Assembly: GCA_029210625.1 (NCBI GenBank)
Contig: JARGFU010000033.1
Span: 1 to 44,416 of the forward strand
DNA length: 44,416 nucleotides
Reading direction: 5' to 3'
From: Deltaproteobacteria bacterium
GTDB taxonomy: Bacteria > Myxococcota > Myxococcia > SLRQ01
Each line of letters opens with the position of its first letter. Within the stretch, counting starts at the first letter, position 1. The notes under the pieces were generated by a model that worked only from the letters and a program-made list of their open reading frames with translations, had not been told where the DNA came from and searched no databases. Shown here piece by piece: positions 1 to 44,416 of this stretch. The position numbers and the translations under genes were made by a program.

Positions 1-1
1 G

Positions 2-349
2 ACAACCATCTGCATCTCCGTTAGCAAGGTGTCCACCGAAGCGGATCAAGTCCAAGGCGCTAAACTGATCACCTATGCATACGACTGGTTGTTGGATCAC
101 ATCATGGTGCTTGTTGGTGCTCAAGCCGTGATTTTGCTGACCACCGGCTTGTTTGTTGTGTTGCTCTTTCGTTCCAAAGAGTTCGTTCACTACCGCGTCG
201 TAGGTGGGGTTGTTCTCGTGTTCCTCGCCCCGTTTGCTCTGCCGGTTGTCTGGTATTTCTTGGTCTTCAGGGACCACCGCAAGCAACAGGGGGACAATCG
301 AGAACTCAGGGGATCCGCAGGGCGAGCCCGGCGGCCGGGAAGAAGGTGA
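2..349 (+). CDS. Small membrane protein, possibly 5'-truncated by the window edge
   Basis: The frame is open from the window edge. The first possible start in view is GTG at 29, which would give 106 residues, but codons 2-28 are also in frame, so the gene may begin outside. Two hydrophobic segments are visible, about residues 25-48 and 58-80 counted from the GTG, followed by a basic tail. I do not recognise a family. Codon use is unlike the rest of the window, with many A/T-ending codons; positions 1-300 are about 53% GC by hand count. The last 44 bases overlap the end of the convergent lipoprotein gene and read as low-complexity Arg/Gly, so the native protein may originally have stopped earlier, or the region may be a recombination or assembly junction. 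Moderate-low confidence. Confidence 0.4.
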   Translation, partial: TTICISVSKVSTEADQVQGAKLITYAYDWLLDHIMVLVGAQAVILLTTGLFVVLLFRSKEFVHYRVVGGVVLVFLAPFALPVVWYFLVFRDHRKQQGDNRELRGSAGRARRPGRR

Positions 350-1205
350 GCCCGCCGAAGGCGGTGGGCTGGCCGAGGATCTTGGGCTTCGAGAAGAGGT
401 AGGCGATGTCCAGCTCGGCGAAGAAGTAGACCCACTTGTAGCCCACGGCCACGCCGCCGGTGGTGCCGATGAAGTGGAGCCAGTCCTTCACGTCCGCCTC
501 GGCGATGAGGGGCAGGCTGCCGTCCTCGTACTGCAGGGAGAGCACCGCCGGCATGCTGTAGCGCCCGATGCGGTAGGTCAGGCCCAGGTAGGGCCGCACG
601 ATCTGCTTGAAGTTCCAGCTGACGATCAGGGCCAGGTCGGCGTCCCAGCGGCTGGGATTCTCCAGCTCGATGAAGCGGAAGAGCTCGAAGAGCTTCTGCA
701 GCTTCTCGTACATGTCGAAGAGGAGCCCCGAGAAGTTGTGCTTCTCGATGCCCACCACCAGGGCGAGGTGGGTGCTGCTCTGCGTCTGCTCGTTCTCGTG
801 CTTGAAGAGGCGGAAGCGGCCGTCGGCCCGGTAGGAGGTGCTCGCGTAGCGCAGGCCCACGTCGATGTCGTTCGTGATGCCGTAGCGGAGCTGGAGGTTC
901 ATCACCGTGCCCGGGGGGAAGACCGCCAGGGCGAGCGCGGTGGTGAAGATCTCCCGCTGCTCCTCCTGGGTGGGGGCCGCCGACGCGCCGGTCCGGGCCG
1001 CCTCGACCAGGGAGCGGCCCTGCTCCACGGCGATGGAGCCCGCCTTGGCGATGGTCCCGGCCGGGATGAAGACCCCGAACTCGGCGGAAGGCCGCCACTG
1101 ACCTTTCTTCAGGGTCTCGGCGGTCTTGAGGTTGGCCAGGTTGGTCGCGCAACCGATGCTCGCGACCAGCGGCAGGACCAGGGCCAGGAGCCAGGATCTA
1201 CGCAT
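306..1205 (-). CDS. Predicted outer-membrane lipoprotein with beta-barrel-like sequence
   Basis: The 299-residue product begins with Met-Arg-Arg, a hydrophobic stretch and a lipobox (ASIGC, Cys19), so it should be lipidated and sorted to the envelope. I chose the ATG at 1205 because the upstream extension to 1283 would bury the signal peptide. The mature part alternates hydrophobic and polar residues in strand-length blocks rich in Tyr, Phe and Gly (for example around residues 215-299), as in outer-membrane barrels, and a helical Leu/Phe-rich patch lies near residues 165-185. No named family recognised. It is divergent from moxR with 89 bases between starts. A TAGGCT -10-like box about 12 bases before the ATG would give a nearly leaderless transcript. 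Function unknown. Confidence 0.75.
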   Translation of the reverse strand: MRRSWLLALVLPLVASIGCATNLANLKTAETLKKGQWRPSAEFGVFIPAGTIAKAGSIAVEQGRSLVEAARTGASAAPTQEEQREIFTTALALAVFPPGTVMNLQLRYGITNDIDVGLRYASTSYRADGRFRLFKHENEQTQSSTHLALVVGIEKHNFSGLLFDMYEKLQKLFELFRFIELENPSRWDADLALIVSWNFKQIVRPYLGLTYRIGRYSMPAVLSLQYEDGSLPLIAEADVKDWLHFIGTTGGVAVGYKWVYFFAELDIAYLFSKPKILGQPTAFGGLTFFPAAGLALRIP

Positions 1206-1219
1206 GTACCAGAGCCTAC

Positions 1220-1247
1220 TTGACCCCGGGGATGGTCGGAATAGGCT
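1220..1247 (+). promoter_or_regulatory. Candidate sigma70-type promoter of the moxR operon
   Basis: TTGACC (1220-1225), 16-base spacer, TAGGCT (1242-1247), in the 89-base divergent gap and 47 bases before the moxR ATG. The boxes fit housekeeping promoters loosely; a single pair in GC-rich DNA may be chance. Confidence 0.35.
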
Positions 1248-1294
1248 GGCCCTCTTGGCCGGTTCTCCACCCGGCTGCTTCAAGGGAGAAGCCC

Positions 1295-2308
<1,014 letters not shown>

Positions 2309-2311
2309 ACC

Positions 2312-3234
<923 letters not shown>

Positions 3235-3238
<4 letters not shown>

Positions 3239-5346
3239 GCCTCACCTTCGCTCACCCTGCCTTCCTCTGGGGCGCCCTCGCGGCGCTGGTGCCCATCGTC
3301 ATCCACCTGATCAACCGGCGTCGCAGCCGGCAGGTGGAGTTCGCCGCCATCGCCTTCGTCCTGCGCTCCGAGGCGCGCCACGCCCGCAAGCTGAAGCTCA
3401 AGCGCCTGATCCTCCTGCTCCTGCGGGTCGCCGCCTGCATCGGGGTGCCCCTGGCCCTGGCCCGGCCCTACCTGGCGGCCCCGGCGGCGGCCGGCGCGCC
3501 CACCCGGGACGCCCGGGCGCTGGTGCTCGTCCTCGACACCTCCTTCTCCATGCGCTACCGCCTCGACAAGAAGACCCTCTTCGAGCGGGCGCGCGCCGAG
3601 GGAGGCGAGCTCCTCGACACCCTCGGGCCCTCCGACGCGGTGACGGTCCTGCCCTGCGCCGACGGCCCGGAGGGGGCCCTGGAGAAGCCGGGCTACGATC
3701 TGGCCCGGGCCCGGGCGGCCCTGCGCGAGGCGCAGGTCGGCTACCGCGCCTCGGACCTCGAGGCCTGCCTAGAGGCCGCCGCCTCGCTCCTGCCGGGCTC
3801 GCTCCTCTCGGAGCTCGAGATCGTCGTCCTCACCGACCTGACCGCGACCGCCTGGTCCCTGGACGCGCCGGCGCCCCAGGTGAAGCAGGGCGAGAAGGTG
3901 GTCCGTCCCCGGGTGCGGGTGGTGGACGTGGCGGAGGGGAAGCCCCTGCCCAACCACTGGATCGAGTCGGTCGCCGCGGAGCCGGCCTACGCCCTGGGGC
4001 CGCGCGGCTACGCCTTCGACGTCGCCCTGCGCAGCTCGGGGGGGATGGAGAGCCCGGGGCTCTCGGTCTCGCTGGTGGTCGCGGACAAGGCCAAGGTCCG
4101 GGGCTTCGCCGACCTGCCGATGGACAGCAGCGCCCACAAGCTCCTCTCCCACACCTTCGAGAGCGGCGGCGATCGCGCGGGGATGCTCGTGCTCGATGGA
4201 GACGCCCTGCCCGAGGACGATCAGGCCCACTTCCTGGTGAAGGTGCGCCAGGACGTCCGCGCCCTGATCGTCGACGGCGAGCCCACCACCAACCGCTTCG
4301 ACGACGAGGTCTACTTCGTCGAGCGGGCCCTGGCGCCCGCCCGCGGCGAGGGGAGCGCGATCTTCCCCACCGTGATCGACGCCGAGGGCTTCCGCGGCGA
4401 TTCGCTCGAGGGTCAGGACCTGGTCTTCCTCCTGAACGTCGGCTCCCTCGGCGCCGAGGCGGCGAGCGCCCTCCTGCGCTTCGTCGAGGAGGGCGGGGGG
4501 CTCTTCGTCTCGGTGGGGTCGAAGACCGACGCCGATGAGCTCAACCTCTCCCTCGGGCCCGTCCTGCCGGCGGCCCTCCATCTCCCCCGGGCCGCCGAGA
4601 CCGGCAAGGTCTCCTTCGGGGCCATCGCCTGGGATCACCCCATCTTCGGCATCTTCATCGGCGAGGGCCGCGAGGGCTTCGCCTCCGCCCGCTTCGGCAC
4701 CTACTACCTCACCCGGCCGCCGGCGAAGGGCGCCCTGGCGCTGGCCACCTACGAGGACGACGCGCCGGTGCTGCTGGTGCGCGAGGTCGGCAAGGGCCGC
4801 ACGGCCCTCTACACCAGCACCGTGGATCGCGCCTGGACCGACTTCCCGATCCGCACCGCCTTCCTGCCGGTGATGCAGCAGGTCGCCGGCTACCTCGCCC
4901 ACTCCCTGGAGGAGCGGCGAGACTTCATGGTGACCCTCGGCGAGCCCCACCGGCTCTCCTTTCCGGACACCGTGGTGGAGATGAAGATCCAGGGCCCCGG
5001 CGAGAAGGGCTTCGAGGTGCAGGCCCCGGCGATCGATCAGGGCGAGGCGGTCTTCCCCCACACGGATCGGCCCGGGCTCTACCGGGTCTTCGCCCGGCAC
5101 GAGGGAGAGGCCGCGCTCTCGCCGGCCCCCGAGCACGACTTCGTGGTCCGCCTCGACCCCCGGGAGTCCGACACCACCCGGCTGGATCCCGCCGAGCTGG
5201 AGGCGCGCTTCGGGCGCAGCGAGGACGCCGCGGCGGGGCTCGGGGCCGTGGTCGGGGGGCACCGCCCGGCCAGCCAGCCCCTCTGGTCCCTGGCCCTGGC
5301 GCTGATCGTGCTGCTCCTGACCGCCGAGGGCTGGCTCCTGCGCTGA
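3235..5346 (+). CDS. BatA-type membrane protein with vWA domain
   Basis: 703 residues. The N-terminus is the BatA/aerotolerance-regulator type: a membrane span at about residues 8-26 followed by a basic INRRRSR stretch, and a second span at about 57-78. A vWA domain follows with MIDAS DTSFS (101-105). The middle (about 330-560) resembles the glutamine-amidotransferase-like region seen in long BatA homologues, and a last span lies near 682-701. It should sit in the inner membrane with the large part exposed. It is third in the moxR operon, overlapping DUF58 by 4 bases. The family is linked to oxygen tolerance and envelope integrity in other bacteria; the role here is inferred only from that context. 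Confidence 0.88.
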
Positions 5347-5427
5347 AGTGGGGCCCCCCAAGTCGGCTTGCATCCGCTAGAATGACAGACCATCCGTCTG
5401 CATCGGGGAAGCAGGAGAATCACCACC

Positions 5428-6057
5428 ATGTCCGGCGCCGCCCACAAGCTCGACGAGCGCGACACCGTCGTCGCCTATGAGCTCAACGGCAACTGCTACC
5501 TGAACGTCACCGCGAAGTGCACGCTGCGCTGCGCCTTCTGCCCGAAGTTCAACGGCACCTGGGAGGTGAAGGGCTACGACCTCACCCTCTTCCGGGAGCC
5601 CTCGGTCGAGGAGATGATCGCGGCGGTGGGAGAGGTCGAGCGCTACGGGGAGGTGGTCTTCTGCGGGCTGGGCGAGCCCACCCTGCGCCTCGAGGCCATC
5701 CTCGAGGTCGGCCGCGCCCTCAAGGCGAGGGGCGCCACGATCCGCCTGAACACCGACGGGCTGGCGAACCTGGTCCATGGCCGGGACGTCACCCCCGAGC
5801 TGGCCAGCGCCGTCGACAACGTCTCGATCTCCCTGAACGCCCAGGACGAGGCCCTCTACGAGGAGCACACCCGCCCCACGCGGCCCGGCAGCTATCCGGC
5901 GCTCCTCGACTTCGCGGCCCGCGCCCGGGACGCCGGCATGAAGGTCAGCCTCACCGCCCTCGACGGCCTGCCCGGCGTGGACATCGAGGCCTGCCGGGCG
6001 ATCGCCGAGGAGCTCGGCGTGACCTTCCGCCGCCGCGTCTACAACGAGGTCGGCTAG
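5428..6057 (+). CDS. Radical SAM protein, TatD-associated type
   Basis: 209 residues with the radical SAM cysteine motif CTLRCAFC (Cys31, Cys35, Cys38), which binds the [4Fe-4S] cluster that cleaves S-adenosylmethionine. Also visible are GLGEP (the SAM-binding GGE-like motif, about residues 75-79) and a compact barrel with no C-terminal auxiliary-cluster domain. The short length and the sequence around the motif (NGNCYLNVTAKC) fit the family usually found beside or fused to TatD nucleases. No tatD gene is in this window. The ribosome site is GCAGGAG, and a TAGAAT -10-like box lies at 5378-5383. The next radical SAM gene starts on the very next base, so the two are co-translated. Substrate unknown. 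Confidence 0.88.
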   Translation: MSGAAHKLDERDTVVAYELNGNCYLNVTAKCTLRCAFCPKFNGTWEVKGYDLTLFREPSVEEMIAAVGEVERYGEVVFCGLGEPTLRLEAILEVGRALKARGATIRLNTDGLANLVHGRDVTPELASAVDNVSISLNAQDEALYEEHTRPTRPGSYPALLDFAARARDAGMKVSLTALDGLPGVDIEACRAIAEELGVTFRRRVYNEVG

Positions 6058-7074
6058 GTGGCGCTCTCGGATCGCGTCAGGACCTTCGGTCAGCACCTCC
6101 GCTCCCTGCACGGCGAGCGGGTGCACAAGATCGCCCTGAACGCCGGCCTCTCCTGCCCCAACCGGGACGGGACCAAGGGGCGGGGGGGCTGCATCTTCTG
6201 CAACAACGGCTCCTTCACGCCCCGGGACGAGGGGCCGCCCCCCATCCACGAGCAGATCGCCGCGGGCCGGGCCGTGGTCGCCAGGCGCACCGGCGCCCGG
6301 AAGCTCATCGCCTACTTCCAGGCCTACACGAACACCCACTCCGATCTCGGGCACCTGCGCGCGCTCTACGATCAGGCGCTGGCCGAGGAGGACGTGCTCG
6401 GGCTCTCGGTGGGCACCCGCCCCGACTGCCTCCCGCCCGCGGTCCTCGACCTGCTCTGCGAGATCCGCGACCAGGGCAAGATCGTCTGGCTGGAGCTGGG
6501 CCTGCAGTCGAGCTTCGACGCGACCCTCGAGCGGGTGCGGCGCGGCCACACCCTCGAGGACTACCGGCAGGCGACCCTGGCGGCGCGCGACCGGGGCATC
6601 CCGGTCTGCACTCACCTCATCGTGGGGATGCCCGGGGAGAGCGCCCTCCACGCGCGGGTGACCCTGGACCGGGTCCTCGAGCTCGGCATCGACGGCCTGA
6701 AGCTCCACCCCCTCCACGTGGTGAAGAACACCCTGCTGGCGAAGGCCCACGCCTCCGGGGAGTACGTGCCCTGGACGCTCCCGGCCTACCTCGAGACCGC
6801 GGCCGACCTCATCGAGCGCACGCCGGAGACCGTCTTCTACCACCGGGTCACCGGCACCTGCCCCCCCGAGCTCCTCATCGCCCCGGAGTGGTGCGGCAAG
6901 AAGTGGGAGGTCATCAACGGCATCGAGGCGACCCTCGCCCGCCGCGGGACGCGTCAGGGCTCTCGGCTGCGCCGCCTCGACTCGATGATCCACACCCTGG
7001 TGCCCCCGGCCCTGGGCTGCGGCTACCTCCCTCGCCACGCCCTGGAGCTGACCCTGGGCGGCGGGCGGCGCTGA
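6058..7074 (+). CDS. yhcC: TIGR01212-family (YhcC-like) radical SAM protein
   Basis: 338 residues. The N-terminal signature CPNRDGTKGRGGCIFC carries Cys33, Cys45 and Cys48, the widely spaced C-x11-C-x2-C arrangement typical of the YhcC/TIGR01212 radical SAM family and related to Elp3-like enzymes. The body contains YFQAYTNTH, GTRPDC and ELGLQS, all characteristic of this group. The start is GTG, immediately after the TAG of the preceding gene with no intervening base. No ribosome site of its own is visible, so translation probably depends on the upstream gene. The reaction is not established for the family. Length is near the usual 310-330 residues. Confidence 0.93.
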   Translation: MALSDRVRTFGQHLRSLHGERVHKIALNAGLSCPNRDGTKGRGGCIFCNNGSFTPRDEGPPPIHEQIAAGRAVVARRTGARKLIAYFQAYTNTHSDLGHLRALYDQALAEEDVLGLSVGTRPDCLPPAVLDLLCEIRDQGKIVWLELGLQSSFDATLERVRRGHTLEDYRQATLAARDRGIPVCTHLIVGMPGESALHARVTLDRVLELGIDGLKLHPLHVVKNTLLAKAHASGEYVPWTLPAYLETAADLIERTPETVFYHRVTGTCPPELLIAPEWCGKKWEVINGIEATLARRGTRQGSRLRRLDSMIHTLVPPALGCGYLPRHALELTLGGGRR

Positions 7075-7088
7075 GGGGTGGGTCGCGC

Positions 7089-8033
7089 ATGAGGCCGTCC
7101 TCGACACCGCGCTCGCTCGCCCTGCTGCTCTGCCTCGCGCTGCAGGGTGTCGCCTGCGGGCCGCCGGTGGACACCGGCGACGGGGGCGTCGACGCCGGCC
7201 CGGACGGCGGCGGCGGGGAGCCGGTGCAGGTGCGGGTCGCCACCTTCAACACCCACCTCTTCTTCGACGACGTCTGCGACAGCGGCGCCTGCGCGCCCGG
7301 CGACTTCGAGGAGCAGCGCTCGACCAGCGCCTTCCAGACCCGGGCCCGGGAGATCGCCGCGGGGATCCAGGGGCTCGGCGCCCAGGTGGTCTCCCTCCAG
7401 GAGATCGAGAACCAGAAGGCCTTCGACGCCATCCTCGCCGAGCTGCCGGCCTCCTTCGCGCACTCCACCTTCGGCGAGACGGGCTGGCCGGCCTCCCTCG
7501 ACGTGGGCCTGGTCTCGACCGTGCCCCTCGTCGGGATCCGGCGGCACCGCGACCGGGTCCTCGAGCGCCCCGACGGCACCCGCACGACCTTCACCCGGGA
7601 GTTCCTCGAGGTGCACCTCGACGCGGACGGCCACCGCCTGATCGTCTTCTGCGCCCACTTCCGCTCGAAGTGGCAGGACGACCCCGGCCGGCGGGAGGCG
7701 GAGGGGGCCGCGGCGGGGGAGATCCTGGCCGAGGCCGCCCTGGCGAACCCCGCGGCCGGCATCGTCCTGGCCGGCGATCTCAACGACGTGCCCGGGTCAC
7801 CTGCCCTCGACGCCCTCGAGGCGGCGGCGCAGGTCGAGCGGGTGGCCGCCGAGCTCGGCAGCCAGGACGTCACCTTCGAGTACCAGGGGACCGACTACGC
7901 GCTGGACCACCTCTACCTGGAGACCAGCAGCGCTGGCACCTACCGGAGCGGTACGGTGCGGGTGGTGCGCGACGGCTGGGGCTACGCCGGCTCGGATCAC
8001 GCCGCCGTGCGCGCCGACTTCCTCGTCCAGTAG
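7089..8033 (+). CDS. Endonuclease/exonuclease/phosphatase-fold lipoprotein
   Basis: 314 residues. A signal peptide ends in a lipobox (GVAC, Cys23), followed by a Gly/Asp/Pro-rich tether (residues 27-45) of the kind common on myxobacterial lipoproteins. The catalytic domain has the EEP hallmarks: Asn54 in ATFNTH, Glu105 in SLQEIEN, GDLND (Asp230, Asn232) and GSDH (Asp303, His304). It should be a metal-dependent phosphodiesterase or phosphatase acting outside the inner membrane, on nucleic acid, phospholipid or phosphosugar; the sequence does not tell which. It starts 14 bases after the YhcC-like gene and is probably in the same transcript, though no functional link is evident. Confidence 0.9.
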   Translation: MRPSSTPRSLALLLCLALQGVACGPPVDTGDGGVDAGPDGGGGEPVQVRVATFNTHLFFDDVCDSGACAPGDFEEQRSTSAFQTRAREIAAGIQGLGAQVVSLQEIENQKAFDAILAELPASFAHSTFGETGWPASLDVGLVSTVPLVGIRRHRDRVLERPDGTRTTFTREFLEVHLDADGHRLIVFCAHFRSKWQDDPGRREAEGAAAGEILAEAALANPAAGIVLAGDLNDVPGSPALDALEAAAQVERVAAELGSQDVTFEYQGTDYALDHLYLETSSAGTYRSGTVRVVRDGWGYAGSDHAAVRADFLVQ

Positions 8034-8078
8034 CCGCTCCCTCCCGGCGAGAAGGGCAGGCAACCCTGACGAAACGTG

Positions 8079-8092
8079 CCGAGGTGCCTCGG
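8079..8092. repeat. Perfect 6-bp inverted repeat before the small membrane protein gene
   Basis: CCGAGG-TG-CCTCGG, a 14-base palindrome 24 bases before the ATG at 8116. It could be an operator or a short transcript-end hairpin (no T-run follows); a TATAGG -10-like box lies just downstream at 8099-8104. Confidence 0.35.
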
Positions 8093-8115
8093 AGATCGTA
8101 TAGGTCGAGCAGCCC

Positions 8116-8565
8116 ATGCGACCTCCCGAGCCCTCCACCCGCCTCCTGAAGCTGCTCGCCGCCACGGTCTGGGGGATCGGCGCGATCGAGCTGCTCTGGA
8201 AGGGGAGCGTCCTCCTGCGAGAGGCCGAGGCGCTCGCGGCCGAGCCGCACTGGCTCTGGACCGCCGGCCTCGGCGGCCTGGGGGCGGGCGTGGTGAAGGG
8301 CCTGCTCCTCTTCGATCGCGCCTGCCGCCGGAACCTCGCCCGGATCGACGCGCTCGAGCGGCGCTACCCCCGGAGCTTCTTCCGCGTGCCCTTCTTCTTC
8401 GCCCTCGGCGCGATGATCGCCGTGGGCGCCTCCCTCTCGCGGGCCGCTCGCGGCGATCCGACCTTCCTCATGGCGGTGGCCGCCCTCGACCTCTCGATCG
8501 GGGCGGCCCTCGCGCTCTCGTTCCGACACTTCCTGTCGGGCGAGCGCGTCAGCGCTCGGGGGTGA
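8116..8565 (+). CDS. Small multi-pass membrane protein of unknown function
   Basis: 149 residues with about four hydrophobic segments: roughly 10-28, 47-66, 91-108 and 117-138. The loop between the second and third is basic (RRNLARIDALERRYPRS), which places it in the cytoplasm by the positive-inside rule. No conserved motif that I recognise. It begins 82 bases after the nuclease-like lipoprotein, with a 14-base palindrome in the gap, so it may have its own promoter. The 3' end overlaps by 17 bases a possible small reverse-strand gene. Real gene likely; function unknown. Confidence 0.75.
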   Translation: MRPPEPSTRLLKLLAATVWGIGAIELLWKGSVLLREAEALAAEPHWLWTAGLGGLGAGVVKGLLLFDRACRRNLARIDALERRYPRSFFRVPFFFALGAMIAVGASLSRAARGDPTFLMAVAALDLSIGAALALSFRHFLSGERVSARG

Positions 8566-8743
8566 TCGCCAGGCGCACCACCTCGTCGGCCGCGGGCCAG
8601 AGGTCGGGCTCGGCGATCCGGACCACGCCCATCTCGTCGATTCCCATTTCGGGGCCGGTCTGCCGCGGCGCCTGGTTCGGGCCGGCGCCGAGCCGGAAGG
8701 GTTCCTCCCATCGGGGGTGTTCAGGTTTCACCCACCCCTCCAT
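8549..8743 (-). CDS. Possible small hypothetical protein (64 aa)
   Basis: A 64-residue frame that fills most of an otherwise empty 351-base gap. The composition is protein-like rather than the Arg/Pro/Gly-rich output typical of shadow frames in this DNA: it is mixed and acidic (IAEPDLWPAADEVVRLAI near the C-terminus). The start is ATG at 8743 with no clear ribosome site. There is no signal peptide and no known family. It overlaps the convergent membrane protein gene by 17 bases. It could be a remnant of a longer gene. Low-moderate confidence. Confidence 0.4.
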   Translation of the reverse strand: MEGWVKPEHPRWEEPFRLGAGPNQAPRQTGPEMGIDEMGVVRIAEPDLWPAADEVVRLAITPER

Positions 8744-8808
8744 CGGCGCGCGGTCCCCGCCGGTTACGGACCCCCGGGCGAGGCGGCCTCTCCCGGCAGT
8801 ACGGAGGA

Positions 8809-8833
8809 CCGGATCTCGAATCCGAGAATCCGG
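8809..8833. repeat. Inverted repeat upstream of the sigma54 promoter, possible enhancer site
   Basis: The left arm CCGGATCTCG and right arm CGAGAATCCGG pair with one bulged A and a 4-base AATC loop. The half-sequence ACCGGATCT recurs as a direct copy at 8843-8851. The site lies 53-77 bases upstream of the -24 box, within the usual range for sigma54 activator binding sites. Its activator role is inference. Confidence 0.45.
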
Positions 8834-8885
8834 CCGATAGGTACCGGATCTGGGCTCTCCCGGGCCCGATATGCGCCTTCCCGGC

Positions 8886-8901
8886 TGGCACCGGTGTTGC
8901 T
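8886..8901 (+). promoter_or_regulatory. sigma54 (RpoN) -24/-12 promoter of the chemoreceptor gene
   Basis: TGGCAC at 8886-8891, five bases, then TTGCT at 8897-8901: a near-perfect match to TGGCAC-N5-TTGCW with the invariant GG and GC at the right distance. The predicted transcript start (about 8912) is only some 5 bases before the ATG at 8917, so the mRNA would be essentially leaderless. No competing sigma70 promoter is evident. Confidence 0.6.
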
Positions 8902-8916
8902 TCCTCTGCCGGCACC

Positions 8917-10521
8917 ATGAAGTGGAATCTGCGACGGAAGATCTTCCTGCCCACGGCCACCACCATCTGGGTCCTCTTGCTGATGATCGGGGTCCTGGTC
9001 TGGATCCTCGACGACGCCGCCGACGCCGGGGTCCGTCGGGCGCGGGGCATCTCGATCACCCAGGTGGGCGACCAGATGCACGAGGCCTTCCTCCACGGGA
9101 ACAGCGCGATGAAGGATCTCTTCTACGCCGAGCTCGGTGAGGCCGGGGTCGTGAAGGGTCACCTGGACACCTTCGACGAGCGCTACCTGGAGCTGGTCGG
9201 GCTGGTCGGAGAGGAGACCGAGGACGCGCTGCGGACCGAGCTCGCGGCGCACCTGGACACGATCCAGCAGCTCCGCGGGCGCTACCAGGAGAGCTTCGAC
9301 CGTGGCCTGGCGACCCCCGCCGAGGCGAAGGGGGCCGCCACCCGGCTGGCCGAGCTGGCCCAGGAACTCGGCGTCTCCCTCGACGCGTTCCACGATCGCG
9401 CGGTCTGGAATCTCGAGGAGCTCCGGGCCACCGACAAGGCGATCCAGCAGCGCGCCTTCTTCAGCTTCTTCATCTGCCTGACGCTCCTGATCGTGGTCTC
9501 GACCGTCGCCACCTGGCGGGTCTCGAAGGTGGTGACGAAGGGCGTGGATCGCCTCATCGACCGAGCCCGCAAGATCGCCGAGGGCGACCTGCGCGTCCGG
9601 GTCGAGGTCGAGACGAGTGACGAGCTGGCCGACCTCGCCGCGGCGTTCAACGAGATGACCGACGAGCTCCAGTCGATGGCCCAGGGGGTCAACGACGCCG
9701 CCCACGCCCTGAACGCCACCATCGGCGAGATGAGCTCGACGGTGGCCGAGCAGGCCGCCTCCCTCGAGCAGCAGGCCGCGGCGGTCACCGAGACCGTGGC
9801 CACCGTCGAGGAGATCACCCGCACGGCCCACCACGTCTCCGAGACCGCCAGCGGGGTGGTCGGCAGCGCCTCGAGCTCGGTGGAGGTCTCCGACTCGGGC
9901 AAGACAGCGGTCAGCCGGAGCATCGAGGGCATGATGGGCGTGCGCAGCCAGGTCGAGGAGATCGCCACGACGATCCTCGACCTCTCGGAGAAGACCCAGC
10001 AGATCGGCAGCATCATCGCCACCGTCGACGACTTCGCCGAGCAGTCGAGCCTGCTGGCGCTCAACGCCAGCATCGAGGCCGCGCGGGCGGGTGAGGAGGG
10101 GAAGGCCTTCTCGGTGGTCGCCGGCGAGGTGAAGAACCTGGCGGAGCAGTCCCGCCAGGCCACCGAGCGGGTGCGCGCCATCCTCTCGGAGATCCAGCAG
10201 GCCACGCACACCGCGGTGATGGTGACCGAGGAGGGCAGCAAGCGGGTCGAGCGGGGCGTCGAGCTCATCGAGTCGGCGGGCACCATCGTCGAGGAGCTCG
10301 CCGTGACCCTCCGGGGCACCGCCGACTCGGCCCGTCAGATCGCCTCGGCCGCCCAGCAGCAGGCGGGCGGCGTCTCCCAGATCTCCACCGCGATGGTGAG
10401 CATCGAGGAGTTCTCCCGCCAGAACCTCCTGGCGGTCCGCCAGACCGAGCACGCCTCACGCAGCGTCGCCGCGATCTCCGAGCAGCTCGAGGCCTCGGCG
10501 GCGCGCTACCAGACCGCCTGA
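8917..10521 (+). CDS. Methyl-accepting chemotaxis protein (transmembrane chemoreceptor 1)
   Basis: 534 residues. Layout: cytoplasmic MKWNLRRK start, membrane span at about 13-31, a helical periplasmic sensor of about 145 residues (four-helix-bundle style), a second span at about 186-205, a HAMP domain at about 206-260, then the long signalling coiled coil. The hairpin tip around DFAEQSSLLALNASIEAARA is the conserved CheA/CheW contact region. The last residues contain no CheR-tethering pentapeptide. From residue 341 to 452 it differs from the second receptor in this window (41388-43322) at only one position in 112, so both may feed the same kinase. It is a single gene behind a sigma54-type promoter. 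The 3' end overlaps the convergent hydrolase gene by 16 bases. Ligand unknown. Confidence 0.95.
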   Translation: MKWNLRRKIFLPTATTIWVLLLMIGVLVWILDDAADAGVRRARGISITQVGDQMHEAFLHGNSAMKDLFYAELGEAGVVKGHLDTFDERYLELVGLVGEETEDALRTELAAHLDTIQQLRGRYQESFDRGLATPAEAKGAATRLAELAQELGVSLDAFHDRAVWNLEELRATDKAIQQRAFFSFFICLTLLIVVSTVATWRVSKVVTKGVDRLIDRARKIAEGDLRVRVEVETSDELADLAAAFNEMTDELQSMAQGVNDAAHALNATIGEMSSTVAEQAASLEQQAAAVTETVATVEEITRTAHHVSETASGVVGSASSSVEVSDSGKTAVSRSIEGMMGVRSQVEEIATTILDLSEKTQQIGSIIATVDDFAEQSSLLALNASIEAARAGEEGKAFSVVAGEVKNLAEQSRQATERVRAILSEIQQATHTAVMVTEEGSKRVERGVELIESAGTIVEELAVTLRGTADSARQIASAAQQQAGGVSQISTAMVSIEEFSRQNLLAVRQTEHASRSVAAISEQLEASAARYQTA

Positions 10522-11627
10522 TCGCTCGCCCCGAGCTCCAGGAGCAGGCCCACGGCGCGCAGCTGGGAGTCGTGGCCTTTCACGCTGGCCTGGAAGTCGC
10601 CGTGGCCCTGGCCGGCGGTCATCAGGAAGTGCTTCTGCCTCGAGCCGAGGTGGCGGAAGTCGTCCCGGTAGGTCGCGCGGGGGGGTGAGAGGGGGTCGTG
10701 CTCGAAGGTCACCTGCACCACCGGCAGGGTGATGAGGCCGAGGGCCTCGGTCCAGCGATGAGCGCCGCTGCGGGTCGAGCCGAAGGCCAGGCCGTCGGAG
10801 AGCTGGGCCAGGTTCTTCCCGGTGGTCGCCTCGACGGTGCGCGAGAGCATCGCCTCGCGCAGCTCGAGCGGCGTGTTCTCCCGGCGAAGGAGCGCGTCGA
10901 AGAGGGCGGCGGGCAGGTGGCGGTGGGCCCAGAGCCCGAGACGGCGGCCGGGGAAGCGATCCACCACGAGCGGGGGCAGCCCGCCGAGGAGGCCGCCGGT
11001 GCCGGCGAGGAAGCGCAACTGGAGGTTCTCGCCGGTCAGGGCCACCGAGCCGGCGAAGAAGCCCGCGGCGCTCACCCTGGCCTGCCGCGCCCGGGCCACC
11101 TCGGGATCGAAGCAGGCCCCTTCCGCGCAGCGGGAGAGCCCGGCCAGGCTGGCCTTGAGGGTCATGGCGCCCTGGGAGTGGCCGAGGACCAGGATCTTCC
11201 GGCCGCGGTGAGCGGAGAGCCAGTCGATGGCCCGGGGCAGATCGTCGATGGCGATGTCGTCGAGGCTGGAGCGGGGCGGGTAGTCGGAGGCGCCGATGCC
11301 CCGGACGTGGAAGACCCAGGGCTCGATCCCGTGGCGGGCGAGGAAGCGGGCGAAGGAGACGCCGCGCTCGGGCCAGAGATCGAAGACCCGGCCGTTCTGG
11401 AACATCCCCGGCACCAGCAGCGCCACGGCCCGCGGGCGGGCGAGGGCGGGGCCGACGCGGGCGATCTCCAGGCAGTAGTCCGGGCGGGCGGCGCCCCGGC
11501 GCTCCGGCCGGGTGTCGGGACCGCAGAGGCGGTGCCGCTCCCAGTCACCGGCGGCGGGCGGCGCCTCGGGCAGGTGGGCGCAGCCGACGGCGAGGAGGGA
11601 GAGCGAGAGGAGGAGGAGGGCGCGCAT
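10506..11627 (-). CDS. Alpha/beta-hydrolase lipoprotein (lipase/esterase-like)
   Basis: 373 residues. The signal peptide ends with lipobox LAVGC (Cys16), so it should be anchored in the envelope. The hydrolase core shows GHSQG (149-153, nucleophile Ser151), an oxyanion-type HVRG-IGASDY segment (107-116), FEHDPLSPP (probable acid) and GQGHGDF near the C-terminus (probable catalytic His). The fold resembles lipases and esterases; the substrate is unknown. It is the last gene of the first exbB-exbD-tonB operon, and its ATG shares one base with the tonB stop (TGATG), so its translation is coupled to TonB. That coupling suggests it liberates or trims a compound taken up through the Ton system, which is inference. 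Confidence 0.85.
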   Translation of the reverse strand: MRALLLLSLSLLAVGCAHLPEAPPAAGDWERHRLCGPDTRPERRGAARPDYCLEIARVGPALARPRAVALLVPGMFQNGRVFDLWPERGVSFARFLARHGIEPWVFHVRGIGASDYPPRSSLDDIAIDDLPRAIDWLSAHRGRKILVLGHSQGAMTLKASLAGLSRCAEGACFDPEVARARQARVSAAGFFAGSVALTGENLQLRFLAGTGGLLGGLPPLVVDRFPGRRLGLWAHRHLPAALFDALLRRENTPLELREAMLSRTVEATTGKNLAQLSDGLAFGSTRSGAHRWTEALGLITLPVVQVTFEHDPLSPPRATYRDDFRHLGSRQKHFLMTAGQGHGDFQASVKGHDSQLRAVGLLLELGASDQAVW

Positions 11628-12418
11628 CAGTCGAGGAGGAAGGTGTAGGCGTAGTCGATCTCGGTGGAGACGGGATCGCCGTCCACCGTGGCCGGGTGGA
11701 AGCGCACCTGCCGCAGGGCGCGCACGGCCGCCGCGTCGAGCTCGGGATCCACGCTCTCGATCACCTTCACCTTCACCACCGCGCCGAGGTGGTTGATGGT
11801 CAGGTGCAGCTTCACCGTGCCCTCGATCCCCGCCTGCCGGGGGGCCTCGGGGTAGGGCACCCGCACCTCGCGGGCCACCCGGGGCAGGGTGGTGACCTTG
11901 TGGGGCGCGATGTACTTCTCGGCGCCGACGTAGGGCTGCACCGCCTCCGGCGCCACCTCGACCTTCTTGTCGGGGGTGCCGTAGAGGGTGTTGCCCACCG
12001 CCACCCGCATCCCGCTGCCCTTGCCGGCCCCCACGGTCGAGGAGAGGGAGATGCCGGTGACGAGCGGCACCGGCTTCTTCGGCGGCGCCTCCGGCGGCGG
12101 CTGGTTGCTCGGCGGAGGGGGCGGCGGCGTGTCGGGCTTGACCACCTCGGGGGGCGGCTTGGGCCGGGGCTTGGGCTTCGGCTTCGGCGGCTCCGGCTTC
12201 GGGGGCTCGGGCTCCGGGGGGGGCGGGGGCTCGGGCTTCGGCGGCTCCGGCTTCGGGGGCGCCTCCACCACCTCGAGCTCCACCACCCTCCGCTTGTTCA
12301 GATCGAGGCCCTTCGCCGGCCCGGTGGTGAAGAGGAGGAAGGCCACGCAGAGGGCGTGCAGGAGGATGGACCCGAGGAGCCCGAGGACGATCCGCAGGCT
12401 CAGGCCCTCGTTCCTCAC
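11627..12418 (-). CDS. tonB: TonB energy transducer 1
   Basis: 263 residues in the classic TonB layout: short cytoplasmic start, one membrane span (about residues 8-30), a periplasm-spanning Pro/Lys/Glu linker (about 50-120, repeated KPEPP units), and a C-terminal TonB domain (about 185-263) with VPYPEAPRQAGIEG, VDPELDAAAV and FHPA. It carries inner-membrane proton-motive energy from ExbBD to outer-membrane receptors. It overlaps the upstream exbD by 4 bases and shares one base with the downstream hydrolase gene. No receptor is encoded in this operon, so it must energise one encoded elsewhere. Confidence 0.95.
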   Translation of the reverse strand: MRNEGLSLRIVLGLLGSILLHALCVAFLLFTTGPAKGLDLNKRRVVELEVVEAPPKPEPPKPEPPPPPEPEPPKPEPPKPKPKPRPKPPPEVVKPDTPPPPPPSNQPPPEAPPKKPVPLVTGISLSSTVGAGKGSGMRVAVGNTLYGTPDKKVEVAPEAVQPYVGAEKYIAPHKVTTLPRVAREVRVPYPEAPRQAGIEGTVKLHLTINHLGAVVKVKVIESVDPELDAAAVRALRQVRFHPATVDGDPVSTEIDYAYTFLLD

Positions 12419-12894
12419 GGCGTCGCCGGCTCCGGCGCCGGGGCGTCGTTCGCGGGCGCGTCGGCGGTCTCGTTCTTCTCGATGTTGATCGCGAAGCGGC
12501 TCACGCCGAGGCCCTTCACCAGGTCGATGATGCGGACCACTCGCCCGTGGGAGACGGCCTTGTCGGCCGAGAGGATGGCCTGCAGCTTCTCGCCGGCGGC
12601 CTTGGCCTGGGCGAGCAGCTCGGGCACTGCGTTTCGCAGGTCGGCCTCGCTGCTGGGCTCACCGTTGAGGTAGATGGCGCCCTCGGAGTCGATCACCAGG
12701 GCCAGGGTGGTCTCGACCGTCTCGCCGGCGTTGGCCGCCTCGGGCAGGTCGATCTCGATGGTCTCGCGCACGATGTAGGTCGCGGTGACCATGAAGATGA
12801 TCAGCAGCACGAGGGTGATGTCGACCAGGGGCGTGACGTTGATCCCGCTGATGATCTCGTCTTCGTCGCCGCTGCCGAGGGTGCCGCCCGCCAC
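12415..12894 (-). CDS. exbD: ExbD/TolR-type biopolymer transport protein 1
   Basis: 159 residues with a single N-terminal membrane span (about 23-43) preceded by the conserved GINVTPLVD motif. Asp25 in the span is the proton-linked residue of the ExbD/TolR family. A periplasmic domain follows, with the typical ILSADKAVSHGRVVRIIDLVK segment cut into strand-helix units, and the tail is Ala/Pro-rich. It forms the proton channel complex with ExbB and drives TonB. It lies 12 bases after exbB 1 and overlaps tonB 1 by 4 bases. ExbD versus TolR cannot be told from sequence alone, but the adjacent tonB favours ExbD. Confidence 0.94.
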   Translation of the reverse strand: MAGGTLGSGDEDEIISGINVTPLVDITLVLLIIFMVTATYIVRETIEIDLPEAANAGETVETTLALVIDSEGAIYLNGEPSSEADLRNAVPELLAQAKAAGEKLQAILSADKAVSHGRVVRIIDLVKGLGVSRFAINIEKNETADAPANDAPAPEPATP

Positions 12895-12906
12895 GTCTCG
12901 CTCTCC

Positions 12907-13527
12907 CTAGTGCTTCTCGGCCTTGAGGCCGGCCAGGAGGGCCTGCCCGGCGGAGGTCGCGTCGGAGGTGATCCGCTTCTGCCACCGGGCGAAGACGTTG
13001 AAGGCCGCCACCGCGGGGAGGGCCACGAAGAGGCCGACGGCGGTGGCCACCAGGGCCTCGGAGATGCCCGCCATGACCACGTCGGGTCCGCCGCCCGCGC
13101 CGGCGGCGGCCAGATCGGCGAAGGCCCGGATGATGCCCAGCACCGTGCCGAAGAGGCCGATGAAGGGGGCGTTGTTCCCGAGGGTGCCCAGGAAGGAGAG
13201 GAAGCGCTCGTAGCCCTGCCGGCTCGTGGCGATCTCTCCCAGCAGGGTCGCCTCCACCGAGGCCGCGCCCTTCGGGGCCGCCGCGATGCCGGCCCGCAGG
13301 ACGTCGCCCACCATGCCGGGGACCTCACCGAGGCGCTTTCGGGCGCCCTCGAGGTCGGCCTCCCGCAGGTCCTTCATCAGCCCCGCGCTGGGCCGGTGGC
13401 CCCGCTTCGCGAAGTAGAGGGTGCGCTCGATCATCAACGCCACCGAGAGGATCGAGAGGATGACCAGCAGCCACAAGACCCACTCGGCGCCGATGAGGGT
13501 GAAATCGAGGAGAGCCCGGGTGAGCAT
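12907..13527 (-). CDS. exbB: ExbB/TolQ-type proton channel protein 1
   Basis: 206 residues of the MotA/TolQ/ExbB family. Three membrane spans: about 12-32, 110-135 and 152-178. The second and third contain the conserved LGTLGNNAPFIGLFGTVLGII and AGISEALVATAVGL cores (each under 22 residues), which line the proton path. I chose ATG 13527 because the upstream extension is not protein-like. A TTGACA-N18-TACCAA promoter (13534-13563) would start the transcript at or very near this ATG, leaving little or no leader. It heads the exbB-exbD-tonB-hydrolase operon and is paralogous to exbB 2 (31124-31819). Confidence 0.94.
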   Translation of the reverse strand: MLTRALLDFTLIGAEWVLWLLVILSILSVALMIERTLYFAKRGHRPSAGLMKDLREADLEGARKRLGEVPGMVGDVLRAGIAAAPKGAASVEATLLGEIATSRQGYERFLSFLGTLGNNAPFIGLFGTVLGIIRAFADLAAAGAGGGPDVVMAGISEALVATAVGLFVALPAVAAFNVFARWQKRITSDATSAGQALLAGLKAEKH

Positions 13528-13533
13528 CCAACC

Positions 13534-13563
13534 TTGGTACGGCCCTGGCCCGGCGGCTGTCAA
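13534..13563 (-). promoter_or_regulatory. Candidate promoter of Ton operon 1
   Basis: On the minus strand: TTGACA (13563-13558), 18-base spacer, TACCAA (13539-13534). The -35 is consensus and the -10 is weak. The expected transcript start falls at about 13527, the A of the exbB ATG. Confidence 0.4.
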
Positions 13564-13627
13564 GCAGGCCCCCCTTCCCCGAAAGACCCCTGGCCAAGCA
13601 TCCGGCGGAGGACTAAACGAGAGGGCG

Positions 13628-14092
13628 ATGACGATGCTGGTGGTCGACGCGCTCGCGGCGCTGGTGGAGGTCGAGCAGGCCATGGCGGTCTACTACCGCT
13701 GGCTGGCCGAGGTCTTCGAGGGGGATCCCGACGCCCGGGCGTGCTTCCGGGAGCTCGCGGACCAGGAGCAGAGCCACGCCACCCAGATCTCCCTCCAGCA
13801 CCGGATGGTCCGCAGCGCCAAGCTCACCGACGAGGTCGAGCTCGAGCGGGCGAAGATCGAGGCGGTGCGGACCAGCATCGCCCGCTTCCGGGAGCAGAAC
13901 CCCGAGCCACCCCTCTCCCACGCCGTTCTCTTCGCGGCGCGGCTCGAGTCCGGGGAGATCGAGCAGGCCTACCGGAACCTGCTCAACACCTCCTCGCCGC
14001 AGCTGGCCGGCTTCGTGAAGGGGATGATCCGGGCCGACGAGAAGCACGCCGAGAAGCTCCGCGAGCTCATGGCGAAGAAGAAGGTCGGCTGA
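13628..14092 (+). CDS. Ferritin-like / rubrerythrin-type diiron protein
   Basis: 154 residues, all helical. It carries the ligand pattern of a ferritin-like four-helix bundle: Glu in VEQAMAVYY (helix 1), ExxH in DQEQSH (helix 2), Glu in ESGEIEQAY (helix 3) and ExxH in ADEKHAE (helix 4), which should bind a diiron site. No rubredoxin Cys4 domain is present, so this is an erythrin-like short form. It may act in peroxide or iron handling. The start at 13628 follows GAGAGGG; an in-frame ATG two codons later is an alternative. It is divergent from Ton operon 1, separated by 100 bases. Confidence 0.82.
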   Translation: MTMLVVDALAALVEVEQAMAVYYRWLAEVFEGDPDARACFRELADQEQSHATQISLQHRMVRSAKLTDEVELERAKIEAVRTSIARFREQNPEPPLSHAVLFAARLESGEIEQAYRNLLNTSSPQLAGFVKGMIRADEKHAEKLRELMAKKKVG

Positions 14093-14095
14093 CCG

Positions 14096-14135
14096 TTCTC
14101 GAAGCCGGGAAGGTCGCTACCCCCCTTCTCGAAGC
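14096..14135. repeat. Two copies of TTCTCGAAGC spaced 30 bp apart
   Basis: TTCTCGAAGC occurs at 14096-14105 and 14126-14135, in the 63-base gap before the TPR-DUF3857 gene. Each copy contains the small inverted repeat TTC-TC-GAA. A 30-base period puts both on the same face of the helix, as expected of a paired operator. Could be chance. Confidence 0.3.
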
Positions 14136-14155
14136 TCTGGCATCCTGCCCACTCG

Positions 14156-17100
14156 ATGCGTTCTCTGGCGATCCTGGCCCTGGCGGCCAGCCTGGGGGCC
14201 GGGGCTCCGGCCGGATTCCCCACTCACGAGGGGGTCTCCGCCCGTCCCTACACCGACATCGAGGTGCAGCAGGTGGCGGGCCGCCTCCAGGCGGGGACGT
14301 CCGAGCCGGAGGCCATCGGCGAGCTGCTCCGCCTGCAGGAGCTCGAGACCGAGGCCAACGACCTCCCCGCCCTGCGGGACGCCTATCTGCGGGCGGCCTG
14401 GGCCCGCCGGGGCAGCGGTGAGCTGCGGGCCTACGCGCGCTGGCGGATCGCCCACGTCGAGTGGCGGCGGGGGCGCCGCCCCAAGGCCGCGCGCTGGATC
14501 CGCACCCTGGGCTTCGTGCAGCAGGTGGCCCTGATCGGGCCCTTCCCCTCGGTCCTCGAGGGCGAGACCAACGCCATCCGTCAGAGCCTGGACGAGGGGA
14601 GGGAGCTGGACCTCTCGGCGAAGGTCCCGGGGCGCTGGCCCGAGACCCCCTGGCGGACCCTCTCCGACATCGCCCCGCTGGGGCACTTCGACCTGGGGGC
14701 GCTCATCGAGCCGGCCGCCGAGTCGACGGTCTACGTCCGGGCCGTGATCGCCTCCGAGGAGCGGCAGGCGGCCGTGCTTCGGCTGGGGACCTCGGGGCCC
14801 ACGCGCCTCTGGCTGCGAGGGGCGCTGGTCTACGAGTCCGAGGCCGAGCACCCGGCGCGCTTCGATCAGCTGGCGGTGCCGGTGGTCCTCGGCGAGGGGA
14901 AGAACGAGCTCGTCCTCGAGCTCACCGGGACGGACGCCTCCCTGGGGCTCTTTCTGCGGGTCACCGAGGCCGACGGAGATCGCCTCTCGGGGGTGCGCGT
15001 CCTCGATCCCTTCCTCCCCGGCCGGATGGGACCGGCGCCCGAGGTGGAGGAGCACGTGGGCGGCCGGCGAGGACGCCGGGCGGCCCGCAACGGCAAGAGC
15101 GGAAAGAAGGGCCGGAACGGCAAGGTCGAGCCGGTCTTCCCGCCCCGGCCGATCACCCTCGAGTCCGCCCTGGAGGAGGAGCTCGCCGCCGCGCCCGAGA
15201 ACGCCGAGGCCTGGCTGGCCCTGGCCCTCCTGCGCAGCGCCCGGCCCCTGGAGCGCGGCCCCGAGGCCGCCGGGGTCCCCGAGCTGCGCACCGCCCTCTC
15301 GCACGTCCCCTCCGAGACCCCGCGGCTGGCCGCCGAGATCCACCGCCGCCTCGCTCGCTTCAGCGACGACACCAACGACGCGCTCGCTCACCTCGGGGCG
15401 GCGCGCGAGCTCGACCCGGACGACCCCCGGGTGGGCCTCGCCGAGGCGCGGGCGCGGCTCGACCTCGGCCGGGATCGCGAGGCCGTCGAGCACCTCCGGA
15501 CCCTGGTCGAGCGGACACCGCACTTCCTCGAGGGGCAGCTGCTCCTGGCGAGCACCGAGGGGCGGCTGGGCTTCCCGCAGGCCGAGGAGGCGCGCCTCGC
15601 CGCGGCCTACGAGCGCTGGCCCCGGGCGCGCCTCTCCCTCATGGCCCGGGCCCGCTGGCTGCGGGCCGAGGGGAGGATCGACGAGGCCCTCACCGCCTTC
15701 CGGGTGGCGGCGTCGCTCTACCCTGGCGACGATCGGGTGAGCTCGGCGCTGATCAGCACCCTCCTGCAGCGGGGGAACCTCGAGGACGCCCTGCGGGTGC
15801 TTGAGGCTCAGCTCGGCTACGAGCCGGGCCAGCCCCGGGGCTGGGTGCGGCTGGGAGATCTGCTCTCGGCCAACGGCCGGCCGAGCGCGGCCGAGCGCGC
15901 CTACGCCCGGGCCATCGCGCTCTGCCCGACCCGGGCGCGCTCCTGGCTCCGGCGCCTGCGCCACCACCTGCGCAACCAGGACGACGCGGCCGCCCGGGCG
16001 AGCCTGGTCCGGGCCGCCGAGCTGGCGCCCCAGGACACCGAGGTCGGGGAGCTCGCCCGCCTGCTGGGCACCGCCGCCCACCGCTTCGGCCAGGAGTACC
16101 TCGTCGACACCAGCACCCTGGGCGAGGTCATGGCCGAGGCGCCGGAGGACGAGTCCACCTGGACCCTCGTCATGCAGGATCTGGTCGAGGTCCACCCCAG
16201 CGGCCTGGCCTCGCGCCTGCACCAGGAGGTGCACCTGGCCCTCGACGAGCGCGGGGCCCGCGCCCTGCAGACCTTCTCGATCCCCTACACGCCGCAGGAC
16301 CAGGATCTGCGGATCGAGGCCGCCCGCCTCGTGCGGCCCGACGGCACGATCCTGGAGGCTCAGGAGACGGCGGACCGCTCCCTCTCCGAGCCCTGGTACC
16401 GCCTCTACTACGACACCCGCGCCCGCCAGCTCACCTTCCCCCGGGTCCGCCCCGGCGATCGCATCGAGCTGGTCTGGCGCCTGGACGACATCGCCGAGAC
16501 CAACTGGATGGGCGACTACTTCGGCGACCTGGTGAGCTTCCAGGGCACCACCTCCATCCGCTACCGGCGCTACCTCCTGATCACCCCGGAGGAGCGCGCG
16601 ATCCACGCCTCGAGGCTCGGGCTGCCCCGCCTGGAGCAGAAGGAGGAGCGCGACGCGCGCGGCCGGATCGTGCGCAGCTGGGAGGCCCGGGAGGTCCCGC
16701 GGGTGCAGCTCGAGCCGGGGATGCCCGGCTGGACCGAGGTCGCGGCCCACCTGCACGTCTCGACCTACGCCTCCTGGGGCGAGGTGGCGACCTGGTGGTG
16801 GGGCCTGGTCGAGGAGCAGCTCGAGCTCACCCCCGAGCTCGAGGAGCTGGCCGCCGCCCTCGTCGAGGAGATCCCCGAGGAGGACCTGCGCGCCCGGGTC
16901 GCGGCGGTCCACCGCTACGTGGTGCGCTCCACCCGCTACGTCGGCCTGGAGTTCGGGGTGCACGGCTTCAAGCCCTACCGGGTCGATCAGGTGAACCGCC
17001 GGCGCTTCGGTGACTGCAAGGACAAGGCGTCGCTGATGTTCAGCCTCCTTCGCAGCCTGGGGATCGACTCTCGCCTGGTGATCCTGCGCACCTCGGATCT

Positions 17101-17971
17101 GGGGGCCCTCGGCGAGGCGCCCGCCTCCCTGGCCGCCTTCAACCACGCCATCCTCTACGTGCCGGCCCTCGATCTCTGGCTCGACGGCACCGCCGAGTGG
17201 GCGGGCCTCGACGAGCTGCCCCTGGGGGATCGGGGCGCCTCGGTGCTGGTGGTCGACCACCGCGATCCCTCGGCCTCGGTCTTCCGGCGCATCCCCCCGG
17301 CCCGGCCCGAGGCGAACCTCGTCGAGGAGAGCCTCGCGCTCACCCTCGAGGCGAGCGGCGGCGCGCACCTCACCGGCAGCCTGCGCAGCACCGGCGCCCA
17401 CGCCCCCGCCCTGCGCCAGAGCCTGCAGGCCCGGGACGAGCGCGAGAAGCTGATCGAGGCCTCCTGGTCGCGCCGCCACCCGGGCTTCAAGCTCGAGGCG
17501 GTGAGCTTCGCCGGGCTGGACGATCTCGACGAGCCGGTGGCGATGCAGCTCTCCGGGACGATCCCGCGCCTGGCCCGCCCGGACGGCGCCGGCCTCTCCT
17601 TCGTCTGGCTCGGCGAGGACGTGGGCATCGTGGACAAGCTCGCCTCGCTGCCCGAGCGCCGCCACCCCCTGGTGCTGGGCCAGCCGAGCACCTTCCGCTG
17701 GCGCAACACCTACCGCCTGCCCGCGGGCTGGGGCCTCGCCACGCCGCGGCCGCCGATCTCCCTCGAGAGCGAGTTCGGCACCTTCAACGAGGTCTGGACC
17801 CGGAGCCCGGAGGGGCTGCGCCTCGAGGCCACCTTCGTGCTGGAGCGGGACCGGATCGAGCCCGCCGAGTATCCGGCCTTCCGCCGCTTCCTCGAGGCCA
17901 TCGACGCCGCGCGCCGGGCGGTGATCCGGGTGGCGCCGGGGGCCGCGAGCGGCGCTGAGGACGAGGCGTGA
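14156..17971 (+). CDS. Large TPR - DUF3857 - transglutaminase-like exported protein
   Basis: 1271 residues. A short signal-like hydrophobic start (1-20) suggests export. An Arg/Lys/Gly/Asn-rich linker lies near 303-325, followed by tetratricopeptide-like helical repeats (about 335-640). A DUF3857 domain (about 650-820) and a transglutaminase-like domain (about 900-1020) follow. The catalytic set is intact: Cys954 in FGDCKDKA, His997 in FNHAIL and Asp1010 in LWLDG. It should be a peptide-modifying or protease-like cysteine enzyme; DUF3857-transglutaminase proteins occur widely in the Gram-negative envelope without a proven substrate. The start ATG at 14156 has only a weak ribosome site. It overlaps the next, homologous gene by 4 bases. 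Confidence 0.87.
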   Translation: MRSLAILALAASLGAGAPAGFPTHEGVSARPYTDIEVQQVAGRLQAGTSEPEAIGELLRLQELETEANDLPALRDAYLRAAWARRGSGELRAYARWRIAHVEWRRGRRPKAARWIRTLGFVQQVALIGPFPSVLEGETNAIRQSLDEGRELDLSAKVPGRWPETPWRTLSDIAPLGHFDLGALIEPAAESTVYVRAVIASEERQAAVLRLGTSGPTRLWLRGALVYESEAEHPARFDQLAVPVVLGEGKNELVLELTGTDASLGLFLRVTEADGDRLSGVRVLDPFLPGRMGPAPEVEEHVGGRRGRRAARNGKSGKKGRNGKVEPVFPPRPITLESALEEELAAAPENAEAWLALALLRSARPLERGPEAAGVPELRTALSHVPSETPRLAAEIHRRLARFSDDTNDALAHLGAARELDPDDPRVGLAEARARLDLGRDREAVEHLRTLVERTPHFLEGQLLLASTEGRLGFPQAEEARLAAAYERWPRARLSLMARARWLRAEGRIDEALTAFRVAASLYPGDDRVSSALISTLLQRGNLEDALRVLEAQLGYEPGQPRGWVRLGDLLSANGRPSAAERAYARAIALCPTRARSWLRRLRHHLRNQDDAAARASLVRAAELAPQDTEVGELARLLGTAAHRFGQEYLVDTSTLGEVMAEAPEDESTWTLVMQDLVEVHPSGLASRLHQEVHLALDERGARALQTFSIPYTPQDQDLRIEAARLVRPDGTILEAQETADRSLSEPWYRLYYDTRARQLTFPRVRPGDRIELVWRLDDIAETNWMGDYFGDLVSFQGTTSIRYRRYLLITPEERAIHASRLGLPRLEQKEERDARGRIVRSWEAREVPRVQLEPGMPGWTEVAAHLHVSTYASWGEVATWWWGLVEEQLELTPELEELAAALVEEIPEEDLRARVAAVHRYVVRSTRYVGLEFGVHGFKPYRVDQVNRRRFGDCKDKASLMFSLLRSLGIDSRLVILRTSDLGALGEAPASLAAFNHAILYVPALDLWLDGTAEWAGLDELPLGDRGASVLVVDHRDPSASVFRRIPPARPEANLVEESLALTLEASGGAHLTGSLRSTGAHAPALRQSLQARDEREKLIEASWSRRHPGFKLEAVSFAGLDDLDEPVAMQLSGTIPRLARPDGAGLSFVWLGEDVGIVDKLASLPERRHPLVLGQPSTFRWRNTYRLPAGWGLATPRPPISLESEFGTFNEVWTRSPEGLRLEATFVLERDRIEPAEYPAFRRFLEAIDAARRAVIRVAPGAASGAEDEA

Positions 17972-20900
17972 GGGTGGGACGGCAGGCCGGGCTCCTGGCC
18001 CTCCTCCTCCTGCTGGGCACCTCGGCCAGCGGCTGCGGCCTCCTGCGCAGCCTCTTCGGGGGCGAGGGGAAGAGCGACGCGGATCGGCGCATCGCCTGGG
18101 CGCGCGAGGTCCTCGCCGACGAGGATCCCGACGGTGACGATCTGGCCCGCGCGGGCTGGGTGCTCCTGCTCTACGCCAACGACGACGAGGGCGCGGCCCG
18201 GGCCTTCGAGGCCGCACCCGCCCGCGCCACGAGCGAGGCGATCCTCGGCCGGGCCGAGCTCGCCCGCGTCCGCCTCGAGGCGCGCCAGGCCGCCGAGGGC
18301 TACCTGGAGCTGCTCGTCACCGATCCGCAGAGCCCGGCCGCCGAGGTGGCGCAGGCGCGCCTCGCGGGCCTGGTCGGGCTGGACGCCGGCCTCGACGCCC
18401 GCCACGACCAGGCCCTCCAGGCGCTGATCGAGGCCGCCGAGACCTCCGCCCTGCGGCGGGTGGAGGCGCGGCGGCAGCGGATGGCGATCCTGGAGGAGCG
18501 CGGCGACCTGGAGGGGGCGCGAGCGCTGGCCGCGGCCAGCCAGCCCGACGCGCTGGTCGTCGTCGGGCCCTTCTCGCGCTACCGGGCCCTCCACGCCCGC
18601 CGGGCCTTCTGGCCCGAGGTCGAGCCCCTCAAGCGGGCCGCCGAGGGCGAGTCTCCGGAGGCGCCGGCGGGCTACGCGCCGCTCGTCGGCGCCGCCGAGC
18701 TGCCCGTGCGGCCCCGCCGCATCCCCGTCGGACCCACCGGCCTGCACCTGCGGGGGCTCGGCCGCTGGGGCGACGTCCACTACGCCCTCACCGACCTCGT
18801 CCTGCCCGAGGCGCAGGAGCTGCTCCTCACCTGGGAGAGCGGCCGGGACCTGCGGGTGATGATCGACGGCCTCCAGCTGCTGCGCCGCGATGCCCTCGAG
18901 GGCGAGGCCCCCCCGCGGGGCGTGCTGCCCCTCCGCCTCGAGGCGGGACGGCACCGCCTGGCGATCCGCTTCCTGCGGCGGGCCGGCGAGGGCCCCCTGT
19001 GGGTCGCGGTGCTCGGCGCCGACGGCCGCGAGGCCCGCCTCGCCTTCGACACCGAGCACCTCGACCAGGAGATCGAGCGCCCGCTCGAGCGGGAGAGCGC
19101 GCCGCTCCTCGCCAACGTCGAGGCAGGGGATCCGGTGGAGCAGTTCTGGATCGCGCTGCGGGAGTTCGAGCGGGAGCCGCGCCGGGCCCGGGAGCTCCTC
19201 GCCGGGCTGGTCGAGCGCCTGCCTCACTCCGGGCTCGCCCATCTCCACCTCGTCTCCCTCCTGCCCGGAGACCCGGAGCTCGGCTCCGCCCTGACCACCG
19301 GCAAGATGGCCCAGCACCTCCAGCGGGCGACGGCCCTCATCCCCCGCCTGGCCGCGACCTGGGCGGTGGAGGGGGCCTTCGCCTACGAGCAGTCGCACGA
19401 GGGGAGGGCGCGCGAGGCCTTCCAGCGGGCGGTCGAGCTCGCCCCCCGCTCGCCCCACCTGGCGGAGGTGTGGTCGCGCTACCTGCTGGAGCGCGGCCAC
19501 GCGACCCTCGCCGAGCGGCACCTCGAGGCCGCCCTGGCCGAGTGGCCCGAGGCCTGCCCCCTCTGGAGCGTGGCCTACCAGGTGCGCACCGACGAGGAGG
19601 CCCTCGGCCCCCGGGACGCCGCGGCCGAGCGGCTGCGCGGCTGTGGCCTGGAGGGGATCGATCGCTGGGCCACCCACCAGGCCGAGCGCGGGGAGCGCGG
19701 CGCCGCCCTGGAGGGACGCCGCCGCCTGCTCGCCTACCAGCCCGGCCGGATCGGCTGGCGGCTGGATCTGGCCCGGGTCCTCGCCTCCCTGGAGGAGACG
19801 GCCGAGGCCGAGCAGGTGCTGGCGGCGGGCTCGGCCCTCTGGCCCGAGTCGGCCTCCCTCCTGCGGCGGCGCGCCGAGCTCCTCGACCGCCTGGGCCAGC
19901 GGGAGCAGGCGCTCGCGCTGCGCCGGGCATTGCTGCAGGTGGACCCGGAGGCCCTCGACCTGCGCCGGGCCCTGGCCTTCGAGGCGGGGGAGCAGCTCCT
20001 CTCCTGGGGCGCCCGCGAGCTCGAGGCCGACATCGAGCGCTACCTCGAGGCCGGTCAGGCCCTGCGCGCCGGCGCCAACGCGGTGGAGGTGGTCGACCAC
20101 GCCGTGGTCGAGGTCTTCGTCGACGATCCGCGCCGCCCGGTGGTGGTCGAGCGCATCCAGTCGGTCACCGAGGTCCTCACCAAGGAGGCCCTCGATCGCT
20201 ACGGCGAGGTGAGCCTGCCCGGGGGCGCCGAGGTGATCGAGCTCTACGTGCGCAAGCCCGACGGCCGCCGCCTCTACCCCGACGCCGGCCTCGGGAGGGA
20301 GAGCCTCTCCCTCCCCGGCCTCGAGCCCGGTGACTTCATCGTCTCCGACTTCCTCACCCAGGTGGACGCCCGCGGCGCGGCGATGCCCGGGTGGGCGGCG
20401 AACGCCTTCTACTTCCGGGTCTACGAGCTGCCCCTCTACCGCTCGAGCTACGTGCTGCGCGCCCCCGAGGCGCTCCCCCTCGAGGTGGACGCCCACCAGC
20501 TCGAGGTGGAGGCGCCGGTGATCGAGGAGGGCTACCGGGTCTTCCGCCACACCGTCGAGAACGCTCCGATGCTGCACCCGGAGTCCGGCGCGCCCGGCTC
20601 CGCCGAGATCCTCCCCTGGATCCGCATCGGCGCGGGCAGCGGCCCGGCGGGCTACGGCTTCATCTGGGGTGACTACCTCCAGGGCCGGGATCGCCCGAGC
20701 GCGGCGATGGTGCGGCTGGCCCGCGAGGTGGCCGGCGAGCACGACGGGCCGGGGCCGGCGGCGCGCCGGGCGCTGATCGTCGCCCTGGCCCGGGAGGTGA
20801 ACCGCCGGATCGAGGGGCGGGTCTCGACCACCGACTTCGAGGCCACCGCCGCGCAGATCTTCTCGGCGGGCCGCGGCAACCGCCTGCTGGTGATGCGCGG

Positions 20901-21849
20901 GCTGCTGCGCGCCCTCGAGATCGACAGCGAGGTCGCCTTCGTGCGCAGCTTCGTGACCGACCCCGCCCCCTATCGCTTCCCCGGCCCGCGCCGCTTCACC
21001 CACGCGGTGCTGCGGGTGCCCATGCTGGAGGGCGGGCCGCTCTGGATCGATCTCTCCCTGCGCGGCGCGCCCCTGGGCACCCTGCGCCCGGCGCACTCGG
21101 GCCAGCCGGCGCTGGTGCTGGCGAGCTCGGAGAAGAACCCCGTCGAGACCCGCACCCCCGAGTTCGCGCCCGCCCTCGAGCGGCAGGAGACGGAGGTGGA
21201 GGCGGTGCTCTCCGCCGACGGCTCGGTGAAGGTCCTCGGCCGCGAGCTCTATCACGGCCACGCGGGGGCCGAGGTCCGGGTCAATCTCGAGGCCCTGGAG
21301 CAGGACCGGAAGCACCAGGCGATCCAGGCCCTGCTGGCGAGCTACTTCGGACCGGTGCTCCTCGACACCCTCGCCTTCGAGAACGACACCGTGCAGGCCG
21401 AGCCCGGCTCGCCCCTGACCATCCACTACCTCTTCGAGGCGCCGGGCTGGGTGCAGCGAGACGGTGAGCGGCTGATCCTCCCGGGAGCCTTCTTCCCGAT
21501 GCGCCTGGGGCGGGCGCTGCTGCGTCACGGCCGCCGCGAGCTGCCCCTCCTCCTCGATCGGGGCTCACCCACCCGGGTCCGGGTGCGGCTCGAGCTGCCG
21601 GAGGGCCACGCCCTGGTCGGCGATCCGCCCGCGCGAAGGCTGGAGACGCCCTTCGGCACCTTCGAGCAGACCGTGACGAGCGAGGAGGGAGCGCTGGTGC
21701 TGGAGCGCCGCCTCTCGATGCCGCTGATGCGGGTGGCCGCCGGGGACTACGAGGCCCTCGCCGCCTTCCTCATCCAGATCGACACCCTCGAGGCGCAGCC
21801 CCTGATCGTCGCGCCCGCGGGGGCTGCCGCGCCGGCCGCCGGGCGCTGA
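17968..21849 (+). CDS. Large TPR - DUF3857 lipoprotein with Cys-less transglutaminase domain
   Basis: 1293 residues, GTG start overlapping the previous stop (GTGA). The signal peptide ends in a lipobox (SASGC, Cys23). TPR-like helices (about 60-160 and 400-680), DUF3857 (about 690-900) and a transglutaminase-like domain (about 930-1040) follow the same order as in the upstream gene, so this is a tandem paralogue. The position matching the catalytic Cys is Arg969 (or Gly968, depending on the alignment), while His1012 in FTHAV and Asp1028 in LWIDL are kept. The domain should therefore be inactive and could serve as a binding or scaffold partner of the active paralogue; that role is inferred. 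Confidence 0.86.
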   Translation: MRVGRQAGLLALLLLLGTSASGCGLLRSLFGGEGKSDADRRIAWAREVLADEDPDGDDLARAGWVLLLYANDDEGAARAFEAAPARATSEAILGRAELARVRLEARQAAEGYLELLVTDPQSPAAEVAQARLAGLVGLDAGLDARHDQALQALIEAAETSALRRVEARRQRMAILEERGDLEGARALAAASQPDALVVVGPFSRYRALHARRAFWPEVEPLKRAAEGESPEAPAGYAPLVGAAELPVRPRRIPVGPTGLHLRGLGRWGDVHYALTDLVLPEAQELLLTWESGRDLRVMIDGLQLLRRDALEGEAPPRGVLPLRLEAGRHRLAIRFLRRAGEGPLWVAVLGADGREARLAFDTEHLDQEIERPLERESAPLLANVEAGDPVEQFWIALREFEREPRRARELLAGLVERLPHSGLAHLHLVSLLPGDPELGSALTTGKMAQHLQRATALIPRLAATWAVEGAFAYEQSHEGRAREAFQRAVELAPRSPHLAEVWSRYLLERGHATLAERHLEAALAEWPEACPLWSVAYQVRTDEEALGPRDAAAERLRGCGLEGIDRWATHQAERGERGAALEGRRRLLAYQPGRIGWRLDLARVLASLEETAEAEQVLAAGSALWPESASLLRRRAELLDRLGQREQALALRRALLQVDPEALDLRRALAFEAGEQLLSWGARELEADIERYLEAGQALRAGANAVEVVDHAVVEVFVDDPRRPVVVERIQSVTEVLTKEALDRYGEVSLPGGAEVIELYVRKPDGRRLYPDAGLGRESLSLPGLEPGDFIVSDFLTQVDARGAAMPGWAANAFYFRVYELPLYRSSYVLRAPEALPLEVDAHQLEVEAPVIEEGYRVFRHTVENAPMLHPESGAPGSAEILPWIRIGAGSGPAGYGFIWGDYLQGRDRPSAAMVRLAREVAGEHDGPGPAARRALIVALAREVNRRIEGRVSTTDFEATAAQIFSAGRGNRLLVMRGLLRALEIDSEVAFVRSFVTDPAPYRFPGPRRFTHAVLRVPMLEGGPLWIDLSLRGAPLGTLRPAHSGQPALVLASSEKNPVETRTPEFAPALERQETEVEAVLSADGSVKVLGRELYHGHAGAEVRVNLEALEQDRKHQAIQALLASYFGPVLLDTLAFENDTVQAEPGSPLTIHYLFEAPGWVQRDGERLILPGAFFPMRLGRALLRHGRRELPLLLDRGSPTRVRVRLELPEGHALVGDPPARRLETPFGTFEQTVTSEEGALVLERRLSMPLMRVAAGDYEALAAFLIQIDTLEAQPLIVAPAGAAAPAAGR

Positions 21850-23145
21850 TCAGAGCGTCCCGACCAGGCCGGTGGGCTCGAAGGCGGTGAGCCGCGTCGG
21901 CAGGACCCGGCCGCGCAGATCGAGCTCGTCCGCGGTGAGGGTGGTCACTCGCTGGTAGTGATCCGTCAGCCCGCTGTGGGTCCGCCCCTCCTCGCTCTCC
22001 TCGAAGCTCTCCCAGAGCACCGGCCGCTCCTGCCCGATCGAGGCCTGCCAGCAGCGCTGCTCCAGGCGGGAGGCCAGCGCCAGCGCCTCGAGCATCCGGG
22101 TCTCGCGCAGCTCGGGGAGGATCTGGCCCTCGAAGGTGGCGGCGGCGGTGCCCTCCCGGGGGGAGAAGGGGAAGACGTGGAGGCCCGCGAGGCCGAGGCG
22201 CTCGCAGAGCTCGAGGGAGACCGCGAAGTCCTCCTCGGTCTCACCGGGGAAGCCGACGATGAGGTCGGAGGTGATGGCCACGTCCGGGCGCACGGCGCGC
22301 ACGCCGGCGACGATCGCCGAGAAGCGCTCACGGCTGGTGCGGCGGGCCATGCGCTTCAAGATCCGGTCACTGCCGCTCTGCAGGGGCAGGTGGAGGTGGG
22401 GCATCAGCCGGGGGTGGGCGAAGCGCTCGAAGAAGGCCGGCGAGAGATCCCAGGGCTCCACCGAGGAGAGGCGCAGGCGAGGCAGCTCGGTCTCGTCGAG
22501 GATCCGCGCGACCAGGCCGGCGAGGTCGGGACCCCCGGGCCACTCCTTGCCGTAGCCGCCCAGGTGCACGCCCGAGAGGACGATCTCCTGGAAGCCCTCG
22601 CGCAGGAGGCCGCGCACCTCGGCGAGCAGCGCGTCCGGATCGACGCTGCGGGCCGCGCCCCGGGCGAGGGTGACCACGCAGAAGGAGCAGGCCTGATCGC
22701 AGCCGTCCTGGGCCTTGAGGAAGGCCCGGGTGGTGGAGAGGCGGGGATCCTCCAGGCCGCCGGCGTCCGGGGAGGCGCCGCCCGGCGGGAGCAGGCCCTC
22801 CGCCTCGAGGTGCTCGAGGAGGCGGTCCTTCTCCAGGTTGTCGATCACCCGATCGGCGCCCAGGGCGAGCACCCGCTCGGCCGCCGAGGCCTGGTCGGCC
22901 AGCTCGGCGGCGAAGCAGCCGGTGACGATCAGCTTCGCCTCGGGGTGGTTGCGGCGCAGGCGCCGGAGGGTCTTGCGGGACTTGCGGTCGGCGACGTGGG
23001 TGACGGTGCAGGAGTTGAGCACCACCAGATCGGCCGGCTGCCCCGGGCCCACCACCCGGTGGCCGCGCAGGCGCAGCGCCCGCCCGAGGGCGTGGATCTC
23101 GCCCAGGTTCAGGCGGCAGCCGAGGGTCTCGAGGCGAACGAGCAT
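21850..23145 (-). CDS. mtaB: tRNA t6A37 methylthiotransferase MtaB-like radical SAM enzyme
   Basis: 431 residues, the usual MtaB length. The N-terminal UPF0004 domain has Cys10, Cys46 (NSCTVTH) and Cys77 (TGCFA) for the auxiliary [4Fe-4S] cluster. The radical SAM motif is CDQACSFC (Cys149, Cys153, Cys156), and a short TRAM-like C-terminus binds tRNA. The enzyme adds a methylthio group to t6A at position 37 of ANN-decoding tRNAs in the cytoplasm. The pattern GCRLNLGE favours MtaB over MiaB (whose motif is GCQMN) and over RimO. It is convergent with the TPR lipoprotein with no base between the two stops. It is divergent from an SDR gene across 127 bases, in which I see no clear promoter. Confidence 0.93.
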   Translation of the reverse strand: MLVRLETLGCRLNLGEIHALGRALRLRGHRVVGPGQPADLVVLNSCTVTHVADRKSRKTLRRLRRNHPEAKLIVTGCFAAELADQASAAERVLALGADRVIDNLEKDRLLEHLEAEGLLPPGGASPDAGGLEDPRLSTTRAFLKAQDGCDQACSFCVVTLARGAARSVDPDALLAEVRGLLREGFQEIVLSGVHLGGYGKEWPGGPDLAGLVARILDETELPRLRLSSVEPWDLSPAFFERFAHPRLMPHLHLPLQSGSDRILKRMARRTSRERFSAIVAGVRAVRPDVAITSDLIVGFPGETEEDFAVSLELCERLGLAGLHVFPFSPREGTAAATFEGQILPELRETRMLEALALASRLEQRCWQASIGQERPVLWESFEESEEGRTHSGLTDHYQRVTTLTADELDLRGRVLPTRLTAFEPTGLVGTL

Positions 23146-23272
23146 GGGCGGCGCTGGTTAGCAAATGGGACCCGCCCCGGCCAGGGGACGAGGCTCCTTT
23201 CGCCGGACCCGGCGCCCCTCGCCCCGCCTCCGGCTGTCCCTCGGGGGAAAAGGGACCTATCCTCCGCCCCGC

Positions 23273-24148
23273 ATGAGCACCTCGAACGGCAAGATCATGG
23301 TGGTGACCGGAGCCAACACCGGCATCGGTTATCAGACCGCCCTCGCGCTCTCCCGTCAGGGCGTCCGGGTGCTGGCGCACGCCCGCACCGAGGCGAAGGC
23401 CCGGGAGGCCGCCGAGCGGCTGGCCACCGGGGCGGCGGCCGCGGCCGGCCGGGAGGCCGGCGAGCTGGTACCCGTCTGGGGCGACTTCGCCTCCCTCGAC
23501 GAGGTCGAGAACCTCGCCCAGCAGATCCTCTCCCGGGCCGAGAAGATCGACGTGCTGGTGAACAACGCCGGCGCGGTCTTCTCCCCGAGGCAGGAGAGCC
23601 GGGACGGCTTCGAGCTCACCTTCGCGGTGAACCACCTGGCGACCTTCCTGCTCACCCACCGCCTCCTGGATCGCATCAAGCTCTCGGCGCCCTCCCGGAT
23701 CGTCACCCTCTCCTCGGCGGCTCACCAGCGCGGGCGCCTGGACCTCGACGATCTGCAGTCGACGAGGCGCTACACGATGTTCGGCGCCTATGGCGCGAGC
23801 AAGCTGGCGAACCTCCTCTTCTCGAAGGAGCTCGCCGTCCGCCTCGAGGGCACCGGCGTCACCTCCAACAGCGTCCACCCTGGCGTGGTCTTCACCCGCT
23901 TCGGCCGGGACGGCGACGCCGGCGGAGGCTTCGACTGGCTGATGGGGATGGCCAAGCCCTTCCTGATCTCCCCGGAGCGCGGCGCGCGCACCTCCGTCCA
24001 CGTGGCCACCGCCCCGGAGCTCGAGGGGGTCAGCGGCGAGTACTTCATCCGCTCCAAGGTGGCGCGTCCCAGCAAGTCGGGGCGCGACGCCGAGCTCGCG
24101 AAGGCCCTCTGGGAGAAGACCGTCGAGCTCCTCGGGGACCGCCTCTAG
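23273..24148 (+). CDS. Short-chain dehydrogenase/reductase, retinol-dehydrogenase-like
   Basis: 291 residues of the classical SDR fold: cofactor motif TGANTGIG (12-19), NNAG, catalytic Ser in TLSSAAH, and YGASK (catalytic Tyr and Lys). The segment SKLANLLFSKELAVRLEGTG is characteristic of the retinol-dehydrogenase/WW-oxidoreductase-like branch. It should reduce or oxidise a carbonyl or alcohol with NAD(P)H; the substrate cannot be told. I chose ATG 23273 because residues before it are not SDR-like. The ribosome site is weak. It is convergent with the Ton operon 2 end, 24 bases apart. Neighbourhood gives no pathway. Confidence 0.92.
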   Translation: MSTSNGKIMVVTGANTGIGYQTALALSRQGVRVLAHARTEAKAREAAERLATGAAAAAGREAGELVPVWGDFASLDEVENLAQQILSRAEKIDVLVNNAGAVFSPRQESRDGFELTFAVNHLATFLLTHRLLDRIKLSAPSRIVTLSSAAHQRGRLDLDDLQSTRRYTMFGAYGASKLANLLFSKELAVRLEGTGVTSNSVHPGVVFTRFGRDGDAGGGFDWLMGMAKPFLISPERGARTSVHVATAPELEGVSGEYFIRSKVARPSKSGRDAELAKALWEKTVELLGDRL

Positions 24149-24172
24149 CGCCTGAATTCAACCGCGGCCGGC

Positions 24173-26434
24173 CTACTCGAAGATCAGGATCTCCTCGGTG
24201 CCCACGATGGGCACGAAGAGGCGCTCGCCGGTGGGATCGAAGGTCGCGCCACCGATCGGGCCGGTGACGTCCATGTAGGAGAGCTCGATCATCTCGGGGG
24301 TCCCGGGGTCGACGGTGACCATCCGCAGGAGGAAGTCGCTGGGCGTCTCCCGGCGGTTCCAGAGGTAGTGGCGGCGGTCGGGGGTGACGACGATGGGGCC
24401 GACCTGATCGACCTCGGAGGTCGTCTGGTAGAGCGGGGTGAGATCGTGGCCGAGGCCGACGATGGCCTCGTCCTCGCCCTCACCGGGCCAGAAGCGGTAG
24501 TGGAGCACCGGGCCGTGCTCGAGCATCACCGCGCCGAAGAACTCGGCGAAGCCCTCGGGCTCGGTGAGGCGCGTGTGGGGGGGCTCCCCCTCCTGCAGGC
24601 CCTGCGCGGTCCAGAGGCCACCGCGGGCGTGGCGCTCGCCGCTGCCGCTGGCCGACCAGAGGACCATCACGTCCCCGTCGGGGAGGGTCGCCAGCAGCTC
24701 GAAGCGCTCCTCGGCGCCGAGGGCGAGGCCCGCCTTCCGGGCGCCCCCCTGCAGGGCCATCACCCCGGTGAGGTGCGGCAGGAAGATCCGGTCCTCGTCG
24801 CCGAACTCGATGCCGAGGGGGCGGTGGGGGAGGTTGGGGAGGCGGATGACCTCCTCGTCCGACTCGAGGTCGAGGTAGCCCAGCTCCCGCTCGTGCACGA
24901 CCCAGAGGGTGCCGTCCGGGGCGGTGCCCACGCAGAGCAGGGGGCTGGTGCCAGGCGCCATCGGGCGCGGCTTGGCCGGCTGGAGGGTGCCGACCCCCAC
25001 CCGCACCAGGGCGTGGGCCCGGCGGGCGATCAGGAAGACCTCCTCCTCGTCCGGGACGAGCGCCGCTCCGCAGGCCGCGTCGCGGGTGCTGCCCAGGCCG
25101 ACGTCGAAGGAGATCCGCCGCTGCCAGCGCCCGGTGGCGAGCGCGAGGACGTCCACGTAGTTCGAGTCGGTGTCCGAGGCGTAGACCAGCCCCGCCGCCT
25201 CGTCGATCACCAGCCGCTCGGGCTGCGAGGCCAGCCCGGTGGCCCAGAGGCGCTGCCCGGCGGTGTCGTAGAGGGAGACCGAGCCGTCGAGGGGGTGGGT
25301 GACGGCGATGCGGACCCCCAGGGTGGGATCCTCGCTCGTCGCCGCGAGATCGCCGATGAGCGAGGTCGAGCCGGTGTCGATGAGGGCGCCGGTGAGGGCG
25401 ATCCCTCCGGTGAGCCCGAGGAGGGCCAGCCGGCCGTCGGTGCGGGCGATCGCCGCGAACTCGTCGGTGCCCTGCTGGTAGGTCGTCACCGGCCCGGGGA
25501 GCTCGACGTCCTGCTCGACCGGCACCCAGGTGGCCAGGTCGTTGCCCCGGGGGTCGATCACCGAGAGGCCGTGCTCGGAGCCGGTGGCCAGCAGGCTGTC
25601 GCCCACGACCACCAGGCGCCCGCTGCGGGTGGTCGCCGCGGCGCCGTGGATCGAGGACATGGCCAGCCGCCGGGGTGGGCCCGCCGGCGCGAGCCCGGGA
25701 TCGAAGGCCAGGGCGTGGGCGCGGCCCGCGGGGTCGATGCCGGTGACGTAGACGTAGCGCTGCCCGCCGGCGTCCACCGGGACGATCCGGGTGGGCATGG
25801 CGCCCTGCAGGTCCGCGGGATCGAGGCTGCTCACGAGGGCACCGTCGGTGGTGTCGAAGCCCTGCACGCCGTCGTCGCTGTAGGCGGCGTAGACCCGCGC
25901 GCCGTCGCTGGAGGCGGCGAAGTCGATGGGCTTGGACTCGAGGAAGAAGCGGAGGTCCGAGCCGTCGACGAAGCCCTGCCGGAAAAGGGTGGAGGGGTAG
26001 ATCAGCCGGCCGCCGGCGAGGGCGAGCGCGCGGGGCCGGTGGAGGATCCGCACCGTGGCGACCCGGGTGCCCGACGCGGGGCGGCCCCGCCCCAGGTATT
26101 CGAAGGGCTCGGCGGTGGCGGCGCTGCGGGGGCCGGCGTGGATGACCAGGGGGCCGCGCCCGGCGTCGTCGGGGACGACCACCTCCAGGGCGCCGCCCTC
26201 CGGGGAGAGGTGGGCCGGCACCCGCTGACCGCTGGCGAAGACGACCTCGTTCTCGGCGGCGAAGCCCGCGCCCCGGATCCGTACCCGGGTCCCGGCGAAG
26301 CCGGTGGTGGGGGAGAAGCCCTCGAGGACCACCGTCTCGTCGGGAGGTGGCAGCAGGAAGTCCCTGCCGCAGCCAGCGATCAACCCGTGCGCTGCCAGCA
26401 GCAGCGCCGCGCCCCTCCAGCCCTCGATTCGCAT
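24173..26434 (-). CDS. Lipoprotein with IPT/TIG domain and beta-propeller-like repeats
   Basis: 753 residues. The signal peptide ends in a lipobox (LIAGC, Cys22). An IPT/TIG immunoglobulin-like domain follows directly (about 38-115: GFSPTTGFAGTRVRIRGAGF). The rest is made of repeated strand blocks such as VDEAAGLVYASDTDSNYVDV, which read as beta-propeller blades of the YncE/NHL kind. It is probably surface-exposed and binds a ligand or another envelope protein. It is the last gene of Ton operon 2, 47 bases after the preceding lipoprotein gene, so it may help the TonB-dependent receptor capture its substrate; that is inference. I chose ATG 26434 over the longer frame to 26548 because the lipobox then sits correctly. 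Confidence 0.82.
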   Translation of the reverse strand: MRIEGWRGAALLLAAHGLIAGCGRDFLLPPPDETVVLEGFSPTTGFAGTRVRIRGAGFAAENEVVFASGQRVPAHLSPEGGALEVVVPDDAGRGPLVIHAGPRSAATAEPFEYLGRGRPASGTRVATVRILHRPRALALAGGRLIYPSTLFRQGFVDGSDLRFFLESKPIDFAASSDGARVYAAYSDDGVQGFDTTDGALVSSLDPADLQGAMPTRIVPVDAGGQRYVYVTGIDPAGRAHALAFDPGLAPAGPPRRLAMSSIHGAAATTRSGRLVVVGDSLLATGSEHGLSVIDPRGNDLATWVPVEQDVELPGPVTTYQQGTDEFAAIARTDGRLALLGLTGGIALTGALIDTGSTSLIGDLAATSEDPTLGVRIAVTHPLDGSVSLYDTAGQRLWATGLASQPERLVIDEAAGLVYASDTDSNYVDVLALATGRWQRRISFDVGLGSTRDAACGAALVPDEEEVFLIARRAHALVRVGVGTLQPAKPRPMAPGTSPLLCVGTAPDGTLWVVHERELGYLDLESDEEVIRLPNLPHRPLGIEFGDEDRIFLPHLTGVMALQGGARKAGLALGAEERFELLATLPDGDVMVLWSASGSGERHARGGLWTAQGLQEGEPPHTRLTEPEGFAEFFGAVMLEHGPVLHYRFWPGEGEDEAIVGLGHDLTPLYQTTSEVDQVGPIVVTPDRRHYLWNRRETPSDFLLRMVTVDPGTPEMIELSYMDVTGPIGGATFDPTGERLFVPIVGTEEILIFE

Positions 26435-26481
26435 CCGGGGATTATGGGCCAGCCGCCCGGCGCCCGCACGGCCTCCCGGGA

Positions 26482-27330
26482 TCAGGGCCGCAGGTAGAGT
26501 GGGCCGAAGGCGGCCTGGCCGCCGCGGCCGTCGCGGACGACCAGCCACAGCTCGCTCTCGGTGGTGTCCGGCTCGTAGGTGATCGCGACCTCGTCGCCGA
26601 AGGCGAAGGCGTACTCGAAGCTTCCGCCGGTGGCGTGGAAGGCGACGATCGGCTCCTCGAGGCGGGTCGCGTCGGCCTCGCCGGCGACCGGGATCGTATC
26701 CAGGCTCTCGGGGTCGATCCGCACCCCGAGGGTGAGGGGGCCGGCGCCCACGGCGAGGGAGTCCCCTCGGGCGACGGGCGTGCCGTCGAGGGTGACCGCG
26801 GCGATCACCGGCGCCCGGTTGAGGGGGCGGGCCGGCGCCTCGAGGTGGAGGGGGAGGCGCAGCACGGCCTCCCGCGGCTCGGCGCCCGGGGTGAGGAGCC
26901 GGTAGCGCAGGTGGGTCTCCAGGGTGGAGGGGAGGCCGGCGCCGGGCACCGCGCCGGTGGCCTGGACGTCGAGGCCGAGGGCGCCCGCGCAGGCGAAGGC
27001 CTCGGCCGCCGGATCGAAGGTGACGGCGCCGTCGGCGCCGACCGTCACCGGCCGCTCGCAGACCGGGTCGATGCAGGCGAAGGCGCTGGCCGAGCCCAGG
27101 GAGAAGGGGCAGAAGGCCGCCTCGGTGGTGGCGTCCGTGCTCCCCGCCGGCAGGTAGACGGCGGGGGTGACGGTGACGGTCTCCCCGACCACCGGCTCGA
27201 GGGGAGAGGCCGAGAGGGCCAGGATCCGCGGGCGGTCGAGGAGGGTGGGGGAGGAGAGCTCGTCGGCGCAGCCGAGGGCGCCGAGGCCGAGGAGGAGCGA
27301 GAGGGAAACGAAGGAACCGGTGGAGCGCAT
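26482..27330 (-). CDS. Lipoprotein of unknown function, partner of the TonB-dependent receptor
   Basis: 282 residues. The signal peptide ends in a lipobox (LGALGC, Cys21). The mature part looks beta-rich and Ig-like, with VTPAVYLPAG, a Cys-containing segment at about 70-120 (Cys residues in AFCPFS, FACIDPVC and FACAG, probably disulfides) and a second strand-rich half. I do not recognise the family. ATG 27330 shares its first base with the stop of the receptor gene (TGATG), so translation is coupled. The position after a TonB-dependent receptor matches that of substrate-binding surface lipoproteins in other uptake operons, but homology to SusD or a known binder is not evident. Confidence 0.8.
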   Translation of the reverse strand: MRSTGSFVSLSLLLGLGALGCADELSSPTLLDRPRILALSASPLEPVVGETVTVTPAVYLPAGSTDATTEAAFCPFSLGSASAFACIDPVCERPVTVGADGAVTFDPAAEAFACAGALGLDVQATGAVPGAGLPSTLETHLRYRLLTPGAEPREAVLRLPLHLEAPARPLNRAPVIAAVTLDGTPVARGDSLAVGAGPLTLGVRIDPESLDTIPVAGEADATRLEEPIVAFHATGGSFEYAFAFGDEVAITYEPDTTESELWLVVRDGRGGQAAFGPLYLRP

Positions 27331-29903
27331 CACCACTCTCCCTTCACCCCGAAGACGGGGAGGATGGGCAGCCCGGTCAGGGCCTCGGACTGCGCGTAGT
27401 CGTAGCTGTAGCGGGTGCCCTCGACGTTGCCGTGGGCGTAGGCGTTCTGCACGTCGAGGTAGGCGGAGAACTTCCAGCGCGGGAAGACCCAGGTCCGATC
27501 CACCCGCAGGTCGAGCTGATGGAAGGCCGGCAGCCGCTCGGAGTTCACGTCGCCGTAGACCGGCACGTAGACGCCGGCGGCGGCGTCGAAGATCGAGGAG
27601 ACGACCGGGGTGGTCGGGTTGCCCGAGACCAGGCGGAAGCGGGCGCCGACGGTGAAGCCGTGCGGCAGCTCCCAGGAGGCCACGGCCGTGAGGATGTGGG
27701 GCTGGTCGAAGTCGAAGCGGCGCTCGGCCGCACCGGGGCGGTCGGTGCGCAGGGAGCGCTGGTAGGTGTAGGCGAGCCAGCCGACGAAGCGGTCGCCCAG
27801 CCGGGCCCGGGCCAGGAGCTCGGCGCCGAAGATCCGGCCCGTCCCCTGGGAGAGGTAGGGCGGCTCGTCGGCGGTGAAGCCGAAGGAGAGGTTGCGGCTC
27901 ACCAGACGATCGAGCTTCTTGTAGAAGCCGGTCACGTCCACCTCGAGGCTGGCGTCGGGGCCCAGGGGGAGGCGGTGGGCGATCCCCGCCGAGGCCTGGA
28001 AGGAGCGCTCGGGGAGCAGCTCGGGGTTGCCCACGTTCGGCGCGGACTCGTCGTAGAAGGGCTGCTGCTGGTAGAGGCCGGCGCCGGCGCGCAGGCTGGT
28101 GCGCTCGCCGAGGTCGACGATCGCCGAGAGCCGCGGATCCAGCGCCCAGCCCTCGATGGGTCCGTAGTAGTCGAGGCGCAGGCCCGGGGTGAGGGTCAGG
28201 CCGTCGATCGGACGCAGGCGCGCCTCGAGGAAGGTCGCCGGCTCGTAGACGATCGAGGTGCTCTCGAAGGTGATCAGATCCTGGGTCGCCGTCGGGACGC
28301 TCCCCTCGCCCTCCTTGGGGGGGCGGGGCGAGGAGAGGGCCAGCTTCACCCGGCCCCAGCGGCCGTCGAGGCCGCCGGCCAGCTCGAAGCGCTCGCTGGG
28401 CCGGAAGGTGAAGGTGCTGCGCCAGGAGAGGTCGCGCAGCCCCAGGTCGAAGGCGAAGTCCTGCCCCAGGGAGAAGCCGACCTCCTGGAGGCCGACCCGC
28501 ACCGAGGTCTCCTCGCTCCAGCTGGAGGAGAGGCGGGAGCGGCTGGTGAGCATGAGCTGGTGGAACATCGAGCGGGTCGAGAGGGCGCCGCGCACGGTGG
28601 GGTCGCTGGTGGGCTCCTCGAAGAGGAGCTGGAGGCGATCCATCGAGCCGAAGAAGAGCAGGCGCAGCTGGTGGCCCTTGGCCGGGCGGTAGCTGGCGAT
28701 GAGCTGGTAGTCGTAGAAGCGCGGGGCGGTGTCGAAGGCCACCGGCGCGGAGTCGGGGAGGGCCAGCGGCAGGAGGGTGTCGATGTAGGAGCGGGCGAAG
28801 CCGCCGCCGATCGAGAGGGTGTCGGTGACCGGACCCTCGAGGGCGAAGGAGGCGTCGTAGGCGTTGAGGTCCACCCGGCCGCGGAAGAGGTCGGTGGCGG
28901 GGTCCCGCACCTTCACGTCGATGATGCCGCCGGTCGCCCGCCCGTACTCGGCGGAGTAGTTGCCCGGGACGAAGTCGACGGTCTCCAGGAACTTCGAGCC
29001 GAAGGTGCTGCGCAGGCCGCCGAAGTGGTAGACGCTCGGGATCTCGAGCCCCTCGAGGAAGACCCGCGAGTCGCCGGGGCTGGCGCCGCGCAGGATGATG
29101 TCGCCGCCGCTGAAGGAGGGGCGGGCGACGCCCGGGAGGTTCTCGATCACCTTGATGGTGTCGCCGCTGGTGCCCGGGAGCTTCTCGACCTCGGCCTTGG
29201 AGAGCACCCGGCGGGTGACCTCGCGGCGCACGCGCTGGGCGCGCACCACGGTGCTGTAGGCGCCGGTGGTGCGCTGCAGGTAGATGGTCTCGTCCCGCGA
29301 CTCACCCGCCTCGGCCGTGATGCTCACCTCGAGCTTCTGGTGCTCGGGGGGCAGGGCGACGAGGGTGAACTCGGTGGCGTCGACGGTGAGGAGGGCGACG
29401 CCCGCGGCGTCGGTGAGGCCCTCGGCCAGCTGCTCCCCCTCCTTCACGGCGAGGACGCGCAGGCGGGCGAGGGGCACGCGGGTGCCTCGCTCGAGGAGGG
29501 TCAGCTGGTAGCGCACCGGCTCGGGCTCGGGGGCCGGCGGCGGAGGCGGGGCCGCGATCGTCATCCGGAAGGCGATCTTCACCGGCACGGTGCGCCCGTC
29601 GGTGAGCCGGGCAGGCTCGAAGACGAAGCGGCCGGCGGCGCTGCGCGCCGCGCCATCGAAGGGCTCTCCGGCGCCCTCCTTCACGGCGACGCCCTGCACG
29701 GCGCCGGTCTCGTCCACGTCGATCGTGAGGACGACGGTCACCGAGTCGGCGCCCTCGGGGAAGGCGGTGCCCTCGGGCAGCTCGGGCTCGACGAGCTCCT
29801 GGAGCTGCGGTCCGGCGGCCAGGGTGGGGGCCGCGGCCTCCTGGGCCAGGGCCGGAGCGGTGGACGCGACGAGGAGCAGAAGGGGAGCGAGGCGAGGGAG
29901 CAT
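27330..29903 (-). CDS. TonB-dependent outer-membrane receptor with N-terminal TonB-C-like domain
   Basis: 857 residues. A signal peptide ends near ALAQ (21). Residues about 45-120 match the C-terminal domain of TonB itself (VDETGAVQGVAV, FDGAARSAA, FVFEPARLTDG), which is unusual at this end of a receptor. A Pro-rich spacer and a carboxypeptidase-regulatory-like Ig module (about 130-210) follow. Next come the plug domain (about 225-340, with PGTSGDTIKVIENLPG and ILRGASPGDSRVFLEG) and a 22-strand-type barrel to the C-terminus. It should import a scarce ligand using TonB energy; the ligand is unknown. It lies 2 bases after tonB 2 and is coupled to the lipoprotein gene downstream. Confidence 0.9.
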   Translation of the reverse strand: MLPRLAPLLLLVASTAPALAQEAAAPTLAAGPQLQELVEPELPEGTAFPEGADSVTVVLTIDVDETGAVQGVAVKEGAGEPFDGAARSAAGRFVFEPARLTDGRTVPVKIAFRMTIAAPPPPPAPEPEPVRYQLTLLERGTRVPLARLRVLAVKEGEQLAEGLTDAAGVALLTVDATEFTLVALPPEHQKLEVSITAEAGESRDETIYLQRTTGAYSTVVRAQRVRREVTRRVLSKAEVEKLPGTSGDTIKVIENLPGVARPSFSGGDIILRGASPGDSRVFLEGLEIPSVYHFGGLRSTFGSKFLETVDFVPGNYSAEYGRATGGIIDVKVRDPATDLFRGRVDLNAYDASFALEGPVTDTLSIGGGFARSYIDTLLPLALPDSAPVAFDTAPRFYDYQLIASYRPAKGHQLRLLFFGSMDRLQLLFEEPTSDPTVRGALSTRSMFHQLMLTSRSRLSSSWSEETSVRVGLQEVGFSLGQDFAFDLGLRDLSWRSTFTFRPSERFELAGGLDGRWGRVKLALSSPRPPKEGEGSVPTATQDLITFESTSIVYEPATFLEARLRPIDGLTLTPGLRLDYYGPIEGWALDPRLSAIVDLGERTSLRAGAGLYQQQPFYDESAPNVGNPELLPERSFQASAGIAHRLPLGPDASLEVDVTGFYKKLDRLVSRNLSFGFTADEPPYLSQGTGRIFGAELLARARLGDRFVGWLAYTYQRSLRTDRPGAAERRFDFDQPHILTAVASWELPHGFTVGARFRLVSGNPTTPVVSSIFDAAAGVYVPVYGDVNSERLPAFHQLDLRVDRTWVFPRWKFSAYLDVQNAYAHGNVEGTRYSYDYAQSEALTGLPILPVFGVKGEW

Positions 29904-29905
29904 GA

Positions 29906-30697
29906 TCAGCCCTCCAGGACGAAGCCGATGGTGTAGGGGATGGGGACGGCCGCGGCGACCGCGCCCATCCGCCCGGGGGAGCAGCGGATGCGGCGGGCAG
30001 CCTCGATGGCGGCCGAGTCGAAGAGGGTGCCGGCGCTGCGGGTCACCTCGGCCGAGGCGACCCGGCCGGTCTCGTCGATGACCAGGCGCAGCTCGACCTC
30101 GCCCTCGCGCCCTTCCCGGCGCGCCTCGACCGGGTAGCGCACGTCGGGCTGGGGGCAGCGCGGCATCCGGGTGATCTCGAGGACCTCCGCGGCGGCGAGC
30201 TGAGGCGCGGGGCCCGGCGCCGCCTTGCCGCGGAAGCCGTTGGCGGCCTGGTCGCGGGTGGCGTCGGGGTCGGCGAAGGCGCTCCCGCCGCCGGCCTCGG
30301 CGCGCACCGAGATGCCGCCGCCGGAGGAGACCGTGGCCGCCATGTCGAGGGCGAAGACCGGCAGGGGGGCGGGGGCGGTCGGCGGGGCCGGTGTCTCGGC
30401 CGGAGCGGGGGGCTCCGGAGCCGCGGGCGCCTCCGCCACGGGGGCGGGGCGGGTGAGCTCCTTCACCTTCTTCACCTTCATCCGCCGCACGGCCTTCGCC
30501 GGCGGGGGCCTCGGCGCCGGGGGAGGGGTGAGCTCGGGGGCCGGAGCCGGGGGCGCCGGGGCGGGCTCGACGATCGTGAGGTCCACCACCGAGCGCGGCG
30601 CCCGGGCCGCGGGCGCCTGGTAGCTCGTCCAGACGAAGGCCGCGAGGCCGAGGTGGGCGGCCAGCGAGGCCGCGAAGCCGGGGAGGGAGAGGCGCAT
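29906..30697 (-). CDS. tonB: TonB energy transducer 2
   Basis: 263 residues: membrane span at about residues 4-25, Pro/Ala/Glu linker with a basic KVKKVKEL patch (about 35-125), a Gly-rich segment, and a C-terminal TonB domain (about 180-263). That domain is atypical: MPRCPQPDVRYP carries a Cys just before the YP motif, and the usual FxPA near the end is RIRCSPG, giving two cysteines that could form a periplasmic disulfide. The start is ATG 30697, 4 bases after exbD 2; an in-frame start at 30739 would overlap exbD. It lies between exbD 2 and the TonB-dependent receptor and is presumably dedicated to that receptor. Confidence 0.92.
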   Translation of the reverse strand: MRLSLPGFAASLAAHLGLAAFVWTSYQAPAARAPRSVVDLTIVEPAPAPPAPAPELTPPPAPRPPPAKAVRRMKVKKVKELTRPAPVAEAPAAPEPPAPAETPAPPTAPAPLPVFALDMAATVSSGGGISVRAEAGGGSAFADPDATRDQAANGFRGKAAPGPAPQLAAAEVLEITRMPRCPQPDVRYPVEARREGREGEVELRLVIDETGRVASAEVTRSAGTLFDSAAIEAARRIRCSPGRMGAVAAAVPIPYTIGFVLEG

Positions 30698-30701
30698 GGT
30701 C

Positions 30702-31124
30702 CTAGCTCTCGGAGTCGATGGGTTCGGTGGAGAGGGCAAAGCGGGTCACACCGGCGGCCTTCACGGCGTCGACGAAGCCGACGACCCGCCCGTGGGTGGT
30801 GCTGCGGTCGGCGGCGATCACCACCTGCAGCTCGGGGGTCTTCGCGACCTCGGCGCGCACCTTCTGGAGGACGAGCGCCTCGTCGCTGGCCTCGCCGTTC
30901 AGGTAGACCGCGCCATCGGCGGAGAGGACCACCGAGACCGTCGAGGGCGTGGTCTCGGTGGCGGTGGCGGCCTTCGGCAGGTCGACCTCGATGGAGGGGC
31001 CGACGATGGAGGAGGCGGTCACCATGAAGATGATGAGGAGGACGAGCACGACGTCGACCAGGGGAGTGACGTTGATCCCGGTGATGATCTCGTCGTCGTC
31101 GGTCAGGGAGACGTGGCTGGCCAT
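30702..31124 (-). CDS. exbD: ExbD/TolR-type biopolymer transport protein 2
   Basis: 140 residues with a single membrane span (about 22-42) after GINVTPLVD, with Asp24 as the proton-linked residue. The periplasmic domain has VVIAADRSTTHGRVVGFVD. It is paralogous to ExbD 1 (12415-12894) but lacks that protein's Ala/Pro tail. ATG 31124 shares its A with the exbB stop (TGATG), which marks translational coupling; a GTG one codon earlier is the alternative start. It works with ExbB 2 and TonB 2, encoded on either side, to energise the receptor further down the operon. Confidence 0.94.
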   Translation of the reverse strand: MASHVSLTDDDEIITGINVTPLVDVVLVLLIIFMVTASSIVGPSIEVDLPKAATATETTPSTVSVVLSADGAVYLNGEASDEALVLQKVRAEVAKTPELQVVIAADRSTTHGRVVGFVDAVKAAGVTRFALSTEPIDSES

Positions 31125-31819
31125 CACGCGGCCTCCTTCCGGGTCGAGACGGTGGCGACCTGCGCGGCCTCACCCGGGCCGGCGTAGTCCATCAGGGTGC
31201 GGGCGATCAGCTCGGCGCCGCGGAGGGCCTCCTGCACCTTCCCCTTGAAGATGTTGAACATCATCACCGCGGGCAGCGCGACGAGCAGGCCGATCGCCGT
31301 GGCGACCAGCGCCTCCGAGATGCCCGCCATCACCGCCTGGTTGCCGGACTCCGTGTTCGCGGCCAGGTCGGCGAAGGCCTTGATGATGCCGAGCACCGTG
31401 CCGAAGAGGCCGATGAAGGGCGCGTTGTTTCCCAGGGTGCCCAGGAAGGAGAGGCCTCGCTCGTAGCGCACCTTCTCCCGGGCGACCGCCAGCCGCAGCT
31501 TCTGCTCGGCGTGGTCCGCGCCCCGGGGCAGGGCGCCGATCATCTCCAGGGCGACGGCGACCTCGAGGCTCTGGCCCCGGTCGGCCTTCCGGGCGGCGGC
31601 CCGGGCGAGCTCGGGCCGGCGCTGGTCCAGGCCCTCGGCCAGGTCGAAGGCCAGGCGGCCCGCGTCGATGCGGCGGCGGCGGTAGAAGAACCAGCGCTCG
31701 ACCATCACCGAGATGGAGAGCACGGAGAGGGCGATGAGCAGCCACATGACCCACTCCGCCCCGAAGACGGTGATGGCCTGGGCCAGGGATTCGGTGATCT
31801 GGATGGATTCGGTCTGCAT
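31124..31819 (-). CDS. exbB: ExbB/TolQ-type proton channel protein 2, first gene of Ton operon 2
   Basis: 231 residues of the MotA/TolQ/ExbB family. Three spans: about 20-40, 128-150 and 168-195. The LGTLGNNAPFIGLFGTVLGI core is almost identical to ExbB 1. It has a longer N-terminal and cytoplasmic loop than ExbB 1. ATG 31819 is chosen because a strong ribosome site, GAGGAGGAAAT, lies directly upstream; the longer frame to 31882 would run through the promoter. It heads a six-gene operon (exbB, exbD, tonB, receptor, two lipoproteins) and is divergent from a CarH-like regulator 184 bases away, whose promoter shares an element with its own. Confidence 0.94.
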   Translation of the reverse strand: MQTESIQITESLAQAITVFGAEWVMWLLIALSVLSISVMVERWFFYRRRRIDAGRLAFDLAEGLDQRRPELARAAARKADRGQSLEVAVALEMIGALPRGADHAEQKLRLAVAREKVRYERGLSFLGTLGNNAPFIGLFGTVLGIIKAFADLAANTESGNQAVMAGISEALVATAIGLLVALPAVMMFNIFKGKVQEALRGAELIARTLMDYAGPGEAAQVATVSTRKEAA

Positions 31820-31843
31820 GATTTCCTCCTCGAGGTTGGGAGG

Positions 31844-31872
31844 AGTTTGGTGGTTTTGGTCGAATATGTCAA
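31844..31872 (-). promoter_or_regulatory. Promoter and putative operator of Ton operon 2
   Basis: On the minus strand: TTGACA (31872-31867), 17-base spacer, CAAACT (31849-31844). The -10 is the end of the 16-base element CCAAAACCACCAAACT (31859-31844). The same element, at the same distance from the -35, lies before the second CarH-like gene (14/16 identical), and a third version lies before the first CarH-like gene. The expected start (about 31837) leaves an 18-base leader with a ribosome site. Upstream, GTTGA is repeated at a 10-base interval. Confidence 0.6.
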
Positions 31873-31967
31873 CATCAATCAACCAAAAAAATCACATCGA
31901 ACTCCCCCTTGACCCCCCCTGGCGGTCCAAACCTCTGGAATCAGACCGAAAAAGGGGACCACGGGCC

Positions 31968-31997
31968 TTGACGGAAAACCTCCATTTCCACCAGATT
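31968..31997 (+). promoter_or_regulatory. Promoter and putative operator of the first CarH-like gene
   Basis: TTGACG (31968-31973), 18-base spacer, CAGATT (31992-31997). The 16-mer CCATTTCCACCAGATT (31982-31997) is the third copy of the shared element (12/16 with the 33678-33693 copy). The predicted start coincides with the ATG at 32004, so the message would be leaderless; no ribosome site is visible. Confidence 0.48.
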
Positions 31998-32003
31998 CGC
32001 CCC

Positions 32004-32813
32004 ATGAGCACCAACCTCCTCACCAGCCGCGAGGTCGCCGAGTTCCTCGGGGTGGGGGTCTCCTCCGTGAACCGCTGGGCCGACGCCGGCAAGCTGGAGC
32101 ACGTGAAGACCCCCGGCGGTCACCGCCGCTTCGCCCGCCTGGCAGTGGAGGCCTTTCGCCGCGAGCGCGCCGGCCTGCCGACGGATGACGGGGAGTCCTT
32201 CTGCGCCGGCTGGACCGAGCGCCTCCTGGGCGACGCGCCGCCCGAGGCCCTGGTCGGTCAGCTGCTGCGGGAGCGGGCCGAGCGGGAGAGCTGGCTCGCG
32301 GTGGCCGGCGCCCTCGGGCCGGTGCTCGCGCGCATCGGCAGCCTATGGGAGGAGGGCACGATCTCGGTCACCGAGGAGCACCTGGCCTCCGAGCGCCTGG
32401 CGCGGGCGCTCTCTCGCTGCGCCGAGCTGCTCCCGGTCGCGGTCGCCGCCCCCGAGGCGCTGCTGGCGGCGCCCGAGAGCGAGGAGCACACCCTGGGCCT
32501 CTCCCTCCTCGAGCCCGCCCTGCGGGAGTGGGGCTGGCACTGCCGCTTCGCCGGCCGGCGCACGCCGCTGGAGGATCTCGCCGGCCGGGTGCGGGGCGGG
32601 AGCTTCGAGCTGGTGGCGCTCTCGGCCTCGGTCTCCACCCCGGCGGCGGTCCTGGGGGAGGTCGCCCGGGTCATCGGGGAGGCCGCGGCGGAGGCGGGCG
32701 CGGCCCTGCTCATCGGCGGCCTCGGCCCCTGGCCGGAGCAGCTGCGCCACGGGCGCCGCGTGCAGCGCTTCGCCGAGCTCGAGCGGGCGCCCGAAGGTCT
32801 GCGGCGCAACTAG
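32004..32813 (+). CDS. CarH/LitR-like MerR-type repressor with adenosylcobalamin-binding domain (1)
   Basis: 269 residues. A MerR-type winged helix (about 5-45: TSREVAEFLGVGVSSVNRW, then GGHRRF) binds DNA. A helical cap domain follows with the CarH hallmark W-x9-EH (Trp115, Glu125, His126), and then a B12-binding Rossmann domain with E-x-H-xx-G (Glu160, His162, Gly165; His162 is the candidate cobalt ligand) and a GG motif in LLIGGLG. CarH proteins are AdoCbl-dependent tetrameric repressors inactivated by light; the intact signatures suggest the same mode here. It is divergent from Ton operon 2 and tail-to-tail with a second copy, 6 bases between stops. ATG 32004 has a promoter ending 6 bases upstream and so may be leaderless. 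Confidence 0.93.
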   Translation: MSTNLLTSREVAEFLGVGVSSVNRWADAGKLEHVKTPGGHRRFARLAVEAFRRERAGLPTDDGESFCAGWTERLLGDAPPEALVGQLLRERAERESWLAVAGALGPVLARIGSLWEEGTISVTEEHLASERLARALSRCAELLPVAVAAPEALLAAPESEEHTLGLSLLEPALREWGWHCRFAGRRTPLEDLAGRVRGGSFELVALSASVSTPAAVLGEVARVIGEAAAEAGAALLIGGLGPWPEQLRHGRRVQRFAELERAPEGLRRN

Positions 32814-32819
32814 CCTCTG

Positions 32820-33668
32820 CTAGAGCACCCGGCGAAGCAGGGGGCGGGCGCCCGAGCGGGCGAGCAGGGCGCTGTAGGAGGTGTAGGAGCGCAGGCGGGA
32901 GCCAGCGGGCATCGGCTCGGGCCAGGCCCCCGAGCCTCCGACGATCAGCGCGGCGCCCCGTTGGTCGCAGGCTTGCGCCAGGTGGGCGACGATCTTCCGG
33001 AGCAGGTCGGGATCCTGGCTGAAGGCCGAGGCGGAGATGGTCACGCAGGCCAGGTCCTCGGTCCGGAGGATGGTCTCGGCCAGCGCCTCGGGAGGGGTTC
33101 GGGCGCCGATCCAGTGGGTGCGCAGCCCCGCCTCCCGGGCGCAGACCTCCGCCAGGGCGAGGCCGAGGGTGTGCTCCTCGCTCTCCGGCGTCGCCAGGAG
33201 GACCACCGGAGCCTCGGGGCTGACCGGCAGCGCCTCGACGATCGCGGCGAGGGCCCGGGAGAGCCTCGCCGAGGCCAGGTGCTCGGCCACCACCGAGAGC
33301 TCACCCCGCGCCCAGCGCTCGCCCAGCTCGACGATCCCCGGCGCCACCGAGTCGGCGACCTCGCCCCAGCTGCCCAGGCGGCTGCGAGCCCGGAGGAGGT
33401 CGGCCCGGAGGCTCGCGACGTCGGAGGCCGCGAGGAAGCGATCGGCCCAGCTGGTGGAGGGCAGGGCGCTGACGCCTCCCTGCTGGTGATCGAGGAGCGC
33501 CTGCACGGCCGTCGGGTGGAAGCGGCGGTGCCCTCCGGCGGTGCGCTGGCAGTGAATCCGGCCCTCGTCTGCCCAGCGGTTCAGGGTGGAGGTGCCCACC
33601 CCGAGGCGGCCGGCGGCCTCGCGACTGGAGAGCAGGATGGGGCCTCGTCTGGCGATTTTCCGAGTCAT
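32820..33668 (-). CDS. CarH/LitR-like MerR-type repressor with adenosylcobalamin-binding domain (2)
   Basis: 282 residues and the same architecture as the preceding regulator: MerR-type winged helix (about 12-52, SSREAAGRLGVGTSTLNRW and GGHRRF), helical cap with W-x9-EH (Trp119, Glu129, His130), and B12 domain with E-x-H-xx-G (Glu164, His166, Gly169) and VGGSG. The PESEEHTLGL segment is identical in the two proteins, but the rest has diverged well, so this is not a recent duplication. It is divergent from an SDR39U1 epimerase gene. Its promoter carries the 16-base element found before Ton operon 2, which suggests autoregulation or cross-regulation. AdoCbl and light response are inferred from the family. 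Confidence 0.93.
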   Translation of the reverse strand: MTRKIARRGPILLSSREAAGRLGVGTSTLNRWADEGRIHCQRTAGGHRRFHPTAVQALLDHQQGGVSALPSTSWADRFLAASDVASLRADLLRARSRLGSWGEVADSVAPGIVELGERWARGELSVVAEHLASARLSRALAAIVEALPVSPEAPVVLLATPESEEHTLGLALAEVCAREAGLRTHWIGARTPPEALAETILRTEDLACVTISASAFSQDPDLLRKIVAHLAQACDQRGAALIVGGSGAWPEPMPAGSRLRSYTSYSALLARSGARPLLRRVL

Positions 33669-33677
33669 GATGCAAGC

Positions 33678-33706
33678 AGTATGGTGGTTATGGATGTTTT
33701 TGGCAA
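33678..33706 (-). promoter_or_regulatory. Promoter and putative operator of the second CarH-like gene
   Basis: On the minus strand: TTGCCA (33706-33701), 17-base spacer, CATACT (33683-33678). The element CCATAACCACCATACT (33693-33678) is 14/16 identical to the Ton operon 2 element and sits at the same offset from the -35. The predicted start lies about 3 bases before the ATG at 33668. The surrounding 33661-33745 is AT-rich compared with the rest of the window, and further CCA triplets lie upstream. Confidence 0.6.
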
Positions 33707-33871
33707 ATTTATCTGGTCAAAATCTACCATTTGGTCCATGATTGCCCTCACGCCCCTCCCCTCGGACCCCCGGAGCCCATCAATGGAGCGCCCAGGCCCC
33801 CCAGACCTCCCGCCCCCGCGGTTTGCTTCCGTGCAGGCCGGAGCTAGGTTCCAGAAGGCGGGAGAGAGGGA

Positions 33872-34792
33872 ATGAAGGTCTTCATCACCGGTGCGACCGG
33901 GTTCGTCGGGCGGCGGCTGGTGCGTACCCTCCAGGACCGGGGGGACGAGGTCGTGGCCTGGGTCCGCGATCCGCGCCGCGCGACGGAGGTTCTGGGAGAG
34001 CAGGTCGAGCGGGTCGCCACCGACGTCGGCGAGGCGGCCCTCGCCCGGCACCTCGCCGGGGCCGACGCCGTCGTGAACCTGGCCGGGGAGAACCTCTTCG
34101 GTGGGCGCTGGACCCGCGCCCGCAAGGCCGCGCTGGAGTCCTCGCGAATCGACCTGACGGGGACCCTGGCGCGCACCCTCGCGAACCTGCCCGGGGAGGA
34201 GCGCCCCGCGGTCTTCGTCTCGGCCAGCGCCGTGGGCTACTACGGCGACCGGGGGGCCGAGCGCCTCACCGAGGCGAGCGCCCCGGGCGACGACTTCCTC
34301 GCGGGCCTCTGCCAGCGCTGGGAGGCGGCGACGACCCCGGCGCGGGAGGCCGGCCTGCGCACGGTCATCCTGCGCATCGGGGTGGTCCTCGGTGAGGGCG
34401 GGGCCCTCGGCCGGCTCCTCCCGCTCTTCCGGCTGGGCGCCGGCGGCCGCCTCGGCAACGGTCAGCAGGCCTTCCCCTGGATCCACGTCGAGGACCTCGT
34501 TGGGATCCTCCTCGCGGCCCTCGACGATCCCTCCCTCGCAGGGGTCTACAACGCGACCGCGCCCGGGTCGGTGACCAACGCCGAGCTCACCCGCGCCCTG
34601 GCGAAGGCGGTGCGTCGGCCGGCCCTCGTCCCGGTCCCCGGCTTCGCCATGAAGGCGGCGCTGGGCGAGGCCGCGGTCGCGCTGCTCGGCGGCCAGGACG
34701 CCGTGCCCCAGCGCCTCCTCGAGGCCGGCTTCCCCTTCCACTATCCGGATCTCGACTCGGCCCTCGCGGCCGTCGTCGAGGGGGGCCGCTGA
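33872..34792 (+). CDS. SDR39U1/TIGR01777-family NAD(P)-dependent epimerase-like protein
   Basis: 306 residues. Atypical extended SDR with cofactor motif TGATGFVG (6-13), NLAGENLFGGRWT (the family hallmark), SASAVGYYGDRG (Tyr active-site region) and FPWIHVEDLV. The family (E. coli YfcH) has no settled reaction. The ribosome site is GGGAGAGAGGGA; TTGCTT-N16-TAGGTT at about 33823-33850 is a weak promoter candidate. It is divergent from the second CarH-like gene across 203 bases. TIGR01777 genes have been noted near MerR/B12 regulator and photolyase genes in other bacteria, to my recollection, so it may belong to the same regulon. It is followed after 4 bases by a lipoprotein gene. Confidence 0.93.
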   Translation: MKVFITGATGFVGRRLVRTLQDRGDEVVAWVRDPRRATEVLGEQVERVATDVGEAALARHLAGADAVVNLAGENLFGGRWTRARKAALESSRIDLTGTLARTLANLPGEERPAVFVSASAVGYYGDRGAERLTEASAPGDDFLAGLCQRWEAATTPAREAGLRTVILRIGVVLGEGGALGRLLPLFRLGAGGRLGNGQQAFPWIHVEDLVGILLAALDDPSLAGVYNATAPGSVTNAELTRALAKAVRRPALVPVPGFAMKAALGEAAVALLGGQDAVPQRLLEAGFPFHYPDLDSALAAVVEGGR

Positions 34793-34796
34793 CGCC

Positions 34797-35624
34797 ATGC
34801 CCCTCGCCCGCTCCCTCCTCACGGCGCAGAGCACCTTGCTGCTCCTCGGCGCCGGGGCCTGCGGGGGGACCGAGCCGCCCCGCACCTATCAGCACGCCGA
34901 CGCCGGGGTGGGCCTGCCCCTGCCCGAGGAGGCGGGAACCCGGGTCTTCGCGCTCGAGCAGGTCTCCTCCGAGATCGTCACCAACCCCAGCCCCTTCTCC
35001 AACGACACCGCCGTCTCCTCCCTCACCGCCTGGTTGCGGGTGCGCTGGTCGCGAGAGGGAGAGGAGATCGTCTGGGACGAGGCGCTCTGCGCGATGCGCA
35101 GCAACGAGATCTTCGGCACCACCACCCGCTACCCGCAGGCCTTCCTGGAGTCGATCCCCCGGCGCCAGCGCAGCGGCCGGCTGGCGGCCGCCCAGGTCGG
35201 CGCGACCTTCGAGGCGGGCCCCTTCGTGGATCTCTTCGGCGTCAGGCTCACGGACCCCGCCTCCGAGGCGCTGCCGACCGGCCCCGACGATCCGCGGGTG
35301 GAGGACAGCGACGGCGACGGCGAGCCCGGCATCACCGTGGCGGTCGAGCAGAGCCTCCTCGGCAGCGGAGAGGTCTTCGTCGCCCAGCGCTCCACCAGCA
35401 GCTACGAGGGCGTGGTCGTCTCGCCCGACCGGCTCGAGGGTGAGGTCCGGGTGATCACCGAGAAGACCGTGCTCGGGGCCACGGCCGGCTGGCTGGAGTC
35501 CGGCACCGAGGCCGCGCCCGATCCCGATCCCACCCACAACTACTTCATCTTCCAGGCCGTGCCCGACCACACGACCTGCACCCAGATCGTGCTCAACCGC
35601 GATCGCATCTTCGACGAAGGCTAG
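34797..35624 (+). CDS. Lipoprotein of unknown function with a calcium-loop-like motif
   Basis: 275 residues. A hydrophobic start ends with GAGACGG (Cys21 or 22), a reasonable lipobox, so it should be an envelope lipoprotein. The body is beta-rich and acidic. VEDSDGDGEPGITV, near residue 170, has the DxDxDG spacing of a calcium-binding loop, in the manner of thrombospondin type-3 or EF-like loops. I recognise no family. It starts 4 bases after the SDR39U1 gene and 7 bases before the barrel gene, so the three are very likely one transcript. Confidence 0.8.
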   Translation: MPLARSLLTAQSTLLLLGAGACGGTEPPRTYQHADAGVGLPLPEEAGTRVFALEQVSSEIVTNPSPFSNDTAVSSLTAWLRVRWSREGEEIVWDEALCAMRSNEIFGTTTRYPQAFLESIPRRQRSGRLAAAQVGATFEAGPFVDLFGVRLTDPASEALPTGPDDPRVEDSDGDGEPGITVAVEQSLLGSGEVFVAQRSTSSYEGVVVSPDRLEGEVRVITEKTVLGATAGWLESGTEAAPDPDPTHNYFIFQAVPDHTTCTQIVLNRDRIFDEG

Positions 35625-35631
35625 ATCGATC

Positions 35632-36468
35632 ATGAACAGGAAAACGAAGCTCGCCCTCATCGCCAGCCTGCTCCCGGCGCTGGCCATCGCCGAGGCCAAG
35701 CCCGAGGCCGAAAGCATGACCGTCCGCGCGGTGGCCGAGCTGGGCTACCTCGGCGTGCTCTCCCACGTCATCCAGCTCGATCAGGACGGCACCCTCATCG
35801 ACTACAAGGCCGAGGGCGGGCAGGAGGTCCTCTTCCCGGTCAGCCGCTTCTCGATGGAGCTGGGGCTGAACGCGCGCCACCGACTGGTCTTCCTCTACCA
35901 GCCGCTGAAGATCGACACGGTGAACATCCTGCCCCGCGATCTGGTGATCTCGGAGGCGACCTACCCCGCCGGCACCCCGGTGCGCTTCGTCTATGGCTTC
36001 CCCTTCTGGCGGGCGAGCTGGCTCTACGACTTCGCCCCGGGCCCCGAGCGCGAGCTCTCCTTCGGCGTCTCGCTCCAGCTGCGGGACGCCACCATCACCT
36101 TCGAGACCCTCGACGGAACGATCCTGCGCAACAGCCGGGACGTGGGGCCGGTGCCCATCCTCAAGGCCCGCTGGCGGCAGCCCCTCTCCCGCTCCTTCTG
36201 GGTCGGCGCCGAGGCCGACGGCTTCTATGCGCCGATCAGCTACATCAACGGCAGCGACAACGAGGTGGTCGGGGCGATCCTCGACGCCAGCCTGCGGGCC
36301 GGCCTCGAGCTCGAGGGGGGGGCCACCCTCTTCCTCAACCTGCGCTACCTCGGCGGCGGCGCCGTGGGGCAGAGCGAGCCCGACGGGCCGGGGGACGGCT
36401 ACGTGAAGAACTGGCTGCACTTCCTCACGGTCACCCTCGGGGCGACCTACGACCTGCAGGTCCTCTAG
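35632..36468 (+). CDS. Predicted outer-membrane beta-barrel protein
   Basis: 278 residues. A cleavable signal peptide (MNRKTKLALIASLLPALAIAEA) opens the protein; the alternating-residue strands that follow (for example RFSMELGLNARHRLVFLYQPL and LELEGGATLFLNLRYLGG) fit an 8- to 12-strand outer-membrane barrel. No enzyme motif seen. It is third in the SDR39U1-lipoprotein-barrel operon (7-base gap). The C-terminus ends in Leu rather than the Phe common in BAM substrates. Its last 4 bases overlap the convergent gene. Function unknown. Confidence 0.8.
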   Translation: MNRKTKLALIASLLPALAIAEAKPEAESMTVRAVAELGYLGVLSHVIQLDQDGTLIDYKAEGGQEVLFPVSRFSMELGLNARHRLVFLYQPLKIDTVNILPRDLVISEATYPAGTPVRFVYGFPFWRASWLYDFAPGPERELSFGVSLQLRDATITFETLDGTILRNSRDVGPVPILKARWRQPLSRSFWVGAEADGFYAPISYINGSDNEVVGAILDASLRAGLELEGGATLFLNLRYLGGGAVGQSEPDGPGDGYVKNWLHFLTVTLGATYDLQVL

Positions 36469-37265
36469 GGCGCGGGCGGCCCGGGGCGGGCGGCGAGCTC
36501 GAGGACGAGCCGGGTCTCCCCCTGGGCGACGACCTTCAGGGTGTCCTCTCCCAGGGAGAGGCCGTGCAGCGACGCGCCGACCTCGGAGGCCGGCCGGTAG
36601 GCGCGCAGCTCCCAGCGGGCCAGCTCGGGGGTCGCCTCGCGCCGCACCACCTCGTCCACCTCCGGGCTCGCCAGCAGGGCCGCCTGCAGCGCCGAGTGGC
36701 GGGCGAAGCCCACCCCGTGGATCTCGAGCGCCAGCCAGCGCTGGGCACCGGGGGCGTCGACCACCTCGGCGAAGCGCTCCTCGATCAGCTCGAGGAAGGC
36801 CTCGTGGATCTTCTCGCGGGTCCCGCGCCGGATGAGCTGGGCGTGCTGCTGGATCTCACCGCGGCGGGAGAGCCAGCGCAGCGAGAGCTCGCCCTCGAAG
36901 GGCTGGACCTCGTCGCGGGTCATCGGCTCCTGGCCCTCGAGGGAGCGCAGGGTGACCAGGCCCACCAGGACCTCGGCCTCTTCCCGGCTGTCCGGCGGGA
37001 GGACCCGCAGGCCCTTCGCCTTCAGCCAGCGGTGGACCCGCTGCTCCAGGGGATGCTCGGGCAGGGCCCAGCCCTCCGTCCCGCGCTTGGGCTTGCGCTG
37101 CCACCAGCGGCGCCTCTCCTTCGCCGGCGCCCGGGCCGGGTGGGGCTCGTGGACCTCCAGGCGGTAGATCACGCTGCGGCCCTCCTCCCCGGCGAGGACC
37201 GGCAGGCCCAGGAGGAGCGCGAGCACGAGGACGGCGGGACGGGCGAGGCGCTTCAAGATCCCCAT
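36465..37265 (-). CDS. Exported protein of unknown function
   Basis: 266 residues with a signal peptide (about 1-25, cleavage near VLAGEEG), so periplasmic. A very basic segment follows (KERRRWWQRKPKRG, about 50-63), perhaps binding envelope polymers or RNA-like polyanions. The C-terminal third (about 175-260: LALEIHGVGFARHSALQAAL, EVDEVVRRE, LKVVAQGETRLVLEL) has the strand-helix-strand-strand order of small alpha/beta modules found in FlgT-like and related periplasmic proteins, a weak resemblance only. It starts 12 bases after the TPR membrane protein gene and is probably co-transcribed with it. No family assigned. Confidence 0.72.
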   Translation of the reverse strand: MGILKRLARPAVLVLALLLGLPVLAGEEGRSVIYRLEVHEPHPARAPAKERRRWWQRKPKRGTEGWALPEHPLEQRVHRWLKAKGLRVLPPDSREEAEVLVGLVTLRSLEGQEPMTRDEVQPFEGELSLRWLSRRGEIQQHAQLIRRGTREKIHEAFLELIEERFAEVVDAPGAQRWLALEIHGVGFARHSALQAALLASPEVDEVVRREATPELARWELRAYRPASEVGASLHGLSLGEDTLKVVAQGETRLVLELAARPGPPAP

Positions 37266-37277
37266 CCTACTGCGAAC

Positions 37278-38129
37278 TCACGAGCGGCGTTCGAAGGGCA
37301 GGATCGTCGGGCCGGTGGCGAGGTGGGAGAGCTCCGGGACGCGGGCGAGGTAGGGGCGCAGGCCCGGCGCGTCGAGCTCGAGGGCGCCGAGCATGGCGTC
37401 GGCGCGCTCGGGGTCGTTCTCTTGCAGGGCGAGGGCGTGGAGCAGATCGACCAGGCGCAGGGCCCGCACCGGCAGGATGGCCTCGGCGGCGCTCCGCTCG
37501 GCGATCGCGAGGGCGAGGAGCTCGTCCCGCCGCCCGCGGCGCAGCGCCAGCAGCATCCGCGGGGGCAGGAGCGCACCGCGCTGGGTCTCGGGGACCCGGG
37601 GCAGCTCGCGGCGCAGGATCACCTCGGCCTCCTCGAGGCGATCGAGGAGGATCAGCGGGGTGAGGGCGGTCGCCACCCCGGGGCCGTGGTAGGCGGCGAG
37701 CTGACCCTGGAACCAGCCCGCCTGCAGGAGGGGGAGGGCGAGCTCGACGGCCGCCTCCGGCTCGTCGAGGTGGAGGTGGGCCACCGCGCGGTTCATCAGG
37801 AAGCGCGCGCGCAGGTTGCGCAGCCCGCGGCTCTCGCGGATCAGCGCGTCGAAGATCGCGGCCGCCTCGGTGGGGCGGCCCTGGTTCAGGAGCACGACCG
37901 CCTCTTGGTTGCGCAGCACCAGCTTGCGCGCCCGGGCGAACTTCCAGAGGACCGCGCCCACCGAGCCGAAGGTCAGCAGCACCAGCACCGGGAAGATGGT
38001 CCACTCGAAGGGGAGGCCGGTCTGCTCCGCCAGGTGGAAGGTCAGCAGGGTGAGGAGGCCCAGCAGGCCGAAGATCGCCACCAGCAGCGCGACCACCAGG
38101 GGCAGGGGAAAGGGGCGGGGAACCTTCAC
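37278..38129 (-). CDS. Membrane-anchored TPR-like protein
   Basis: 283 residues, GTG start at 38129. Two membrane spans near the N-terminus (about 8-31 and 45-64) are followed by helical TPR-like repeats from about 75 to 270 (NQEAVVLLNQGRPTEAAAIF, RFLMNRAVAHLHLDEPEAAV, LILLDRLEEAEVILRREL). The repeats should lie in the cytoplasm and mediate protein contacts. A GATAGAGT -10-like sequence lies about 12 bases upstream of the start. It is divergent from bfd across 147 bases. Partner unknown. Confidence 0.78.
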   Translation of the reverse strand: MKVPRPFPLPLVVALLVAIFGLLGLLTLLTFHLAEQTGLPFEWTIFPVLVLLTFGSVGAVLWKFARARKLVLRNQEAVVLLNQGRPTEAAAIFDALIRESRGLRNLRARFLMNRAVAHLHLDEPEAAVELALPLLQAGWFQGQLAAYHGPGVATALTPLILLDRLEEAEVILRRELPRVPETQRGALLPPRMLLALRRGRRDELLALAIAERSAAEAILPVRALRLVDLLHALALQENDPERADAMLGALELDAPGLRPYLARVPELSHLATGPTILPFERRS

Positions 38130-38204
38130 CGGGCCACTCTATCCTCTTTCGGGGGGAGGAACGCGGCACGCTAAGTGGCCGTCAGGGAACAACAATTTAT
38201 TTAG

Positions 38205-38232
38205 TTGCAAATGATTTTCAATTTCTTACAAT
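38205..38232 (+). promoter_or_regulatory. Promoter of the bfd-bfr operon
   Basis: TTGCAA (38205-38210), 16-base spacer, TACAAT (38227-38232), in an AT-rich island of about 45 bases within very GC-rich DNA. The start should fall near 38239. A Fur-like site covers the -35 and spacer, and a GAAAGG ribosome site (38264-38269) precedes the bfd ATG at 38277. Confidence 0.62.
38206..38220. promoter_or_regulatory. Fur-box-like operator before bfd-bfr
   Basis: TGCAAATGATTTTCA matches the 7-1-7 Fur consensus TGATAATNATTATCA at about 11 of 15 positions when read on the minus strand (TGAAAATCATTTGCA). It overlaps the -35 and spacer, as expected for repression by Fe-Fur. The iron link to Bfd and Bfr makes this credible. 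Confidence 0.52.
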
Positions 38233-38276
38233 GATCGGGCGAGGCTCTCTCGCTCCCCCTGCCGAAAGGTGAACCC

Positions 38277-38516
38277 ATGATCGTCTGCAGCTGCAAGGCC
38301 GTGACCGACACCCGGATCCGCGACGAGGTGCGCGCGGGCGCCCGCACGCCCCAGGAGGTGGCGGCCCGCCTCGGAGCCGGCACCGACTGCGGCTCCTGCC
38401 GCAACCTCCTTGCCCTCATCGTGAAGCAGGCGCAGTCTCAGGAGCCCTCCGCCCAGGTCGATGCGTCGGCGCCCCTCTCCTGGCGCCACCTGCGCGACGC
38501 GCTGGCGGGGGCCTGA
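38277..38516 (+). CDS. bfd: Bacterioferritin-associated ferredoxin
   Basis: 79 residues with the Bfd pattern of four cysteines, C4-x-C6 and C38-x2-C41, binding a [2Fe-2S] cluster. Bfd passes electrons to bacterioferritin heme to release stored iron. The first 55 residues match the family; a short Ser/Ala tail extends it slightly. It lies 34 bases upstream of bfr and shares its promoter, which carries a Fur-like site. In E. coli bfd is iron-repressed, and the same logic fits here. Confidence 0.94.
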   Translation: MIVCSCKAVTDTRIRDEVRAGARTPQEVAARLGAGTDCGSCRNLLALIVKQAQSQEPSAQVDASAPLSWRHLRDALAGA

Positions 38517-38550
38517 CCCCACCCCCGCCATCTGCCACGGAGAAGCTCGC

Positions 38551-39027
38551 ATGAAGGCTGCCGACCCCAAGATCATCGAGATCCTCAACGACGTTCTCAC
38601 CGCGGAGCTCACCGCGATCAACCAGTACTTCGTCCACGCCGAGATGTGCGGCAACTGGGGCTACAAGAAGCTCCACGACGCCATCAAGAAGCAGGCGATC
38701 GACGAGATGAAGCACGCCGAGCAGCTCATCGAGCGCATCCTCTACGTCGAGGGGCACCCCAACGTGCAGCGCCTCGGCAACGTGCAGATCGGCCAGTCGG
38801 TCCACGAGCAGCTCAAGGTCGACCACGCGCTCGAGGTCCACGCCGTCCCGCGCCTCGCCGAGGGCATCGCCTTCTGCAACTCGGTCAGCGACCACGGCAC
38901 CCGGATCCTGCTCGAGGGCATCCTCGCCTCCGAGGAGGAGCACATCGACTGGCTCGAGGCGCAGCTCGATCTCGTCGAGCAGGTGGGCATCCAGAACTAC
39001 ATGGCCGCCCAGATCTCCGACGAATAG
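38551..39027 (+). CDS. bfr: Bacterioferritin
   Basis: 158 residues, the normal length. It forms a 24-subunit heme-containing iron store. Ferroxidase ligands are all present by alignment with E. coli Bfr (numbers one higher here): Glu19, Glu52, His55, Glu95, Glu128 and His131. Met53 in DEMKHAE is the heme-binding methionine, so this is a true heme bacterioferritin and not a plain ferritin. CACGGAGAAG before the ATG serves as ribosome site. It is co-transcribed with bfd. A GC hairpin follows 87 bases downstream. Confidence 0.96.
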   Translation: MKAADPKIIEILNDVLTAELTAINQYFVHAEMCGNWGYKKLHDAIKKQAIDEMKHAEQLIERILYVEGHPNVQRLGNVQIGQSVHEQLKVDHALEVHAVPRLAEGIAFCNSVSDHGTRILLEGILASEEEHIDWLEAQLDLVEQVGIQNYMAAQISDE

Positions 39028-39113
39028 CCCGGGGCAGCAGCGCGCTCCAGGCGGCGCCCAGCCGTCGGAGCGCAGCGGTCCCGTGGCTCGACCTGCTCGA
39101 GATGGGGGGTTCG

Positions 39114-39136
39114 GGGGGGAGCCGGACGCTCCCCCC
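39114..39136. terminator. Hairpin between convergent bfr and cheA, possible bidirectional terminator
   Basis: GGGGGGAGC-CGGAC-GCTCCCCCC: a perfect 9-bp stem with a 5-base loop in the 114-base gap between the two 3' ends. No T-run follows on either strand, so it would be an I-shaped GC-rich terminator rather than a canonical intrinsic one. Confidence 0.45.
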
Positions 39137-39141
39137 GATCA

Positions 39142-41388
39142 TCAGAGGAGCCGGCTCAAGACCTCGAGGAGGTCCTCCTGCCGGAACTCGCCCTTGGTGA
39201 GGTAGGCGCTGGCGCCGGCCTGCATCCCGCGCTGCCGGTCGTCGTCGGCGGCCAGCGAGCTGACCAGGACCACCGGCAGCTTGCGCAGCTTGTCGATGCC
39301 CCGGATCTCCTTGACCAGGGTGAGGCCATCCATCCGCGGCATCTGCACGTCGGAGAGGACGAGCTCGAAGCTCTCCTTGGCCAGGAGCTCCAGCGCCTCG
39401 ACGCCGTTGGTGGCGACCGAGACCTGGTAGCCCACCGCCTCGAGGATCGAGCGCTCCAGGGTGCGGGTGGTGATCGAGTCGTCGACCACCAGGATCTTCC
39501 GCCGCCGCCGCTGCTGGGCCTCCTCGGCCCGGAAGAGGGGAGCGAGGGCGCCGCTGCGGCTGCGCAGCATCTCGTGCACGTTGACGATGGGAACGATCTG
39601 CCCGGTGCCGAGCACCGTGATCCCGGAGAGCACCGAGAGGCCGCGCATCTGCTCGGGCAGGGGCTTGGTCACGGTCTCCTGCTCGCCGACGATCTCGTCG
39701 ACCACCGCCACCTCGGTGAGGCTGCCGGTGGAGAGCACCAGGGCCGGGCGGCGTGGGACGTTGGACGCCTCGGCGGGGAGCTCGAGGGCCTGCGCCAGGG
39801 CGAAGACCCCCAGGGGGCGGCCGCCCACGTCGATCACCTGCCCGTCGTCGACCTGCTGGATCTCGCTGGCCTCGATCCGGACGATCCGCTCCACGGTGGA
39901 GACGGGGATGGCGATCGACTCCCCCGCGACCTTCACCAGGAGGGAGCGCAGGGTGGCCAGGGAGAGGGGCAGCACCAGGCGAAACTCGGTGCCGATCCCG
40001 GCCCGGCTGCGCAGGGAGAGGCGCCCGCCGAGGGTGTCGACCGCCTGCCGGACCACCGCCAAGCCCACGCCCCGGCCGGAGACGTCGGTGATGGTCCCGG
40101 CGGTGCTGAAGCCGTGGTGGAAGATCAGATCGAGGGCCTGCTGGTCGTCGAGGGCCGCGGCCTCGTCCTTGCTCAGCAGCCCCCGGGAGATCGCCTTCTC
40201 CCGCAGGAAGTCGGGATCCAGCCCGCGGCCGTCGTCGGTGATGAAGACCTCGATGGTGCCCGCCCGGCTGGAGGCGGAGAGCTCGAGGGTGGCCTCCTCG
40301 GGCTTGCCCATCGCCCGGCGGGTCTCGCCGTCCTCGATGCCGTGATCGACCGCGTTGCGGACCAGGTGGTTCATCGGGGCCTTGAGCACCTCGATGAGGT
40401 CCCGGTCGACCTCGGTCTCGCCGCCGCGGATCACCAGGTTGACCTTCTTGCCCTGGTCGATGGCGATGTCACGCACCATCCGCTTGAAGGGGCTGAAGAC
40501 CATGTCCACCGGTAGCATCCGGATCACCCGGATGTCGTCGCGCAGGCGGTGGGAGAGCCCCTCGAGGCTGCGGCCGTGGGTGAGCAGGTCCCGGTGGAGG
40601 GCCTCGGTGAGGCGCAGCGCGTCGTCGGAGAGTTCGCGCTGCGTGTCGACGAGGTGGCGCAGCTCGTCCTCGGCGCGGCCCCGCAGCTTGTCGCCCCGGG
40701 CCTTGGCCAGGAGCGAGCGGGTCCGGCCGAGGGCCTGGTGCCACTGCTGGATGGTCTCGAGGACCTTTCGGGCCTCGGCCAGGTGGGTGACGGCCAGGGA
40801 CTCGAGCTGCACGAGCTCCTCGATGTCGGCGAGCTGCCGGTCGATCTTCTCGGTGGCCACCCGGACGCTGCGGGCGCCGCCATCGGCCTCGACGGCGCGC
40901 TGGACCGGGGCCGCCTCGCCCCCGCCCGCGACCAGGGGGCGCGCCTGGGCGACGACCTTCTCGACCTCGGCGTCGAGCTCGGTGAAGGCGCCGAAGCGCC
41001 CTGCGATGTCTGCGAGCACCTCGGGGATCTTCAGGTCCTCGGCGCTGGCGCCCAGGCAGACGACGTCGAGGAGCCGGGTGCAGAGATCGAGGTAGCGGTA
41101 GAGGGAGGCCAGGTTGTCCGAGGTGATGCGCTCACCGTCCTCCACCAGGGTCGACACACACGACTCGAGGTCGTGCATCAGGGCCAGGAGCGCCTCCGAG
41201 CCGACGGCGCCCGACGCGCCCTTCAGGGAGTGGGCCGCCTTCATCACCTCGGCCAGACGAGGCCCTCGCTCCTTCTCGTCGCGCTCGACCTCGAGCAGCA
41301 TCTCGCTGATCTGCTGGAGGTTCTCGGAAGCCTCGGCGTGGAAGATCTCCAGCAGCTTGACCGAGGCCTTGGCCTTCCGGGTACCCAT
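39142..41388 (-). CDS. cheA: CheA-type histidine kinase fused to a receiver domain (FrzE-like)
   Basis: 748 residues. HPt domain with phospho-acceptor His53 in AAHSLKGASG. A linker and dimerisation region with helices follow (about 180-300). The ATPase has NHLVRNAVDHG (N box), DDGRGLD (G1) and a GFST/GRGVGL region (F and G2 boxes). A CheW-like regulatory domain (about 490-620) and a C-terminal receiver (about 628-748) complete it, with Asp in LVLSDVQMP and Lys in LTKGE. The kinase senses through receptors and CheW, and the built-in receiver may act as output or phosphate sink, as in FrzE. The ATG shares one base with the receptor stop (TGATG). No separate cheB or cheY follows. Confidence 0.95.
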   Translation of the reverse strand: MGTRKAKASVKLLEIFHAEASENLQQISEMLLEVERDEKERGPRLAEVMKAAHSLKGASGAVGSEALLALMHDLESCVSTLVEDGERITSDNLASLYRYLDLCTRLLDVVCLGASAEDLKIPEVLADIAGRFGAFTELDAEVEKVVAQARPLVAGGGEAAPVQRAVEADGGARSVRVATEKIDRQLADIEELVQLESLAVTHLAEARKVLETIQQWHQALGRTRSLLAKARGDKLRGRAEDELRHLVDTQRELSDDALRLTEALHRDLLTHGRSLEGLSHRLRDDIRVIRMLPVDMVFSPFKRMVRDIAIDQGKKVNLVIRGGETEVDRDLIEVLKAPMNHLVRNAVDHGIEDGETRRAMGKPEEATLELSASSRAGTIEVFITDDGRGLDPDFLREKAISRGLLSKDEAAALDDQQALDLIFHHGFSTAGTITDVSGRGVGLAVVRQAVDTLGGRLSLRSRAGIGTEFRLVLPLSLATLRSLLVKVAGESIAIPVSTVERIVRIEASEIQQVDDGQVIDVGGRPLGVFALAQALELPAEASNVPRRPALVLSTGSLTEVAVVDEIVGEQETVTKPLPEQMRGLSVLSGITVLGTGQIVPIVNVHEMLRSRSGALAPLFRAEEAQQRRRRKILVVDDSITTRTLERSILEAVGYQVSVATNGVEALELLAKESFELVLSDVQMPRMDGLTLVKEIRGIDKLRKLPVVLVSSLAADDDRQRGMQAGASAYLTKGEFRQEDLLEVLSRLL

Positions 41389-43322
41389 CAGCTGAGCCGG
41401 TACCGAGAGGTGGAGGCCCGCAGCTGCTCCGAGATCGCCGTGACGCTCTGGGAGGCCTGCTCGGTCTGCCGGATGGCCAGGAGGTTCTGGCGGGAGAACT
41501 CCTCGATGCCCGCCATCGCCGTGGCGATCTGCGAGACCCCGCCGGCCTGCTGCTGGGCCGCCGCCGAGATCTGCCGGGCCGAGTCCGCCGAGCTGCGGAT
41601 GGTCACCGCCAGCTCCTCGACGATGGTGCCGGCGCCCTCGATGAGCTCGACACCGCGCTCGACGCGCTTGCTGCCCTCCTCGGTCACCATCACCGCGGTG
41701 TGGGTGGCCTGCTGGATCTCCGAGAGGATGGCGCGCACCCGCTCGGTGGCCTGGCGGCTCTGCTCGGCCAGGTTCTTCACCTCGCCGGCGACGACGGAGA
41801 AGGCCTTGCCCTCCTCGCCGGCCCGGGCCGCCTCGATGCTGGCGTTGAGCGCCAGGAGGCTCGACTGCTCGGCGAAGTCGTCGACGGTGGCGATGATGGT
41901 GCCGATCTGCTGGGTCTTCTCGGAGAGGTCGAGGATGGTGGTGGCGATCTCCTCGACCTGGCTGCGTACGCCGACCATGCCCTCGACGCTCTTGTCGACG
42001 GCGTCCTTGCCCTGGTCGGAGACCGCCAGGGAGCTGGAGGCGTTGCCCACCACCCCGGTGGCGGTCTCGGAGACCTGGTTGGCCGTGCGGGTGATCTCCT
42101 CGACGGTGGCCACGGTCTCGGCCACCGAGGCGGCCTGCTGCTCGAGGGAGGCGGCCTGCTCGGCCACGGTGGTGCTCATCTCGCCGATCGTGCTGACCAG
42201 CGCGGCGGCCGCCTCGTTCACCTGCAGGGAGATCTCCCGCAGCGATTCGGTCATCTGGTTGAACGCGCTCCCGAGATCGGCGAGCTCGTCGGTGGTCTTC
42301 ACCTGCACCAGGGTGGTGAGGTCACCGGAGGCGATCTTGCGGGTCCCCTCGATCAGCCCGGTCACCGCGCCGACGATCACCGAGGAGATCCGCTGGGCGA
42401 CGACGATCGAAAAGACGATGATCAGCCCGAAGACGATCAGCAGCTGGGTGGTGGCGAAGTCGGAGGAGCGGGTGTTCTCCTCCTCGAGGGAGTGCCTCGC
42501 CTCCTCGGAGAAGCCGTGGAGGGCGTCCATGGTGTCGCCGATGTTGGCGGTCACCTGGGAGAGCTCCTGGATCAGGCCCTCGTACTCGCTCTTCGCCGCC
42601 ACGGCGGCCTTGAAGCTGACGAGGTAGGCGTCGATCTTCTCCTGGAGGAGCTGACGGGTCGCGGCGTCGGAGACGTCGCTGCCGACCAGCTCGCGGAGCA
42701 CCCCGGCCTGCTGCTCGGCGCGCTCCACCTGCTCCTGCTGACGCTCGAGGAGGTACTCCTGCTCGGCCCGCCGCATCCGCAGGAAGGCGAGGGTCATCTT
42801 GCTGGTGGAGAGGCCGGCGGAGAGCTCCTCGAACTCCCGGGCCCGGTCCCGGAACGCGCCGAGGTGGCCCGAGTCCTGGCTCCCGAAGGCCTCGAAGGCC
42901 GCGACCGCGGTGTCGAAGACCTCCTTGTAGCGGGTGGCCTGCGTCCGGGCCTCACCCAGGTTGGCCTCCAGCATCGCCCGCGCCTCGACGTCCTCGACGT
43001 CTCCGATGGTCGTCAGGAGCTGCTGAGCGAGGGCCTCGTAGATGTCGAGGAAGGAGTGCACCCGGTCCACCGGGGTCACCAGCTCGTCCTCCTCCCCCCC
43101 GGCGCCCTTGCCGAAGAGGTAGAGCTGACCCTCGTTGGTGGCGAGCACGACCTGCTCGTGCATCAGGTCGCCGACCCGGACGAGCTCCTCCATCCGCCGC
43201 TGCTCGGCGGTGTTCTCCTCGATGTTGCCGAGGAGGTTGATCAGCAGGCCGATGACGAGGAGCAGGCCGGCGATGATCACGCCGAACGCGAAGTAGAACT
43301 TGCGGCGAAGGGGCCACTTCAT
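41388..43322 (-). CDS. Methyl-accepting chemotaxis protein (transmembrane chemoreceptor 2)
   Basis: 644 residues. Cytoplasmic MKWPLRRK start (compare MKWNLRRK in receptor 1), membrane span at about 9-30, a longer helical periplasmic sensor of about 240 residues (35-275) than receptor 1, a second span at about 290-312, a HAMP domain at about 313-365, and the conserved signalling coiled coil. The 112-residue stretch at its tip is nearly identical to receptor 1. It is encoded in the cheR-cheW-mcp-cheA operon, overlapping cheW by 4 bases and cheA by 1, so it is the cognate receptor of this system. No CheR-docking pentapeptide at the C-terminus. Ligand unknown. Confidence 0.95.
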   Translation of the reverse strand: MKWPLRRKFYFAFGVIIAGLLLVIGLLINLLGNIEENTAEQRRMEELVRVGDLMHEQVVLATNEGQLYLFGKGAGGEEDELVTPVDRVHSFLDIYEALAQQLLTTIGDVEDVEARAMLEANLGEARTQATRYKEVFDTAVAAFEAFGSQDSGHLGAFRDRAREFEELSAGLSTSKMTLAFLRMRRAEQEYLLERQQEQVERAEQQAGVLRELVGSDVSDAATRQLLQEKIDAYLVSFKAAVAAKSEYEGLIQELSQVTANIGDTMDALHGFSEEARHSLEEENTRSSDFATTQLLIVFGLIIVFSIVVAQRISSVIVGAVTGLIEGTRKIASGDLTTLVQVKTTDELADLGSAFNQMTESLREISLQVNEAAAALVSTIGEMSTTVAEQAASLEQQAASVAETVATVEEITRTANQVSETATGVVGNASSSLAVSDQGKDAVDKSVEGMVGVRSQVEEIATTILDLSEKTQQIGTIIATVDDFAEQSSLLALNASIEAARAGEEGKAFSVVAGEVKNLAEQSRQATERVRAILSEIQQATHTAVMVTEEGSKRVERGVELIEGAGTIVEELAVTIRSSADSARQISAAAQQQAGGVSQIATAMAGIEEFSRQNLLAIRQTEQASQSVTAISEQLRASTSRYRLS

Positions 43323-43954
43323 GGTGTCACCTTGAGGGGGGAGGGGCTCGGGGTCTCGCCCCGGCCGGGGGCGGCATTGAGGGAGGAGAGCAGGGTCTCT
43401 CCATCCAGGACGATGGTCATGTCGGGGGCGATGCCCCGGATGAAGCCCGCGGCGTCACGCTCGGGCGAGGAGAGGGTGTCGAGCTCGAGGCGGACGATGT
43501 CCTCGGCCCGGTGGGTCAGGATCGCCAGGTGGCGGGAGCCGTGCTTGAGCAGGACGGCGCGGCGGTACTCGACCTCCGCGTCGGCCTTCACGCCGAGCAC
43601 CTCGACGAGGTCGGCGACCGGGACGATGACCCCCTGCACCTGGATCACCCGTGAGAGGCGCTTCGGCGCGGTCGGGAGGGTGGTGATCCAGCGCGGCGTG
43701 ACGACACCGCCGACCAGCGCCAGGTCGATGGCGCAGCGGGAGCGTCCGATCCAGAACGCCAGGTGCTCACGCCCCCGATCCTCGATCGCGACCCGCTCGG
43801 TCCGCGCCAGCTTGATCGCCCGCGCGCGCAGCTCCCGGTCGATCTCGGCCGCGCTCAGGGTCTGGTGGTCGAGCTCGTTCTTCTGCTCGAGGATACGGGC
43901 GCGGATCGTGTCCCAGTCGATGGTGCGGCGCGCGGCGTCTCGTCGGTCACTCAT
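43319..43954 (-). CDS. cheW: CheW-like coupling protein
   Basis: 211 residues, longer than a plain CheW (about 160) because of an N-terminal helix (about 1-60: IDWDTIRARILEQKNELDH) and a Pro/Ser tail. The CheW fold occupies about 62-190, with FWIGRSRCAIDLALVGGVV, IQVQGVIVPVADLVEVLG and VVLDGETLL-like strands. It links the receptor to CheA. The N-terminal extension may bind another component. ATG 43954 directly follows the stop of the upstream CheR-TPR gene (TAG-ATG), and its end overlaps the receptor gene by 4 bases. Confidence 0.86.
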   Translation of the reverse strand: MSDRRDAARRTIDWDTIRARILEQKNELDHQTLSAAEIDRELRARAIKLARTERVAIEDRGREHLAFWIGRSRCAIDLALVGGVVTPRWITTLPTAPKRLSRVIQVQGVIVPVADLVEVLGVKADAEVEYRRAVLLKHGSRHLAILTHRAEDIVRLELDTLSSPERDAAGFIRGIAPDMTIVLDGETLLSSLNAAPGRGETPSPSPLKVTP

Positions 43955-44416
43955 CTATTGGACCCTCCCTCGTTCGGCCATGCGGTTGAGCTGAGATCCG
44001 GCGATCTGGGCCACCTCTTCCGGGGAGAGCTCTCCGGGGTGGACCGCGGAGCTCCCGCCTGCGGCGAGCACCAGGGCGTTGCCGAGGGCCTGGCGGGCGC
44101 CCTCGAGGTCTCCCCGCTGCTCCAGGACCATCCCCAGGTGGAGGTGGGCGGCGGCCCGGCCGTCCTCGAGGTAGATGCACTTGCGCAGGTGCTCCTCGGC
44201 CCCCGGGAGGTCACCGCTCTCCAGGTGGAGGACGCCGCCGAGCAGGTAGGCCGTGGGATCCATGGGGTGCTCCCGCAGGTACGCGGCGAGGCCGAGCAGC
44301 GCCTCGTCGTGATCCCCCCGGTTCGCCAGCCGCCGCACGCTCTCCAGCGAGAGGGAGCCGGACCCCGCGCGCGGGGCGGGTGGCGGGGGCGGCGGCGGGC
44401 GGCGAGGGGCGGGCGC
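43955..44416 (-). CDS. C-terminal part of a CheR-type methyltransferase with TPR repeats (partial)
   Basis: The frame is open to the window edge; about 153 residues are seen. A Pro/Ala/Arg-rich linker (first 26 codons) leads into TPR units (DEALLGLAAYLREHPMDPTA, LLGGVLHLESGDLPGAEEHL, AAAHLHLGMVLEQRGDLEGA), then a C-terminal helix. The catalytic half is outside the window, so CheR is inferred from the gene order (CheR-TPR, CheW, MCP, CheA) and from the position, in which FrzF/WspC-like CheR-TPR proteins usually lie. It could be another TPR protein. Its TAG abuts the cheW ATG. Confidence 0.6.
   Translation of the reverse strand, partial: APAPRRPPPPPPPAPRAGSGSLSLESVRRLANRGDHDEALLGLAAYLREHPMDPTAYLLGGVLHLESGDLPGAEEHLRKCIYLEDGRAAAHLHLGMVLEQRGDLEGARQALGNALVLAAGGSSAVHPGELSPEEVAQIAGSQLNRMAERGRVQ

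Follow-up and report, generated by a model that had tools for sequence, protein, structure and literature searches.

A Ton uptake operon of a Myxococcia-class genome appears to be co-controlled by a photoprotection regulon of the LitR/CarH type, a reading well supported by the predicted operator sites and the genes near which they lie. Protein-based control of this operon by a pair of CarH-type regulators was proposed in a preliminary description, and two results uphold the proposal: an operator matrix built from other genomes peaks in the gap before exbB, within the putative exbB promoter, and the motif found there recurs at light-protection genes in other parts of the genome. The gene content, the sensor residues, the operator-like sites and the genes that accompany them are all read directly from the DNA; the window referred to below is the whole stretch of 44,416 nucleotides that was analysed.

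Organization of the Ton operon and its neighbours

Six minus-strand genes, exbB to LP2, run from 31819 down to 24173 and are taken as a single operon because overlaps are short and gaps are of 47 bp or less. The operon and the genes beyond it are:

24173..26434, minus strand: LP2, lipoprotein (lipobox LIAGC; no match in Pfam)
26482..27336, minus strand: LP1, lipoprotein, conserved receptor partner (lipobox LGALGC)
27330..29903, minus strand: TonB-dependent receptor (Plug and beta-barrel domains; N-terminal TonB_C-like domain)
29906..30697, minus strand: tonB (PF03544, E 6e-15)
30702..31127, minus strand: exbD (PF02472, E 5e-28)
31124..31819, minus strand: exbB, proton channel type, first gene of the operon (PF01618, E 2e-31)
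32004..32813, plus strand: Reg1, regulator with HTH_17/BldC-like and B12-binding domains
32820..33668, minus strand: Reg2, paralogous regulator
33872..34792, plus strand: NDR, TIGR01777 family oxidoreductase, divergent from Reg2 (334 bits against a cut-off of 207)
34797..36468, plus strand: LP3 lipoprotein and an outer-membrane-protein-like gene (no match in Pfam)

Gene order and strands are as first described: the operon diverges from Reg1 across a gap (gap1, 31820-32003) of 184 bases, and Reg1 and Reg2 stand tail-to-tail. The reported lack of a cobalamin riboswitch in gap1 also stands, there being 0 Rfam matches at the gathering score in the window and 0 riboswitch matches at E<=5 in 31700-34000. 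LP1 lies 3' of the receptor in related genomes too, and the LP3 and outer-membrane-protein-like genes, which follow NDR at gaps of a few bases, are likely co-transcribed with it. The earlier statement that the window holds no photoprotection genes is probably wrong: NDR, the commonest divergent neighbour of the regulator family, faces Reg2, and since this commonest arrangement is retained, the window holds a likely photoprotection-regulon gene.

A second exbB-exbD-tonB-like set is found at 10506-13527 of the window, the Ton energiser genes beside Reg1 thus not being the sole set. A copy of the outer-membrane-protein-like gene (35632-36468), 80% identical to it, is present on contig 7 and lies ~1.6 kb away from an orphan gene for a B12-binding domain that lacks a recognisable HTH (L085:6768-7616 and 9170-9688), a pairing that suggests another link to a B12 sensor.

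The regulators Reg1 and Reg2

Reg1 and Reg2 appear from their sequences to be AdoCbl-binding regulators of the CarH fold, nearest to CtMerR and with a BldC-like DNA-binding domain. Each matches HTH_17, B12-binding_2 and B12-binding, the last below cut-off in Reg2. The initial designation as a MerR/B12 regulator holds for the B12 part and fails for the DNA-binding part, which is HTH_17/BldC-like and not classical MerR_1; in Reg1 HTH_17 scores 48 bits versus 17.4 bits, below cut-off, for MerR_1. The BldC model NF033787 gives the pair 55.3 and 46.4 bits, under its 77-bit cut-off, and the CarH equivalog model NF052513 gives 55.6 and 58.4 bits, under its curated 400-bit cut-off. The best PDB sequence match of Reg1 is CtMerR (8JBS, E 1e-22), followed by TtCarH, and an AlphaFold model (pLDDT 87) built with ten members of the family has its best fold matches in TtCarH and CtMerR.

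The CarH signatures Wx9EH and ExHxxG are indeed present in both proteins, the lower axial His motif (E/DxHxxG) reading EEHTLG in each, and core AdoCbl residues are conserved in 10/10 family members compared. A light-responsive CBD is defined by SignatureFinder through the four elements GxxW, EH, GxxH and GxxxP, three of which are kept in Reg1/Reg2 (GSLW/GERW, EH and GRRTP/GARTP); the GxxH element reads SEEH in both, with Ser replacing Gly and the His retained. At the position of TtCarH His132, the residue for the bis-His light state of class I CarH, Reg1 has Glu and Reg2 has Ala.

Among known systems, CtMerR of Chloracidobacterium thermophilum (PDB 8JBS/8JBT) resembles the pair in its AdoCbl sensor with GxxW, EH, GxxxP and the lower axial His, in a DNA-binding domain unlike that of CarH and bearing a GGHRRF wing, and in the absence of His132; it differs in that Reg1 and Reg2 have SxxH. 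Class I CarH/LitR proteins (T. thermophilus, M. xanthus) share the sensor fold, the core AdoCbl residues and a direct-repeat operator on the promoter, which in the window is predicted, whereas the pair has the BldC-like domain, no His132 and predicted targets that include a Ton operon; class I operators are 11-bp repeats (PMC9304148), unlike the 9-bp form of the matrix used here. BldC of Streptomyces is of the same HTH type and binds 9-bp head-to-tail direct repeats (PMC5859096), but it has no sensor domain and the pair falls short of its family cut-off. The regulon of the Pseudomonas class II LitR proteins (PplR/PmlR) shares the UfaM, FAD oxidoreductase, photolyase and RudS families; these proteins, however, are without a full B12 domain, PmlR2 uses a LOV partner, and no Ton operon is mentioned in the accessible portions of the reports (PMC9758184, PMC11417400). 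MliR is a MerR-like iron regulator for which the available excerpt gives no B12 domain. Contig 13 of the genome (L084) carries carotenoid genes as well as two CarH/CarA-like regulators, of which one has His132, and this crt-linked CarH system is separate from the Reg1/Reg2 pair.

Relatives of the regulators in other genomes

In Anaeromyxobacteraceae-type genomes relatives of the pair face a UfaM/UfaO/DUF1365/Cfa lipid operon in divergent orientation, and those in Planctomycetota, Acidobacteria, Myxococcota and other MAGs adjoin NDR, RudS, DCC1-like, photolyase or crt genes, with NDR (TIGR01777) beside them in ten other loci (L098-L103, L107, L116, L119, L122). UfaM, photolyase and RudS are target families of light-responsive LitR operons (PMC9758184, PMC11417400), in which RudS is frequent (PMC11417400).

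A conserved order of regulator, exbB, exbD, tonB and receptor, which was to be sought in related genomes, did not emerge: exbB divergent from such a regulator was not found among 145 genomes of the class, 195 of the phylum or in a pattern scan of 84,980 species, the exbB-Reg1 arrangement thus occurring in no other searched genome. Uniqueness of the order to one strain is an outcome that the preliminary description itself counted against its proposal. The nearest case is that of three Anaeromyxobacter-type MAGs in which a relative lies past the receptor operon at a distance of ~1.5 kb, separated from it by an MFS and a glutaredoxin gene, and in which no strong operator precedes exbB. Homologous Ton operons stand without such a regulator in most related genomes; the receptor family is widespread in the class, where LP1 generally accompanies it and the regulator is often absent. 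Because gene order is not conserved, the functional link between the Ton operon and the regulators rests on the operator evidence, and the arrangement is best read as recruitment of the operon into the regulon within one lineage.

Several other settings of the family were seen. Many genomes of family f4 (L046-L048, L050-L053, L019) encode a related HTH/B12-fold protein whose gene and a glutamyl-Q tRNA synthetase-like gene are divergently oriented and flank ATCGTCTAATCG-like repeats; the lower axial His motif is absent in the two members checked. At L037, L039 and L041 a family regulator with repeats in its own promoter stands in what looks like an operon with an MFS transporter gene, flanked on one side by a gene of the PAP2 family and on the other by the Ton receptor operon. 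A contig labelled as a Klebsiella pneumoniae MAG (L125), possibly mis-binned, carries a regulator relative (31%).

Predicted operator sites and promoter geometry

Promoters of Reg1/Reg2 relatives share tandem 9-bp repeats of consensus GACGATTTN, and a position weight matrix (PWM) of two 9-bp direct repeats was trained on 21 promoters, all from outside the window. The putative promoters and predicted operators of the window are:

31844..31872, minus strand: putative exbB promoter, TTGACA (31867-31872), 17-nt spacer, CAAACT (31844-31849), from sequence
31850..31867, unstranded: predicted operator, 9-bp direct repeats in the exbB promoter spacer (PWM 15.2 bits)
31968..31996, plus strand: putative Reg1 promoter, TTGACG-N17-CCAGAT (opposite-strand gap alignment, 21/31)
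33678..33706, minus strand: putative Reg2 promoter, TTGCCA-N17-CATACT (promoter scan, 9/12)
33684..33736, unstranded: predicted operator region in the Reg2-NDR gap (gap2), three PWM sites

The gap1 operator ranks first of 88,798 window positions, in a test that was not fully blind since the single outside locus that seeded the matrix was picked after viewing all gaps, and its score is reached by 2 of 500 dinucleotide shuffles of gap1. The gap2 sites at 33684-33701, 33693-33710 and 33719-33736 rank 4, 3 and 6, with 4 of 500 shuffles at least as high as the best observed score, and a weaker Reg1 operator at 31974-31991 (8.4 bits) ranks 9. When Anaeromyxobacteraceae sites are left out of the matrix gap1 is still first and the gap2 sites rank 3, 6 and 7; with a matrix from those sites alone gap1 drops to rank 10.

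Operator-like sites occupy the -35/-10 spacers of all three putative promoters, a common layout, and the exbB and Reg2 promoter stretches are identical at 22 of 31 positions without gaps, a value matched by none of 300 shuffles. The exbB -10 is weak (3/6) and below what the promoter scan calls. Since the predicted operators fill the spacers, repression by promoter blocking is favoured; likewise the gap1 operator, at a distance of 31-48 bp from the exbB start, would serve exbB and not Reg1 alone because it fills the exbB spacer.

Other candidate targets in the genome

The 6.1-Mb genome was scanned with IUPAC patterns, the main one derived from the matrix and confirmed to match gap1. Its three exact matches lie in gap1, in the region separating a DCC1-like gene from a RudS gene (DCC/RudS gap) and in a csp (cold-shock) promoter, the DCC/RudS match being an unplanned success because both genes adjoin Reg1/Reg2-type regulators in other phyla. 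One mismatch adds the promoter of a SOUL heme-protein gene, with the top matrix score seen in the genome (PWM 18.5), although matches of this grade are not all meaningful, several lying inside genes. The sequence TWTGGTGGTTW, derived from gap1, gap2 and the DCC site themselves, has only four occurrences in the genome: gap1, gap2 and two in the DCC/RudS gap. The csp and SOUL genes are predicted as candidate targets by pattern match.

At the SOUL heme-binding gene (L166:8579-8674) two strong operator matches surround a clear TTGACA/TATACT promoter. A FAD_binding_7 photolyase was looked for in the genome and none was found; the UfaM operon was rejected as a target in the source genome, its orthologue not having been found.

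Proposed control and alternative readings

Binding, repression and dependence on light and AdoCbl are matters that we infer. Reg1 and Reg2 would be AdoCbl-binding repressors of the LitR/CarH superfamily, with a CtMerR-like sensor and a BldC-like DNA-binding domain, which in the dark would assemble as AdoCbl-bound oligomers head-to-tail on 9-bp direct repeats in the -35/-10 spacers of the exbB, Reg1 and Reg2 promoters and so block RNA polymerase; a few promoters farther away in the genome (DCC/RudS, SOUL heme protein) would be repressed likewise. Light would break the Co-C bond, the repressors would leave the DNA, and the Ton uptake operon, drawn into the regulon in the source lineage, would be expressed together with photoprotection genes. 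We consider this full account, in which the AdoCbl repressor pair blocks all these promoters and light releases them, to be moderately probable.

That Reg1 and Reg2 control only themselves and NDR/photoprotection genes, the Ton operon being a chance neighbour with a regulator of its own, is rather unlikely. The receptor operon does usually occur without the regulator, and in one of three g8 genomes (L037) a TetR-like gene is divergent from exbB, with no strong exbB operator in those genomes; yet the strongest gap1 operator lies between a perfect TTGACA and a -10 on the exbB strand and is 137 bp away from Reg1, which has a weaker site of its own. A role of the pair as B12-binding regulators in light-independent stress or redox control, suggested by Glu/Ala at the His132 position and SxxH for GxxH, is quite improbable. 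TtCarH H132A remains mostly tetrameric in light (PMC10442372), but CtMerR, with Arg at this position, dissociates from a tetramer into monomers on illumination, and the Gly of the GxxH signature acts through its main-chain carbonyl (PMC11796333); relatives of the pair, moreover, adjoin photolyases. Since CtMerR without His132 photoresponds and TtCarH H132A mostly does not, a light response of Reg1 and Reg2 is likely, not assured.

The conserved AdoCbl-binding residues would also suit a feedback on B12 uptake in which the receptor imports corrinoids and light is incidental. This we regard as very improbable, and the corrinoid ligand suggested earlier is not supported: the cobalamin riboswitch of the genome lies on contig 1 before a BtuB-like receptor, which matches both the TIGR01779 and BtuB models below cut-off, and BtuF/C/D-like genes, whereas the window receptor matches neither of these B12-receptor models and the regulon mates of its operon are photoprotection genes. 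With B12-uptake genes behind the riboswitch elsewhere, a corrinoid receptor was dropped as the main reading, and corrinoid uptake by the window receptor is unlikely. A heme or porphyrin cargo, at which the SOUL gene might hint, is speculation.

Returning to light-released control, the more specific proposal is of light-gated uptake, in which paired CtMerR-like AdoCbl repressors on BldC-type 9-bp operators would turn the Ton operon on in light within a RudS/NDR/DCC/SOUL regulon, its cargo being useful or available only in light; this is put forward tentatively, with nearly even prospects. The literature searched yielded no earlier case of a Ton operon controlled by a B12 photoreceptor, and to our knowledge this would be the first Ton operon so placed. 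If true, a B12 photoreceptor would couple outer-membrane nutrient uptake directly to light, and the output of the family would be wider than pigments and repair. For the CtMerR-like branch the 9-bp repeats between -35 and -10 would provide a concrete operator code, together with a short list of promoters, and a natural set of this sort could be used as a switch for green light that differs from CarH.
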